A DNA stretch of 64,000 nt, from contig JABLUY010000026.1 in assembly GCA_013306675.1 (NCBI GenBank), positions 149,273 through 213,272 of the forward strand. Reading direction: 5' to 3'. The notes beneath the pieces are model-generated. The model searched no databases and was not told where the DNA came from. It was given only the letters and a program-made list of their open reading frames with translations. Below, one piece after another: positions 1 to 64,000 of the stretch. The DNA comes from Thraustochytrium sp. TN22. Its lineage: Eukaryota > Sar > Bigyra > Thraustochytrida > Thraustochytriidae. The position numbers and the translations under genes were made by a program. Numbering within the stretch: the first letter of the stretch is position 1; the number at the start of each line of letters is the position of its first letter.

Positions 1-199
1 TCGCGGCGTGCGACCGGCCCTGCGTCTTGCAGCACGACGCGCCGCTGCGCTTGCTGCCGCTGCCGCTGCTACCCAGCACGCTCTGCGACACCTTCGCCCA
101 GCTCAGCTTGCGCAGCGGCGCCGCCACCAGCAGGCCCACCGCCACGCCGGCCGCCAGGCCCACGGCCAGCTGCGAGCTCACCTGCACGCGGAACTCCAT
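1..199 (-). CDS. 5' end of a membrane-anchored protein, running off the left edge
   Basis: Reading leftwards from the ATG at 199 gives about 66 open codons with no stop before the window edge. The predicted start is MEFRVQVSS, followed by a Gly/Ala/Val-rich hydrophobic segment at about residues 11-28 (LAVGLAAGVAVGLLVAAP) and then a Ser/Gly-rich stretch with a CC pair. One hydrophobic anchor after a very short N-terminus resembles the membrane tail of organellar peptidyl-tRNA hydrolase 2 (PTRH2), which carries a similar GLAAGVA segment, but no catalytic domain lies inside the window. The identity is therefore a guess. The upstream sequence (200-480) contains only low-complexity shadow frames. 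Confidence 0.4.
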   Translation of the reverse strand, partial: MEFRVQVSSQLAVGLAAGVAVGLLVAAPLRKLSWAKVSQSVLGSSGSGSKRSGASCCKTQGRSHAA

Positions 200-600
200 C
201 TTGCCTTTTGCGGGTCGCTCGCGAGGACCTCGCCGCCCGTCTCCGCCGCGCCGCTCGCCGCTCCACCCGGACGCGCGCGACCCAATCGGCTCTGCCCTTC
301 TGCGCGAGCGCCGCTGCTCCTGGAGTTGCTCGTCCCGCGCCGACGCCGTCGCCGCGCCTCTGACAGGCTTGGGCCTGAGCTGCCGGCCACCGATTTTTTC
401 CGCTCCGAGTGAGCTGGCCCAGTGCCAGCCTCAGCCCAGCGCCCACACTCTAGCCAGCTCGTGGCGAGCCTGAGCACAGTCAGGTATCGCCGCAGCGCAC
501 CGCTGTCAGCCGCGAGGAGATTGGGTCGTGGCTGGGCGCAGCTTCGGCTGAGGTGAGTGCTCGCAAGATTGCTTATTGATCACGGGTTGGTGGTCGACAT

Positions 601-658
601 GAGCATCGCCGCATGAGCATCGCCGCATGTGAGCATCGCCGCATAAGCATCGCCGCAG
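601..658. repeat. 14-bp tandem repeat, four copies
   Basis: GAGCATCGCCGCAT is repeated at 601-614 and 615-628, again at 631-644 after a 2-nt insertion, and as a degenerate copy at 645-658. Confidence 0.85.
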
Positions 659-1352
659 CGGGCGCGGCTGACGGCGATGTGACGTTGCTTGAGCCGGGAA
701 CTCATGACGTGGCTTGTCCAAGACTTGTCGGTAATCAAGCTTGTCTGATCGGCCTGAGGTGGAGCATCTGAGTTCTGTGGAGGATGTCAGGCCGGAAGGT
801 CGATGCGGCCAAGGTAGTTGGACAGCCAGAGAGATTGTGCTGCCAGAGCAAGGATCGCAACGGGTAAGATGAGTCTACTACCACAAGCGCACAGTCCGCA
901 GCTGCTATGTCGAAGGTTGGTGGAGAACGGCGGACACCACTGCAAGAGAGCTGGGAAGGAGTGCGAGCTGCATCCAGGCTGCTGAGCACCATGCGACCAA
1001 GATCCCACTATGCAGACTCAGGGCTCCTCCTCGCTCCGGGCTGCGCTGCGCAAGTCTATTGTATCCGGATGCATGGCCCCCCTCGCATCACAGCAAGCCA
1101 GGCCCTAAGTCTGCATCCGTACGCATTGGAAAGACCAGTTCGCTCTTGGACGCGGCGCGTCTCGGGCGTTGGTTGCCCCGCGGTGCCGACGCGAGCTCCA
1201 GCTCTAGCCGACAGCGAGCAGCGCGCGCCGCTGCTCTTCTCCAGCGCCGACTGGACCCCCTCCAAGTCGTCCTGGCCTCGCCACAGCAAACCTTGAACAG
1301 TTCAAACGGGCGCGGGCGGCGCGCGGGCGGCAGGCGCGTGGGCGACGGGCGT

Positions 1353-1363
1353 GCGGGCGTGCG

Positions 1364-1407
<44 letters not shown>

Positions 1408-1530
1408 TTGCGGCGGCGCTTGCGGCGGCAGCTGCAGCGGCGGCAGCTGCAGCGGCGGCGCTTGCGGCGGCGCTCGCGGTGCTTGCGGCGGCGGCAGCGG
1501 CGGCGGCAGCTGCAGCAGTAGCAGCAGCGC
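1353..1530. repeat. GGC/GCN trinucleotide tract
   Basis: A pure (GGC)n run covers about 1365-1405. It is followed by imperfect GCGGCGCTTGCG and GCAGCTGCAGCG units. Translated it would be poly-Ala, and it appears in several overlapping frames, so it is more likely leader or spacer than protein. The second capping gene also has a long GGC/CCG tract just upstream (about 10950-11160). Confidence 0.85.
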
Positions 1531-1812
1531 CGCTAGCAGGAGGGCCAGGGCGTCGCGCCGAGCCGACGGACGGATAGCTCGGCGAGGGCGAGGCGTGGCC
1601 GCTTCTTCGAGCGCGTCTATTCTCGTCTCGTCTCGGCGCGCTCGTGCTCGCGTCGAGCGCATCTCTCCTCGTCTCGTCTCGGCGCGCCCGCGCTCGCGCT
1701 CGCGCTCGCGTCGAGCGCGTCTCTCCTCGTCTCCGCGCTAACGCGCTTCGCACGCCACGCGAAGCATAGGCGCGCTGTGAGCTGCTGTTGTTCAGGCCTG
1801 GCGCCCAGGAGG

Positions 1813-4548
1813 ATGGCGGCCACGACGGTGGATGTGGCAAAGAGCCGCGAGTCGGCGCTTGGCGAGGAGGTGGTGGCCCTCTTCGACAAGCGGTGCGGGC
1901 AGCTAATGCAACGCATCCTAGAAGAGCGGCAGGCGCTGGCGCACGCGACAACGGACGAGAGCGTGATTGAGATCGAGGCGCGCACCGGCGTGCGGGAGAA
2001 GGACGGCTTCACACCGGGCGTGAAGAAGAACTTCTTCCGCAGCATGCTGGACTACTTTTTGAAGAAGGAGAAGAGCGGCACGTGGATGTGCGCGGATGAC
2101 CGCAGCAAGCGCGTGGGGTTCGCGCACACGGATCACGTGGACGTGCAGTTCCAGGATGATGTGCGCGTGACGGTGCGCGTGGACCGCGGCGCGAACGAGC
2201 GTGTGGAGAATATTGAGGTGATCGAGGTCATCACAAAGCGCAAGCTAGGGCGGCCGGCAGACTTTATTGTCAAGGCGCCGCAGCATGGCGACCGTATCCA
2301 CCTGCGCATCGGCGTCGCCGTGGAGGAGAGCCTCGGCAAGTCGTCCAAGTCGTTCACGTCACACGTGCGCGCAGCCAAGCGTGCCATCATGGATGCCTTC
2401 AATGTATCGACGCGTATCAAGCTGCTTGGCGGCATCGAGCTGACGCTGCGCAAGGGAGCGAGCCCGGTGGCGCTGGTGTTCCCGCCAGACGGCGAGCAGC
2501 TGGCTCGCGGTCCTATGGGCTTTTCCGACCCGCTCTACAGCATGGCATCGCAGAATGGGGACCACTTGGATGCGCGCGTCGCCGGCCAGCTCAAGTGGAC
2601 GTTGCTTCAACCGAGCAACCTGCCTGGCTGCAAGGGCCGCCCGGACGTGGCGCTGCGCGACAAGACCACGCTGGACCCAAAGATCTTCGTCACCAACTTG
2701 CCCGGGCCGATCGACCTGGGCAATGGCGCCACCTACGCCACCTACGCGTGCCAGTACGTGATCCGCGTGCCGCTGAGCGACGTGCTGTGCGGGCACGGCA
2801 AGTTCGCCAAGGGCGCGGCCGAGGAACCTGGCGCAGACGACGACCAGGGGCCGGATCTGCCCATCAAGGTCTTTCGCCGCAAGAAGCGCTGGTCCTTCGA
2901 GCTGCGCAAGAATCAGCACCTAGACATGACCGAGTCGCAGCAGTCTGCCAACCTTGGCTCGCTCTATACAGAGCCGCCAATTTTCGAGGTCGAGGTGGAG
3001 CGCACGCTCTCTTCGACGGGCTGCCGCGAACGCTCTCTCGCCGAGCTGGCGCTCGACCTCAATGCCGTCGCACTCGCCGACGCCTTCTTAATGGATATCG
3101 CGAGCCGAATTTATGGCGTGGCGCTGCCGCCCATCAGCCTGGATGCCGCCCCGCCCACCTGGCGGGAGCAAATGGACAAGGACAAACGCCGCGTGCAGCG
3201 CTTCAAGCAGGACCTCGTGCAGGCTGACGAGTCCGCGCAGGGCGCCGCTTCGGCCTACAAGGACGCAATGCAGCTGGACGCTCCCGAGCTCGCCGACCAG
3301 AAGGACGCGGCCGGCTTCTACAACAAGCTCAACCGGTCCTCCGAGGCCAAGCGCTACGACAGCCTCATCTACCACATGCGCTGCCTGAACAACTTCGTGA
3401 AAAACGTCGTGATCAAGGAAGCGCTCGCACGCTCGCTAGAGGCCACCATGCGCGAGCCGGGCTCCGGCGTGCACATTCTCGATCTCGCGTGTGGCAAGGG
3501 TGCCGACATGCGCAAGATCATGACCGCCGCCAAGCAGCTCAAGGTGCGCATTGACCAGTACATTGGGGTGGACATCGCGCGCAAGTCACTCGAGGACGCC
3601 GTCGCGCGCCTCGACGGCATGTCGCCCAAGCAGCGCCCCACCTTTCGCGTGCGCTTCATTGAGGCCGACCTCGGGCAGCACCACTTCTCTGCCATCCCGG
3701 ACAGCGAGGAGGACTTCAAGCTGCTCGACCAATGGGACGACCAGGCACAGACTTGGACCAAGCAGCCCCCGAGCAAAACCATCCCGCTCGACCAGACCTT
3801 CGACCTCGTCTCCATGCAATTCTCCTTGCATTACATGTTTCAAAACTGGGAGCGCGCACATCACTTCTTCGGCATGCTCGGTCGCCACATGCGCACGGGT
3901 AGCGTCTTCATTGCCACCACGGTCTACGCCGACGAAATGGTGCGCAAGCTCATGCAGGAGGGGCCCGGCGCCGCCGGCTTCAACATCAGCGACAACGGTG
4001 TCGATATTTGTCGCGTCAAATTCGATCCGGGCTTCCTCAGCCAGTTCCACGCCAACGACCCCGCTGCCGACGCCGACGGCCCCGACGCCGACGGCGCCGG
4101 CGACGGAGGCGACGTGGACGACCCTATGATGGGTATTCGCTACACCTTTACGCTCTTGGACGGCGACACCGAGTCCGAGCAGGCCGTCGACGCGCCGGAG
4201 TGGCTCGTCCCCCAAGCGCTGCTCGTCAAGGTGGCCACGGCGCACAACTTCAACCTCGTGCGCTACGAGCGCCTTCCCAACTGCGCCTCGCGCCACATCA
4301 ACCACGACGGCAACCGCCCCGACGCGCTCTACCGCAGCATGAACGTGCTCAACCATCGTGGCACCATATCGGAGACCGAGTGGAATATCGCGTCGCTCTA
4401 CGTCGTCGTGGAGCTGCAGAAGGAGGCCCGCCCTTCGGGCATTAGCGAGGCTCTGGGCCGACTCAAGGAGCGCATCGCAAACTACAAGAACCTCCCTTCT
4501 GCCGAGCGCCAGGTCCTCCTCGACACCATGATGAGGGAAGACGCCTAG
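1813..4548 (+). CDS. mRNA capping protein: RNA 5'-triphosphatase fused to cap guanine-N7 methyltransferase
   Basis: A 911-residue protein starting at the ATG at 1813; the 36 nt of open frame before it begin with GTG. The N-terminal half looks like a Cet1/tunnel-type, metal-dependent RNA triphosphatase. The first glutamate strand is IEIEAR (E53, E55). A basic strand FRRKKRWSFEL and a HLDMT segment precede the closing strand FEVEVE (E392, E394, E396). These are the paired ExE motifs that bind the metal in this fold. About 340 residues separate them, so the tunnel carries large insertions. The C-terminal third is a class I methyltransferase: motif I LDLACGKGADM at about D557, then GVDIA, then MQFSLHYMF, the adenine/cap pocket signature of N7 cap methyltransferases. 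It ends in an EWNIASLYVVVEL strand typical of the family. No guanylyltransferase KxDG motif is present; that activity is in the gene at 7751-10801. Expected to act in the nucleus on nascent mRNA. Confidence 0.88.
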   Translation: MAATTVDVAKSRESALGEEVVALFDKRCGQLMQRILEERQALAHATTDESVIEIEARTGVREKDGFTPGVKKNFFRSMLDYFLKKEKSGTWMCADDRSKRVGFAHTDHVDVQFQDDVRVTVRVDRGANERVENIEVIEVITKRKLGRPADFIVKAPQHGDRIHLRIGVAVEESLGKSSKSFTSHVRAAKRAIMDAFNVSTRIKLLGGIELTLRKGASPVALVFPPDGEQLARGPMGFSDPLYSMASQNGDHLDARVAGQLKWTLLQPSNLPGCKGRPDVALRDKTTLDPKIFVTNLPGPIDLGNGATYATYACQYVIRVPLSDVLCGHGKFAKGAAEEPGADDDQGPDLPIKVFRRKKRWSFELRKNQHLDMTESQQSANLGSLYTEPPIFEVEVERTLSSTGCRERSLAELALDLNAVALADAFLMDIASRIYGVALPPISLDAAPPTWREQMDKDKRRVQRFKQDLVQADESAQGAASAYKDAMQLDAPELADQKDAAGFYNKLNRSSEAKRYDSLIYHMRCLNNFVKNVVIKEALARSLEATMREPGSGVHILDLACGKGADMRKIMTAAKQLKVRIDQYIGVDIARKSLEDAVARLDGMSPKQRPTFRVRFIEADLGQHHFSAIPDSEEDFKLLDQWDDQAQTWTKQPPSKTIPLDQTFDLVSMQFSLHYMFQNWERAHHFFGMLGRHMRTGSVFIATTVYADEMVRKLMQEGPGAAGFNISDNGVDICRVKFDPGFLSQFHANDPAADADGPDADGAGDGGDVDDPMMGIRYTFTLLDGDTESEQAVDAPEWLVPQALLVKVATAHNFNLVRYERLPNCASRHINHDGNRPDALYRSMNVLNHRGTISETEWNIASLYVVVELQKEARPSGISEALGRLKERIANYKNLPSAERQVLLDTMMREDA

Positions 4549-4806
4549 TTGCGCGGCATCATCCACGATGGAGAGATGACCTTTTGGTTTTCCGAAACGG
4601 GGCGCTGCAAGCTCTTTCGGAGCTGCCTGTGAGCTCTCTAGAGCTAGCCCGGCGCTCCAGACGAAACCGTGACGCAAACGACAACGTTCAAGAGCCGCCG
4701 TGGTGCTTGGAGCGCCGCGGCGGGCTGTCGCCACCTTCCATCATCCTTTGTTTGTTCGTTCATACCTTACTTGTAGTCAGTACCAGTCAAATCCGTAAGT
4801 CAAAAG

Positions 4807-7299
4807 TTAGGCAACAACCGCAAAGGATAGCGAGGCATGGTCCAGCGCGAGTGTCCCGGTGGGAGTGCCATCGATGCGCAGCTCCTCGAGCGCGACTGGG
4901 AGCCAGCGGATTTTCGCGAGCTCCTGGCGTGGCAAGCGCTCCGCGCCGCGCACGAATAGCTTGCGCATGCTCATATGGCGGCGCATGGAGAAGAGCGTGA
5001 CGAGGCGCGAACACCAGGAGAGATCCACAATCTCGAGGTTGGCGCAGTCACCCAAAGCGCGCACGTCCATCAAGCTGACGCAGTCGTTCATGTACACCTC
5101 GCGCAGGCGTGTACAGGGGCGCAGCGCCTCGGCATTGCGCAGCTGTACGCAGCGCTTAAGGTCCAGCACCAGCAGCGAGCGCGCGCAGGCCGCCAGGCCG
5201 CTCAGGTCTGACAAGTGCACGACGCTGCGGATGGAGAGACGCCGCAGCTCACAACCTTGCGAGAAGGCCGGCACGACCGTCAAACTGCGGTTCGCCGACA
5301 GGTCCAGTGTGCGGCAACGGCGTGCGCGCCCCACAGGTCGCAGGTCGCTCAGCTGTAGGCAGCCCGTGATCGACAGTGAGCGCAGCGTGCGGAAGCACGG
5401 CGAGCTGATGGAAGCCAGCGCGCTGCAGCCTGTGAGCACGAGCGAGCGAAGCCCGCAGCCGCCGGCGTGGCGTGTCCAGTCCAGATTTGACACCGCCTTG
5501 CATTCCACGAGCACGAGGCTGCGCAGCCCACGGAAATTGGCGAGCCGCGGCGGGCGCTCCAGGTGCTCAGCCTGCCGGATGGCCAGCGAGCGGAGAGCCC
5601 CGGCGGGCGCCAGCGCCTCAAGCACCGCAAGGCTGCGCCCGCGGTACTGCATCAGCTCCAAGTCCGCCAGCTCGCGCAGCATGGGGAAATCCTCCATGCA
5701 GGCGTCCTGGCGGTCCGGCTCGTCGTGCGCGCAGTAGGCCGGCTGAAAGGCGAGTGACAGCCGCCGCAGCGCCGGCATACGCGCCAGTAGTCCCGCGGAG
5801 AACGGTTCCCCGACCGCAATGGCCAGCTCACGCAGGTGCACGAAGCTCCGTGACATGTCGCTCAGCGAATTGTGCGTCCAGCGCACGCCCTCCATGCCAA
5901 GCCGGAGACAGGCGCCCGTGCCCATGCCGGCTGGCAGCGTGTCGATGCTCCAGGCACCCACTGGCACGCTAATATGCACAGACTCGAGCCTGCTCACGGA
6001 GCGCAGGTCGAGGAGAACGTGCTCTTTGCTAATCTTCTGCCGCAGCTGTTGCTCCGGCGCCTTGACATTGCCCCCAGCCCCCGGCCCGTCCTTGTCCAAA
6101 GACACGGCACGCGGCGGCGGCTTGAGTCTGCGGAAGCTGACGCGCAGCTCGCGCAAGCCCGCTGGCCATGTCTGCTTCGACAGCAGCTCCCGCGGGTGGC
6201 CCTCGACAGCCCAAAAGTCGAGGACGAGCCGCTGCAGCGCCGTGCAGCCGCGCAGAAAGGCTGCAAAGGACCGCAGCGCAGACGGCGTCACCAGCTCACA
6301 CTGGTCCACCGTGAGCGTGCGCAGCGACTCGGGCGCCGCGGTGACGGCCACGGCGCCGAAACTGGACACTTTGAGCTGCGTCAGCGTGACGGCCTCCAGG
6401 TGCGGCAGCTCGCCAAGGAAGCGCAGGTCCACGGCCGACGCGCTTCCAGCCAGCTGCAGGCGCCGCAGGCGCCGCAGCAAGGCGAGCGCGGCCGCGCCCT
6501 CGGCCCACTCGTCGGCGAGCGCCAGGCGCAGATTTTCCAGGGGGAAAGCCACCTCGCGCAGGCCGTCCAGCGCCGCCCGCGTGCAGCCCGACACCTCCAA
6601 GGTGCGCAGCGCGGGTAGGTGGTGCAGGCCGCTCAGCTTGCGCAAGCGGTCGCCGCTGCGACAGGCCACGACGACGCGTGAAAGCGCCGGCGCCGGCTGC
6701 GTCCAGCCAAGGTCTGCCGTGTCCAGGTCCACACGCAGGTTCGTGAGCCGCAGGGCGCGGAGGCGTGCCAGCAGTGCGGCATGGTCCTCGCAGAGTCGGC
6801 GCCACTGCGAGAGGCGCGCGTGGTCGAGGCGCAGGTCAGTGAGCCCCGGGAAGCGCGCCAAGAGCGCCCGCAGCGCAGGGGGCGGCGCCAGCTGCGCGAA
6901 TCGCAGCTCGAGCTGCTCCACGCGCGGTTCAGGCGCGTCCTCCGCCCACTCCGGCATGCGCGCCAGCGAGAGACGGCCCACGCTGCGCGGGATGCTCGAC
7001 ACGGACCCATCCGCGTGCTGCTGCTCCACGGCCACGTACTCGAGCCCGCTCACCACGCGTCCGCGCAGGCCCAGGTTCGCACCGAGCCCCACGCGGGTCT
7101 GCCATGCCTCGCCGCCGCGCGCCGCCCAGCATCTCGCGCGCGCGCGCTCCTCTTGCGCCGCGGTCAGCCAGACCTCGGCGGGCTCTGCCGAGAGCGCGTG
7201 CCGCAGCCCCTTGGACGCCGCCCGCAGCGCCGCCACGCCGTCCAGCCCTGCGAACGGCGCCACGGCCGCCGCCACGTCCTCCAGCCCGCGCCGCCCCAT
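4807..7299 (-). CDS. Leucine-rich repeat protein with F-box-like N-terminus
   Basis: An 830-residue protein with an ATG start at 7299 and no introns. The first ~50 residues (LEDVAAAVAPFAGLDGVAALR, then a VW pair) resemble an F-box, a short helical Skp1-binding domain. The rest is nearly continuous cysteine-containing LRRs of the AMN1/FBXL type, with units such as LRSLVLTGCSAL, LRSLSITGCLQLSDL and LEIVDLSWCSRLVTL. A central stretch (about residues 385-425) is less regular and charged. No membrane segment is visible. F-box/LRR proteins are usually substrate receptors of SCF ubiquitin ligases, but the F-box here is weak, so only the LRR call is firm. It lies between the two capping genes, tail-to-tail with the first (258-bp gap) and head-to-tail with the second. 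Nothing in its sequence links it to capping. Confidence 0.8.
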   Translation of the reverse strand: MGRRGLEDVAAAVAPFAGLDGVAALRAASKGLRHALSAEPAEVWLTAAQEERARARCWAARGGEAWQTRVGLGANLGLRGRVVSGLEYVAVEQQHADGSVSSIPRSVGRLSLARMPEWAEDAPEPRVEQLELRFAQLAPPPALRALLARFPGLTDLRLDHARLSQWRRLCEDHAALLARLRALRLTNLRVDLDTADLGWTQPAPALSRVVVACRSGDRLRKLSGLHHLPALRTLEVSGCTRAALDGLREVAFPLENLRLALADEWAEGAAALALLRRLRRLQLAGSASAVDLRFLGELPHLEAVTLTQLKVSSFGAVAVTAAPESLRTLTVDQCELVTPSALRSFAAFLRGCTALQRLVLDFWAVEGHPRELLSKQTWPAGLRELRVSFRRLKPPPRAVSLDKDGPGAGGNVKAPEQQLRQKISKEHVLLDLRSVSRLESVHISVPVGAWSIDTLPAGMGTGACLRLGMEGVRWTHNSLSDMSRSFVHLRELAIAVGEPFSAGLLARMPALRRLSLAFQPAYCAHDEPDRQDACMEDFPMLRELADLELMQYRGRSLAVLEALAPAGALRSLAIRQAEHLERPPRLANFRGLRSLVLVECKAVSNLDWTRHAGGCGLRSLVLTGCSALASISSPCFRTLRSLSITGCLQLSDLRPVGRARRCRTLDLSANRSLTVVPAFSQGCELRRLSIRSVVHLSDLSGLAACARSLLVLDLKRCVQLRNAEALRPCTRLREVYMNDCVSLMDVRALGDCANLEIVDLSWCSRLVTLFSMRRHMSMRKLFVRGAERLPRQELAKIRWLPVALEELRIDGTPTGTLALDHASLSFAVVA

Positions 7300-7750
7300 G
7301 CCCCCGCGTCTCGCCCTGCTCGCGCGCCGCGCAGCGCTCGCTGCCTTGCGGGTCTGTTCGCGCGCTCGCCGACGCCGACCTCGGCGCCGAGGCGCGCCTC
7401 GACGAGGCGGAGCTCATGGTCACTGTCAAGTCCACGAGCTACTTTTTCTGCAAGAACGAATGAGGGGATGGATCGCACCTGCAGCGCTCCCCACGCAAGT
7501 TGCCGCTCGCTCTCTGCGCTGTGCTGGGCTGTGCTGGGCTGTGCTGCGCTGCGCTGCGCGCTCTGCTGCATGCTGCTGCATGCTGCTACGGCAAGGTTGT
7601 TAGCGCGAGGAGGATCTCTCATCAGACAAGGTCTGGCCTGGTCAGGCTGTCGTGTTTGCAGAGGATTGTAGTGGCTTTAGCTACTTGCTCTTCTCTGCCG
7701 CTCTCCCAGAGCCGCTCACTCTCGCGCTACGCGTTGACCTAGGCCTAGGC
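7300..7750. other. Spacer between LRR gene and guanylyltransferase gene
   Basis: No gene seen. It contains GCTGTGCTGG/GCTGCGCTGC-type short repeats at about 7515-7590. A CCTAGGCCTAGGCCTA motif at 7738-7753 overlaps the stop codon of the neighbouring minus-strand gene (TAG read from 7753-7751). The LRR gene's promoter should lie at its left end and the capping gene's 3' end at its right. Confidence 0.6.
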
Positions 7751-10700
7751 CTACTTGGCGGCGGCGGGGGCAGCGCGCTTGAATACCATGACCTTGTACA
7801 GCTGGATAGCCTCCCACTCGGCCTGCGAAAGCGGCGCGCGGCCGTTGGTCTTGCGGCCGATGACGGCCATGGAGTGGAGCATGGCCTCGTAGTCTTTGCT
7901 CTTGTCGGCAATGAAGGCAGATAGGTTCTGCGACATGGTCAATTGCAGGCCATGCTCCGCGGCGATGGCGCACACACGCGCCTCGGGCACGACAAACTCC
8001 TCACAGTCCTGCACGGCGTCGCCAAGCGAGAAGCTGTAGGCGCTGCCAAAGGCAAGGTCGTCCGCCTGGGCCGGCAGCTCCTGCGCAAAGGAGACCGCGC
8101 AAACCGGGTTGCGAAAAGCAGGCCGACGCGCGTGCAGAACGTCAGCATCCGTGGTGGACATGATGAGCACGGGCTCGAAGCCGTCCGGCGCCGCGCCGGT
8201 GTCCTGCAGCGTGGCGTCCACGATGCGGAAGAAACGGCGGCACCGGTCTTCGTCGCTGCACAGGTAGTGGAATGCGAACTGGACGCTGACCACGTCGAAG
8301 CGCGAGCCGCGCACGGCCTCGTGCTCGAGAAGGGCCAAATCCGACATGTCGGCCTCCACGAAGGTGTAGCGCGTGTCGTCCTGGGCGCGCGAGCGCGCCT
8401 CCTCGAGCGCCACACTCGCAATGTCGACGCCGACAAAGGCGTCGATATGCGCGGCGCTGGCGCGCCACTTGTTGAGGTCGCCGCCGCGCCCGCACGCGAG
8501 GTCCAGGACGCGCATGGGCGCCTCGCGCTTCTCCTGTGCGCGATCCGCCTCGCGCATGGCCTTGAAGGACATGGACGGCCCGCCGCCCCCGCGCCGCGGC
8601 GGCAGCAGCTCGGCCGGGATGCGCGGCAGATCCTGTGCGCTTGTGCGCCGCGCGCCGTCGCCGGCAAGCTTGCCCAGACAGCACTCGTGCACGAGCACGG
8701 CCTTGGACCAGTTGTTCAGCTTGCGCAGGTTCTCGATCCCGGCATCCAGCTCGCCCTTGCCCTTGGCGTTGCGCTCCGCCTGGCGCTCATTGTAGTGCGC
8801 AGCGACCGCGCGCGAGCCGCCAGCGCCGGCGCCGCCGGCAGGCTCCGCGGGCAGGCCCTCGGGGAATTCCGCCACGAGCGCCTCAACGCGCGCTGCGAGC
8901 GCATCCACCGAGACGGCCTCGGCCACCGACTCTAGCACGCTCCAGCCCGTCCTGAGCGAGTTGGGCCGCGACTTGTCCACGCGCACGCGCAGTGCGCGCC
9001 AGCAGCCGAGTGACGCGTCAAAGACGCACTCCAAAATGCTGGACGACGGCCCGCGCGCGTTACGCTTGCTCGCGGCGCCCGCGGCTGTCTGCCGAATCTC
9101 CTCCGCCACCTCGGCCTCGCCCAGCTCCACGTCCGTCATGCCGGAGCGCCCGTTCACGTTCACGTGCTCCGAGAGGAAGATGGGCATGCGCCGGCCGGCG
9201 CCGCCGGCGCCGCCGTGGGAGAGGTCGCGCGCCATGACGCGAAAGTCCACCGTCAGTTGCTCCACCGGCTTGTACTTGACCACCGTGTACTCATAGTAGG
9301 TCTTGAGCGCCGGCGTGAAGACCAAGCCGTCGCACGCCACACGGCCAATTCCCTCGTACTCGTACTCGCGCGCCGCCTCGCGCAGCTCGCTGACGCGCTC
9401 AAGGTCCAAGAACGCCTTGTCGACCAACCGGAGCCCACCCAGCTGGTCCACGCTGCCGCGGTATTCGCGCCACGCGTCCATGCGCGCGCGCAGGTCCGGC
9501 AGCGCGCCCACGTCCCGCGTACCCACGCGGATCGCGTCGAAGACAAGGTAGCCGCGGTCCGCGACGACTTCACCGTCCAGCAGGAGCCACTCCTGCTGGC
9601 CTTGGTCGGGCTGCTGCGCCTCCGCGCTGTCGGCAGGACCCAGGGTGCCGACGTAGCGAAAGGCCCAAGACCGCTCCACCAAGAAGCACTCGCGGCCCGG
9701 ACCTGGAAAGCCCAGCAGCATGTGGCGTACACCGTCAGACTTCTCGCAGACGACCCAAGCGCGGTGCTCGCGGCCGAGCGCCATGAGCTTGCTCAGGCGG
9801 AACGGCTCGGCGCGCGGGCCGGGGATGTCGCGATGCTTCATGTAGAACGCCACGTCTCTGTCCGGGCAGTTGCGCTGCATGATCTCACTCGACGTGAAGA
9901 TGGTGGCCAGGCGGTCGCGCAGGTACGCGGACTGAATCGTGTCCAGAGACGAGGGCCGCTCCTGCGCGCCGCGCTGCGCCTGCGCCGCATACGCATCGAG
10001 AGCGCGACAGAGGTCACCGGCGGGGTTCAGGGCGCCGCCGCCTCCGTCCGCGGTCACGTCGGCGTCTGGCAGCAGCACGCAGGTGGCCACCGGGTTGCGC
10101 TCGAACTTTTCTGCGTGATTGTCCAGCAGCAGCGTGTTGCCCGCGTCGAAGCGGTCGCCAAAGGTCTCCCAGACCTTGTTCACGTCCTTGAGGAAGAGCG
10201 GCTTCTGCTGCGACACGACCGAGGTGCGTGGCCACTCGTTCGTGGAGTCCTCCTGGTCCCACTGAAAGAGCACGCGGTCGTCGTCGTACGGCGCGAAGAG
10301 CTCCATCTCCATACGCTCGCGCTTGCCGCAGGACCACACGCCCACGTGGAAGCGCTCCATACAAAAATGGATGAACTCGTCGCAGTGCGGCCGCCGCACG
10401 AAGCTGCTGTTGCTGCCGCCGCCGCGCCCGCCGCCGCGCCCGCGCCGGTCCTTGAAGCTCGGTCGGTCCACCAGCACGCCGTTCAGGTCCAGGATAATGA
10501 GCGGCGCATCGGCGCGCGGCTGCCGCGCGAGCTCCCAGCGCAGCTGCAAGAGTCCGGAGGGCAGCGTGCGCACCACGCGCACCACGTCCAGCGACTGCAG
10601 CGCGCCGGCGCCCTGCCAGAGCTCCACGCCGCTCACCACGCCGTAGACCTGCGGCTGCACTTCGACCAGCGTGCCGCCCGGGCCCACTTCGACCACCTTG

Positions 10701-10801
10701 CATCGTCGGAACTCTGCGCCGTCCTCCACGGCCGCGTGGTCCGGGAATTGCCGCTGCTCAAACGGCACGAAGCCGCCGCCCTGCTGCTGCATGTGCTGCA
10801 T
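7751..10801 (-). CDS. mRNA capping protein: HAD-like phosphatase domain + guanylyltransferase + cap N7 methyltransferase
   Basis: From the first in-frame ATG (10801) this is 1,016 residues. The frame stays open to a GTG at 11278 through Arg/Gly-rich low complexity, so an upstream exon is possible; an ATG at 11097 opens an RGG-rich frame in another phase. Domains in order: (1) FCP1/NIF-type HAD fold with LDLNGVLVD (D105, N107), HVGVWSCGKRE and LLLDNHAEKF; the second catalytic Asp of the usual DxD is Asn. (2) GTP-RNA guanylyltransferase: CEKSDGVRH (nucleotidyl-lysine K354), LLLDGEVV (motif III), CDGLVFTP (motif IV), VVKYKP (motif V). (3) N7 methyltransferase: VLDLACGRGGDL (D767), GVDIA, VQFAFHYLC. 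With the triphosphatase-methyltransferase at 1813-4548 it would complete cap-0 synthesis. A HAD domain related to CTD phosphatases could couple capping to the RNA polymerase II tail (inference). Confidence 0.88.
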   Translation of the reverse strand: MQHMQQQGGGFVPFEQRQFPDHAAVEDGAEFRRCKVVEVGPGGTLVEVQPQVYGVVSGVELWQGAGALQSLDVVRVVRTLPSGLLQLRWELARQPRADAPLIILDLNGVLVDRPSFKDRRGRGGGRGGGSNSSFVRRPHCDEFIHFCMERFHVGVWSCGKRERMEMELFAPYDDDRVLFQWDQEDSTNEWPRTSVVSQQKPLFLKDVNKVWETFGDRFDAGNTLLLDNHAEKFERNPVATCVLLPDADVTADGGGGALNPAGDLCRALDAYAAQAQRGAQERPSSLDTIQSAYLRDRLATIFTSSEIMQRNCPDRDVAFYMKHRDIPGPRAEPFRLSKLMALGREHRAWVVCEKSDGVRHMLLGFPGPGRECFLVERSWAFRYVGTLGPADSAEAQQPDQGQQEWLLLDGEVVADRGYLVFDAIRVGTRDVGALPDLRARMDAWREYRGSVDQLGGLRLVDKAFLDLERVSELREAAREYEYEGIGRVACDGLVFTPALKTYYEYTVVKYKPVEQLTVDFRVMARDLSHGGAGGAGRRMPIFLSEHVNVNGRSGMTDVELGEAEVAEEIRQTAAGAASKRNARGPSSSILECVFDASLGCWRALRVRVDKSRPNSLRTGWSVLESVAEAVSVDALAARVEALVAEFPEGLPAEPAGGAGAGGSRAVAAHYNERQAERNAKGKGELDAGIENLRKLNNWSKAVLVHECCLGKLAGDGARRTSAQDLPRIPAELLPPRRGGGGPSMSFKAMREADRAQEKREAPMRVLDLACGRGGDLNKWRASAAHIDAFVGVDIASVALEEARSRAQDDTRYTFVEADMSDLALLEHEAVRGSRFDVVSVQFAFHYLCSDEDRCRRFFRIVDATLQDTGAAPDGFEPVLIMSTTDADVLHARRPAFRNPVCAVSFAQELPAQADDLAFGSAYSFSLGDAVQDCEEFVVPEARVCAIAAEHGLQLTMSQNLSAFIADKSKDYEAMLHSMAVIGRKTNGRAPLSQAEWEAIQLYKVMVFKRAAPAAAK

Positions 10802-11125
10802 GTGCTGCTGCTGCTGCTGGAGGCCGCCAGGGCCCGGCGGCGGCGCCTGACGATCTGCGAAGCGGGCGGACCCGCCGCCCGCTGTCTGCCAGCCGCCGCC
10901 GTCGCCGTTGCTGTTGTGGCTGTTGCGCCCAAAGTTCCTCGCGCTCGCACCGCCGCCGCCGCCGCCACCGCCGCCGCCGCGCGGGAAGGCGCGCGAGGAG
11001 CCGCGCGCGGCGCGCCGCCGCCGCGCGGCCCAGGTCTGCCGCCGCGGCCGCCGCCGCCGCCGCCGCCGCCGCCATCGCGCCGCCGCCAGTCGTCCATGCC
11101 GGCGCCGCACGCGCCGCTCTGCCGC

Positions 11126-11159
<34 letters not shown>

Positions 11160-11278
11160 GCCGCTCGAGCGTCGAGCGATTGCTGATTGATTGATCGATC
11201 GGTCGATGATCGATCGACGATTGACTCCAACTCCGCCGCCGCCGCTGCTTTGCCGCACTTGCGCGCGCGGGCGCCCAC
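10802..11278 (-). other. GC-repeat leader or unresolved 5' exon of the guanylyltransferase gene
   Basis: The capping-gene frame is open throughout but encodes poly-Arg, then poly-Gly (about 10950-10985), then a Gln run. Trinucleotide CCG tracts sit at about 10950-10985 and 11125-11160. The segment read at about 10860-10960 (Asn/Gly-rich, then Gln-rich) could be a genuine disordered N-terminus. I cannot choose between a 5'UTR and coding sequence without transcript data. Confidence 0.5.
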
Positions 11279-11845
11279 TTACGCGCGCCAAAGACCCCCT
11301 TGCGCGCGCCAAAGGGCCCCTTGCGGCGCTGCCCATTCTCTACTTGCGCGCGACGGGCGCGAGGAGGACGAGGAGGACGGCGCGGAGACCGGGAGCCTGC
11401 GCGGCATCATGGTCGAGGGCGGCGAGCTTGACGGGCGAGGCTCGGAGCCCACGGGGACGTCGAGGATGCGGAGCTCGCAGGGCTGATCTGAGGGGGCTTC
11501 GCGGGGAGCTGAGCTCCTTGTGAGGAAATCTCGCCGTCGGGGTGCACATGGGCAATGGGTTTGCTGCAGGTGCGACGGGGAGCGTCGGTGGGATGCGAGG
11601 GAGCCTCGGCGGCATCAGGAGCGTCGGTGGCCTTGCAAGGCAGATAAAAAGTCGCTCGGCACGCCGACGCGGAACGGGCGCAAGGAGCTGAGCAGGTTGC
11701 AGGATGGTGTCACGTGTGGAGATTGATGTCACGTGGAGCTTGGTGTCACGGGAGCTCGTCGGCGAGTCAAAGCTCGCCAGTCAATAGACAGTGTTTTTTT
11801 GCAATTGGGCTTACAATGTGCGAGTCGCGCGGGTATTACGTTCTA
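11279..11845. other. Spacer, no gene seen
   Basis: Short overlapping frames without domains. A GATCGATCGGTCGATGATCGATCG stretch lies just to its left at about 11190-11218. Probably the promoter of the minus-strand capping gene plus the 3' region of the methyltransferase-like gene. Confidence 0.5.
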
Positions 11846-14653
11846 TCATCTGGAGCGACGGGCAACGTGCAAGGAGGAACGGCGGCGGTCGCGCCGCACA
11901 AAGAGCTGCCAGAGGACGCGTTGCGAGGTGGTGTCCGTGTCGCAAAAGACAGGGTCCAGCTTGCAGAGGGCGCGCTTGCGGTACCTGAGCTCGAGTTCAG
12001 CAGGCGGCGCGTAGATTGCGAGGACGGCGCCCTCGCGCAGGGTGCGCACATCGAGGTTCTCGCAGGCTGCAGCGGAGGCCAGAACTAGGTCGGCATCGGC
12101 CCAGAGCACGAGCTGCTTGGATGGCGCACGCAAGGTGAACTCCGTGATAATCTGCGAGGCGCCCGCTGCGGCGGTCGCGCCCTCCGATTCGTCATCTCCG
12201 ATCGCGTCGTCGTCCTCGAAGCTTGGCACGAAGAGGTTCTCCATGTCTGCCTCAAAGCGCGCGACAGCCTCAGCTGCAACCTGGCGCAGACCTACATCGT
12301 GCTCCAGGCCGATGGCGGCGCGGAAGGAGCGAGCTAAGCAGGCTGCCATGAGCGCGTGGCCAGCGCCGGCCTCGAGGTCGCATAGTTTCTTGCCGCGAAA
12401 GTCGAAGCGGTGCAAGAGCTGCAACGAGCTGAGTAGGAGCTCAACGTGCAAGAAGTCCGTGCAGAGGTCGCCCTCGCGCACGGCTTGTGCGCCGAAACGC
12501 GCTTCGCGAAAGGCCTGCTGGTCCGCGAGCACGCGGTGCATGCGGCGTACGCGTGCCCCCCCGACGGTGCCGAGCGACTCCCAGGCGGCGACGGGCAGGA
12601 GTGGGAGCAGGCGCCGCACGACGGCGACCTGATCACTCGCCGCGGCCGCGTAGAGCGCCTTTTGCAGTGTGGGCGCATCTGCAAAGCCCACTGTGGCCTG
12701 CACCGCCGCAAGGGCTCCGCGCTTGGCGGCCAACACGAAGGCCTCGCGCTTCCAGGCCACGGGCGTGGTGGTTGGCAGCAGCCTGCACACCAGGGCAAGG
12801 ACGTCCTCTCGATCGCGAGAGGCTGCCAGCAACATGGCCTGGCGCTGCACAGCGTGCGGGGCGAGGCCCAGCAAGTAGGCAACCACACGCTTGTCGGGGC
12901 GCGCTAGACTCACCGCGAGGAGCACGCCTCGAATGATGTGCTTCTCCGTGCAGGCCGGCACAGCGCGGCGCACCATGGTCAGGTCCACGGCGCGAATGGC
13001 CGCACAAAGCGTGTCGAGCGTGCGATTGGATTCCTCCTGCGGGTCTTTTGTCGCCTCTGCAGCCGCATTAGCCGCCGCCGCTGCTGCAGCCGCTGTACCC
13101 GTTATCGCCTTTGACGGTACCGGTTCTGCTTGTGGGTTCCAGCCGCGAGCCTCGAGCTCTGCGTAGCCTGTCGTAAAGGCGCACCCGCGTAGCAGGCAAT
13201 AGTCGGCCAAAAGCCGGGCGTGGGTGAAGGGCGTGTAGCGCTGGGTGTTCTCTTCGAGCTTCTCCGCAGAGATCTCCATGAAGGCGTCCAGGAAATCGAC
13301 AATCTCGGTCCGGGCAATGGCCTCCACTGGGTCCATCTCGACGCGCTCGTAGGTGCGCGTGCGGAGCATGTCCAAGAAGAGCGGACGCATAATCTGCTGT
13401 GTAAACTTTTCACGACTCGGCCGCCAGTCGGCGCCCGAAATGGCACGGTACTGCGTCGCCGCGCACTCGAGCATGATGACCTGCGTCAGGACCTCGTCGA
13501 GCTGTTCGCGCTGTGCGGCGTCGCGTGCCGCCTCAACCGCGTCCTCCGCGTCATTCAGCGACCTTGCGCCGTGCTCGTCCTCGTAAAGCTCGCCCTCCTC
13601 CTCCTCCTCGTTCTCCTCCGCGTCGCTCACGTCTTGTTCCTCGTCGTTCTCGGCGTCCGCGCCGCCCTCTTCCGGCGTGGTGATGGCTTGACTCTCGCCG
13701 GCGGCTTGCTCGCCGGCCGCCGAGGCGCCCTCCTCGGGGCTGTCGTCATCGACGTCCGCGGCGTCAAAGGCGCGGAAGTACGACTCGTGCGTGGCGGCGC
13801 TTGTGAGCAGCTCGGCCAGCTCGGCGCGCGTAAATTCTGAGAAGGGATAGTGCATCGCCGCGGCCTTGGCCGGCTGCCGCGGGGCCGCTTCCTCTGCCTT
13901 CCATGCAGGGCAAACGGGTGCGCCGGGGTCGCCCACCGAACAGCGCCGCCTTGGTCCGGGTGGTGGCGGCCGGTAGGCCACGGTGAAGCGTCTGGCGCGG
14001 TCCGCGTTGCTGCAATGGCGCTCGCGTGCCGTGGCCATGAGCGAGCCGCCGCGCCGACGCCGCCATGCGAGCTCCGCGTCGCGCAGCGTGGCAGCCTCTG
14101 TCCCAGAGTCCGAGACCACGTAGGCGTCTGGGCGCGCGTCCGAGAGCAGGTTGCGCATCTGCGTCTGACTCGGGAAGTTCACGGTGCTCACGCTGGCCTG
14201 CACGGACTCGCGTCGCCGCTGCCCGCGCACAGGAAGTCGCTTTGGCCTCTGCTGGCCATCGTCCTGCTCCTGCTCCTGCTCCCGCGTCTCTGCGTCCTCG
14301 TCGCGCGGCGCTGCCTCCGCGTCTGCCGGCAGCTCCAGCAGCTTGTGTGCCGCCAGCTGCGTCTTGAGCGCGAGCGTCTGCACCTGCAGCTGGGCTTTGG
14401 TCAGCGCAGTGCTGGCCGGCGCCGGCAAGGCGGGTAGCGCCGGCAGCGCCGATGCCGCCGTGCCCATGCCTCGCGGCGCAGCGCGCTGCGCGCCGCCGCG
14501 AAAGTCTGCTTCTGAGCCTGGCGAACCAGCGGCTCGCAGCGGCTCACCAGGCCGCTGGTTCGCTTTTGAGGTCACCGTTCCGAACTCTTCGAGGTCGCCA
14601 GTGACCGTGTGCACCTTTGCATCATGATCATCATGATGCCCGGCCCGGGCCAT
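11846..14653 (-). CDS. Methyltransferase-like protein with ankyrin-like helical region
   Basis: A 935-residue frame with ATG at 14653. A second in-frame ATG at 14467 has a better context and starts MGTAAS, which fits an N-myristoylation signal (Gly2, Ser6), so the true protein may be 873 residues. The N-terminal third is disordered, with a Glu/Asp-rich block at about residues 310-370. The middle has regular two-helix units resembling ankyrin or HEAT repeats (for example DKRVVAYLLGLAPHAVQRQA and GALAAVQATVGFADAPTLQK). The C-terminal ~200 residues look like a Rossmann methyltransferase of DOT1-like type: FDFRGKKLCDLEAGAGHALM with a GxG loop, then AAIGLEHD as the acidic strand end, then a WADADLVLAS strand. 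No histone-binding feature is visible, so the substrate is unknown and the SAM-binding loop is only approximately canonical. Confidence 0.65.
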   Translation of the reverse strand: MARAGHHDDHDAKVHTVTGDLEEFGTVTSKANQRPGEPLRAAGSPGSEADFRGGAQRAAPRGMGTAASALPALPALPAPASTALTKAQLQVQTLALKTQLAAHKLLELPADAEAAPRDEDAETREQEQEQDDGQQRPKRLPVRGQRRRESVQASVSTVNFPSQTQMRNLLSDARPDAYVVSDSGTEAATLRDAELAWRRRRGGSLMATARERHCSNADRARRFTVAYRPPPPGPRRRCSVGDPGAPVCPAWKAEEAAPRQPAKAAAMHYPFSEFTRAELAELLTSAATHESYFRAFDAADVDDDSPEEGASAAGEQAAGESQAITTPEEGGADAENDEEQDVSDAEENEEEEEGELYEDEHGARSLNDAEDAVEAARDAAQREQLDEVLTQVIMLECAATQYRAISGADWRPSREKFTQQIMRPLFLDMLRTRTYERVEMDPVEAIARTEIVDFLDAFMEISAEKLEENTQRYTPFTHARLLADYCLLRGCAFTTGYAELEARGWNPQAEPVPSKAITGTAAAAAAAANAAAEATKDPQEESNRTLDTLCAAIRAVDLTMVRRAVPACTEKHIIRGVLLAVSLARPDKRVVAYLLGLAPHAVQRQAMLLAASRDREDVLALVCRLLPTTTPVAWKREAFVLAAKRGALAAVQATVGFADAPTLQKALYAAAASDQVAVVRRLLPLLPVAAWESLGTVGGARVRRMHRVLADQQAFREARFGAQAVREGDLCTDFLHVELLLSSLQLLHRFDFRGKKLCDLEAGAGHALMAACLARSFRAAIGLEHDVGLRQVAAEAVARFEADMENLFVPSFEDDDAIGDDESEGATAAAGASQIITEFTLRAPSKQLVLWADADLVLASAAACENLDVRTLREGAVLAIYAPPAELELRYRKRALCKLDPVFCDTDTTSQRVLWQLFVRRDRRRSSLHVARRSR
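14521..14563. repeat. 13-bp perfect inverted repeat (hairpin)
   Basis: GCGAACCAGCGGC at 14521-14533 is the exact reverse complement of 14551-14563, with a 17-nt loop. It lies between the two candidate start codons (14653 and 14467) of the methyltransferase-like gene, so it would fold in the 5' leader if the inner ATG is used. Confidence 0.8.
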
Positions 14654-15066
14654 GTGATCGTGTCATCACGCGTCATCACAGGGAAACTTGAAGCTGCGCG
14701 CGCTGGCCTGCGCGCTGGACTGCGCTGGGTTGCTGGGTGGAGTACGGCGCAGCCTGAGGCATGGGGCACGGATGAAGGATGAGGGCCTGGAGCAGGCACC
14801 CGCGTGTAGGTAGGTAGAAATCCGTTCGAAACCCAGATGGCTACATCATTCGAGCCGCAGGCACTGTCAGCATGCACGAGCAAGCAGATCCGCAGATCCG
14901 CATTGCGCGAGGCGGGCTCGCACAAGGTCTATTGGACGGGTGGAGGCCGGTCAATGAGGATGACCAGGTCGTCGAACCCACGGTCGAGATGAGACCCGCC
15001 GGAAGCTTGTTGTGAGAGCTCGTTCGCGCACCTGATCGTGCACTCACGAAGTAGGTTACTTGGATC
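14654..15066. other. Spacer, no gene seen
   Basis: A divergent region between the minus-strand methyltransferase-like gene and the plus-strand Gag-like ORF. It is visibly less GC-rich than the flanking genes. Short palindromic ATCATGATCATCATGAT sequence sits at its left boundary (about 14621-14638). Confidence 0.5.
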
Positions 15067-16071
15067 ATGGACAGCGCGGGCGACGCGAGCACAGCAGCCC
15101 GGGGTGGGACATTTGCGACGACACGGGGGGACGATGTGGAATTCAGGGCGGACCCTCAGAGCCAGAGGTGCTCAGTGGTCCACCTCAGGCTACCCGAGCT
15201 CGCCGAGCGAGCTATGCCGACCGCGAGCAGATCTGAATCGTCGGAGAGCGAGGATCTCAGCAAGCGAGAAGCAGGAGAGCGACGAGCAGGAGCGTTCGCT
15301 CAAACGCAAGCTCTCTGCCGCGTCAGCGGTGAAGGGACGGCGCCTCTTTTTCGGACATCTTGGATAGGTTTTTGCCACTTCACTACTTGGTCCGAGATGG
15401 ATCTGCCAAAGGTCACGGGGAACTTCAGAGAGGAGTACATCACTTGGAAACCGCTTTTTCTGTGGTTCGCAAGATCGCAGGGATGTCATCCGGATCAAAT
15501 CAAGCTGCTCGTCAAGGAAAGGAAGCTGGAGGATGCCAAGCGTGAAGACTGCGGGCTCTATTTAATGCTGCACGAAGCGCTCGGCCCGAAGAACAAAGGC
15601 ATGATCAGGTGTGTCTTCGACAAGAATGGCCTCCCGGGTGTGGAGGCCTTTGCTTTGGTGGAGAAGGAGATGGAGGAGCGTTCGCCTCAGATAGCCTTTG
15701 GCATTTTGGAGAGGCTGATGGAGAAATTACAGCCGACGATGATAGCCCGGAGTACCGAGTCCCCACTTGAATGGGGACTCAAGCTCCAGGGCATCGCCAC
15801 AGAGTTGGAATTTCAGCAGCTGAGCATCCAGCAGCTTTTGGTGCTCATTGTGTATCACTCATTTGCTCAAGTCGACCGCCGGTGCGTCCTTCCGATGCTT
15901 AGTAAGGACTTTGAGGAGACGACGAACGTCGAGACCCAAGCAAGAGCAGCCATGAGGGTCTTGTGTGCATACAAGGAGGCCAGCGGTGCGCAGGCCGCGA
16001 GCGGCAAGAGGCGCCGCAACCACATGGATGGCAAGAAGAAGAAGCACGTCAAGAAGACCAAGCGTCGGTAG
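15067..16071 (+). CDS. Retrotransposon Gag-like protein (possible Copia-type Gag remnant)
   Basis: An open frame of 334 residues from the ATG at 15067. The recognisable part starts near a second ATG at 15397 (MDLPKVTGNFREEYITWKPL). A short N-terminal 'F..W' segment is followed by an all-helical region (GVEAFALVEKEMEERSP, then LERLMEKLQPTMI, then a long helix ending ARAAMRVLCAYKEA) and a very basic tail (GKRRRNHMDGKKKKHVKKTK). This layout recalls the UBN2/Copia-type Gag polyprotein, but there is no CCHC zinc knuckle and no protease, integrase or reverse transcriptase downstream. Base composition is less GC-rich than neighbouring genes, which fits a foreign or decayed element. I see no LTRs. 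It could instead be a host gene of unknown function. Confidence 0.45.
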   Translation: MDSAGDASTAARGGTFATTRGDDVEFRADPQSQRCSVVHLRLPELAERAMPTASRSESSESEDLSKREAGERRAGAFAQTQALCRVSGEGTAPLFRTSWIGFCHFTTWSEMDLPKVTGNFREEYITWKPLFLWFARSQGCHPDQIKLLVKERKLEDAKREDCGLYLMLHEALGPKNKGMIRCVFDKNGLPGVEAFALVEKEMEERSPQIAFGILERLMEKLQPTMIARSTESPLEWGLKLQGIATELEFQQLSIQQLLVLIVYHSFAQVDRRCVLPMLSKDFEETTNVETQARAAMRVLCAYKEASGAQAASGKRRRNHMDGKKKKHVKKTKRR

Positions 16072-17376
16072 CGAAGCAAAGGTAAAGAGTGAGCGAAGCG
16101 CAGTGCGCCTCGATGTGAGAGGAGGAGGCCAGCGAGCTTGAGCACGATTGTCCAGCTTAGCTAGAGCTAGCTAGCTAGCTAGCTAGCTGGCTACTTGGGG
16201 AGCTTCGTTGCGCGGTATCAGTTCCCGCCCGTGCTGCTCTATGCACCAACACGTGCGCGACGCGCGATGCGCTCTTGTAGTGCCGCCCTGTCCAGCGCAG
16301 TGCTTGTGGGCCACGTAGCAAGGCGCCAGCCACCTTGAATGCCGGCCGGGTGCGATCGCGTGGAGCAGATCTGGATTTCACATTTTGCCGCCGCGCGGTG
16401 AATTTTTGTGCGCATGGGCTCTGCTGCCAACAGCACAAGAACACGCCATCCTTGCGCGCCAGAGCTGCGCCAGACGACGTGCTGCGCTGCACGGTACGAC
16501 ACGACGGCCACTGCGCGCGCAGCACCACGGATGATGTACACGCTGCCCGTCCGAGTCCAAACAACACAACATCACCGCCTTTACGTTCTTCGTCAGCCGG
16601 GACGCGCTCGCCGACGCGCGCCGACTTGCGGTGGCGGAGGCGCCGAAAATAACGGACGGTGACGTCAGCTGCCCGCCCGCCACTCTTGACTCCAGTGCCT
16701 CGGTCGCTTACAACACGGCCTGCGAGCGCCCGCCCTGCTGACTGGCAAAGACTCGCCGAAATCCACTTGAAGCCGCGCGCCCCGTCCATCCATCCATCCA
16801 TTCATTCCAAGCAAGCGCATGCACCGGTTCGTCTCGGCCAATCACGGGCGCCGCCGACGTCGTCGTTCTCACCCGTAGCCCTAGGCCTAGGCCTAAGAGG
16901 GCTAGGCCAGGCTAATGTAAGTTGCCAGTCAGACCGACTCACTCGCAGTGACGGAGAGTCTGACTGACCTCACTCGATACAACCTACTATGCCTAGTACA
17001 TGAGTCCTCCTCCCGAAGTACGTGCCGTTGTAGCAGTCCATGTCGTCGAGGAACAAAGCAAGATCAGGGGATCGATCCAAGGACGCCCGCCGACGCGAGG
17101 CGCCCCGAGGAGGGCCGGCGAGCGCGGCGCAGAGCGCCTTCGCGGGCGACGGCGGCCGGCCTGCGCGAAGGAGGAGCGGCGCGCGCGCATCGCGCCGCGG
17201 GCAGGGCCCGAGGCGGAGCGCGGAGCAGGGCGACGAGCAGGGCGACGTTGACGCGGCGGCGGCGGCGCTGGAGGTCGAGTCGCAGCGCGCGAGGCCGCGG
17301 CCCAGGCGACAGAAAGCCAAGGTAGATTGCGGAGCCGGCGACAGGCTTGGGCTGGCCTGGCGCGGCCCCAGGAGCC
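16072..17376. other. 1.3-kb spacer with CTAG/AGCT repeats
   Basis: No supported gene; frames on both strands have no recognisable domains. Contents: an AGCT/CTAG microsatellite at about 16158-16190, a (TCCA)n-type run at about 16788-16805, and the palindromic CCTAGGCCTAGGCCTA motif at about 16880-16895. An Arg-rich frame opens at the ATG at 17040 and overlaps the start of the DUF262 gene in another phase. It may be a leader or an unresolved first exon. Confidence 0.5.
16158..16190. repeat. AGCT/CTAG microsatellite
   Basis: About eight GCTA units in a row. Similar short CTAGCTAG clusters recur in other spacers (about 22895-22915, 33585-33625, 49127-49138). Confidence 0.85.
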
Positions 17377-20300
17377 ATGGCGATGGCGGGCGCGGCGCTG
17401 GTGGCGAGGTCGCCCTCGGGCGCGGCGCGGGCCGGCATGGTTGGCAACGACGTGGACGCGCTCGTGGCGAACGTGAAGAAGCTGTGCGGCGTGGGGCGCG
17501 GCGAGCGGCGGCGCGCGCTGCTGGGCGTCGGCAAGGAGGCGAGGCCGTACGAGTGGGAGGCGGACCGCGCCGAGGCGCTCTTCGGAGCGCTCTGGGACGA
17601 ATTCGAGGCGCGCAAGGGGGGCAAGGTGCTGCTGGGGACGCTGCTCCTGCGCCAGGTGTCGCGCGGGTCGACGGCGGCCGTCTTCAAGGAGTCGGAGGTG
17701 GTGGACGGCCAGCAGCGGCTGGTGACGCTGTTTCTGCTTTGCCACGCGGTGTGCTTGTTCTTCGCGGGAAAGACGCAGCTCGCAGCGGCGGGCGCCAAGT
17801 TCAACACGGAGGAGGTCAAGGCCACCTTCGTCACGATGCGCAAGCTGCTCACGACGCTGGAAGATAAGGACGCGGAGCACTGGGCTAGCGCCTCGCGCGT
17901 CAAGCGCGCCGCCGAGGCCGAGGCCGCGGGCGGCACGGTCCTGCACAACCTGTGCCGCGGCGTCTTTGGCGGCGGTGGCGACCCGACCACGGCCGACCTC
18001 GACAAGGCGCTGGCACCCGGCGTCACGCTGCGCAATGTGTACGAGGGCGAAACGAGGCATGCGACGGCCGCGTCACCGAGCTGTCGCCGCATGCTGGAGA
18101 ATCTGGCGGCGCTTGTCGCCACCATGCGCTCCCGCGCGACCGAGATTGAGCAGATGGCCATGGAGTTTTGCAAGAAACTGGTGGACTTCTCGCGCAGGCT
18201 CACCGATGACGTGCTCATGGTGCAGACGACCTTGAGGACGCGCAAGCTCGCCTTGGCCGCCTTCCGCCAGGCCAGCGTCCTCGACCCGATGCCCTTCAAG
18301 CCGGAGGACCACTTGCGTTTCCTCGTGGAGTCCCTCGTCCGGGCCCACAAGGCGCAGGACGACCTGCAGCTGGAGCCCGTTTTTACGGGCCTGGATACAG
18401 TGCTCCAAGACCTCGGGCGTGAGGTCCGCGCAGGCCTGGTCAGGGACGCCATGGACATTGTCTGCACGGTCGAGGGCGAAGGCAGCCCGCTGGACCGCTC
18501 AGGACTGGACATGGCCTCTGTGCGCGCCTTTGAGCACCTCGTGCTTAGGACCTTTGCTGACAACCGCACGCGCGCCGCGAAGCTGCTCAAGGACCTCGTG
18601 GCCGTCGTGCACTCACTCGCCGCGATCCGCATGCCAGATGTCCTGAGTGGCAGCGGCGGCGCGCTCGCCGATGCCGAGCTCAAGGCGGTGCTGACTCGCA
18701 TGGTGGCGATGCGGGCGCAGATGCGCCACTTCGACGCCGTGCTGGCTTACATGTGGCTCGTGATTGGCGCCGACGCATCGCTGGCGCCGGGCGTCGCGCT
18801 TCAGGGCACCATCGCGGTGACGCGCTTCGTGGAGCGCTTCTGCGTGTATAAACTCCTCGAGCAAAACTGGCCGGAAGCGCGCTTTGCGTTTGTCGCACAC
18901 CGCTTTATGACGTCGGTCAAGGCGCTCGTGCAGTACAGCACCCCGGAGCGCCGCCTGGGCATGCTCCTGCAGCAGCTGTGCACCTGTTTCGGTCTTGATA
19001 AGGCCGAGCGCGCCCAGCTGCTCGCTCTAGTGGCGCTTCCGGATCTCCTTGCGCGTGTCAGCAGCGCATCCGCTGGGAGGCGCAAGCAAGCGCTCCTGTA
19101 CGCGCTCCGCGTCGCGGACGCCGAGGCGGCCGGGACGGCCGAAACCGCTGACAGCGGCAGCCCGAGCACGGACCAGTGGTGCGGCCATACGTTCGGCCTG
19201 CAGCAGATTGTTGCGCCCGGCCCAGAGGCGCCGCTCCGGGTGCAAGGCTTGGGTAACCTTCACCTTCTCGCGGAGTCCCGCGAACTCGCGAGTCTGGCCA
19301 ACAAGACCAACGCCGAGAGGCGTGCGCTACTCTCCAAAGATGGCGAGCTGCGCGATGCTCTGCAGGCCATCCCTGGCCACAGCCTTGCGCTCAGATTCGC
19401 GTTCCCAAGCGCCGAGGCGAGCGCGGGGTGGTCCATCCAAGACGGGCGCCGACTCTTTGTGGCGCACATCGAGGCGCTCGTCGACGCGCTGCATCTGCAA
19501 AAGGCGTACGCTTTCGAGCTCGCGGGCTTCAAGCCCGGCGACGACGGCCCCGGCGTCTTTAGCGAGACTGCGAAGGACCGGGCTGGCCTCTGCAGCTGGC
19601 TTGAAGGGACCTTTGACCAGCGCCACGCTGCTGGCGAGGGCGCCCATAGCGAGAGCAAGGTGGTACCGGGTCCGTTGCTCGACGCTATCCCGCCGGTGCG
19701 AGACACCGCCAAAGACAGCCTCGAGGCTAGCGACGGGCCGTGGACTTTGGCAGACTTTCGCGCCGTGCAGGACGTGGTGCGCGCAAGGCATGGGTCCTGC
19801 TGGGGCCTCTCTTCGCGCGAGGGCGCCGGCGTGTATGCCGACCTCTTGGCAGACACGGCGGCGTCCAGAACCGAGACCCGGGGGGGCTCCACCTCGGACA
19901 TGGCCATCTTCGTGGTCGCTCTGCTCCGACGGGGCCGACTCGGCGACGACAACGCCGCCGCCATAGCACTTGAGTACCTTCGGGAGACCTATACGGTCGG
20001 TGCGTTGAGTCAAGCGAGCCTCGCGCAGGCCGCGCTGCCGGCCGGCACCGGTGAGGGCATCCTTGGGCCCTGGCAGGTGACCTCGCTGGGTGACGTTAGC
20101 AAAGCCGTCAAGGTGTCGCAAGACCGCTACCTCGTGACTGAGGGCTTCGAAGCGACCTTTACCATTAGCGGCGTGAGCTTCGTCGTTCACGTGTCTGTCC
20201 AGTCGGAGTCTGACTCGCAGGCCGCGAACTTTGTGATTCGCTCCTTGAACGATGACAGGGCTGAGGGCGCTGACTTCAATGACGTGTGCAACCGCGTGCT

Positions 20301-21894
20301 GCCCAAGAGCTTCCATAGGGCAGAGAAGGTCTTCCCCTTTCAGCTCCTCAGCATCACCGACAAGTCCAGTGTTCTAGTCTTTGGCCGAGACGAGGTGCAG
20401 CAATTGCTGCAGGAGCAAGCGCGCAAGCCCGCGCCAGCGCTAGCGCCAGCGCATGGCCTCAAGCGGCCTGCTCCAGCGGCGCCGCATGTTGCCCTCCCAG
20501 CCACCTCGCGGCCGCGTCTCGAGGAGGATCAGGCGCAGAAGGCAGCGGTAGCGCAGGCAGCGCCATCGCAAGCGAGCGTCGCGGACAAGGTGGACAAGCA
20601 AGCTTCGTCGCCGCAGGGGGGCGTTGCGACGGCCTTCGCAGTCGATAGCGCGGGAGTTCGCGCGGCGCTGCGCGAGCTGCCGACGCCGTGGGCTCCCACG
20701 GTCAAGCGCGGCAGGCCCGCGTCAATCAAGGTGACGAACTGGGGCACAGCGCTACGTGAGGTCGAAGGCTACATCGTTCCGGACGGCTTTGTGGGCCAGC
20801 GCGTGGTCAAGGGCCACATCTTCGAGGCTCGTGTCAATTTGGGTAGCGACAAGCCGTACGAGCTGGAGCTCGTCGGGGGAGAAGACGAAGACGGCAACGC
20901 GATCGACATGGCCACGTTTCCTGACCACATGCGCTGCAAAAAGTCGGGCGCTTTCTCTGGCGCGACTCGCCTCATCAAGGAGGTGCTCGGCACGGCCTCC
21001 ACCTACGGCATTGCCTACATGGTGTTCGGACATTCCGATATCCAGGCGAAGCTGCGTAAGGTGTTGACTGGCGGCGACACCGACGAGGAGGACGAGGACG
21101 ACGAGGAGCGCGACGATGCTGACGAGGAGGAGGACGAAGACAAGGCGGCCCGCGGCAACCAGGGCGGTCCCACCCCCAGCCCTCCCGAGGAGCAGGCCAA
21201 ACTCCTTGCGCAGATGGCTCTGCAAAGGGCGAGTGCCTTGGCGGCCGCCAGCGGGATGGCGGGGACGACGCTGCCCTTGTCGCACGTGCCAGCCGGTCTG
21301 CTCACGCCGGTGCGGCCAGCAGCTCTCGGGCATGCGAGCACGGTGATCAAGGCGAACCCCACTACGCCTGTTGTGCCGCACCTCAAGAGCCTTGTCGCAC
21401 CCAAGTCCGCGCCGCCGGCATCCACCAAAATGCGTGAAGAGGGCCCGCCGCTTCGCTCGAGCATCTCATCCGACGCCTTGCCCTCCACGCCGTGGAAAAG
21501 CCAGGAGCGGAGCACGTGGAACGTCTTGAGCTGGGGCGCTACTGACCGTCCGCCATTCCGCCTCACCAGCACCAAGGGCAACGTCGATGAGTACCTTGTC
21601 CCCGACGGCTTCCAATGCGAGCGCCGCTACAAGGACCACACTTTCATCGCTCAAGTCGTCCTCTCAGCCGACGGCAAGCCGCTCTACAGCTACTGGCACA
21701 AGGATGACCCCAACAGCAAGGAGGAGAGCTCCCAGCCCGCGCCGCTCGCCAAGCGCGTCATGAGCCGCGTCCTCGGCGAGGACAAGGTCCCCACGCAGTG
21801 GCGCGCGCCCAATGACCTTGGCTTTGGTCGCTCTGAGATGCAGGCCATCCTCAAGCATGCTTGGTTCGTGGGCGGCTTCGACCCGGCATGCTGA
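17377..21894 (+). CDS. DUF262 (GmrSD/ParB-like) protein with three FYR-like C-terminal domains
   Basis: The ATG at 17377 (GCCATGG context) gives 1,505 residues; the frame upstream opens only with TTG. The N-terminus carries the DUF262 signature EVVDGQQRLVTL (D110-L115), the nucleotide-binding motif of bacterial GmrSD type IV restriction enzymes and ParB-like NTPases. I found no HNH/DUF1524 nuclease motif, so DNA cleavage is unsupported. A long helical region follows. The C-terminal 600 residues hold three copies of one ~100-residue domain: a start motif Y-(L/I)-V-x-(D/E)-G-F at Y918, Y1132 and Y1406, and an end motif F-G-x-x-(D/E)-hydrophobic-Q-x-x-L at F1002, F1217 and F1483, spaced 84, 85 and 77 residues. 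This resembles the FYRN-FYRC fold of chromatin proteins. Acidic (about 1230-1250) and Pro/Ala-rich linkers separate copies. A nuclear or chromatin role is inference. Confidence 0.8.
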   Translation: MAMAGAALVARSPSGAARAGMVGNDVDALVANVKKLCGVGRGERRRALLGVGKEARPYEWEADRAEALFGALWDEFEARKGGKVLLGTLLLRQVSRGSTAAVFKESEVVDGQQRLVTLFLLCHAVCLFFAGKTQLAAAGAKFNTEEVKATFVTMRKLLTTLEDKDAEHWASASRVKRAAEAEAAGGTVLHNLCRGVFGGGGDPTTADLDKALAPGVTLRNVYEGETRHATAASPSCRRMLENLAALVATMRSRATEIEQMAMEFCKKLVDFSRRLTDDVLMVQTTLRTRKLALAAFRQASVLDPMPFKPEDHLRFLVESLVRAHKAQDDLQLEPVFTGLDTVLQDLGREVRAGLVRDAMDIVCTVEGEGSPLDRSGLDMASVRAFEHLVLRTFADNRTRAAKLLKDLVAVVHSLAAIRMPDVLSGSGGALADAELKAVLTRMVAMRAQMRHFDAVLAYMWLVIGADASLAPGVALQGTIAVTRFVERFCVYKLLEQNWPEARFAFVAHRFMTSVKALVQYSTPERRLGMLLQQLCTCFGLDKAERAQLLALVALPDLLARVSSASAGRRKQALLYALRVADAEAAGTAETADSGSPSTDQWCGHTFGLQQIVAPGPEAPLRVQGLGNLHLLAESRELASLANKTNAERRALLSKDGELRDALQAIPGHSLALRFAFPSAEASAGWSIQDGRRLFVAHIEALVDALHLQKAYAFELAGFKPGDDGPGVFSETAKDRAGLCSWLEGTFDQRHAAGEGAHSESKVVPGPLLDAIPPVRDTAKDSLEASDGPWTLADFRAVQDVVRARHGSCWGLSSREGAGVYADLLADTAASRTETRGGSTSDMAIFVVALLRRGRLGDDNAAAIALEYLRETYTVGALSQASLAQAALPAGTGEGILGPWQVTSLGDVSKAVKVSQDRYLVTEGFEATFTISGVSFVVHVSVQSESDSQAANFVIRSLNDDRAEGADFNDVCNRVLPKSFHRAEKVFPFQLLSITDKSSVLVFGRDEVQQLLQEQARKPAPALAPAHGLKRPAPAAPHVALPATSRPRLEEDQAQKAAVAQAAPSQASVADKVDKQASSPQGGVATAFAVDSAGVRAALRELPTPWAPTVKRGRPASIKVTNWGTALREVEGYIVPDGFVGQRVVKGHIFEARVNLGSDKPYELELVGGEDEDGNAIDMATFPDHMRCKKSGAFSGATRLIKEVLGTASTYGIAYMVFGHSDIQAKLRKVLTGGDTDEEDEDDEERDDADEEEDEDKAARGNQGGPTPSPPEEQAKLLAQMALQRASALAAASGMAGTTLPLSHVPAGLLTPVRPAALGHASTVIKANPTTPVVPHLKSLVAPKSAPPASTKMREEGPPLRSSISSDALPSTPWKSQERSTWNVLSWGATDRPPFRLTSTKGNVDEYLVPDGFQCERRYKDHTFIAQVVLSADGKPLYSYWHKDDPNSKEESSQPAPLAKRVMSRVLGEDKVPTQWRAPNDLGFGRSEMQAILKHAWFVGGFDPAC

Positions 21895-22484
21895 GCGGAA
21901 GGGGTCCTCGAGGCGGGACGGCGAGCGTACGGAGCACGAGGCAGGCGCCGCGCCAACTCTTTTTAGGTAAGTAGAAGAAGGGAAGCTTCATTATTTCTGA
22001 TGTATTGCGAGCGAGCGCAAGGCCCATCAGTTCGTGCATTGAATCAGCGTCGCGCGACGGCCGGCTCTGACTCGCACAGAAGCAAGAGCGCGAAGCAAAG
22101 CATTGCAGGCGCGCGAAGGTACCAGGTACCACCTTGCACATGCGATCCCCTTGGGAACGCGGCGCCTGGACTGCTCCACTCATCAGAGTCCTGAATCCAG
22201 AAGCTACGCTTGAGAAGAGCCTCCGTTCCGCAAACAGCAAAACTAGAGCCTTGGCCACGCTCGAGTTAAAGCTCAAACCCACCGTGGCGCTTCGCCGCGC
22301 CCGCCAGGTGACCTCCGAGACTGACAACGAGGCGAACTTGGAGCACACAAGGCCACTGAAGGCGACGAGTCCCAGTCCGCGAGTCCCATATTCAGGCCGA
22401 GCCGTGCACTCGACGTCGTCCATAGGCCCTGCGCGCGGTCCAGGTCCTTCTCTTGCCTTGCTTGCCTTGCTTGCCTTGCAAGGT

Positions 22485-22788
22485 GACAAGCTGACAAGCT
22501 GACAAGGTGACAAGGTGACAAGCTGACAAGGTGACAAGCTGACAAGGTGACAAGCTGACAAGCTGACAAGCTGACAAGCTGACAAGCTGACAAGCTGACA
22601 AGCTGACAAGCTGACAAGCTGACAAGCTGACAAGCTGACAAGCTGACAAGCTGACAAGCTGACAAGCTGACAAGCTGACAAGCTGACAAGCTGACAAGCT
22701 GACAAGCTGACAAGCTGACAAGCTGACAAGCTGACAAGCTGACAAGCTGACAAGCTGACAAGCTGACAAGCTGACAAGCTGACAGGCT
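22485..22788. repeat. 8-bp minisatellite, 38 units of GACAAGCT
   Basis: Thirty-eight uninterrupted 8-bp units (304 bp) with no indels. Units 3, 4, 6 and 8 are GACAAGGT, the last unit is GACAGGCT, and the rest are GACAAGCT. All internal variants sit at the left end. Because 8 is not a multiple of 3, every frame reads through as a 24-nt (8-residue) repeat, which explains the long spurious minus-strand frames here. Confidence 0.95.
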
Positions 22789-22932
22789 GGGGCGGGCCTG
22801 CGGCAAGCGTCTGGCCATCGGCAGCCGCAGCGGAGGCTGACTTTGACTTGGCTCATTGTCAATACCGGTAGTTCAATATCAAGCTCCAGACCCTAGCTTG
22901 CTCTAGCTAGAGAGAGCCCGAGCGGTGCCGGG

Positions 22933-22982
22933 CTTGATCTCAACTCAGCTAGATGAGCTCATCTGACTGAGCTGAGATCAAG
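22933..22982. repeat. Inverted repeat with nested palindrome
   Basis: 16-nt arms at 22933-22948 and 22967-22982 pair with one mismatch. Between them AGATGAGCTCATCT (22951-22964) is itself a perfect palindrome. The whole could extrude as a cruciform or, if transcribed, form a long stem. Confidence 0.85.
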
Positions 22983-23352
22983 CTAGGTCTCACAGTCACC
23001 TCCGAGCCGGACTCATCTGACTCGAGCGCTGCTCTCTGTCATTATTGACATCAGGCTCTCGATCATCAGGCCCAGGCCGGCGCAGGCTGGAGGCCAGCTA
23101 GCCTACCAGTACCTAGAAAGAAGCAGAACGGGAATCGAGAGCGAAGGCCGGCGCGCGGCGCGGCGGCGGGCGGCGGCGGCGCGGAGGGCGGCGGAGGCGG
23201 GCCGGGCGAAGGCTGCGGGTCGGGCGAAGGCAAAGGCTGCGGCTCAGGCTGCGGCGAAGGCGCGAGATCGCGGCGCGGGATCGCGGCGCGGCGCGGGATC
23301 GCGAAGGCGGCGCGCGCGCGAACGTTGGCGACGCGGCGCGGCGCGAGAGAGG

Positions 23353-25101
23353 ATGGCGCCCGCGATGAAGGTGACGCTCAAGTGGGAGGAGGGCGGCGAG
23401 GCCGACCACGCGGTGATTAAGCTGACGCTGCCGCGCAAGTGGAAGGAGGGCCCGACGCTGCAGCTCAAGGAGACCTTCGTGGAGCAGTACAATAAGAAGG
23501 CGGGCGAGGAGCGGCTCAAGGTGGGCGAGGTGCACCTGCTGAACACCAAGGGCCAGGCGCTGGCGGACGCTGACGTGGTGGCGCGCGTGCTGGAGCACGG
23601 CGAGCACGTGCGCGTCAAGCCGGGCGCGGCGCCCACCAAGCTGGTGGCGCCCGTGGCCGCGCCGGCGGCCGCGCCGGCAGCGGCGCCCGCGGCCTCGGCG
23701 AGCTCGCGCGCGGCCAGCGTGCCGACGCCGGTCCCGCAGGGTGAAGGGCTGGTGGGCGACAAGGCGGCGCTGGACAAGGCGCGCAAGATCGACTTCGACT
23801 ACTCCAAGTGGGACAGGCTCGACTTGAGCGACGACGACGCGGACGACTGCCACCCGAACATCGACAAGGAGAGCTGGAAGCGGCTCATGGCGCAGAAGCG
23901 CGCGGACCGGCGCCAGAAGGAGGACGAGAAGATCGAGGCCTTCCGCGCCAAGATTGCCAAATACCAGAAGAAACACGCCGACCTGGAGGCCAAGATCGAG
24001 GCGGCCGGCGGCGATGCGGACCTGGGTCAGCTCATGATCGACCGTGACGACGCCAAAGACTCGCTCGACAAGTACCAGGCCAAGCTGGACCACTTTCTGG
24101 CGACGCGCAAGCTCACGGCAGACGACCTCTGCGACGTCAAGGACGACAAGACGACGGTGGCGTCGTCGGCCGCTCTGACGCCGCTCAACACCGGACTGCC
24201 GCCAACGCCGGCGCCTAGCGGCGGCGCCGCGGCGCCGTCCACGAGCTCGTCGACTTCGACCGCCGTGATGCTGCCCGAGGCGCCGCCCGATGAGGGCCTC
24301 GAGTACGACGCATACATTAAGCTGCACCGGCCCAAGGTCGACAAATTCGCGGCGCTACGCTCCGATGAGGCTTCGGAGCAGTTTCTGCTTGCCAATCCGG
24401 AGATTCTGCACAAGCACGCCGAGGGCTACCTGCTGCTGCTCACGCTTGACCTCTGCATGCGGCACCAGGGCGAGGAGGAGGACCGCGGCGGCCTGAGTGC
24501 TAAGCTGCAGAAGGCGTACGCCGAGGAGGAGCTGGCGATTGCGCGCCAGCACATGATCATTCAGTTCGTGCTGGCGCTCGCCGAGGGCAAGCATCGCGAC
24601 CCGCGCGACTTTGTTCGCGCCTTCTTCCTCAAGGCCGGCAAGAACTCGACGCAGCGCGTGGACGGCTTCGAGGACGACCTCGTGGCCTTTGTGGAGCGCA
24701 TCCGCAACCGCGCCAAGGAGAAGCGCAGCAAGGGCGAGGCGTCCCCGCTCGCCTATCACAACCGCGACGACGTCGTCGAGATCGATGACGAGCAGTACGA
24801 GCTCGCGCCTGTTGGTCCGGGCGGCCTTGACCCGAACGAGGTGCTCGGCACGCTCCCGCGTCCCATGCAGGAGGCTTTTATCTCGCAAGACACTGACGCG
24901 CTGCGCGCTGCGCTCCAGGCGCTCTCGGCCGAAGAGGCGCAGTACCATATGCAGCGCTGTGTCGACTCGGGCCTGTGGAACCCGGGTCCGGACGAGGTTG
25001 TGGACGACGACGACGACGATGGTGACGAGGAGGAGGTCGAGGATAAGGCTGCCGCCGGCGGGGCCGATGGCGCGGCTGCCCTCGCTTCCGAGGTCGAGTG
25101 A
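23353..25101 (+). CDS. CDC37: Hsp90 co-chaperone Cdc37 with an N-terminal ubiquitin-like extension
   Basis: 582 residues, ATG at 23353. The Cdc37 kinase-binding N-terminus begins near residue 152: FDYSKWDRLDLSDDDADD, then HPNID. Ser159 in the LSDDD motif matches the CK2 site (Ser13 of human Cdc37) needed for kinase-client binding, and a coiled coil follows (about 175-220). The Hsp90-binding middle domain (about 315-470) includes HMIIQFVLALAEG and GFEDDLVAFVERIRNRAK. The C-terminal domain has GPGGLDPNEVLGTLP and YHMQRCVDSGLW, almost invariant in the family, and then an acidic tail. Normally the diagnostic YSxWD is at the extreme N-terminus; here ~95 extra residues (LTLPRKWKEGPTLQLKETF, ending VRVKPG) precede it, probably a beta-grasp ubiquitin-like domain, joined by an Ala/Pro linker. 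An A-tract follows the stop at about 25111. Confidence 0.93.
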   Translation: MAPAMKVTLKWEEGGEADHAVIKLTLPRKWKEGPTLQLKETFVEQYNKKAGEERLKVGEVHLLNTKGQALADADVVARVLEHGEHVRVKPGAAPTKLVAPVAAPAAAPAAAPAASASSRAASVPTPVPQGEGLVGDKAALDKARKIDFDYSKWDRLDLSDDDADDCHPNIDKESWKRLMAQKRADRRQKEDEKIEAFRAKIAKYQKKHADLEAKIEAAGGDADLGQLMIDRDDAKDSLDKYQAKLDHFLATRKLTADDLCDVKDDKTTVASSAALTPLNTGLPPTPAPSGGAAAPSTSSSTSTAVMLPEAPPDEGLEYDAYIKLHRPKVDKFAALRSDEASEQFLLANPEILHKHAEGYLLLLTLDLCMRHQGEEEDRGGLSAKLQKAYAEEELAIARQHMIIQFVLALAEGKHRDPRDFVRAFFLKAGKNSTQRVDGFEDDLVAFVERIRNRAKEKRSKGEASPLAYHNRDDVVEIDDEQYELAPVGPGGLDPNEVLGTLPRPMQEAFISQDTDALRAALQALSAEEAQYHMQRCVDSGLWNPGPDEVVDDDDDDGDEEEVEDKAAAGGADGAAALASEVE

Positions 25102-25307
25102 AAGTATAGCCAAAAAAAAAAACTCCAACATTCCACGCTTGTTTCGCTCTGTCTCTACTTGGATCGTGCTGCATCTCTCTAATTCGCAACGAGGCACAAC
25201 CAAATTTCGCGAGATGACGGACACCTTATGGAGCGCTGCAGTGCGTCATCGATTGCGCGCACACGACTGCGCCCCCGCCATCCTCCAGTTTTGGCTGGTA
25301 CGCAGAT

Positions 25308-26726
25308 TTACAGCTTGCTCGTGATGCCTTGCCGAGGTGGCGAAAAGGGAAGACCGCGAGCACGGACGTTGTCCCAGAAGCGCTTCACGCTACGCTTGGG
25401 GAGCACCAGCGTGGTGGCCATGCTACCATCTGCAGCGCGCGGCAGCAGAATGTTGAGGCCGCGCACCGGGTCCATGGGCGGCCCGGCAATGGCCGACGCC
25501 CCAACACACTCGCTGCAACCCATGGACACGCGGAGCCACTCGTAGCCGGTGACCATGTTGATAAAGGTCTGGCGGCCCGCGGCGCAGTCGCCCACGATGT
25601 GAAAGGTGCTAATTTCGGAGCGCATGCCGAGCGCGCGTGCGTGCTCGAGCCAGTTCTTCCGGCACGCCAGGTTCTCGCCGTCCTGCGCGAGCTCGGCGCG
25701 GATGGCGTTGTGGAGGCTATGCGCGGTGGCCGCGACCGATGCCGCGTCCGCCTCAATCTTAAGCGGCACGTCGAAGACCGCGTTGCCAAAGTAGTCGCGC
25801 GGGTAGCGTTCGAGGCGGCCGCGCGTATTCATAGACTGCACGACAGGGCGGCGGTCCTTGGCCTTGGGGCCCAGTGTGGCGGCGCACTGCGCGCTGAGGA
25901 TCGCGCCCATGGCCACCTCGTACGAGGACAGCCATTCGCCCTGGGGCAACTCGGCCAGCGCGGCGCGACGCAGTGCAGCCAGGCCCGCCGCGTCAATGTG
26001 CACCTCGACAGCCTCGTACATGTAGGACGACCACATGACGTTGGCAATGAGGCGCCACCAGTACCAGCGCGTGATGAGAGGTGGCTCGCCGCCAATTTGC
26101 TCACGCCAGCGCTGCAGCAGGTCGGCACGCGAGGCGGGCTTTGGGCCTACTGGGTCCGTGACGCGCGGCGGCAAGTCTAGCGGCGCAAGCTGCGCCGGCG
26201 ACTCCTGCGAGGAGCATGCGTCCGACCACAGCTGCATGATCTCCGACAACGTCTGGCCGTCGCCGATGCAGTGGTTGATGAGCAGGCTCACGTACGAGAC
26301 GCCGTGCGTCTCGTAGCGCGTCAGGCGTGCCGCCAGCAGAGGGTCGTTGGGGCCCGGGGGGGCGCCCGGGTCCTCGAAGAAGAGGCCCGCGTCACGCCAC
26401 ACCGTGTTCGAAGCCGCCGCGTCCGGCAGCGTCGCCGCGTTGTTGGTCCTGCCCGAGACTTCCTCCCAGCGCACGCCATTGTTGCCCTCCGCGCACACCA
26501 GCGCGAATTTGCGTGCCTCCGGCGGCGCGTCAAGCCTGCTGGCCAGCACCGGAAGGATCGCCACGAGGCGCTCCAGGCCGCCGCGCAGCACCTCGGGCTG
26601 CAGGTCGCAGTCGAACCTGAACGCGAACCGCAGCCACGTCACGGACGTCATCTCGTCCACCTCGCTCAGCTCCCATCGTTGGCCGCGGGCCTGCGCGCTG
26701 CGCACGAGCGGCACCTCGTGCGTCAT
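25308..26726 (-). CDS. BAHD-type HXXXD acyltransferase (soluble paralog)
   Basis: 472 residues from the ATG at 26726; the short frame before it starts with GTG. The catalytic motif HXXXD is INHCIGDGQT with H152 and D156, preceded by a typical VSYVSLLINH strand. A second landmark is DYFGNAVFDVP, matching the YFGN segment of the plant BAHD/transferase family (PF02458). The family's DFGWG structural motif is not conserved; the equivalent place reads YEWLRVSMG. Length fits a two-lobed BAHD enzyme (about 450 residues). Family members move an acyl group from acyl-CoA to an alcohol or amine; the acceptor cannot be told from sequence. A divergent paralog starts 380 bp away (27107), sharing WELSEVDEMT near its N-terminus and the same core motifs. 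Confidence 0.8.
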   Translation of the reverse strand: MTHEVPLVRSAQARGQRWELSEVDEMTSVTWLRFAFRFDCDLQPEVLRGGLERLVAILPVLASRLDAPPEARKFALVCAEGNNGVRWEEVSGRTNNAATLPDAAASNTVWRDAGLFFEDPGAPPGPNDPLLAARLTRYETHGVSYVSLLINHCIGDGQTLSEIMQLWSDACSSQESPAQLAPLDLPPRVTDPVGPKPASRADLLQRWREQIGGEPPLITRWYWWRLIANVMWSSYMYEAVEVHIDAAGLAALRRAALAELPQGEWLSSYEVAMGAILSAQCAATLGPKAKDRRPVVQSMNTRGRLERYPRDYFGNAVFDVPLKIEADAASVAATAHSLHNAIRAELAQDGENLACRKNWLEHARALGMRSEISTFHIVGDCAAGRQTFINMVTGYEWLRVSMGCSECVGASAIAGPPMDPVRGLNILLPRAADGSMATTLVLPKRSVKRFWDNVRARGLPFSPPRQGITSKL

Positions 26727-27106
26727 GCCGCCCGTCGCCGTGGCCACGTCCTGCTCCTGCTCCTGCTCCTGCTCCTAGGAAGGGAAGCGCTGCGCGTCGA
26801 AGGAGCGGACGAGCGCGCGCGAGCGTGACTGGCGAGGGCGCCGACGCAACTCCTGCCCTGCCCTGGCCGCGAGCGCGAGGCGCGCGTGGATCGGAGTGGG
26901 TGGGATTCGAGTTCAACTTGCGGGTCTGGCGTCTTGGGACCAGAACGATACGGGACCGCGCCGCCGGCGCAAAGCTACTTCCTCGCCATCGACGAGTTGA
27001 CCTCGCGCGCCGAGGCGACGGCAGGCAAGCAGAGCGTCGGGCAGCACTCGAGCCCGAGGTCGAGGTCGAGGTCGAGGTCGAGGTCGAGCCGAAGCCGGAG
27101 CCGCTC
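26727..27106. promoter_or_regulatory. Shared divergent promoter/leader region of the BAHD pair
   Basis: 380 bp between the two outward-facing ATGs. It carries (TCCTGC)n at 26749-26776, just upstream of the left gene, and (GAGGTC)n at 27056-27088, just upstream of the right gene. No transcription-factor site can be named. The assignment as promoter rests on gene orientation only. Confidence 0.5.
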
Positions 27107-28672
27107 ATGACCGGCGGTGAGAGGAGCGCCTTCTGGGTCACGGCGGCAGCGCTGGGCGCCGCCGTCGCCGTCGCGGTCGGTGCGTACGAGCGCGTGCGGC
27201 GAGGCAAGACGCAGAAGGAGGGCAACATGGACGGCGTGCGTGTGGAGGTGGAGCGCTCGAGGCGAGTGCAATGCGCCAAGATGCCGCAGCAGGCGAGCTG
27301 GGAGCTGAGCGAGGTGGACGAGATGACGGCGTCGACGTGGATCCGCTTCGCGTACCGCTTCGAGGGCCTGCTGGATGCCGACGTGATGCAGGAGGGCCTC
27401 GAGAGGCTGCTCGTGCTTCTCCCCGCCGTCGCTGCACGCCTCGATACCACGAGCGACAACGTGCGCTGGCTGCTGAGGCTCGAACGAGACGTGAACGGCG
27501 TGGACTTTGAGGTGGCGCGCGGCGACGCGGGCGGCGCCCGGCGGTTGCCGGACGCGAACTCGGCCGCCGCGGACTGGGAGCGGGCGGGGCTCTTTCTGCC
27601 GCCTAAGCAGGGGGCGCCAGGCCCCGAGGACGCGCTTCTGCTCACGCGCCTCGTGCGCTTCGAGACCGAGGGCGTCTCGTTCGTGAGTGTGCGCATCAAC
27701 CACAGCCTGGGCGACGCGCAGACCTTCGTGGCAGTCATGCAACAATGGTCACAGGCCTGCGCGATGCGCGAGACGCCGGCCGCCCTTGAGGCGCGCAGCC
27801 TGCCCCCGCGCGTATCGCGGCCTCAGGGCGAGACGCCGGCGAACCGAGAGGCGCTCCTGCAGCAGTGGCGCAACGAGATCGGCGGGGAGCCGCCGCTGGC
27901 CACGGCGGGCTTCTACGCAAGCCTCGCCAAGAATATTGCCTGGGCCGCTGCCGCAACGGAGGTGGTTGAGGTGCTCATTCGTGCCGATGGCCTCGGCGAG
28001 CTCAAGCGCACCGTGCAGGCCGAGCTACCCGCGGGGGAGTGGGTTTCATCCTACGAGCTCGCCATGGCGGCCGCGCTCTGTGCCATGCGCGGCGCGGACG
28101 TTGGGCCGGACGGCGCCAAGGACACGCGCCCCGTCGTGCAGTCCTTCAACACACGCAACCGCGTCGCGCGCTACCCGGACGACTACTTTGGCAACGCCGT
28201 CTTCGACGTTCCGCTCGAGGTCGAGATCGACCCGACCTCGATCGCTTCCTCGGCGCACAGTCTGCACTCTGCAGTGCGCGCTGAGCTTGCGCAGGATGGC
28301 GAAAACCTCGTGCGCCGCAAGAACTGGCTCGAGCACGCACGTGTGCTCGGCATGCGCTCCGAAACCAACGTCTTTTACATCATCGGCGACTGCGCCGCCG
28401 GCCGCCAGAATTTTTCCAACACCTGGACTGGCTACGACTGGCTCGGCCTCTCCATGGGCTCCAGCGACCTGCGCACGGCCTCCGCCTTTTGCGTGCCCCC
28501 GCCCTTCAAGATGCTTGGCATCAACATCCTCCTTCCGCGTGCGCCCAACGGCGACACGGCCATGGCGCTCGTCCTCGAGTCCAAGCACGTTGCGCGTTTC
28601 TGGGACTACGTTGACCTGGCCGGTCTCCCCTTTGTACGCCTCCAGCCGAGCGATGCGGCGGCACGATTCTGA
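27107..28672 (+). CDS. BAHD-type HXXXD acyltransferase (membrane-anchored paralog)
   Basis: 521 residues from the ATG at 27107; the ~94 open codons upstream begin with GTG and include a (GAGGTC)n run, so they are treated as leader. Residues about 9-25 (FWVTAAALGAAVAVAVGAY) form a hydrophobic segment followed by basic residues, predicting an N-terminal membrane anchor with the enzyme on the cytosolic side. The neighbour at 25308-26726 lacks this. Catalytic HXXXD is INHSLGDAQT with H199 and D203. DYFGNAVFDVP is shared with the paralog, and the DFGWG equivalent reads YDWLGLSMG. The two proteins align along the whole catalytic region (for example FNTRNRVARYP versus MNTRGRLERYP), so this is an inverted duplication followed by gain or loss of the anchor. 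Substrate unknown. Confidence 0.8.
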   Translation: MTGGERSAFWVTAAALGAAVAVAVGAYERVRRGKTQKEGNMDGVRVEVERSRRVQCAKMPQQASWELSEVDEMTASTWIRFAYRFEGLLDADVMQEGLERLLVLLPAVAARLDTTSDNVRWLLRLERDVNGVDFEVARGDAGGARRLPDANSAAADWERAGLFLPPKQGAPGPEDALLLTRLVRFETEGVSFVSVRINHSLGDAQTFVAVMQQWSQACAMRETPAALEARSLPPRVSRPQGETPANREALLQQWRNEIGGEPPLATAGFYASLAKNIAWAAAATEVVEVLIRADGLGELKRTVQAELPAGEWVSSYELAMAAALCAMRGADVGPDGAKDTRPVVQSFNTRNRVARYPDDYFGNAVFDVPLEVEIDPTSIASSAHSLHSAVRAELAQDGENLVRRKNWLEHARVLGMRSETNVFYIIGDCAAGRQNFSNTWTGYDWLGLSMGSSDLRTASAFCVPPPFKMLGINILLPRAPNGDTAMALVLESKHVARFWDYVDLAGLPFVRLQPSDAAARF

Positions 28673-29164
28673 TCCCCGTGCCGTCAAGACAGATGACTTT
28701 ACTTTCCGACTTCGGCCCGTGCAACGCTCTCTCCCGGAGTGAGGTCTCTCATCACGAGGAATGGCAAATTGCGTTCCCCTTGCCTTGTCCTAGCTTTTGC
28801 GAAGAACGTATCGTGGGGCGAGGCGTTCAAGTTCTCTTGGAGGCCCTCGCCGGCCCTCGCCACGATCGTGTTCACGACGGCGAAACGAACCATCGCGAGC
28901 GACATGTGCAGTGCTGCGCCTTGCTTGATGGTGCCTGCGCGAATCAGGCCGCCTTGACAGTGAGTGGGTCTCGTCACTGGTGGTGGTGACGGCGGCGTGC
29001 GGTGGCGGCGTTCTCCTGCGTTTTCGTTCTCTTCCTGCGGTTCCCGGCCCCGGGCCGTCGTCACGGTCCTCCATACCGACCAAGCCAGGGCGAGCACGTA
29101 CAGCGCGGTCTGAGGCAGAACCCGAACTCTGCTGCGCTCTCGCGGCGCGCGCGAGGGAGAGGCC
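28673..29164. other. Spacer, no gene seen
   Basis: Short frames without domains between the BAHD gene's stop and the first exon of the ROCO gene. Presumably the ROCO promoter. Confidence 0.5.
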
Positions 29165-32100
29165 ATGGCGGACCGCGTCGCGCTCGCTGCCGCAGACCTG
29201 GCGCGCGGCGAGACCGTGCTGAGGTAGGTCCCAGGCCGTCGGCGCCCGCGAGACGACCGCGAGACCAGGTCCGGGTGGTACTACCTGAGGTATTCTTCTT
29301 GTCAGCTGGCTGGCGAGGACAAGAGCGAGCGTGACTGATGATAGAGACGCAGCCTGAACTCGAGCGGTATTGGCCCAGACGACGCGCAGACACTAGCGGA
29401 AGCCATCCAGGGGAACGAGACCCTCGTCAAGCTCATGTGCGTGGAGAAGAAAACAGGACGGCTGGCATCTTTTGGATGATCACGTTGAACTTGCGGGGAG
29501 GTGATAGGGAGACTGACACAATGGACAGCCTCGACCACAACCTGATCGGCGACGAGGGCGTGGAGGCGCTCGCAAGCGTCCTAGAAGGAAACACGTCTCT
29601 CAGGTCGCTCAAGTACGTGTCTGTCTTGGCGCGCGAGAGCATGCGCATGACCCCCTGACCTTCGCGCGGCTGCAGTCTCTACCGCAATAACATCAGCTCG
29701 CGCGGTGCAGAAGCCGTGGCGAGGCTATTGACGCAGAACAGCACGCTCACTCGGCTCATGTACGTCTTCGACCGCACTTCGCACGTGTCCATCGCCAGCA
29801 GGGCTCGCTGACGTACCGCCCACACAGCTTGAGTGCGAATGCGATCGGCGATGCCGGCGTGCAGGCCCTGGCGGCGGCTCTGGGCATCAACCGCTCCTTA
29901 GTGACCCTCAAGTACGTGAGTCGGGCTCAATGCATGCTCGTCGCCCAGGCGTCTGACCGACTCATGTATTTCACTCACACAAAGGCTTGCCACCGCGGGA
30001 TTTGGCGCGAGCGGCGCCCATGCGATCGCCGAACTGCTTCGGGCCCGGTGCAGCCTGGCCCTGCTCGACCTCAAGGACAACGACTTGGGCGACGATGGGG
30101 CAGCGGCGATCGCCAGGGGCCTGGAGGCGAACGCGCAGGTGGTCTTGCTTGTGCTCTCCTACACGTCAATGGGCGACGCGGGCGCCACGGCGCTGGCGGA
30201 GACCCTAGGGCGAAGCTCGGCGTCCGTGCTCGGCACCTTGCTGCTCGACCACAACCACATCGGGCCGGCCGGGGCAGAGATGCTTGCGGGAGCTCTCATG
30301 ACGAACGTCATGATCGCAGAGCTGGACCTCAGCCGAAACGTGCTCGGGGACGCCGGCGCGGAGAAGCTGGCGCAGGCGCTCATGATGAACGCGACCCTCC
30401 TCTCGCTGAACCTGGATGCCAACGACGTGGGCGACAGCGGCGCGCGGGCGCTGGCCACGGGGCTGGCGCAGAACCAGACGCTCCGCGTATTGTCGCTGCA
30501 GCGCAATTCAATTGGAGACACGGGCGCGCAGGCGCTGGCAGACATTTTGCCGGGCAACACGGCGCTCACCGCCCTGATGCTCTCCCTGAACGACATCAGC
30601 GCCAGGGGCGCGCAGGCGCTGGCCGACGCGCTCGAGCGCAACGCTAGCCTGCAGAAGCTCGGCATCCCCGAGCACGAGCTCCCGCAGGATGTGGTAGCTC
30701 GCATCGGAGACCGGCTCAAGGCAGCACGTGAGCAAGTGTCGACCTTCGCGCAGGGCGCCATGAGGTCTCTGGAGGCAAACCAGACGGTGCGCTGGGGCCG
30801 CGCCAAGCTCATGGTGGTTGGACCGAGCGGTGCAGGCAAGTCCTCGACGATTAGGACGCTCCTGGACCAGCCCGTGGTGCTGCGGCATGAGTCCACCATC
30901 GGTGTTGACCTCAAGCTCATGCGCACGCAGGACTGGACCGAGCAGCCCCGTGCCGACACCGCCGACCTGGGCGAGCTGCTCACGAAGCGGTCCATGCGCA
31001 GATCGAGCTTGGGCGAGAATGCCTCGCGCATCCTGCGCATCTCGCGGCGATCCATGCGGGCCGCCAGCAACCATGACCAGCAGGGGTTGGTCCGGACACA
31101 GGAGGCGCAGGAGGCGCAGGAGGCGCAGGAGACGCAGCCGCGCCTCAAAGTCGAGGAGAAGGAGGTGGCCAAGGCGTACAGCGCGACACTGCGCCAGCGC
31201 ATCCAAGAGCAGCAGGCTCGCGGCGTGGAGAAGGACGTGAGTTTCACCATCTGGGACTACGGCGGCCAGGAGGTGTTCTACGCGCTACACCACCTGTTTT
31301 TGACGCAGTATGGCGTCTATGTGGTGGTCTTTGACATGCGCGAGGTCCTTGGCAAGGAGCGCTTCAAGCAGGCCGCTCGCGCGCAGCTGGCGTCGCGCGA
31401 GGACGCCCTGGCCACCCTCGCGTTTTGGCTCAACTCGATCCGTCTGCACGCGCCTGGGGTCGACGTGGCCCTCGTCGGCAGCTTCCTGGACCAGGTCCCA
31501 GATCCCGAGCAGCACCGTGAGATCCAAGACGTCTTGGAGCACAGCGTGCTCATTCCGGCTGGGACCCTCCGCGTGCTGCGCAACCGCGCCGAGAGCCTGC
31601 ATTTCTTCCCGCTCAACAACGTGAGCCGCGGTGAACGCAGCCCGTCGCAAAAACCAGGGCTTTGGTCGCGCTTCTTCACGCGCGGGCCGCTCGAGGCAGC
31701 CGCCGCCACTGGCGCGCGCGTGCTGCGCCTCCGCGAGGAGCTCACTCGCGCCGTCGCGAACCGGCCCTTCGTGACCCAGGAGGTACCGCTCCGCTGGTCC
31801 ATGTGCCTGGAGCGCATGCTGGCGCGGCCCGGGCGCACGTTCATATCACTCGATAGCGTGCGCGAGCTTGCGCAGACGACCTGCGGCATCAGTGAGGAGC
31901 AGGTGCCGGAGATGCTCAGCTTTATGCATGAGCTGGGCGTGCTCGTGCACTTGACGGGCACCCCACGTCTGGCCAGCATGGTGGTGACCCGCCCGCAGTG
32001 GCTGCTCACGCACCTGTCGCGCGTCATTTGCGACCCGGCGCACATGGACTCGCTCAGGCGGTCGCTCCTCTTTGGGGACGTGGAATTCCCGCACAACCTC

Positions 32101-33312
32101 GAGGAGGACCTCGCGACGTGGGCGTCGCGCGGCGTGGCGAGCCGCGCGCTTTTGGAGTGGTTGTGGCGCGGCGAGCACGTGGACTACTTCGTGGACCTTA
32201 TGGAGGACATGCTTCTGGCGTGCCCGAGCCCGTGGATCGGGAGCCCCGAGCACGGCGACCGCGAGGGCGCGCTCCTCATTCCGAGTCTGCTGGCGCCAGC
32301 ATCTGAGGCTACGCGGGAGGACGCGCGCGAAGACTTTGCGAGCAGCGCGCTGGCCTTCGTGGACCTCGACTTTCTGCCTGCGGGCGTCTTCCAGCGTCTT
32401 GTGGCGAGCCTGGTCGGTGCCTACCCGGGGCTCGTGCGCGTGGACTCCGTGGCCGCGGACGCGGCGCGCCTCGAGCTTCGCGGCATGCAGGCGTACCTGG
32501 AGGCAGACGGCACGCGCATCACAGCGCGCATGGCTAGCCGTGGCGTGGTGGGCAGCCTCGCCGACCACGCTGGCGTTCTCCTGGGCCGCTTGCGTGAGAT
32601 CGACGCGGGTTTTATGCACGGCAGGCTGCGGCCGCGGCTCTTTGTGAGTTGCGATGGAACGCCGGCGAAGCAGTCGTGCGTGTCGTTTGAGACACTCGCG
32701 TCCGCCCCGTCCGATGGCGGCCTTGCTTCCCTCGCCAAGACACCACTCCAGCTCGACGCCTTTGCAGTTTGGGTCGCGAATGCCGAGCAGGCAGCAGAGG
32801 TGAGTCGTTCGGCCCTGAGCGAGGACCCGCAGCCGTTCGACGTCTTCCTCTCGCATGCGTGGGGCGCGGACCACGCCACGCACGAGCTCGTGGTGCGCAT
32901 CGCGGACGCGCTGGAGCGCCACCACGGCGTCGTGAGCTGGCTCGACGAGCGCGAGCTGCGCGGCGACGTGATGCGTTCCATGGCGCAGGGCGTCGAACGC
33001 TCTGCCGTCAGCGTTGTCTTCGTCACGCGTGAGTACATGGACAAGGTCAACACTGTTGATCACGAAGACGACAATTGCCGCGCGGAATTTGAGTACATTC
33101 GCAAACGGCACAAGCTTGCGCGCATGGTGCCGGTCGTCATCGACCCGTCCATGACCGACACGGACGAGTGGATTGGCAACTTTGGCATTTGCTGGGGGCT
33201 CAACCCATTCTACGTGCCCATGTTGCGTGGGGGCAACCCTCAAGAAGTTGCCGACCTCGCTCACCGCATCCGGCACACCTTGCGTACCGCCTTTGCCTTT
33301 CATCATGATTGA
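29165..33312 (+). CDS. LRR-Roc-COR-TIR (ROCO family) protein, six exons
   Basis: I place exons at 29165-29223, 29353-29436, 29529-29612, 29676-29759, 29828-29911 and 29985-33312. All five introns are GT...AG (donors GTAGGT, GTGCGT, GTACGT x3), all phase 2. Exons 2-5 are each 84 nt, one 28-residue ribonuclease-inhibitor-type LRR apiece (for example DHNLIGDEGVEALASVLEGN). The joined frame encodes 1,240 residues. LRRs continue to about residue 365. A Roc GTPase follows: P-loop GPSGAGKS (K417) and DYGGQE (556-561), the Roc form of DxxG. A COR-like region covers about 720-1000 (HELGVLVHLTG, VVTRPQWLLTHL). The C-terminus is a TIR domain from about 1082: DVFLSHAWG, VVSWLDEREL, SVVFVTREYM. The position usually held by the NADase glutamate appears to be Ser or Met, favouring a scaffold role. 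Probably a cytosolic signalling receptor; the ligand is unknown. Confidence 0.87.
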
Positions 33313-33633
33313 CAGCGCGAGATGACGTCTTCCTCGGCCTTGTCCGTGCCCTACGTCATGAACGATGAGGAAGAGAGAGCGAGAGAGAAGAAAGAAGCTT
33401 TGTACAATTCGAATACAAGGACTGCTTGGAGCGAGCGACTTTGCTGGCCGGTCAGTGACGTCGCTGTTCTCGTCCTTGTTGGTGTTCTGCCGTTCTCGTC
33501 CTTGTTGTGGTCTCTCCGGCGCGATTCTCGTCCTTGTCAGTTCTAATTAAGTTCAGACGCGCTACGTCCTACATGACTGGCTCGAGCTAGCTAGCTGGCT
33601 TTCTCAAGCGAGCTACTGGAACAAAGCTAGCTC
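33313..33633. other. Convergent 3' spacer, no gene seen
   Basis: 321 bp between the ROCO stop and the stop of the first MOB gene. AT-richer than the flanking genes, with GAGCTAGCTAGCTGGC-type repeats at about 33585-33625. Confidence 0.5.
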
Positions 33634-34353
33634 TCAGTGGAAGGCATGGGGATCCTCGCCGTCGTCCTCGCCGTCGTATCCGTCGTCCTCAAAGCGTGTC
33701 CGCCAGCGCTGCACCGGGCCTTCCAGCGCGAGGAGCTCGTTCTCGTCCGGCAAAACCTCATTCTCAAGGCCAAAGTACACAAAGTGCTTGCCGAAGGTGT
33801 TGAGCGCCTCGCCCCAGCCCATGTCCGAAAGCAGCCTGTGGTGGTGATGGTAGATGATGGCGTACACGCGGAAGAGCCGCTTGAAGATGCGCTTCACATG
33901 CACCGCTTTGAAGTCGTCCGGGAAGGGGAGGTCTACGTCCTCCGGAAAAATGTCCGGGTCCGCGATGGTGGCCCCGACCCAGTCTAGCACATAGTCCACG
34001 TACTCGGGTGACGATACGCGGATGGACCGCCCGCTCTCCTTGTCCCTGCGGCGGTATTCGAAGTTGGGCGGGAACCCTTCGCCGACGTGCGGGAACTTGG
34101 CCTGGTGCACCACGTCCACGGTGCTGTAGAAGATCGTCAGCTCATCGAAGAAGTCCGCTGTAGTCGCCGCGAGGAACTCGTCCTCGTCCTCCTCGAAGGG
34201 CAACTCCACAATCCGGCGCAGGTTGCCAACGCCCAGCGTCCGCTGCGACACGCTCGACAGCGTCGCACCGCGCCGGAACGTCCTGGGCCTCTGGACGAGC
34301 GTTGCGTGCGACGCAAAGTCGCGCGGGGCCCTGGCCGATCGGGACGAGCGCAT
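33634..34353 (-). CDS. MOB kinase-activator protein, copy A
   Basis: 239 residues, ATG at 34353. MOB/phocein proteins bind and activate NDR/LATS kinases in Hippo and mitotic-exit signalling. Family landmarks: RTLGVGNLRRIVELP, then ADFFDELTIFYSTV, then VSSPEYVDYVLDWV, then FKRLFRVYAIIYHHHH and FGKHFVYFGLE. The basic triad that binds phospho-threonine on Hippo kinases is kept (KRLFR; K153, R154 and R157 of human MOB1A). The structural zinc ligands are not: the place of C79-x4-C84 reads VHQAKF, and H161 is Ile. The tail (FEDDGYDGEDDGED) is unusually acidic. First of four tandem, same-strand copies. Confidence 0.88.
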   Translation of the reverse strand: MRSSRSARAPRDFASHATLVQRPRTFRRGATLSSVSQRTLGVGNLRRIVELPFEEDEDEFLAATTADFFDELTIFYSTVDVVHQAKFPHVGEGFPPNFEYRRRDKESGRSIRVSSPEYVDYVLDWVGATIADPDIFPEDVDLPFPDDFKAVHVKRIFKRLFRVYAIIYHHHHRLLSDMGWGEALNTFGKHFVYFGLENEVLPDENELLALEGPVQRWRTRFEDDGYDGEDDGEDPHAFH

Positions 34354-34874
34354 CGCTCTCTGCGGCGCCGCTGCAGAGCCCAGCCACCGCCCGCCCGCCT
34401 GCGCTGATTGTCCTTTGCACGCGGCCTCTGCACGGCTTCGCGGCCTTTTGGCTTTGCACGGCTTTGCACGACGGAATTTGCGGTTCCACGGACCCGGCCG
34501 GGCTTCAAGTTGGCTACGGAGAACCCGTCACGTATCCCGGTGTCGCAGCCGGAATGGGGAAGCTCAAGGGGGAGGGGAGAACGCGCCAGTGGTGGGCGCC
34601 CAAGGCCGGTGCGACGCCGCAGATCGGCGGCCTGTGCATAGAGCAATCTCAGGCTTTCCTTCACCGTACCGGTGGTACCATGGTACCAGCGTCGCGAGTA
34701 TCACGGGCAGAACTCCGATTGTCCGTGCTGGCAAGTGACAAGCTCGAGGCTACAATCTGTCCCGGCCTAGCCTGGCGACGTTCGCGAAAGGAAACGATAA
34801 AATTTCATGAATGACGTGTGCTGGCCGGCTGGCTCGCCACCGGGCGCTCGCGGTGAGGTTTAACATATGCTCAA

Positions 34875-35564
34875 TCAGGACTCCTCCTCGTACAGGCTCT
34901 TCATGCGCTTGACAGGACCCTCGAGCGCCAGGAGCTCCTGTTCGGGCGGGAGGACGTCGCACTCCAGGCCGAAGAAGATGAAGTGCTTGAAGCAGGTGTT
35001 CAGGTGCGCGACCTTCTCGAGGCTTTCGATCTCAGTAAGGAGGCTGTGGTAGAGAATGGCGAAGATGCGGAAGAACTTTTTGAAAATGTCGCGCACATAC
35101 TCGACGAAGTTGTCCGGGAAGGGCTGGTCCTCGTCCACGGGGAAGATGTCCTGGTTGTCGATCTGGTCCTCGGCCCAGGTAAGCGCGTAGTCAACGTATT
35201 CGGGCGCGGAGACGCGCACAGCCTTGTCGGCGCTGCTGTCGGCCCAGCGGTACTCGAAGCCGGGCGGGAAGCCTTCGCCGACCTTGGTGAAGCGCTCCGT
35301 CGCGCTCTCGGCGACCATGCCGTAGAGTTCCGCCAGCTCGTTCCAGAACTCCACCGTGTTGGCGGCCAGCCAGTCGTCAAAGTCCTCGCCCTCCGGCTGG
35401 CGCACGGCCTGTCGGACGTCGCCATGGCCCAGCGTGAGCATCGTGATGCGCATCAGGTTGGCGCCCTTGGCCGTCTTCTGCGCCTTGCGATGGTGCAGGC
35501 TCGCCTGCTCCGTCGCCTTGTCCTCATCCTTGTCCTTCTTCTTCCGAAACATTTCCTTGTACAT
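34875..35564 (-). CDS. MOB kinase-activator protein, copy B
   Basis: The frame is open to 36035 but starts there with TTG and runs through Arg/Ala-rich repeats. The ATG at 35564 (MYKEMFRKKK) gives 229 residues, matching the other copies. MOB landmarks: MLTLGHGDVRQAV, NTVEFWNELAELYG, FEYRWADS, VSAPEYVDYALTW, AHLNTCFKHFIFFGLE and LALEGPVKRM. Of the phospho-peptide triad, FKKFFR keeps basic residues. All four zinc ligands are lost: the Cys pair reads S-ATER-F, and the YHSLLTE segment lacks both histidines. The most divergent at the zinc site of the four copies. Confidence 0.88.
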   Translation of the reverse strand: MYKEMFRKKKDKDEDKATEQASLHHRKAQKTAKGANLMRITMLTLGHGDVRQAVRQPEGEDFDDWLAANTVEFWNELAELYGMVAESATERFTKVGEGFPPGFEYRWADSSADKAVRVSAPEYVDYALTWAEDQIDNQDIFPVDEDQPFPDNFVEYVRDIFKKFFRIFAILYHSLLTEIESLEKVAHLNTCFKHFIFFGLECDVLPPEQELLALEGPVKRMKSLYEEES

Positions 35565-36158
35565 CTTGCCGCCCTCCGCCGCCGCCGCCGCGCCCCGCGC
35601 GTATGAGCTCTCCGGCAAGATAGCGCGCTGCGGAGAGCCGAGATGCACGAGCACGTGTGCGCGTGCGCCACGCGCCACCGCTCGCGCCCTGCCCTGCGCG
35701 CCGCCGCCGTGCGCGGTGCGGAGCAGACCAGAGCGGAGCCGCGCCGCGCCGCGCCGCGCCGCGCTCAGCCGCGCCGCCCCCCCTCGCCGCCGCGCTCGCC
35801 GCCGCGCTCGCCGCCGTCCGAGTTGCGCGTCTGGAGGGCACGCGCGCACGCTGGCACGCAGCACGTGCGGTACGAGCAGGAGCAGGAGCAGGCGCAGGCG
35901 CAGGCGCAGGCGCTGGGCGAGCTGGAGGGCGCGGAGAGGGAGAGCGCGGCCACGCTCGAGCGAGACGGCCGTCGCGGCAAGACCTAGAAGGAGGGCAAGG
36001 CGCGGCGGTAATGTCTGACTTTGGAATAAAATCAACCTTAGGCCTGGTGGGCGTCGTCGGCCCGGGCGAGTTCAATGGACGTGCAGGCGACCGTGACAGC
36101 GGTTCGGCGCTTGTCGTGGCGTGAACCGCGAGTTCGGGACTATAAGCTTGGAGGCTGG
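35565..36158. other. Spacer between MOB copies B and C
   Basis: Low-complexity GCC/GCG repeats (for example GCCGCGCCGCGC at about 35738-35765) and GAGCAGGAGCAGG/CGCAGG repeats at about 35875-35915. Frames in both directions are repeat-driven, with no domain. Likely the leader of copy B and the 3' end of copy C. Confidence 0.5.
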
Positions 36159-36860
36159 CTACGGGAGATCGTCGACTTCGTCGCCTTGCTCGCGGTAACA
36201 TGTGCGCATGCAAGCCACCGGACCTTCAAGCGCGAGGAGGTCGGCGTCGTCAGGGGTGAGGTCGAGCTCGAAGAGGAAGAACATGAGGTGCTTGAAGGAC
36301 GTGTTGAGGTGTGCTACGGCACCCTACTCTTCCATGACGTGAAAATGGTGGTGGTACATGATGGCGAAGACGCGAAAGAGCTTTCTGAAGATGTCTCGTG
36401 CGTAGTCGTTGAAGTGTTCAGGGAACGACATGCTGTCCAAAATGGGGAAGATCTCTTCATTGTCGATCTGGTCCTCGACCCAGGTCAGGGCGGAATCGAC
36501 GTACTCGGGCGACGACACGCGCAGGGCCTTGGAGCCGGGGGACTCGGCCCAGCGGTACTCGAAGTTGGGCGGGAAGCCGTCGCCGGGCTTGGTGAAGCGT
36601 TCGGCGTCGCTGACACACAAACTGTAGAGAAGTTCTACCTCATTGAAGAAGACGATCGTCTGTGAAGCAATCCACTCATTTCTCTCTTCGCCTTCCGGGA
36701 TCATGACTGCGCGGCGCAGGTTTCCGCTTCCGAGGGTACGCTTGGTAAGGTTTGAGAGCATTTCCCGCTTCTCCGTGGGTTGAGCCTTGTGCTTTGGAGC
36801 GCGCGGCGCTCTGGCCGAGGTGGCGTCCTTCTGGCTGCGGATAAGCTTCCGAAACAGCAT
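36159..36860 (-). pseudogene. MOB kinase-activator, copy C, interrupted by an in-frame TAG
   Basis: From the ATG at 36860 the frame runs MLFRKLIRSQK, through RTLGSGNLRRAVMIPEGEE and FRKLFRVFAIMYHHHFHVMEE, to a TAG at 36326-36324 after 178 residues. Past that stop the same frame continues without further damage for 54 codons, giving AHLNTSFKHLMFF, then LLALEGPV, then GDEVDDLP and a TAG at 36161-36159. The tail is the missing MOB C-terminus and matches copy D (AHLNTCFKHFLFF, GDEIDDLL). The internal TAG takes the place of a Leu codon in copy D, so a single TTG-to-TAG change would explain it. TAG is a genuine terminator elsewhere in the window, so codon reassignment is unlikely. It could be a young pseudogene, a read-through product or a sequencing error. 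Zinc Cys ligands and the first His are absent, as in its siblings. Confidence 0.8.
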
Positions 36861-37420
36861 CTCGACGGGCGCTTCTTCTGCACACGTGACACGTGCACTT
36901 GACTGCCTCGGTGACGCCTCAGAATGACCTCCTGCGCGTAGTCGCCTTGCCTCCGGGGCGCGTGCTTGCTCGCTGCGGCAGAGCTGGCCGCCGCGGCGCT
37001 TGCGCCCGCTGTTGCCCTCTCACGCAAGGCGCGGCGCGATTCTGGTCTGCGGTTCCCATGACTCCGAAGTCCGTCGGCAGATCGTCAGGCTCCGGCGCGT
37101 GCAGGCGAGCATGCAGGGCCAGGGAAGGCCGCTAGGCCAGGCACAGCTGCCAGGCGAGCGTCGGCGCGAGCGTCGCGGGATGCGGTCCTGCCTGCCGCCA
37201 AGATCGTCTCATCGCCGCTCCCACTCGGGCTCACGCGCCGAAAGAACTCGGGCACGAACGTGGCAACAAGCGGAGAACGAGCTACTTGCTTAGCTAGAGC
37301 TGTATACGTTGGCGGAGATCGCCTTGGCGTGCGCCCGCTCCCGGTGGCGCCACGCAGCCGTCTGCTGTCGAGAGCGCCGCCGCATGAGCTTTAGTCTGAA
37401 ACGCTGGGAAGATGCACTTA
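36861..37420. other. Spacer between MOB copies C and D
   Basis: 560 bp with no recognisable gene. Presumably the promoter of copy C and the 3' region of copy D. Confidence 0.5.
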
Positions 37421-38101
37421 TCAGAGTAGGTCGTCAATCTCGTCGCCATGCTCATGGTACTCTTCGCGGAGAAGGCGGACGGGGCCCTCGAGCGCCAGGA
37501 GCTCCTTGTCCTCGACGAGTTCCCAGTGCAGGCAGAAGAAGAGGAAGTGCTTGAAGCACGTGTTGAGGTGCGCCTGGGCCTCGAGCTCTTCAAAGACATG
37601 GAAGTGGCGGTGGTACAGAATGGCAAAGATGCGGAAGAGGCGCTTATAGATGTCCTTGATGAAGTCGATGAAATTGTCCGGGAACGGCTCGTCCTCCATG
37701 GTGGAAAAGATCTCCTCATTGTCGAGCTGGTCCTCCACCCAGGTCATGACGTAGTCAACGTACTCGGGCGCGGAGACGCGGATGGGCTTCTTGTTGTTGG
37801 ACTCGCCCCAGCGGTACTCAAAGCCGGGCGGGAAGCCTTCGCCGGGGTTCGTGTACTGCGCAGCATCGTCCACGACGAGGCCATAAAGCAGCGAGATCTC
37901 GTTGAAGAAGTCCACCGTGTTGGCAGCAAGCCACTCGCACTCGTCCTCGCCATCCGGCAGCTCCACGGTCAGCCGCAGGTTGCCGCTTCCCAGCGTGCGC
38001 TTGGTCAGCTTGGAAAGCGTCACGCGCTTGAACGTGCCCTGCTTCTTGACGGGCTTGAGCGTCTGCTTCTCGCCGCGTGCGATCATCGTGCGAAACTTCA
38101 T
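37421..38101 (-). CDS. MOB kinase-activator protein, copy D
   Basis: 226 residues, ATG at 38101. The most canonical copy: SKLTKRTLGSGNLRLTVELP, NTVDFFNEISLLYGLV, FEYRWGES, ITVSAPEYVDYVMTWVEDQL-type helix, YKRLFRIFAILYHRHFHV, AHLNTCFKHFLFF and LALEGPVRLL. The KRLFR phospho-threonine-binding triad is intact. Zinc ligands: the C79/C84 equivalents are Asp and Tyr (DDAAQY), H161 is Ile, and only the H166 equivalent remains. It shares its N-terminal basic start (MKFRTMIARGEK) style and GDEIDDLL tail with copy C, suggesting C and D are the closest pair. Confidence 0.9.
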   Translation of the reverse strand: MKFRTMIARGEKQTLKPVKKQGTFKRVTLSKLTKRTLGSGNLRLTVELPDGEDECEWLAANTVDFFNEISLLYGLVVDDAAQYTNPGEGFPPGFEYRWGESNNKKPIRVSAPEYVDYVMTWVEDQLDNEEIFSTMEDEPFPDNFIDFIKDIYKRLFRIFAILYHRHFHVFEELEAQAHLNTCFKHFLFFCLHWELVEDKELLALEGPVRLLREEYHEHGDEIDDLL

Positions 38102-39167
38102 CGTCCAGACGCGCTCAAAGGACTCCTCCCCCTGCTGCCTCGTCGCCCCAGGTTGTCTTTTGCGGTTCCCGCGCGGCGCGCCTCGACGCTGCCGCTCTGG
38201 TTTCGCGCCCAGCCCTGTGGCGAACGCGAGCTGCGCAGGCTCCTTGAGCCCGACTTGGCGCCCGCGCTACGAGCCTACGCGCGTCCGCGCCGCGCCGAAG
38301 GGCTGCGACAGCCTTGGCGACTTGGCGCTCTGCTGCTGCACGAATGCGACGTCGCCAAAGCGTGCCGTACGTGCCAGGGACATCCGCGATGCGTCCAGGG
38401 AAGGTGGCACGGTGCGGATTCTTGGCACATCGCCTCTGAGCAGAGGCCCTCGCTGACTGTCATCAATGGGGCCTCTCCTGGTTCGTGCTTCTCGCCGTGA
38501 TGGCTGACCAATCCGCTGCTCAAGAGTGTGTGGCGCTTGTCTTGCTGGTGTCACGAGTGGTGTTTTTCGCCCAGACCCGCTCCGCTACTTCGCCTCCTCG
38601 TCCCTCCCGAAGCTCGTTGCTTCGCTGGCCATTGCCCCAGGCAACCTCGCCATCAGCCCGTAGTGGCTTGCTGAGCTTCTCCCCGTCGCCGGTGTGGGCA
38701 TCACGGCGGTCGTCCGCACGTCGTAGGTCCCGACCCCCACTGCAGTAGCCACGTCTTCCGTTCTCTCCGAGGCCGTGGCCATTCTCCCAGCCTGCAGCTC
38801 CTTGCACGCCGGGCCCAAGGCAAGCCGAGCCGAGCCGAGTCGTGCTCGCAAGACTCGCAGTGCTCGTCGAGGTAGTAGTTCTCGCCGAGGTCGTAGATCT
38901 CGCCGAGGTCGTGGATCTCGCCGAAGTCGCACCAGGGCCGGCGAGGTTCGCGAGGCCGCAAAGGCCGAAGAGGCTATCGCCGAGGTCGTCGTCGAGGTTG
39001 TCGTCGAGGTTGTCGTCGAGGCTATCGCCGCCGAGGTCGCCGAGGTCGTAGGCGCTGAGCTTCTCAGCGTCGCCGGTTGGGTCCAGCCAGAGCGGCAGCA
39101 AAGCTCGCTCGAGTCCGGGCGCGCGCGCGCGGCCGGCGGCGGCGGCGGGACCGGCGGCGGCGGGGCG
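38102..39167. other. Divergent spacer with GAGGTCG repeats
   Basis: Between MOB copy D and the sorting-nexin gene. Repeats read GAGGTCGTAGATCTCGCC-like at about 38867-38935 and GAGGTTGTCGTC (12 bp) at about 38983-39025. The sorting-nexin frame is open leftwards to a GTG at 38775, but that segment is repeat-encoded Arg/Ser, so I treat it as leader. Confidence 0.6.
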
Positions 39168-40900
39168 ATGGAGGGCAGCGCGCTGGAGGAGGCGGCCGGC
39201 GCGCTGGGCTTCTTGGCGCTGGCGGCGCTCGTGTACCATGCGGTGCGGCTGGCGCAGCTGCACCTGCTCCCGGCGGCGGGGCGGCCGCGCGAGGGAGACC
39301 GCGCGCAGCGGCGGCGCGGCGGCCAGGCGTGGCGCGGCGGCACGGACGGCAAGCGCGAGAACGCAGCCTGGGTGGTGGACGAGCTGCTGACGGCCGAGGG
39401 CAGGCAGCGGCCGCCGCTGGACGGCGGCGCGCCGCCGGCGTGGGAGACCGTCCACCCGGGGCGCGCGCTCGCGCACGACTTCGATCACGCCGGCACGACG
39501 GTCAAGCTGTCGACGGCATATATGATCGGGCTGCGCTGGGACCTGCCACTAAACGTGTCCATGGAGCTCGGGCTCTTTGCAGACCTCATCGTAAAAGACT
39601 TCATCCTGTACTGGTACAATGAGAGCATCTCCAAGGACTCGCAGTTCCCAGACGACGTGCGCTCCGTGCTGCAGAACGTGCTGGGCAAGCTTGGCGACCG
39701 CATCCTCAGCGTGAACCTGCCCATGTTCCTCCTTTGCGACATCAGCTACGTCCTGCGTCACCACCTGCGCTGGTTCGCGGAGCTCAAGAAGCGCGCGCGC
39801 AAGCGCTGCCACCCCGAGTCCGAGTTCGACGCCATCTCGCAGGGCGACCGCAACAAGCTCATCATGGAGGAGTTCCGCCGCGCCGGCCACCTGCACCCGG
39901 CCTGCAGCATCACGGGCGAGACGGAGGACCCGCGCACGCTAGCCTACGTGCGCAGCGTCACCAGCGAGCTGCTCGTGCGCCTGCTGCCTGAGAATGACTT
40001 TCATTGCGCCGCGCTGCGCCACCTGGTGCGTGAGGTCCTCACGTGCAACATCCTCGTGCCTACGCTCGAGAGCGTCACGCCGGACGTACTCAACACGGTG
40101 ATTCTGCAGATTCTGCGTGATGAGGGCGCCGGCGATGAGGGCGCGGGCGCGGGCGTCGCTGGCGACGCCGGCGACGCGGCAAACTCGCCCAGCTCGGACG
40201 ACGCGCCTGGGTCGCCCGTGCCGTCCGCATCGGGCCAGCAGGAGCAGGGTTCCACTGCGTCAACGACCTCGTCAACTGGGCCTCGCAGCCCAACGTCCAG
40301 CAGGGCCAGCGAGTCGCAGGACGGCGCACGCGGGGGGCACCACATGGCGCTCTCTCCCGGCGTGGAGCGCGACGTGCGCTCAGTGTCTGCCGTCACGGCC
40401 GCATCCCTGGCTCTGGATGCCGACGAGGATGGCGCTCAGCAGCAGCAGCAGCAGCAACATCAGCAGCAGACGCTGTCCCACCAACAGAGCAGCATCGACT
40501 TCATCCACGAGACAAACGCGGTGATGCGTCAGGAGGAGGCCGGGCGCCTCGTTGTGGAGCTGCAGGGTGCGCTCGCGGACTGCGTGGCGCAGTTCACCGC
40601 CGACCCGGACGACCCGCTCGGCAACGAGAGCGCCGCTGCGCGACGGCTCCTGCATGTGCTGGACCTCTTGCTGACGCACGGTGTGCTGGACTCCACGGAA
40701 GACGACCCTTTTGACGCCGTGGCCGAGCCTTGGTGGGACTATGTGCGCAAGGTCAGCGAGCTCGTGCCGTCCACGGCCATGTCCACCAATGCCGTGGACA
40801 CCGTCGTGGACGCCTTTATGCTGGCGGCCGAGGAGGCCTCGGACGGGGCGGGCGCGGCCCTCGGGAGTGAGGATGAGGACGGCGGGGGGGGCGCCGACCA

Positions 40901-40945
<45 letters not shown>

Positions 40946-41884
40946 TGGTGCACGTGGGCGCACGAGCTCGCCCGCGGCCTCCTCGTCGCGGCGTGTGGCG
41001 AGCCCGACCAAGCGCTCGGACGCCTATGAGCAGGACATCTTGGCGCCCGGGCGCGCGTGGCTGGCCATGATGCTCAAGCACAAGCTGCTAGCCGAGGCGA
41101 TACAGGCACTGGTCCAGGACCACGTCGGCACAGACCAGCACTACGACAAGACGGCGGCCGTGCGCAATGAGCGGCTCTTACCAACGCTGGCCACGCTAAA
41201 CGGCGTGAACTTCGAGTTTGACCTGACGCGCTTTTGGCGGCGCGCCCAGCGCGTGCGCGCCAAGCTCGAGAAGCGCGGCATCAAAAGCAACAAGCAGGAG
41301 CGCCTGCGCAGGCTGCGGCAGCGTGTGATGAAGAAGTTGTCAAAGCGCATCCGCAGCAACGGGACCAACATGCCGGATCAGGCCATCGTGGCGCTGCAAG
41401 ACCGCGTAGGCGCTATCCGCAGCAGCATCAGCGGGTTCACGGTCAAATCCTCAGGCCGGTCCAGCTACGTGCAGTACGTGCTCTCCCTCTCGCTGACACG
41501 ACGCATCGATGGCGGCATTGCCAATTGGGTCGTCTTCCGCCGCTACTCCAAGTTCAACGAGCTGCACCAGGTGCTGCGGTCGCGATATGGTTATCAGTTT
41601 GATGACGTCTCGCTGCCCAAGAAGGGCGGCTTCTTCAGCGCCCAGAACATGACCTTTATCAACTCGCGCAAGCAAGAGCTCGCCGTGTACCTGGAGAAGC
41701 TTCTGCAACACCCGGTGGTGTGCGACTCGGAGGAGCTCCTCACCTTTATCAGCCCGCAGTCCGCCGAGGACCTCGAGGAGAGCAGCGTGGCTGCCTCGCC
41801 TTCACCCCTGACGCCGCCTGAGGCGCCCGCTGGCCACCAAGAGCAGGAGCAGCAACTGCAGCAGCAATTGCAGCAGCAGCAATC

Positions 41885-41916
<32 letters not shown>

Positions 41917-42650
41917 CATTGGCTGGGCCGGCGCGGTCCGCCGACGCCATCCCGCCGTCCGCGGTGGCGAGCCGGCAAAAGGCGCTGGCGGCCTCGGGTG
42001 GTCAGCTGCCGCGCGCTGGGGTCGGCGCAGTCGCCGCGGCGACGGCAGCCGCTGCGCGGCGGCCGGCTGCCAAGCCTACCCCGCGCCATGGGACGGGCGA
42101 CGTGCGCATCGACCCTGCTGACCTGCAGCTGGCCGAAACGCACGTATACAAGCTGGCGCAGGAAATTTTCGAGTTCCACGAGATGTCGCTGCTGAGCAGA
42201 AACCTCATCTCCTTCACGCGCAGCCTCGTATCGCTCGTCTTCCAAGGCACAGCACAGCGCTGGCTGCGCGATAACTACACACGCGATGCGAGTGCCAAGC
42301 TCCTGACCAAGCTCCTGGCCACGGTCCGCGAGCTGCTCTGGCCTAACGGCGAGTTCGCAGAGGGCAACGAGGAGGACGAAAATGCAAACACCGAGGGCGA
42401 GACCCCGGGCAAGGAGGAGCGCGAGATTGAGGAGCGCCGCGTCGAGGCGCTGCAGGAGATCCTTAAGAACATCCCGGCGCCCATGACTAAATTCCTCGGC
42501 CACGACAAGGCCCATCGCTGCGCCGGCAAGCTCCACGAGTTCCTGCAGCACCCGACCTTGATCCACAACCTGGTCTTTACCACGCTCGACCTCCTCTTGC
42601 TCCGCATCTTTCCCGACCTGCCGCTCAAGGAACTGCACCAGGCGCTCTGA
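39168..42650 (+). CDS. Sorting-nexin-like protein: TM anchor, PXA, RUN, PX and nexin-C domains
   Basis: 1,160 residues from the ATG at 39168. Residues about 11-28 (ALGFLALAALVYHAVRLA) are a likely membrane anchor. PXA at about 95-315 (VHPGRALAHDFDHAG, then VSMELGLFADLIVKDFILYWY). A RUN-like domain at about 465-690: LLTHGVLDST, WWDYVRKV, then ILAPGRAWLAMMLKHKLL, and YDKTAAVRNERLLPTLATLNG ahead of VNFEFDL. PX at about 755-865: VVFRRYSKFNELHQVL (RRYS is the PI3P-contact motif) and LPKKGGFF. Nexin-C at about 988-1158, ending LLRIFPDLPLKELHQAL. This layout parallels SNX13/14/19/25, ER-anchored proteins that bind endosomes or lipid droplets, but with RUN in place of RGS. Poly-Gln (about 40437-40455 and 41848-41920) and poly-Gly (about 40903-40945) tracts sit in linkers. 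Confidence 0.85.
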
Positions 42651-42777
42651 TGATGTAAGTAACACGAGAATCGAAAAAGGAAAAGCAGCAGTGTGGTATC
42701 TTATCACGAAGAGGAAGGAGAAGAAGAAGGAGGAGGAGGAGAAGGATACGAAGATGGCAAGGAAGACTGCATTCATT
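42651..42777. other. Short convergent 3' spacer
   Basis: 127 bp between two stop codons. It contains a purine run (GAGGAAGGAGAAGAAGAAGG and onwards, about 42710-42750). No terminator signal can be named. Confidence 0.5.
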
Positions 42778-44688
42778 TCAGACGAGTTGATCGTCCTCAT
42801 CGTCATCGTAAGCGTTGCCAAGGCCGGCGACCGCTTCCCTGGCGTGCACGCGGATACGGTAGACGCAGGTAAAATCCGGGTGGCCGTGGTTGGAGGTGAA
42901 CTGGAGCTTGATCCACGAGAGCGGCGTCTCGTGGGCCTCGAGGTCAAAGGTCTGCACAGGCGCTCCGAGCGCCGTGTCGTAGTGGAAGGCGCCCAGGTGC
43001 ACGTAGTCGGACTCGTCGTCGCGCGATCGCGGCAGGCGGCGCAGGCCCCAGACAACAAAGTCCTTGGGCGCGCTTCGAATGTCGAGCGCGATCTTGGACG
43101 CAATGTGGTCGACGCTGACGCGCCCGGGCACCACTGGCTCGTGCAAGCGGATGGTGACGTTGCAAGCGCCAGGCTGACAGGCCCAGCAGTTGCCGATGGT
43201 GGTATCCGAGTCGATCACGGCCTCGGCGGGGCGCGCGCCGGAGAAGAGCATGTGCACCGGGTTGTGCGACTTCACAAACGGGGTGAAGTCAATGCCCGTC
43301 AGGCCCTGGCTGCGCTCGATGCGGCTGCCCACAGCCTCGAGCGCATGGTCCGGAAGCCCGATGCGGTCCGCAGCGAAGAGCTCCAGGCGCTCGTCCACCG
43401 CCGAGCGCAGCGCCGCCAGGTTGTGGCAGGCGCCCGCGCCGCCACCGCCACTGTCGCCGGTCGCCGCGCAAGCTGTCTGGTCGCGAACGCTGCTCGCGGC
43501 GGCGCAGGTGGCGCGCGCGGCCTCGCCAGCCTCAAGCGCCTTGGTAGCGGATGATTCGGCGCCCTCGAGGGCCCCCTCTGCCGCGTCCAGGCGCGCGCTG
43601 GTGCTTGCCTCCACGGCGGCGATGCGCGCCTCGAGCTCTTCAAGTGCACCCTCGTCCGTCGCGCTCGCTGGCCTCGCAGGCTCTTCCTTGTGGCCCGCGT
43701 ACGCAGCGGCTGCCTCTGCGGAGGCTACGAGCGGGCGTAGGCGGCCCAGCGCCTGCTCGAGCGCAGCTTCCACGGTGCGCGGCGCTGAGGAAGCCTCCAC
43801 GGATGCGGCGATCTGCTGCGCCTTGGACATGGCCGAGTTGAGCGAGGCAAGCTCCGCCTCGAGCTCGTCCAGTCGCAGGTGCAGCGAGGCGGACTCGAGC
43901 TCGTCGCGCACGATGGCTGCCACGAAGCTCGGGTCGAGCGCGGCCGCGGCAGCCCCCCCCTGAAGAGAAGGCTCCGAGACGTTTTCCTCGCCGGCGCCGG
44001 CGGTCGCGCCGGGCGCGACCGTCTCCGGGGCGGCGAGGGGATCGAGGTCGCGTGGGAGTGTGGCGAGCGCCGCCATCACCACGACGGCAACCGCAAGGCC
44101 GGCCAGACGACGCTGCACTCGCGGGTCGTCCCAACTTGCGGCCAGGATGCGCCTTGGCACGGCTGCCACGGTGCGAGCGGCCACCAGCGTGAAGCCGGCG
44201 AGGGTGCCGGCCATGGTCCCGAGCGAGCCGACGGCCTCCATGGGTAGAACCGTGATGTAGTGCCAGAGGGCGCGGCCTACGGCAGCCAGCACGTCCCAGA
44301 GCGCCTCCAGCACGCCGGGCGTGTGCAGCAGCATCAGTTCCTCCTCGTCGTCGCCGCCGGACTCGATGAAACCGCCGTCCTCGTCCTCGTTGTCTTGGTC
44401 GTCCTCGTCGTGCAGCCTGGCGTCGTCGCCCGGCGCCTCGTCCCGGCTGTCGTCGTCGGACCTGGCGGCGGGCCTGGCGCCGGTGGGCGTGGCGCCGGGC
44501 GCCGGCGAGCCGCCCGAGAGCGGCGACGCGAGCCGTGCCGCCGACATGCTCGAGCGCCGGAACCTGGACACGGCCTCCATGACCGTGAGCGACCTGGCCA
44601 TGTTGCGCAGCCGCTCACGCCGCCGCGTGTCGTGCTCGTGCGCCGGCGACAGCGGCAGACCGGCGCGCGAGAACGACCGCCGCGTCAT
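42778..44688 (-). CDS. SUN-domain nuclear-envelope protein
   Basis: 636 residues from the ATG at 44688 (the frame to 44703 starts with TTG). The N-terminus is basic, followed by a Glu/Asp-rich block (about 75-115), two hydrophobic stretches (about 125-180) and a clear membrane segment at about 193-212 (LAGLAVAVVVMAALATL). Residues about 255-440 are mostly helical/coiled coil. The C-terminal SUN domain (about 460-630) shows GNCWACQPGACNVTIRL, VDHIASKIALDIRSAPKDFVVWGL, and a final SNHGHPDFTCVYRIRVHA strand, all matching Sad1/UNC-84 proteins. SUN proteins span the inner nuclear membrane and bind KASH partners in the LINC complex. It converges on the sorting-nexin gene. Confidence 0.9.
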   Translation of the reverse strand: MTRRSFSRAGLPLSPAHEHDTRRRERLRNMARSLTVMEAVSRFRRSSMSAARLASPLSGGSPAPGATPTGARPAARSDDDSRDEAPGDDARLHDEDDQDNEDEDGGFIESGGDDEEELMLLHTPGVLEALWDVLAAVGRALWHYITVLPMEAVGSLGTMAGTLAGFTLVAARTVAAVPRRILAASWDDPRVQRRLAGLAVAVVVMAALATLPRDLDPLAAPETVAPGATAGAGEENVSEPSLQGGAAAAALDPSFVAAIVRDELESASLHLRLDELEAELASLNSAMSKAQQIAASVEASSAPRTVEAALEQALGRLRPLVASAEAAAAYAGHKEEPARPASATDEGALEELEARIAAVEASTSARLDAAEGALEGAESSATKALEAGEAARATCAAASSVRDQTACAATGDSGGGGAGACHNLAALRSAVDERLELFAADRIGLPDHALEAVGSRIERSQGLTGIDFTPFVKSHNPVHMLFSGARPAEAVIDSDTTIGNCWACQPGACNVTIRLHEPVVPGRVSVDHIASKIALDIRSAPKDFVVWGLRRLPRSRDDESDYVHLGAFHYDTALGAPVQTFDLEAHETPLSWIKLQFTSNHGHPDFTCVYRIRVHAREAVAGLGNAYDDDEDDQLV

Positions 44689-45699
44689 CCTGCGGCGCCG
44701 CAAGCGCTCCGTGCGGGCGGGCCCAGCCTTTGAGGGCGGCGTGGCGCTCAGGCTGTGGTCGTTGACGCTCTGCGGCCGGTCGGCACCTCCCAGCCTTGTG
44801 GTTGGGTCGGGTCAAACATAGCAAGGCGAGCCAGGCAAGGCAAGCTTCGTGCGAGCTTCAGAGCGCGGCGTCCATCGACGTGCGGTTGCGAGAGTCAAAG
44901 TCGAGAGCACGACTCTGGTGCGCCGCGCCGCGAACGAGCGAGGCCCGGGCCCGCTGTCCTGAAGAGGTAGCGAAGATGACCTAGGGTCGTGACAGCGTAC
45001 TACGCTTCACCCTCGATACAAGTCGACGCCAAGTCCAAGGATCGAAGCTCTCCTCGCGCGGCACTCTGCCAGTGCACCAGCGAGAGAACCCGCAACCCAC
45101 GGAAGGCCTCCGAGTCCTCATCTCCGCATGGGCCCATGGCACCTCGTCACCCAGCCTCGCTCGCTGACCTGACTCACTCGGAATGGGTTGCTCGCGCAGC
45201 TTTGGTACCTCCAGCGCGAGCCAACCTTGTCTCGAACCGGAGCCTGCCTCGTCGAGCCTTTGGAAGAGTAGCCCGAGCTGCAGCAGTGCAGCCGCAGTGT
45301 CGCGGAGAAGGCTGGGGAACGCAATCAGAGTCTGCGCGGCGCGCCCAGTTCGTGGCAAAGCTGATAGTGTGAGTCACTTTGTGAGGTGAGTCTGGCGTTA
45401 ATCATGATTTACATTTGGTACCAAGCCTAACTTATCATTAGACCTAGGCCGAGGCGTAGTACTTCTGGGCCCTCTGTGCTGGTACTGCTCGCCCAAGATC
45501 GCGCGCAGGTTCAGGTGCAGGTCGAGGAGGAGCACGTCCGGGCCCTCCAGGACTGGTACTGCTAGGTCGCGATCCTCGCGCTCAGCCTGAGGTTGGCCAG
45601 GCCCGGGTTCAGGCGGAGGGCGACGCCGTTGGACTCGAGCCCGGACCTCCAAGGCTCGCCTCTCGGCGCGCGGCAGAACGGCAAGCGCGCGCGAGAGAG
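44689..45699. other. 1-kb divergent spacer, no gene seen
   Basis: Short domainless frames on both strands. The less GC-rich centre (about 44980-45440) and a CCTAGGCC element at about 45443 are the only visible features. GGGCCCTC...TGGTACTGCT occurs twice (about 45468-45490 and 45539-45564). Expected to carry the SUN and kinase-like gene promoters. Confidence 0.5.
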
Positions 45700-47181
45700 A
45701 TGGGCGCGGGCGGGAGCACGACGGCGCTGCGGCGCGCGCGCGCGCTGCAGGCCGGCGGCGCGCGGCGCGCGGCGCGGCGGCGGCTGGCGCAGCTGCTGGC
45801 CGGGTGCTTGCTGCTGTCGGCGCTGGCGGTGCTGCTGGCCGTGCCGCTGCTGCTGGCGGCGCGCGCGGCGCGCGAGAGCGGCGGCACGGCGGCGGCGGCG
45901 GCGGAGGCGGCGGCCGCGACGCCGCCGAGACGGACCCCCGCGTGGGAGGCGAGCCTGGATGGGCCGAAACTGCGCGCCAAGGCGGCGGAGGCCGAGGCGC
46001 GGGCCGCCGCGCTCAAGGAGGAGGAGCGCATGGCGAGGGAGGCGGCGGAGATGGAGGCCTCCATGCGCGATGATGACGCGTGGCGGGCCTCGAGCCTGCA
46101 CCGCTGCGAGTACGTCCGCGGGCTGCTGCGGGCGGGCGAGATTGTGGGCGTGGACCTGCCGCGCGCAGGGGAGAACCGGCCAGGGGGGCCGTTCTGGCTC
46201 AAGCAGCCTGTGCTGCACTCGCGGGACCCGGATTCGGGCGACGAGGTCATGGTGCTCAAGTACAACATCTACTCGCGAGACCCGTCGTGGACGCAGCACA
46301 CGGACAAGTTCCGCAACACGGTTAGGGTGCTGCTGCGCCGTGAGCGCGAGGCCGCAGCGCGCAGAATCTTCCCCAAGCTCTACGGGTTTTGCGAGTCCAT
46401 TGAGGGCTACCACTACGTGGTGATGGAGTACATTCCTTTCGAGGCCTTCAACCTGCCTGCGCCCACCTCGCTCGAGGCGTGCTGGCGCCGCGCCGACAGC
46501 GTGCTGGGCGTCTTTGCCAGCCTCGACGAGGACCTGCACCTGACCTTTGGCGACATCAAGCCGGGCCAGTGGATGTTCCGCGCCGACGAGACGGCCGTGC
46601 TGCAGGACGTGGACGACATCGTCGAGCCGGGCACGCCCATGATCTACGAGGACCAGGCCAAGTGGCACATGGGTCGGCTGCGCGACACCTTGCACATGGC
46701 GCCGCTGGACTTTGATCGCGCGTGGCGCATGCACATGTTCCCGCGCGGTGAGCTGTCGGCGCGCTACATGGTCGTCAACAGCCCTTTCGTTTTGGACAAC
46801 CTCGGCTTCCGCTGGTCCTCGTGCGGCATGACGCCCGCCTTCAAGTCCTGCTTCACGGAGTGGAAGCGCTGGGCGCACATGCCTGCCTCGGGCGACGCCT
46901 GGCCCAGCCCCCTGCAGCTGCAGCTCGCGCTGCGCGCCTGCTTTGAAAGCGGCACCTTTGAGCGCGCACCGCGCGCACCGGCGCGCTGGCGCGACCTTGC
47001 GCCCCTTGACCCGGCCGACTACAAGCTCCCGACCGCCTGCATGCGGGATTACGACAAGCCCTCTGTCAGCTCGCGCTTCACCATGTGTGAGCACTCCTGC
47101 TGCCGGAGCAAGGGCTCTCAGGACTGCTATTACACCGCGCCCATGGCCGAGTGTGAGGATGAGGACGACCTCCTCGACTGA
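45700..47181 (+). CDS. Membrane-anchored secretory-pathway kinase-like protein (FAM69/DIPK- or POMK-like)
   Basis: 493 residues, ATG at 45700. A basic N-terminus and a long hydrophobic segment (about 28-55, LAQLLAGCLLLSALAVLLAV) predict a type II membrane protein with the rest lumenal. A kinase fold is suggested by VMVLKYNIYS (candidate ATP-lysine K187), YHYVVMEYIPFEAF (hinge), LTFGDIKPGQWMF in place of HRDLKPEN (D285, K287), and LQDVDDI in place of DFG (D303). The Asn of the catalytic loop is Gln. Such altered motifs are typical of FAM69/DIPK and POMK families, which act in the ER/Golgi. The C-terminus has clustered cysteines (CEHSCCRS, DCYY, ECEDED), as expected for a disulfide-bonded lumenal protein. 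Whether it is catalytically active cannot be told. It also begins MGAGGS, a myristoylation-like sequence, probably coincidental given the anchor. Confidence 0.65.
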   Translation: MGAGGSTTALRRARALQAGGARRAARRRLAQLLAGCLLLSALAVLLAVPLLLAARAARESGGTAAAAAEAAAATPPRRTPAWEASLDGPKLRAKAAEAEARAAALKEEERMAREAAEMEASMRDDDAWRASSLHRCEYVRGLLRAGEIVGVDLPRAGENRPGGPFWLKQPVLHSRDPDSGDEVMVLKYNIYSRDPSWTQHTDKFRNTVRVLLRREREAAARRIFPKLYGFCESIEGYHYVVMEYIPFEAFNLPAPTSLEACWRRADSVLGVFASLDEDLHLTFGDIKPGQWMFRADETAVLQDVDDIVEPGTPMIYEDQAKWHMGRLRDTLHMAPLDFDRAWRMHMFPRGELSARYMVVNSPFVLDNLGFRWSSCGMTPAFKSCFTEWKRWAHMPASGDAWPSPLQLQLALRACFESGTFERAPRAPARWRDLAPLDPADYKLPTACMRDYDKPSVSSRFTMCEHSCCRSKGSQDCYYTAPMAECEDEDDLLD

Positions 47182-47623
47182 GGGTGCTGACAGGAAGTGC
47201 CTGACTGACTTGACATGTGAGTACCGTGGGACGACGTGGGACGACGACAACGTAGGGATGTCGACGTCGAGCTCGACGTCGTACGACGGAAATCCGTCAG
47301 ATGGAGCCCATGTGCGCGCGGCAAGCGGCGCCCATGTCGCGTATTTTGTGTGTTTGTAAAGTCGCAACGATGATGAAAGGATACGATCTTACACTTCATC
47401 TAAGAGTGGTAAGGAGCCGCCATCTGCCGCGCATTCTGCCTTGATCCAAGCACGCGAGCAAGCAGGCAAGCAAGCTAGCAGGCAGGTAAGGAGGCAGGCA
47501 GGGAGGCAGGCAGGAGCCCTGAGACGGGTAGGACGCATAATGAAGATTGCCGCGGACAGGAGGGGAGGCAGGCAGGCAAGCAGGCAGGTAGGCAGAAACA
47601 AGAAAGGCAGCAGGCGGACGTCG
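47182..47623. other. Convergent spacer with GGCAGGCAAGCA repeats
   Basis: No gene. (GCAG/GCAA)-type tetranucleotide repeats at about 47444-47515 and 47563-47598. Confidence 0.6.
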
Positions 47624-48520
47624 TCAAGCATCAGGCGGAATCGGGTTAGACGCGAGATGCTTGACACCGTCCGGGATCGGGGGCTGGATGGGAAGCGGGC
47701 TGACGAGCTTGTAGGAGCCATCCGGTTGCTTCTCCATGACGGCGAGCTGCCCGCTCTTGAACTTCTCGAGGCGATTAAACGTGCTCACGTCCCAGTGGAA
47801 CCAGCGCATGAGGAAACAGTGGATGACCTTGGAGTGCGTGATGATGACATAGTTGTTGGGCCGGTCCACGTGCTTCCACTTGCGGTACATGGTTTCCATG
47901 AAGGAGCTCACCCGGTCGTAGACCTCGGCGGCCGACTCGCCCATGGGCCACCGGTAGAAAAAGGACCCGATCTTCTCCGACTGCTTCTTGTACTCCTCCA
48001 TCTTCTCCGGCGCCGTGTTCAGGTGCCAGTCGCCGTAGTCCTGGTTGCGCAGCCGCGAGTCCTCCACGTACTGCAGGCTGTCCAGGTCGGTAAAGGACCC
48101 GGACACGTAGGAGAACGACTGCTTGCAGCTCTTGTACGGCGACACGTAGAACGTGCACGTCTCGTCACCGATGATGTGCTTCATGGCCACGCCGGCGCGC
48201 AACGCCTGCAGCTTGCCCTCCTCCGTCAGCGGCCGCTCAATCTCCGGCTTGAGCGCGCACACCGGCAAGCCGGCGACCTGGCAGTCGCACGTGTGCGAGT
48301 ATCCGTGCGTCTGCCCATGCCGCATCAGGATGATGCGCTGCGGCCGCCGGTCGCCGCGCTGCCACACGCGGTGGTTCTGCCGCGCGACGGCTGCCGCCAC
48401 GCGCTCCGTCACGAACTTGGAGTACGGGTTGTCCCCAGGCAGGTACACCCACGCCGCGAAGGGCACCGTGCCCACCACGGCGCCGGCGGCCGCCGCCGCC
48501 ATCAGCCCGCGTCGGTTCAT
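47624..48520 (-). CDS. Histidine-phosphatase (phosphoglycerate-mutase-like) protein with N-terminal membrane anchor
   Basis: 298 residues from the ATG at 48520; the open frame further upstream to 48997 is GC-repeat leader. Residues about 7-27 (MAAAAAGAVVGTVPFAAWVYL) form a hydrophobic anchor. The catalytic core starts IILMRHGQTHGY, with the phospho-accepting H68 in the RHG motif. The second catalytic histidine is in YVIITHSKVIH (H229), and a conserved acidic segment GESAAEVYDRVSSF precedes it. These define the histidine phosphatase superfamily. A short anchored form recalls mitochondrial PGAM5, but the region after RHG (CDCQVAGLPVCAL) is not typical, so substrate and membrane are uncertain. 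Convergent with the kinase-like gene. Confidence 0.82.
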   Translation of the reverse strand: MNRRGLMAAAAAGAVVGTVPFAAWVYLPGDNPYSKFVTERVAAAVARQNHRVWQRGDRRPQRIILMRHGQTHGYSHTCDCQVAGLPVCALKPEIERPLTEEGKLQALRAGVAMKHIIGDETCTFYVSPYKSCKQSFSYVSGSFTDLDSLQYVEDSRLRNQDYGDWHLNTAPEKMEEYKKQSEKIGSFFYRWPMGESAAEVYDRVSSFMETMYRKWKHVDRPNNYVIITHSKVIHCFLMRWFHWDVSTFNRLEKFKSGQLAVMEKQPDGSYKLVSPLPIQPPIPDGVKHLASNPIPPDA

Positions 48521-50386
48521 GCTGTCGCGCGCGAGACCGATTGATTCGCGACGGGACGAGACGGGACGGGACGAGATGCGAGGCGACTCCTGATGAGCCG
48601 AGCCGAGCCGAGTCGAGCCGAGCCGAGGAGTTTGACGAGTAGGACGAGAGATGGAGATCTGAGGCCGCCCCTGGCGCCGTCCGAGCCGGACCCCGCTGCC
48701 GCCACCGCCGCCGCTGCCGCCGTGCGCCGGAGCTCGCGCCGCGCGCGCGCCGAGCGCCCCTGCCCCCGCCGCCGCCCGCCGCCCGCGCGCGAGCCCCGGG
48801 CGCCAAGCGCCGCGCGGAGAGCAGAGGTCGGGTCGAGAAGAGGGTTTGCTTTCTCGTCGTCGAGGCGAACAACGCGAAGGCGCTGCAGGCCGGCGGCGCG
48901 ACGGCGAGCGAGCAAAGGCGAGTGAGCAAGCGAGCAGGCGAGCAAGCGAGCGGACGAGCGGACGATCGAGCGGACGAGCGAGCGAGCGAGCGAGCACCGG
49001 CCTCGTCCGGCGAGCGAGACTGAGCTTGGTGGCAGAAAGACGAAGGGGTCCGGAGTGAAGAAGCTGCTGGGCCGGTACATGATAGAAAACGACATGGTGG
49101 GACGAGGCATCGCCATGGCAAATGCTTTGCTAGCTAGAGGAGAGTCGAGTTGGATGGTGCAGGCGCTGCGTGACGTGTTGCGGTGGAAAGCGCGTAGCGA
49201 TGAAAGATTTTGGGTTGGAGGCCCTTCACGTGTGCGGGGACAAGTCCAACTCATGAGACGCAAACTTCTGACGAATCAATGATGGTGTTTTGCTCGAGAG
49301 CTCCGTCAACACATCCGCGCTTTCCTCCAGGCCTAGCGCACGCAGCCTTGCTTCATTCGTCGCAAACACATTACACGCGCGCACACAGGCGCCACGGGCT
49401 TCAGCAAAGCTGTTCTGCCAACCAGCCAGCCAGCCAGCCAGCGATTGCAGCGAACCTGACTGTGAATGCATGCTGCCCTTGTGCCGCTGCCGCACAGCCG
49501 CCACCGTACAGCGATACTACACAGCTGCCGTCACCTACGTCCGTGCGTGATAACGTCCGCTCACCACAGTGCCAGAGCTCAGCACGCGCCGCCACGCGCT
49601 CGCGGCCTTCAGTTTCCAGCGAGAATGATTCGTGCATCGGCTCCACGTCTGCTGCCTTGGCATCAAATTCAGCTCAGCTCGTACGCTCGATCGGTCAAGA
49701 AGCGCAGTCTGTCTCTCTAGCCGCACACGCGCTCGTCCCGCTCGCGCGCTTCGAGTTGTCGGCGCATCGACCATCTCCCGAGCTCACTCCCCACAAGGTC
49801 GGTCCCTCGAAAGACCGACCTGTTGGATGCGTCCGATGCGAGCTCGGCGTGAGCTGCGCTCGCCCCGAGGCCGTCCGCCGTCCGAGCCGTGCCGTCGCCC
49901 GCCGTCACGCGCTTGCCTTTCTCGCGCGCTGCCGTGGACTTGGCTTTATCTGCTTGGTTGGTAACTGCTTCAAGTACGCCGCCGTCACGCCGGCGGATTT
50001 TATCACAGTGGTGGTAAGTTACGGGTACCACATGTACTTGTGCATTTCTGCTGCGACGGCCGATGCGCGCGCGGAAGTACGGGCCGGCCGGATGCGGAGC
50101 GGAGCGCGAGTCATGCCTCGCAGTAGCGTACGCCGTACGCCGTGCGGTGAGCGTTTTTTGCTCTCACTTTGCTTTTCGCTTGTAGAAGGCAGAGCGTGGA
50201 TTCCTGGACTCGTGGTTGGCACCAGGCAGGCCGCAGTTCTTGATCAGATCAGATCGAAGGCCAAAACCAAGCGCAGCAACCAAGCCAAGACGTTGGCAGG
50301 GCGGGGCGAGAGCACAGCCCAAGTCCGCGGCGGCGCTGAGAGCACAGCCCAAGTCCGCGGCGGCGCTGTGCATCGGGAAGGCGGCG
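48521..50386. other. 1.9-kb divergent spacer, repeat-rich at the left, no gene seen
   Basis: Repeats: GAGCC (5 bp) at about 48597-48628, and GAGCAAGCGAGCG/GACGAGCG at about 48905-49000. From 49050 to 50300 I see only domainless frames, with AGCCAGCCAGCC at about 49424-49442. The right end holds a 30-bp direct repeat in the leader of the DOMON gene. Confidence 0.55.
50308..50367. repeat. Perfect 30-bp direct repeat in the DOMON-b561 leader
   Basis: 50308-50337 and 50338-50367 are identical (GAGAGCACAG...GGCGGCGCT), ending 19 bp before the ATG at 50387. Confidence 0.9.
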
Positions 50387-52261
50387 ATGCAGCGCGCGGC
50401 GCGCCTGGCGCTGGTCCTGGCTGCGGCGACGGCGACGGCGGTCCGGGCGCAGGACCTGACGCAGCAGGTGGCGAGCGATGCGGAGCTGCAGGTGACAAGG
50501 CTGCAGGACCAGACATTCCGCGTGAGGCTGGAGTACTCGAGCCCGACCGGCAGCGAGGATGTGTGGCTTGGACTGGGCGTCGGCCGCAATGGCGCGACAA
50601 ACTGCGGCATGACGAGCAGCGCGCTGCTGATCGGCCGCCTCTGCACAGAGAGCTCGTGCGGCGAGGCGGACCCGATCAAGATGTACGCGTCCGAGTCAAA
50701 GAACTCCGGCGTACAGCCTGTGCAGAGCGCCAACGACGTCATCAGCAATGCCAGCATCGCGTATGAGGGCGGCAGCTTGGTGCTGGAGTTCGAGGCCGAG
50801 AGCATCGACGGCGAGCTGCTGGACGACGTGCAGTGCGTCGTGGTGGCGTCGGGGTCGCTCCTGTCCTTCGCAGGTTCCACGGACTACATCGCCAAACACG
50901 GCAACGGGCAGAAGTATAGCCAAATCAGCGTCGACTTTGCAAGCGTGGGTCTCGTCGTCGAGCCGCCGGGCAGCGAGTCGGGCGCAACTGCGACACCAAC
51001 TTCGAGCACGACGGCACCCGACCCGCCGGGCAGCGAATCGGGCGCAAGTGCGACACCAACTTCGAGCCCGACGGAACCCGAGGCCGGCTCTGTGGGCACC
51101 CTCACGGCGCTCGGCTCGTCGTACACGCTGACATACCAGGTGGTGGCGGACTCGAACGGCGAGGACGCCGTGCGCTTTACCATGTCTTACCCCATGACCA
51201 AGGGCTGGATCGCCGTCGGCCTGTCTCCGAGTGGCAGCATGTCGGGCGCCTCGGCTGTGATCGGCGGCACCGGCGTCAAGCGCATGCCCGCGGATGTGGG
51301 CGAGTACCAGCTCACTGGCGATGGCGCCTCGAGCCTGTACAGCGGGGCCAGCAGCCTCAAAAATGAGAGCGTCGCGGTCCAGGACGGCATGATGGAGGTG
51401 AGTTTCACGACGACGACGATCGCCGGAACCGCCCTCAACCTCGACAACGGCAACCGCATCATCTTTGCAGTTTACGAGGGGACATCTTGGGGGGCCTCTC
51501 ACCGGGACAGGGGCGCTACTTCGAGCGCGGTGAACTGGCTCGCCCTCGAGGAGGAGGCGCCCACCGCCGTGAGCGGCGGGGACAAGACCTCGCTCTATGC
51601 GGCGCACGCCGTCTGCATGGCGCTCGCCTTTACCTACCTCTTTCCTCTCGGCATCATGCCGTCGGTTCTGCGCGCACGCCTCAAGAGCATGCGGCCCGAG
51701 GGCGCGCCCGCGCTCTGGTTCGACCTGCATCGCGCCATCCAGAGCGTCGCGCTCCTGGCCATGGTCATCGGCTTCGCCCTCGCCGTCTATTTCGTGGAGG
51801 ACAACGGCCGCGACCACTTCGCGACGACGCACACGCGACTCGGCCTCGCGGTGGTGCTCCTGACTCTGCTGCAGCCCCTGCTCACGCCGCTGCGCAAGGG
51901 CTCCAAGCGCTCGCTCTGGCGCGCGAGCCACTTTGTCCTGGCGCTTTTCATCTTCACGGCCGGCGTAGCGGCTGCCTTCGCCGGTCTGGACGAGGGCGAG
52001 GCCTTTTTCGTCGCCGACGCGGCCACCTACTCGTCGCTGCGCAAGCTGGTCTTTGTCGGCACCTTCATCACGGCGGCTTGTGTGCTGCTCGCCTTTGGCA
52101 TGCAGGCCATGAAGGGTTTCCGGGACGACCAGGCCAGTGGCGCCAGCGTCGAGAGTACCAAGAGCCAAGCCAAGAGCAAGCCGTCCTGGGAGGACTCCGT
52201 CGAGCGCCCCAGCCGCATGCCGCAGCAACCTAGCGGCGCCACCACGACCGTCGCTCGGTAA
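50387..52261 (+). CDS. DOMON-cytochrome b561 membrane protein, copy A (two DOMON domains)
   Basis: 624 residues from the ATG at 50387; upstream open frame is ATG-less leader. Signal peptide at 1-21 (ARLALVLAAATATAVRAQ). DOMON 1 at about 25-190 (EDVWLGLGVGRN). A Ser/Thr/Pro linker is made of two 20-residue units (PPGSESGATATPTSSTTAPD-like). DOMON 2 at about 235-390 (TMSYPMTKGWIAVGLSPSG, then NGNRIIFAVYEG). A cytochrome b561 core at about 400-580 has the four histidines expected to hold two hemes: YAAHAVCM, WFDLHRAIQ, HTRLGLAV and ASHFVLAL. The C-terminal tail is cytosolic, with ERPSRMP. DOMON-b561 proteins are trans-membrane ferric/ascorbate-type oxidoreductases with the DOMON side outside. 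The donor here is unknown. Tandem with copy B. Confidence 0.88.
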   Translation: MQRAARLALVLAAATATAVRAQDLTQQVASDAELQVTRLQDQTFRVRLEYSSPTGSEDVWLGLGVGRNGATNCGMTSSALLIGRLCTESSCGEADPIKMYASESKNSGVQPVQSANDVISNASIAYEGGSLVLEFEAESIDGELLDDVQCVVVASGSLLSFAGSTDYIAKHGNGQKYSQISVDFASVGLVVEPPGSESGATATPTSSTTAPDPPGSESGASATPTSSPTEPEAGSVGTLTALGSSYTLTYQVVADSNGEDAVRFTMSYPMTKGWIAVGLSPSGSMSGASAVIGGTGVKRMPADVGEYQLTGDGASSLYSGASSLKNESVAVQDGMMEVSFTTTTIAGTALNLDNGNRIIFAVYEGTSWGASHRDRGATSSAVNWLALEEEAPTAVSGGDKTSLYAAHAVCMALAFTYLFPLGIMPSVLRARLKSMRPEGAPALWFDLHRAIQSVALLAMVIGFALAVYFVEDNGRDHFATTHTRLGLAVVLLTLLQPLLTPLRKGSKRSLWRASHFVLALFIFTAGVAAAFAGLDEGEAFFVADAATYSSLRKLVFVGTFITAACVLLAFGMQAMKGFRDDQASGASVESTKSQAKSKPSWEDSVERPSRMPQQPSGATTTVAR

Positions 52262-52544
52262 AAGAAGGAAAGCAGAGCCGAGAGAGGCAGGCGAACGTGC
52301 CGTGAGATCAAGAGATCCTCAGCCAAAGCGCCCCGAGATTGATCAAGAGAGTGAGCGCGCGCGCGAGCGCGACGAATGACCCAAGATTAATTAACTTACC
52401 AGTCCCAGGCATCTTTCATGTGACCGAGAGCCTTGGCAACATCGAGAATCTTGCACGCACGCAAGGATGATCCTTTTCCGGTAATTGCTGTCGCGAGGCT
52501 CAACTCAACTGCCTGCTTGCCTGCCTCCCTCCCTCCCTCAGGCT

Positions 52545-52597
<53 letters not shown>

Positions 52598-53638
52598 CCA
52601 AGCGACGTGCGCTCCGAGTCCACCTTGCAGTGCAGGTCCCGGCCCCAGCCACGCCCGTGAGCGCCAGGCGGCTTGCGAACCGCCTCTCAGGTTTACGCGC
52701 CGGAGGCCGACGCGAGGCCCGCACGGCGCGGCGTTGGAGGCGGTCGCACTGCACCGTGACTGCGCTGCGCTCTTGGCCGACGCCGGTCGCCGCACGGCGT
52801 GGCGTCAGGTTCTCGCCTCTTGCCTCGCCTTTCCTTGCTCTGCCTGCACAAGGACATGCGCCAAGGCGCATGTTGGCGGAGACGACGAGCAAGCTCAGCA
52901 ACTCCGCGCTGCGCTCGCGGCGTGCAGTCGACGGCTTGCAGGCAGCTCGCAAACAAACAAAGCCAATCTTACCAAATCTGCGAGCGCTGCGGCCGGGACC
53001 TAGCACGCGCCCTTCCCACCCGCGTGCCGCGCGGCGCTTCGCCGACTCGCCGCGCCGCGCCGCGTGAGCCTGAGCTGCACGACGACAAGGTCGTCGAGCT
53101 GGACTCGGAGATGGCCGCCTCCAAGTCCGAGGCTCGCCAAGTCACGCCTGCGATTTTGCGAAGGCGGGGGCGTCAGGAGGCCCGCACTGCCTGCAGCAGA
53201 GGAGCGGGTGGGAGGCGAAGCGGTCGCGCAGCGCTCCGACGCGAGCCTCGATCACGAAGTCAGCGGCGGCCAGCGAGGAGGTGGTAGACGAAGAGGAAGA
53301 CCGAGTACGAGCAGGAGCAGGCGACGCGCCTCGGGACGACGCACGGACGTGCCGAGAGGCTAGAGCGCAGGGAGCGAGTTGGCCAGCTCTCACGCCGAAG
53401 GCTGCTCGCGCCTAGGCCTGGAGCTTGAGCCTTCGCGGTGACCGGTCACGGCGGCGACCAAGCTCGATGATGCAGCCGCGAGGCTGGAGAGCTTGGTTGA
53501 TCGCGACAGGGACGATGGGAAACAGGCTTTCGGGAGCGCGCGCTCGCCTGAGCAAATCTCGATTAACTTGCGCAGAGCTCGCGGAGACGAGAAATTGACT
53601 GCGAGCGGGCCAGACCGTCGCGGGCCACCAGCGCGAAC
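52262..53638. other. 1.4-kb spacer between the DOMON-b561 genes
   Basis: No gene recognised. A (CCTG)n microsatellite sits at 52546-52598, and (GAGCGCGC)-type sequence at about 52350-52370. Presumed promoter of copy B at its right end. Confidence 0.5.
52546..52598. repeat. (CCTG)n microsatellite, about 13 units
   Basis: Uninterrupted CCTG units. Preceded by CCTCCCTCCCTCCCTC at about 52524-52539. Confidence 0.95.
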
Positions 53639-56002
53639 ATGGCGGCCGCCTCGGCGTACGGGGCGAAGTGCCTCATCGCGCTCGCCGCTCTCATCAACAT
53701 CTGCGCAGCCGGCGCTCAGGATCTCACGCAAGATATAGGAGAGAACGTGATCCTGGATCTGACGCGGCTGGAGGGCGGTTTCTATCACGTGCGGCTCGAA
53801 TACGCGGGCGCGGATGGGGGCGAGGACGTGTGGCTCGGATTCGGCGTCGGCCGCAACGCATCCACCGTGTGCGGGATGACCGACAGCGCGCTGCTGGTCG
53901 GCCGCATGTGCACCAACAGCACGTGCGGGTCCGACACGGCCGTAAAGACCTACGCTTCCGAGGATGCCTTCGCCGGCGTGCAGGAGGTCGACACCAATGA
54001 CACGCCCGCCAACGCCTCCATTGCCTACGAGGACGGAAGCCTTGTCCTGAGCTTTGTTGCTGCGAGCATCGATGGGGAGACCCTCGAGAATGCCCAGTGC
54101 GTCGTCATGGCCTCGGGGCCTCTCGAGTCAACCGCTGGCACGACGGACTACATTGGCGTCCACGACCAGACACGCAGCGACGTGTCGGTGGATTTTGCCA
54201 GCGTGGGTGTTGCCACCACTACCAACAGCTCTAGCGCGACAGCGAGCCCAACCAGCGCGACGGCGAGCCCAGCGGCCTCTGGCTCCGGCACGCTCACGGG
54301 TCTGGAGGACCAATTCGTCCTCACGTACGAGATCGTCAGCGATGCCAACGGTGACGAAGCCGTGCAATTTAGCATGAGCTACCCAATCACCACGGGCTGG
54401 CTCGCCATGGCGCTGTCCTCCAGCGGCGGCATGGCCGGTGCCGCGGCCGTCATCGGCGGCAGTGGCGTCGACAGCATGCCAGCAGACGTGGGCGAGTACG
54501 AGCTGACGGGGGGCGGCGCCTCCGACCTGTACAGTGGAGACCCGAGCATTGAAAACGCGTCGGTGAGCGTAGAGGACGGGACCATGGTAGTAAGCTTCAC
54601 GACCTCGGCTATCGCCGGGACAGGGCTGGACATGGAGAACGGCAACCGTATCATCTATGCAGTGTACGAGGGCGCAACGTGGGGCCGGAGCCACGGTTTC
54701 AACGCGGGTGACTCAGGGAGCCTCGTGGACTTTGGGAGCGCTGCGGGTTCTAGCTCTGCCGGCCCAACGACGGCGAGCCCGACGTCGTCCTCGTCCAGCT
54801 CCAGCACTACCTCCGCGGGAACGTTGACAGGGCTCGAAGAGCAGTTCGTGCTCACGTACGAGGCGGCGATGAGCTCGGACGGCGAGGAAGCGGTGCGATT
54901 TACGATGACGTACCCAATCACGACCGGGTGGGTCGCCATGGCATTGTCTTCGAGCGGCGGCATGGCCGGCGCCTCGGCCGTCATCGGCGGCAGCGGAGTG
55001 AGCAGCATGCCTGCGAACGTGGGCGAGTACGTGCTCTCCAGCTCGGGCGCGTCCGACCTATACGATGGCACAAGCGGCATCGAGAACGCCTCGGTCACGG
55101 TGCAGGACGGGAGTATGGAGGTGAGCTTTCTGGCCAAGGCCATTGCCGGGACCGAGCTGGACCTGGAGAACGGCAACCGTGTTATCTACGCGGTGTATGA
55201 CGGGTCCACCTGGGGCGCGAGCCACGGCGGGAACGTGGGCGATTCGGTGGACGTGGTGGACTGGTTCGCCGCCGAGGAGGTCGCCGGCACGAGTGGCGAG
55301 GACAAGACGGCGCTCTACGTGGCGCACGCGGCGCTCATGACGCTCGCGTTCACCTTTCTTTTCCCGCTCGGCGCAATGCCGTCGGTGCTGCGCAAGCACC
55401 TCAAGAGCAAGCGCCGCGGGGTCCCACATGCGCTGTGGTTTGACCTTCACCGCGCAATCCAGTGCATAGCGCTTGCCGCGATGCTGGCCGGCTTTGCCAT
55501 CGCCGTGTACTTTGTGGACGACAGCGGTGGCGGACACTTTGCGTCCACGCACACGCGACTCGGTCTCGCAGTAGTGGTGGTGACCGTGCTGCAGCCACTG
55601 CTGACGCCGCTGCGCAAAGGCTCGCTGCGACCTCTGTGGCGCACGAGCCACTTCGTCTTTGCCCTCTTCATCGTCGTAGGCGGCGTGGCGGCCTGCTACA
55701 CGGGCCTCGAGGAGGGCGAGGGCTACTTTGCGAACGCGAGCACCTTTGATTCGCTTCAGACGCTCGTGTACGTGGGCACGGCCATCACGGCGGTATGCGT
55801 GGTGATTTCCTTTGTCTTGCAGGCGGCAAAGGGCTTCCGGGACGAAAAGGCGGCCGAGCACAAGGACAGCACGGGCAGCGACGCGAGCAAGGGGTCTGTC
55901 GGGCGTCCAAGCCGCGAGCCTGCCGAGCGCCCAAGCCGCGAGCCCCAGGACCCTGAGGTGGACGGGCCACAAACCAAGTTGGACACCGTCACCATTACAT
56001 AA
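53639..56002 (+). CDS. DOMON-cytochrome b561 membrane protein, copy B (three DOMON domains)
   Basis: 787 residues, ATG at 53639. Signal peptide at about 1-26 (LIALAALINICAAGAQ). DOMON 1 at about 27-190 resembles copy A's first domain (EDVWLGFGVGRNAST, CGMTDSALLVGRMC). DOMON 2 (about 218-370) and DOMON 3 (about 398-545) are near-repeats of each other: both have YPITTGW(L/V)AMALSSSGGMAGA and AVIGGSGV.SMPA.VGEY. Ser/Thr linkers separate them. The b561 core follows (about 555-720) with four histidines in the same places as copy A: VAHAALMT, WFDLHRAIQ, HTRLGLAV and TSHFVFAL. The tail carries a doubled RPSREP motif where copy A has one RPSRMP. It is a tandem duplicate of the upstream gene with one additional DOMON domain. 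Confidence 0.9.
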   Translation: MAAASAYGAKCLIALAALINICAAGAQDLTQDIGENVILDLTRLEGGFYHVRLEYAGADGGEDVWLGFGVGRNASTVCGMTDSALLVGRMCTNSTCGSDTAVKTYASEDAFAGVQEVDTNDTPANASIAYEDGSLVLSFVAASIDGETLENAQCVVMASGPLESTAGTTDYIGVHDQTRSDVSVDFASVGVATTTNSSSATASPTSATASPAASGSGTLTGLEDQFVLTYEIVSDANGDEAVQFSMSYPITTGWLAMALSSSGGMAGAAAVIGGSGVDSMPADVGEYELTGGGASDLYSGDPSIENASVSVEDGTMVVSFTTSAIAGTGLDMENGNRIIYAVYEGATWGRSHGFNAGDSGSLVDFGSAAGSSSAGPTTASPTSSSSSSSTTSAGTLTGLEEQFVLTYEAAMSSDGEEAVRFTMTYPITTGWVAMALSSSGGMAGASAVIGGSGVSSMPANVGEYVLSSSGASDLYDGTSGIENASVTVQDGSMEVSFLAKAIAGTELDLENGNRVIYAVYDGSTWGASHGGNVGDSVDVVDWFAAEEVAGTSGEDKTALYVAHAALMTLAFTFLFPLGAMPSVLRKHLKSKRRGVPHALWFDLHRAIQCIALAAMLAGFAIAVYFVDDSGGGHFASTHTRLGLAVVVVTVLQPLLTPLRKGSLRPLWRTSHFVFALFIVVGGVAACYTGLEEGEGYFANASTFDSLQTLVYVGTAITAVCVVISFVLQAAKGFRDEKAAEHKDSTGSDASKGSVGRPSREPAERPSREPQDPEVDGPQTKLDTVTIT

Positions 56003-56066
56003 ACTTGTTAAAAACCACACAGACACTCTCGTCCAAAATGAAGTCACGGCATCTTTCTCTCTTTCC

Positions 56067-56071
<5 letters not shown>

Positions 56072-56101
<30 letters not shown>
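56072..56101. repeat. (CT)n microsatellite, about 15 units
   Basis: Uninterrupted CT dinucleotides 70 bp past the stop of DOMON-b561 copy B. Confidence 0.95.
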
Positions 56102-56103
<2 letters not shown>

Positions 56104-56162
56104 GTAGAATGACAGAGGCCAATGCATGCAAATTGAGGCGGCACGCCCGCCGCGATGGGCTT

Positions 56163-56218
56163 CAACCACATCTCTTCGCTCGAGAAGATGTGGTTGGGCG
56201 AGCGAAGAGATGTGGTTG
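56163..56218. repeat. 20-bp perfect inverted repeat with an alternative pairing arm
   Basis: 56163-56182 (CAACCACATCTCTTCGCTCG) is exactly complementary to 56199-56218. The 16-nt spacer contains a second copy of AGATGTGGTTG (56186-56196) that could pair with the left arm instead, so two mutually exclusive hairpins are possible. Confidence 0.9.
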
Positions 56219-56337
56219 GGCAGCGCGTCCGCCGTGTGATGTTCCTTCTGCGTATGCACAAGGCCCTCCTGGCTGTCTTTCCTGTGTACTGAGCGCCAAG
56301 TTCGCCGTCAAAGAGGTCGTGAGTGACGTGAACACCA

Positions 56338-56880
56338 TGTCACAAGCCATCAACCTGAACGAGCCCACCTACGAGCCAGTCCTCATCCTGGACCCAGAGG
56401 CTAATGCCGGGCCCATGCGAAAGCACTCTGCCGTGCCTCTAGCGGACGTCAAGCAGTACCCGACCAAGCGCACGACGCGCTCAACCGCCGCATGCAGGCG
56501 ATCAAGTTGGACCAGATACGCCTGCAGATACTCAACGTGGCCGGCGTTTGAAGCAGCGAGGTAGGGATGCGACCGCTGGCGCCGGCATGTACAATGCGAG
56601 CCTTAGCTTGGATTGCGCGAGCTGTTCTCTGGTCGACAAGGACCTTCAAGTGGACGCTGACATGCGGGCCAAGCCATACGGCCAGCCGTTTACAGCGTGC
56701 AAAATTCGGACTGTGGTGTGGCTTGCACTCAATTCTGCCGCATGAATAAGTGCCAGGACCCCTGACATGCGTATCCCCAAACGTCCATCCAGAGAATGCC
56801 AGACGAGATCGAGATCATCGGCCTCAATGAGTACCTGGAAGGTACGAAACAACCTGAAACGATGAACCTTTGGAGCACCC
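56338..56880 (+). pseudogene. Coding-like fragments, possibly a broken or intron-containing small gene
   Basis: From the ATG at 56338 a non-repetitive frame reads MSQAINLNEPTYEPVLILDP and on to KQYPTK (about 56464). A +1 shift then gives ALNRRMQAIKLDQIRLQILN up to a stop near 56548. A separate piece at about 56803-56850 reads MPDEIEIIGLNEYLEG and is followed by GTACGAAAC, which could be a splice donor. Composition is less GC-rich than nearby genes. I recognise no family. It could be a decayed gene, exons of an unannotated gene, or chance. Confidence 0.25.
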
Positions 56881-57083
56881 TTGCTCAAGCTGGCCAGGTC
56901 GGATGTGGGAGTGAACGGTGATGCAGCGCGCCGTTCAGGATGCGTCTACCATGCGGCGCTGCGCAACTTGACACGTAGGAGCAAAGCTCGGTTCACTGCG
57001 TTCAATCGACTGCAAGGGAGTCCTGTACTGGAAATCTCTTTGGTGCCCCTGAGACGCTTGATCATGCTCTACTACGTCGCGGG

Positions 57084-59981
57084 TTACGTCTCCGTGTCAT
57101 GTTCAATACCGCTGGGTGCGTTCACTCGTAGCTCGTCGTGCAGCGCGCGCTCTTGGTTGAGGTCCGGAAAGAATCGCGCGTAGCGCGGGTTTTCGAGGAT
57201 GAAGTAGGACTTGATGCCAGAGAATGCACTGGTGTTGATGACTTCGGAGATGCGCTTGGCCTCGAGTGCCACGGTGTCATGCTGTTCGGCTGCGATCGGG
57301 TTGTCGGCCAGCCAGTACTTGACAACGTGCGAGACGCGGTAGTAGATGGCCTTGGTGACGCGCGAAGTGCCAGCGTGCACGAGGCCTGCGCAGCGCCAGA
57401 AGAAGAACCAAGCGAGCAGCGCGAGGTTGGGCGCGGCGCTGCGGCGGGAGAAGCGCAGCGCCGCCTCGGTGAAGACGCCGCCGCGGTCGCTGACAGTCTG
57501 GACCGAGTTCCACTCCGTGACGGAGGTGTGCTCGGCGCCAGGGAAGAGGTCGGGCTGCGAGAGCATCCAAGTGCCGATGAGGATGTGCACGACGATGGCC
57601 CACTCCATGATGCCGTTGGCGAAGCGCTGCATGTCGGTGGAGAACTCGACGGGCGTCCGGCAGACCCAGGTGAAGAAGACCTTGTCGGACCAGAGCGTAA
57701 AGCAGGCAGCGACGAAGCCGACCAAGTAGAGCAGCGGAATGCCGGTGCCGTAGGCCATGATGAGCCAGAGCATGACCATGTTCTGCGAGAGGCGGTAGCT
57801 GAGCACAAAGTCCGGGCCGAGACTCATCTCCTTGAGCTGCGCTTGGGAGATGGGCTTGGCCAGCTTGCGACGCAGAAAATTGAAGATGGCCAGCATGAGC
57901 ATGAAGAGGTGCGGCGCGAACACGTTCAGGCAGGCGAGCAGAAGGATTTCGGACCCGACGACACGGTACCACTCGGCGTCGAAGTCCGTAAAGGCGCCCT
58001 GGTCGAAGACGGAGTCCACTTGCGCCGAGAAGGTGATGCCAAGCGTCGCCTGCAAATCGGTGTTGACAATCAGCACGACAACAACGACGTTGAGGAAGGT
58101 GGTGACGAAGAGGCGGCGCAGGATGCTAATTTCGCGCGAGAGGACAGAGGAGTGGTGCAGGAAGACCGCAGTTTCCGAGAGCGTGATGAAGATGACGGTG
58201 TTGAGCAGCAGTGTGGCGAGCGAGACGCCGAACTGCACGAAGAAGTCTCGCCAGAAGCTGTCGAGGTAGTAGGCGCAGGCGTCGCCAAAGTCGGTGGAGT
58301 CGAACTTGAGATTGCCTGTGAGCGCGTTCTCGCAGAGGCAGTCCAGGAAGGTGTAGCCGTCGTCGAGGCCGGAGGCGGTGTACGCGCCAGCCGTGTTGGC
58401 GATGTCGATGGCCTCGGTCGCGTCAGTGGCGTTGGAGAAGATGCCACCGCACGGCAGGCCCGTGCCAGAGCCGCTAAGGAACTCGGCGAAGCTGCGCGTG
58501 AGCTTGTAGGACTCGGACATATACGAGATGGTGACGCTCACCAGCAACAGAACGGCCATAAAGGCGGAGGTGCCCATACGGCGCAGGCGGCGGCGCCACT
58601 TGTCGTACTCGTGGTTCTCCCAAAGCAGCGTGCTGGGAGGCGGCGCTGGCTGTACGGTCAGGGGTGCCTGCCCGTTGAGGCGTAGCGACGAGTGCTGGCT
58701 GGGCGAGCAGGTGAGCATGCTGTAGAGCGCAAGGCAGCGGTCGCGGTCGCTCTTGCGCTCAAAGGTGACAAAGGCGAAGAGAGGCGCGCCGTCCACCTGG
58801 GCGCTCGCCGCGGCGAGCTCGTCGAGGCGCACGACCTGCTTGTACCGGCGCTGAAAGGTCGCCTCTGCGGCTGCGCTGTGCGACAACTTGCGGCGGGCGT
58901 CGGCGCGCGCCATCTGCTGCATGCGTTTGCCGCGTTCCACGCAGAGCGAGAGGGCGTTGCCCGTGGCGTTGACCACTTGCACGTCGTAGATCGCGGCGTT
59001 GTGCACGAGCTTGGCGAAGTGGTTGCGCAGCATGTCTGCCGTGGCCCAGGGCGGCACTTGCCGGACCATCACGCTGTAGTGCTCCAGCTTGTTGACGCGC
59101 TGCCGGAACCGCTTGCGCTCCTTGCCCGTGCCGTACTTGAGCCAGGTCATGAAGAGCACAAAGAACGAACCAGTGATGGCGTCCATGGTGCCGTAGAACA
59201 TGGCCAGCACCTTGTCGCTCGTGAAGCACTCCTTGCCGTCGGGGGGCGCGGGCGCTCCCTTGGGCGCGTGGCAGAAGATGCTCGTGTCCGTCGGGAAGTA
59301 GACGTAAGTGCCGTTGTCATAGGGCGCCAGGCTTATGCCGGCGCCCGCCATGTTGCCGAGCATGGTCGTGCTCAGCGGCACCAGCGCGCCCGCGAAGCGG
59401 TTCCCCACGTACATGTTGGTAAACATCACGGGGAGTTGCGTCAGGAAGAGAACCGCGTACATGACGATGAGAAGCTTGACGAACTTGAAGTAGCTCGAGA
59501 CACCTGCGCCAAATCGGATCAGGTCTCGCTTGCGCCCGATGCATGGCAGCGAGAAGCTGCCCGTCGGGGCGCTCAGCCACGACATGGACTTGCCCGTCTG
59601 TTCGTCGCGCGGATGGTGCTCGTCCCGGTACATGTCCGCCCTGCGCCAGTCCGGCGCCTCGTACTCGGCGAGCAGGTCCTGGTTCAGGTGCGCGATGTGC
59701 AGCGACCTTACCAGCTCCGCCACGTCCACCGCGCCCCTGTCTTGCAGCTGCTGCGCCTGCTGCTCCAGCATGGCCTCACTCGCGCGGTCGGTGTTCTCCA
59801 CCAGCCTTACGCCCATGCCGCCCATGTGCCCACCGAAGATCTCCACCATGACTGGCCGCGTTTCTGCATTGTACTCTGAGTCCAGGTCCCTGCCGCCCTG
59901 TTCCATGTCCACTTCGCTGTCCTTTTCCTCGAGCTCGCTCTGCGGGCCCACCGCCGCGGACAGCTCGTCGCCGCCCGCCAT
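57084..59981 (-). CDS. OSCA/TMEM63 (CSC1-like) mechanosensitive cation channel, copy A
   Basis: 965 residues from the ATG at 59981; the open frame beyond (to 60533) is Arg/Ala-rich leader. No intron. An acidic N-terminus precedes the first membrane helix (KLLIVMYAVLFLTQLPVMF, about 165-185). A second follows in ITGSFFVLFMTWLKYG. A cytosolic loop of about 190 residues carries an RRM-like fold (HYSVMVRQVPPWA, then FAFVTFERKSDRDRCLALY) and ends APPPSTLLWENHEY, a hallmark of the DUF221/OSCA family. Further helices include TSAFMAVLLLVSVTISYM, SREISILRRLFVTTFLNVVVVVL, and the pore-region stretch YGTGIPLLYLVGFVAACFTLW. OSCA/TMEM63 channels open under membrane tension or osmotic shock. Subcellular membrane cannot be told. 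Tandem with copy B, 0.8 kb upstream on the same strand. Confidence 0.9.
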   Translation of the reverse strand: MAGGDELSAAVGPQSELEEKDSEVDMEQGGRDLDSEYNAETRPVMVEIFGGHMGGMGVRLVENTDRASEAMLEQQAQQLQDRGAVDVAELVRSLHIAHLNQDLLAEYEAPDWRRADMYRDEHHPRDEQTGKSMSWLSAPTGSFSLPCIGRKRDLIRFGAGVSSYFKFVKLLIVMYAVLFLTQLPVMFTNMYVGNRFAGALVPLSTTMLGNMAGAGISLAPYDNGTYVYFPTDTSIFCHAPKGAPAPPDGKECFTSDKVLAMFYGTMDAITGSFFVLFMTWLKYGTGKERKRFRQRVNKLEHYSVMVRQVPPWATADMLRNHFAKLVHNAAIYDVQVVNATGNALSLCVERGKRMQQMARADARRKLSHSAAAEATFQRRYKQVVRLDELAAASAQVDGAPLFAFVTFERKSDRDRCLALYSMLTCSPSQHSSLRLNGQAPLTVQPAPPPSTLLWENHEYDKWRRRLRRMGTSAFMAVLLLVSVTISYMSESYKLTRSFAEFLSGSGTGLPCGGIFSNATDATEAIDIANTAGAYTASGLDDGYTFLDCLCENALTGNLKFDSTDFGDACAYYLDSFWRDFFVQFGVSLATLLLNTVIFITLSETAVFLHHSSVLSREISILRRLFVTTFLNVVVVVLIVNTDLQATLGITFSAQVDSVFDQGAFTDFDAEWYRVVGSEILLLACLNVFAPHLFMLMLAIFNFLRRKLAKPISQAQLKEMSLGPDFVLSYRLSQNMVMLWLIMAYGTGIPLLYLVGFVAACFTLWSDKVFFTWVCRTPVEFSTDMQRFANGIMEWAIVVHILIGTWMLSQPDLFPGAEHTSVTEWNSVQTVSDRGGVFTEAALRFSRRSAAPNLALLAWFFFWRCAGLVHAGTSRVTKAIYYRVSHVVKYWLADNPIAAEQHDTVALEAKRISEVINTSAFSGIKSYFILENPRYARFFPDLNQERALHDELRVNAPSGIEHDTET

Positions 59982-60782
59982 CGTCCAACGCGTGCTGCGC
60001 GGAGCGCGTGCAGAACAGCAGCTCGACGAGCCGCACGACGAGCGTCGCGCGCGTGAAGACGCAGCAGCTCCGCGCCTCTCGACGAGCAGCGCAGCTCCAC
60101 GAGCACCACGACGAGCGAGACGCTCGCTGCTCAAGGTCGAGCAAGCCCCTGGCCGGCCGCCGCGTTTGGCGCGTCTGCAGAGCCACGTCGCCGCTTCGCT
60201 TCTTTCTCCGCGCCCTGCCCCTGCGCGCGAGCGGCGCCGGGTGCCAGGCCAGCTTGATCTCGTTTTGCCGCTCGCCGCCCGCCGCCGCGCTCTCGCTGCC
60301 TGTGGCGGAGAACGGGGCACGCGCACCGCGCCACTGCAGCAGCCGCTGGCAGTGAGGCGTCGTCGTCGTCGCGGCTCGGAAAGGTGGCGAGCGGGGGCGA
60401 GCGGGGGAACTTGGCCGCCGGCCGCTTCGGGAGCCCTGCTGGGCGCGGGCGAGCGGGCGGCCTTGCGAGGGGCGAGAGGGCTTCGCGAGGCGTGCGGCGG
60501 CTGCACGTTGGCTCGACGAAGGTGCCTCTGCACGAGGCGGGGAATTTGGCCAAGGTCGGGCCGGGTTCTGGGGGTTCTGCGGGTCTCGTCGGCGAGGGCG
60601 CCGGGAACCGCAGTGCTCCATGGAGGCTGCTGGCTGCACTCTCACCACTGTGGTAACTTGCAGCGACGGTCCGTCACGGTCCGGGCCGTGCAGCCAGCCA
60701 GCAGGTGCAGTGACAGGGCGGAAGGATTGTTACTACTACGGTGTTGGTTGTGTCGCTAAGGCAGTGGGAAGTGATGAGGTCA
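59982..60782. other. Spacer between the OSCA copies
   Basis: 0.8 kb. The left 550 bp is open in the copy A frame but starts without ATG and reads as Arg/Ala/Pro low complexity, so I treat it as leader. No other gene. Confidence 0.55.
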
Positions 60783-63748
60783 TCAGAGATCAATGCCGCT
60801 GGGCGCAGTTGAGCGCAGCTCGTCATGCAGCGCACGCTCCTGGTTGAGGTCCGGGAAGAAACGCGCGTAGCGCGGGTTTTCGAGGATGAAGTAGGACTTG
60901 ATGCCGGAGAGCTCGTTGCGGTTGATGGCCTCGGAGACGGTGAGCGACTCAGCTGCGAGCGTGGCCTCCTGCTTGGAGGCAATGGGGTTGTCACCGAGCC
61001 AGTAGTTGAAGACGTGCGAGACGCGGTAGTAGATGGCCTTGGTGACGCGCGAGGTGCCAGCGTGCACGAGGCCTGCGCAGCGCCAGAAGAAGAACCAAGC
61101 GAGCAACGCGAGGTTGGGCGCGGCGCTGCGGCGCGAGAAGCGCAGCGCCGCCTCGGTGAAGATGCCGCCGCGGTCGCTGACGGTCTTGACCGAGTTCCAC
61201 TCCGTGACGGAGGTGTGGTCGACGCCAGGAAAGATGTCCGGCTGCGAGAGCATCCAAGTGCCGATGAGGATGTGCGCGACAATGGCCCACTCCATGATGC
61301 CGTTGGCGAAGCGCTGCATGTCGGTGGAGAACTCGACGGGCGTCCGGCAGACCCAGGTGAAGAAGACCTTGTCGGACCAGAGCGTGAAGCAGGCGGCGAC
61401 GAAACCGACCAGGTAGAGCAGCGGGATGCCGGTGCCGTAGACCATGACGAACCAGAGCATGACCATGTTCTGCGAGAGGCGGTAGCTGAGCACGAAGTCC
61501 GGGCCGAGGCTCATCTCCTTGAGCTCGGCCTGCGAGACCGGCTTGGAGAGCACGCGGCGCAGATAGTTAAAGACGGCGAGCAGCAGGATGAAGAGATGCG
61601 GCGCAACGATGTTGAGGCAGCCGAGGAGGACGATCTCGGAGCCAACCACGCGGTACCACTCCGGCTCGAAGTCTGTAAAGGTGCCGCCCCCGAAGAAGCG
61701 GTTGACGCCGTCCGAGAAATGCGCATTTGCGCTGCCCTGGAGGTCGGTGTTGACGACCAGGACAACGACGACGACGTTGAGAAAGGTGGTGACGAAGAGG
61801 CGGCGCAGGATGCTCATCTCACGGGAGACGATGGAGGAGTGGTGCAAGAAGACCGAGGTCTCGGAGAGCGTGAGGAAGATGACGGTGTTGAGCAGAAGCG
61901 TGGCGAGCGACACGGACAGCTGCAGGCCCATGTCGTATCTGAGCTTGTCCACGTAGTAGTCGCAGGCGCCTAGAAAGTCGTCAAAGGAGAAGTCCAGGTT
62001 GCCCGTGAGCGTGTTCTCGCAAAGGCAGTCGAGGTAGGAGTAGTTGTCCTCGGCACGGCCGGCCTCCGCGAAGGAGCCCAGGGACTGGGCGATGAGGAGC
62101 GCGTCTTGGGCCGTGAGATTGGCGTCAGCAAAGGTCCCGTTGCACGGCGCGCCGGTGCCGGAGCCGCTGAGCAGCTCGGCGAAGCTCCGTGTAAGCTTAT
62201 AGGACTCGGAAAAGTACTGTTTGTGCATGCGAGCAAGAGAAAAGCGTCAGTTAGTCGTGGTCCGGCCCCGGAACATGCGCGCGCGCGGGCGGGCTCGTCC
62301 ACAGTCCCTCGTGTCTCGGGTCGTGATGCGGCGAATGGACGTACCGATAGCAAGACGCTAAAGAAGAGGAGGAAGACCATGAGGAAGGAGGTGGCGACCT
62401 GGCGCCTGCGACGGCGCCACGGGTCGTACTCGTGGTTCTCCCAGAGCAGCGTGCTGGGCGGCGGCGCGGGCGCCACGTGAATTGGGTAGTGGCCGTCGAG
62501 GCGCAGCGCCGAGTGCTGGCCGGGCGAGCAGGTGAGCATGCTGTAGAGCGCCAAACAGCGGTCGCGGTCGCTCTTGCGCTCAAAGGTGACAAAGGCGAAG
62601 AGCGGCGCACCGTGCTTGGCACGGTCGGCTGCCAGCTTGTCGAGGCGCGCCACCTCCTCGTAGAGGTGGTGAAAGGAGCGCTCGGAACGCTTGTAGCCGT
62701 GCTTGCGGCGCGAGTCGGCGCGAGCCATCTCCTGGATGCGCTTGCCTCGCTGCACGCAGAGTGCGAGCGCGTTGCCCGTGGCGTTGACCACCTGCACGTC
62801 GAAGATGGGCGCGCCGTGCAGGAGCTCCGAGAAGTGGCGGTGCAGGACCTCTGCGGTGGCGTTTGGCGGCACGTGGCGTACCATGATTGAGTAGTGCTCC
62901 AACTTGTGAACGCGCTGCCGAAATCGCTTGCGCTCCTTGCCCGTGCCATACTTGAGCCACGTCATGAAGAGCACGAAGAAGGACCCAGTGATGGCGTCCA
63001 TGGTGCCGTAGAACATGGCCAGCAAGTTGCTGTCCGTGTAGCAGTACTTGTCCTCCGGTACTGGCGCTCCGTACGTCGATGAGGAGCAGAAGATGGTCGT
63101 GTCCACCGGGTAGTACACGCGCGTGCTGTTGTCCCAGTCTGGTAGGCTAACGCCGGCGCCCGCCATGTTCCCGAGCATCGTAGCGCCTAGGGGCACGAGC
63201 GCGCCCTTGAACCGGTTGCCCACGCGCATGTTGGTCATCATCACCGGCAGCTGCGTCAGAAAGAGCACCGCGTACATGACGATGAGCAGCTTGACGAACT
63301 TGAAGTAGCTCGAGATACCCGCGCCGAAGCGGATCAGGTCGCGCTTGCGCCCGATCCCTGGCAGCGAGAAGCTGCCCGTCGGCGTGCGCAGCCACGACAG
63401 CGACTTGCCCGTCTTGTCGTCGCGCGGGTGGTGATCGGCGCGGTACTTGTCCGCCTTGCGGCGATCCGGCTCCTCATACTCCGCCAGCAGGTCCTGATTC
63501 AGGTGCGCGATGTGCAGTGATCGCACCAGCTCAGCCACCTCAAAGGCGCCCTTCTCCTGGAGCACACGCGCCTGCCGCTCACGGAGCGCCGCGCTCGTCG
63601 GGTCCGAGCTCTCCACCACGCGCACGCCGACGCCACCGAGCTGCGCGCCAAAGATCTCCACCAGCACCTGCCGCGTGCGCGCCTCCTCGGCGGCGTCCAG
63701 AAAGTCGCCCTCCGCCGCCGTCGCCACGGCGTCCACGCGCCCGGCCAT
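60783..63748 (-). CDS. OSCA/TMEM63 (CSC1-like) mechanosensitive cation channel, copy B, two exons
   Basis: Exon 1 is 63748-62345 (468 codons) and exon 2 is 62216-60783, joined across a 128-nt phase-0 intron (62344-62217; donor GTACGTCC, acceptor ACAG). The splice makes FSVLLS-YFSESYKLTRSF, which aligns exactly with copy A's VSVTIS-YMSESYKLTRSF, where there is no intron. The product is 945 residues. All copy A landmarks are present: KLLIVMYAVLFLTQLPVMM, FVTFERKSDRDRCLALY, APPPSTLLWENHEY, and a C-terminal half nearly identical to copy A from about LKEMSLGPDFVLSYRLSQN to NQERALHDEL. The N-terminus and first extracellular loop differ more (for example DNSTRVYYPVDTTIF versus DNGTYVYFPTDTSIF). Start ATG at 63748. 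The upstream leader has a (TCCTGC)n run at about 63848-63872. Confidence 0.92.
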
Positions 63749-64000
63749 GATTCCTCTCGCCTTGGACTCCGGGCGAGCACGGGCCTTGCTTCACCTTTCG
63801 CGACGCAGGCTCTGCGCCGCGCCTTCCTCGCGCGCTCCTCCTCGTACCTGCTCCTGCTCCTGCTCCTGCTCCCGCGGTAGTACGGGAGCGCGCGCGCGCT
63901 TGTGCACGCGCGCTGGTCGCGCCTCGCCGCCGCCGCCGCTCCTGCCGCCGCCGCGAGCACGGGCTCGCGCCGCGCCGCGCCGCCGCTGCGTCGCGCCGCT
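63749..64000. other. Leader/promoter region of OSCA copy B, to the window edge
   Basis: GC-rich low complexity with (TCCTGC)n at about 63848-63872. No gene seen. Confidence 0.5.

Follow-up and report, generated by a model that had tools for sequence, protein, structure and literature searches.

The locus raises the question of whether the loss of a structural zinc site in four neighbouring MOB genes of Thraustochytrium sp. TN22 belongs to the array itself or to a wider class of MOB proteins. The window, which is the whole stretch of 64,000 nucleotides that was analysed, carries a head-to-tail series of four MOB-domain reading frames, all on the minus strand, from position 33634 (end of copy A) to position 38101 (start of copy D).

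Arrangement of the MOB genes

A Pfam profile search matched all four frames to PF03637 (cut-off of 27 bits), with scores of 138.7 bits for copy A, 173.5 for copy B, 169.8 for copy C and 207.2 for copy D. Copy A (33634..34353, minus strand; 239 aa) was the most divergent, and copies A, B (34875..35564, minus strand; 229 aa) and D (37421..38101, minus strand; 226 aa) each end at TGA. The first part of copy C (36324..36860, minus strand) runs through to an in-frame TAG at 36324-36326, which shortens the protein to 178 aa compared with about 232; the continuation past this codon (36159..36323, minus strand) is still MOB-like, including the AHLNTSFKH region, and closes with a TAG at 36159-36161. 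Programmed read-through was considered for copy C and set aside; a plain stop, from a recent mutation or an assembly error, is simpler because TAG also ends two other MOB genes of the same genome. The sequence-only reading had counted four copies, and four MOB frames are indeed present; however, owing to the TAG in copy C, the intact copies of the window are apparently three (A, B and D).

Additional copies were found elsewhere in the 37.9 Mb assembly, where all 12 PF03637 matches, belonging to 11 genes, lay above the curated cut-off of 27 bits. A fifth copy (E), nearly identical to copy D (dN of 0.042 and dS of 0.14), stands just beyond the window on the plus strand (C188:147276-147878), and other contigs hold six further MOB genes. 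Chance resemblance is excluded because copy D matched solved MOB1 chains with phmmer E-values down to 4e-60 (5b5v).

Two plus-strand open frames lie outside the MOB array: a ROCO-TIR type neighbour at 29920..33309, with LRR, Roc, COR-A and TIR domains, and a sorting nexin type neighbour at 38727..42647, with PXA, RUN, PX and Nexin_C domains. Two MOB loci adjoin ROCO-TIR genes, and an open frame on contig C407 joins MOB, RhoGEF-like and TIR domains. A COR-A match lay within 5 kb of two of the seven MOB loci, compared with 0.012 expected per locus (binomial P of 0.003, or 0.011 at 10 kb), a pattern that was spotted post hoc and whose P-value assumes uniform placement. We regard the link between TIR/ROCO genes and MOB loci as a lead only.

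Zinc positions and a proposed zinc-free class

Human MOB1A, whose residue numbering is used throughout, and MOB1B bind zinc via C79, C84, H161 and H166. In contrast, the first three of these ligands were missing from all 11 genes of the genome, each of which had Ile at position 161, with a GxGFP motif accompanying it. In the alignment, the four positions read H/H/I/H in copy A, A/K/I/L in copy B, A/K/I/H in copy C and A/N/I/H in copy D. The earlier claim of four tandem MOB genes that had lost both cysteines and carried Ile at 161 was thus borne out in every window copy. The position equivalent to H166 was retained in nine of the 11 genes, the exceptions being copy B (Leu) and the C133 gene (Cys). 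It had been stated that, of the four ligands, copies C and D keep only this histidine, which is correct for both; copy A keeps it as well. No canonical zinc-bearing MOB was found in the genome by PF03637, by a CCHH MOB1 query at E-values up to 10 or by a human MOB4 query, so the search proposed by the sequence-only reading returned only the same MOB places.

To place these genes among other MOB proteins, we compared 276 aligned rows: 150 had Ile161 without Cys79 and Cys84, 124 were CCHH, one was FCHH and one was gapped there, counts that are not prevalences because most zinc-free rows were collected with zinc-free queries. The 150 zinc-free rows shared the signature G86-x-G88-F89-P90 together with I161 (G86 in 98%, G88 in 100%, F89 in 99%, P90 in 100% and I161 in 100%), while the 124 CCHH rows had V86 in 83%, S88 in 89%, A89 in 98%, G90 in 96% and H161 in 100%. 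The GxGFP motif sits in the loop from H3 to the hairpin, and Ile161 lies on H5. The two cysteines and the first histidine were therefore absent together, with a near-invariant signature in their place, and almost no intermediates between the CCHH and Ile161 states were present in the 276 rows.

Although only a minority of rows carried a taxon name, the Ile161 rows included Hondaea, Mucochytrium and several ochrophytes, and all six Hondaea proteins among the matches listed were zinc-free. No zinc-bearing labyrinthulid MOB was named among the best 120 of 5154 matches to the CCHH alignment (scoring covered the 7984 candidates with the most words in common), many of which were plant or metagenome proteins. 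Oomycetes and diatoms were likewise not named among the matches listed, the best 120 per protein search. As judged from the alignments, the zinc-free state is lineage-wide and not peculiar to the array, since it is common to labyrinthulids and several ochrophyte algae. In this limited sense it is a common MOB state in other organisms, a circumstance that the sequence-only reading had named as telling against its own claim. These results suggest that zinc-free MOBs are an old, overlooked class common to several stramenopile groups.

Phylogeny and origin of the array

The unrooted tree of 11 CCHH and 61 zinc-free rows separated the two groups with a split support of 100/100. Removal of 30 trait columns left the same split at 100/99, and it was recovered in 100% of 200 bootstrap trees of the 72 rows. 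All 11 genes of the genome have I161, and 10 were placed on the zinc-free side in the main trees; the C133 gene was omitted from these trees for its long branch, and a quick tree put it with the C375 gene and Hondaea P0129. The proposal of a distinct MOB subfamily is supported by this arrangement, in which the Ile161 rows form one side of a strong split, as is the proposal that the zinc ligands were lost before the duplications.

The proposed local expansion did not hold as one event. Copies D and E clustered with Hondaea P0003, P0004, P0006 and P0016, and copy C clustered with Hondaea P0049 and with genes on contigs C99 and C407. A single clade of copies A to E, a constraint that took in E and the long branches of A (2.62) and B (1.13), was rejected at a cost of 53.8 lnL units (p-AU of 0.00037). 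For these reasons, the array does not appear from the trees to be one local expansion; the contig now brings together duplicates that derive from two or more older sub-lineages. When a human MOB4 sequence was added, the root fell among the zinc-free rows; this tree was not used for rooting, since its MOB4 branch, at 10 changes per column, carries little weight.

Four other readings were weighed against an old zinc-free class. It is unlikely that the organism has a zinc-bearing MOB that the assembly lacks or that introns conceal, with only the extra copies being zinc-free: the six-frame search proceeds exon by exon and the assembly comes with no completeness figure, but none of the three genome queries added a place, and the listed Hondaea proteins were uniformly zinc-free. 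Decay of the array, in which redundant MOB duplicates would have lost zinc under relaxed selection, is quite improbable. The premature TAG of copy C and the long branches of copies A and B would fit such decay, whereas proteins of other stramenopiles show the same loss, accompanied by a replacement motif that hardly varies. Moreover, copy D is an intact frame that shares 79% identity with one Hondaea protein, and dN was lower than dS in every one of the 36 pairs compared, which covered nine of the 11 genes, all but C85 and C133 (ratios of about 0.26-0.69, with many high dS values).

It is very improbable that a metal is still bound through other residues, such as the histidines of copy A in the aligned 79, 84 and 166 region. 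Copy A, whose loop is one residue longer, has His at or beside both lost Cys positions and an HHHH run that spans the H164-H166 equivalents, and 86% of the zinc-free class carry His or Cys at position 166. However, copy A is a single divergent copy, copy B has Leu at 166, Ile161 is present in 100% of the class and no near-universal gained Cys or His column was found in the 150 rows. The sole clearly enriched column was Cys109 (69% of the zinc-free class compared with 20%), where copy D has Val. Copy A aside, the view that no new conserved ligands replaced the zinc site therefore held within the class. Repeated loss of zinc, with the class being a long-branch grouping, is most improbable: there are long branches in the tree, the split has no root and the quick MOB4-rooted tree placed the root within the zinc-free rows, but the same five replacement residues occur throughout, almost without intermediates, and the split persists without the trait columns.

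Fold, kinase partner and significance

Structure prediction, which the sequence-only reading had suggested as a check, gave the MOB fold with confidence for copies D (mean pLDDT of 92.0) and A (86.0), and both models matched MOB1 best. The basic triad for phospho-threonine (K153/R154/R157) was said to be kept; it is basic in all four window copies, although the residues are not identical (KRR in A, KKR in B, RKR in C and KRR in D). Thr occupies position 153 in two of the 11 genes (C375 and C133) and in 27% of the zinc-free class. E49, E51, E55 and D63 are named as kinase-contact residues in PMC4917820. Eight of the 11 genes (A, D, E, F, G, H, I and J) had E51, E55 and D63 together, the deviations being D55 and E63 in B, V63 in C and Q63 in K. 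E49 was present in six (B, C, F, G, H and I) and was changed in two window copies, to Phe in A and, mildly, to Asp in D. Additionally, contig C299 encodes an NDR-type kinase (frame of 769 aa) whose best solved match was Cbk1 (E-value of 1.8e-110), with the alignment running through the N-terminal regulatory, MOB-binding region.

Two family surveys describe the zinc ligands as near-universal in MOB proteins (PMC2684140, PMC7761452). The real exception in the 2007 survey of 192 proteins is the S. cerevisiae Mob2 type, three more being set aside as probably poor sequences (PMC2684140), and the 2020 review names Mob2 and one Naegleria sequence (PMC7761452). Mob2, the partner of Cbk1, likewise lacks the two zinc cysteines (PMC7761452, PMC4917820, PMC2684140) and is still a coactivator of an NDR-type kinase. 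However, Mob2 is described as keeping H161 and H166 (PMC7761452), whereas position 161 is Ile in all 11 genes here, which are thus not of the Mob2 type. No support was found in PMC4428629 for a zinc site engineered into yeast Mob2. The Toxoplasma gondii MOB1 motif is also divergent (CQC compared with CxxxxC; PMC8698288), yet two Cys and two His are kept there as a zinc site. Titles and abstract openings yielded no paper on zinc-free MOBs beyond mentions of yeast Mob2. MOB4/phocein showed only 17% identity, and the human MOB4 query matched the known MOB places alone (best E-value of 0.0026). In the alignment, the zinc ligands of the human MOB4 sequence read CCHH.

We favour, with a probability of roughly 0.75, an old zinc-free MOB1-like class whose members are still NDR-kinase coactivators, with three of the four window copies apparently intact. 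Members of this class would bind no structural zinc; where zinc would normally pin the loop to helix H5, apolar packing of Phe89 and Pro90 on Ile161 may hold it instead. The paralogues may serve, as alternatives to one another, as coactivators of a single NDR kinase or a small number of them. A wider version is tentative and rather doubtful: the whole thraustochytrid MOB family would be zinc-free, the canonical MOB having been lost and replaced by an apolar GxGFP/Ile161 plug class, with about 11 coactivators that share a single NDR kinase or a small number of such kinases, some of these coactivators being wired into TIR/ROCO signalling.

The MOB family is known, and what is new is a lineage-wide zinc-free variant with a fixed five-residue signature. 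This signature, standing in place of a metal site, offers a natural test of the role of zinc in MOB proteins and, if the packing is true, a clean case of metal-to-apolar replacement. It also opens stramenopile NDR/Hippo-type signalling to direct comparison.

MOB genes in the window and the genome

The genome containing the window comprises 37.9 Mb in 453 contigs, and its search with the Pfam profile PF03637 revealed 12 matches representing 11 MOB genes: five lie on C188, the contig of the window (positions 149273-213272), C99 carries a tandem pair, and C407, C375, C85 and C133 have a single gene each, that on C85 consisting of two matches with an intron between them. Searches of the genome with a zinc-bearing (CCHH) query and a human MOB4 sequence found no MOB places beyond this set. 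Four of the genes lie on the minus strand of the window: A (33634-34353), B (34875-35564), C (36324-36860, continuing beyond a TAG to 36159) and D (37421-38101). In the alignment with human MOB1A, copies A to D have HHIH, AKIL, AKIH and ANIH at the zinc positions C79/C84/H161/H166, and KRR, KKR, RKR and KRR at the basic triad K153/R154/R157, respectively. Ile161 was present in all 11 genes, and Cys at 79 or 84 in none (0/11). For comparison, PMC7761452 counts three to four MOB genes in fungi and fly, whereas humans have as many as seven.

The TAG interrupts copy C within its conserved C-terminal part, and TAG also terminates two other MOB genes of the genome. Because nonsynonymous/synonymous distances between copy C and gene G of the same genome were similar upstream (0.235/0.905) and downstream (0.26/1.05) of this codon, the stop probably arose recently or reflects an assembly error. 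Copy D has a near-identical twin, E, on the opposite strand about 39 kb away (C188:147276-147878; dN 0.042, dS 0.14), a pair that goes back to inverted duplication or gene conversion of fairly recent date. The best named relatives of copy D among the matches listed were proteins of Hondaea fermentalgiana, a thraustochytrid (Labyrinthulomycetes, Stramenopiles) according to a taxonomy look-up, the closest being 79% identical; the genome is therefore probably that of a labyrinthulomycete near this group.

The array is flanked by an LRR-Roc-COR-TIR frame of ROCO type (29920-33309, plus strand) and, on the other side, by a plus-strand PXA-RUN-PX-Nexin_C frame identified by domain matches. Two of the seven MOB loci have a ROCO-type gene (Roc, COR-A, TIR) nearby, at 29920-33309 and at C85:75043-76395, with distances to the COR-A match of 1.9 and 3.2 kb and a chance of about 0.003 in a test applied after the fact; the genome holds 123 TIR_2 and 46 COR-A matches. 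A minus-strand open frame of 846 aa at C407:117872-120109 combines a MOB domain (187.1 bits) and a TIR domain (38.9 bits) with a RhoGEF-like stretch whose 25.7 bits fall short of the 27.6-bit cut-off, and is a possible MOB-RhoGEF-TIR fusion.

Elsewhere in the window, one minus-strand open frame (7757-11278) joins NIF-type phosphatase, mRNA capping enzyme and cap guanine-N7 methyltransferase domains, and a second cap N7 methyltransferase frame occupies 1537-4542 (plus). In a 1521-aa frame (17326-21888, plus), a GmrSD_N domain scores 35.3 bits against a cut-off of 33.2; the domain takes its name from a restriction endonuclease and is found here in a eukaryote. About 39 tandem copies of the 8-bp unit CAAGCTGA (22479-22789, 97% matches) stand directly upstream of a Cdc37-like frame (22987-25095). 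Neighbouring pairs of DOMON + cytochrome b561 frames (50186-55996, plus) and of PHM7_cyt (10TM transporter) frames (57090-63790, minus) are possible tandem duplicates.

A proposed zinc-free class of MOB proteins

Three protein searches (E ≤ 0.001) gave 886, 2266 and 5154 matches, and the best 120 of each yielded 263 proteins (P0002-P0264). The alignment of 276 rows comprised 261 database proteins, the 11 genes and four human MOBs, one of them MOB1A; P0122 and P0170 (both >330 aa) and P0001, which is copy A itself, stood outside it. Isoleucine at 161 was found in 150 rows, including the 11 genes, and CCHH in 124, with one FCHH row (P0220) and one gapped at 161/166 (P0110); most zinc-free rows were gathered with zinc-free queries, so these counts do not measure prevalence. 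Positions 86-90 in the I161 rows read G-x-G-F-P, each of the four named residues being conserved at 98-100%, and mostly V-M-S-A-G in the CCHH rows.

Among the matches listed, the taxon names on the I161 side were Hondaea (six), Mucochytrium, Thraustochytrium sp. LLF1b, Ectocarpus, Tribonema, Chrysoparadoxa, Phaeothamnion, Fibrocapsa and Paraphysomonas; lineages were verified for five of these nine taxa. Dinoflagellate-labelled MOBs (P0005 and P0033, Durusdinium; P0131, Symbiodinium) also sit on the I161 side, P0005 and P0033 beside thraustochytrid zinc-free MOBs in the tree and P0131 with chrysophyte ones, near Paraphysomonas. As P0005 and copy D share 77% identity, contamination of these assemblies is likely.

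The MOB family is known; no description of the zinc-free I161 class was found in the available text of PMC2684140, PMC7761452, PMC8698288 and PMC4917820 or in listings of the MOB literature, and a term search of PMC4428629 gave no match. In the available part of PMC7761452, identity at C79/C84/H161/H166 in unicellular organisms is 97%, 94%, 100% and 100%, and no labyrinthulid or brown alga is named among its sequences.

Phylogeny and origin of the array

After thinning, 110 zinc-free proteins remained, and 75 of them entered a quick tree of 104 rows together with 14 CCHH proteins, likewise thinned, the 11 genes and four human rows. The three human rows other than MOB1A, the C133 gene and 28 unnamed rows were removed for a careful tree of 72 rows. 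The careful, unrooted tree separated 11 CCHH from 61 zinc-free rows with branch supports of 100/100, and without 30 columns around the trait the split remained at 100/99 and was present in all of 200 bootstrap trees (100%). The picture is complicated by the quick tree, whose root, when MOB4 served as outgroup, fell among the zinc-free rows, on a branch of a length that makes it unreliable. Zinc loss is the simpler direction of change, since human MOB2, MOB3 and MOB4 align as CCHH.

A single clade of copies A-E was rejected (p-AU 0.00037), although the test shares the model's pull because A and B are long branches. In the careful tree, D and E clustered with Hondaea P0003, P0004, P0006 and P0016 (100/99), C clustered with the C99 pair, the C407 gene and Hondaea P0049 (99/73), B attached to this latter group (84/87), and the place of A was uncertain on its long branch. 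Four Hondaea proteins carry the same longest-contig figure (279,657); as they are thus probably on one contig, MOB clustering may be older than the split from Hondaea.

Candidate partner kinase and proposed mechanism

One clear NDR-type kinase frame was found (C299, 769 aa), whose alignment with yeast Cbk1 (E 1.8e-110) begins in the N-terminal regulatory region and continues through the kinase domain. The count is at least one, as scoring covered 91 of 291 candidates and weaker kinase matches on C27, C22, C313 and C295 reach upstream of the kinase domain. Compared by eye and ungapped with human NDR1, the C299 frame has counterparts for Y31, R41, R44 and R78, and Met at T74. According to PMC4917820, these five NDR1 residues are required for binding MOB1 but not MOB2. 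On the MOB side, the kinase contacts E51, E55 and D63 are all present in eight of the 11 genes, and E49 in six.

The MOB1 zinc ties H3 and the hairpin to the end of H5, as described in PMC2684140. We propose that an apolar lock, in which the GxGFP loop would pack on I161, replaced this tie in a MOB1-like ancestor common to labyrinthulids and ochrophytes, while the kinase face and basic patch would have been left in place. Yeast Mob2, which is without the zinc cysteines and partners Cbk1, is the precedent. Later duplication would then have supplied several coactivators for few kinases.
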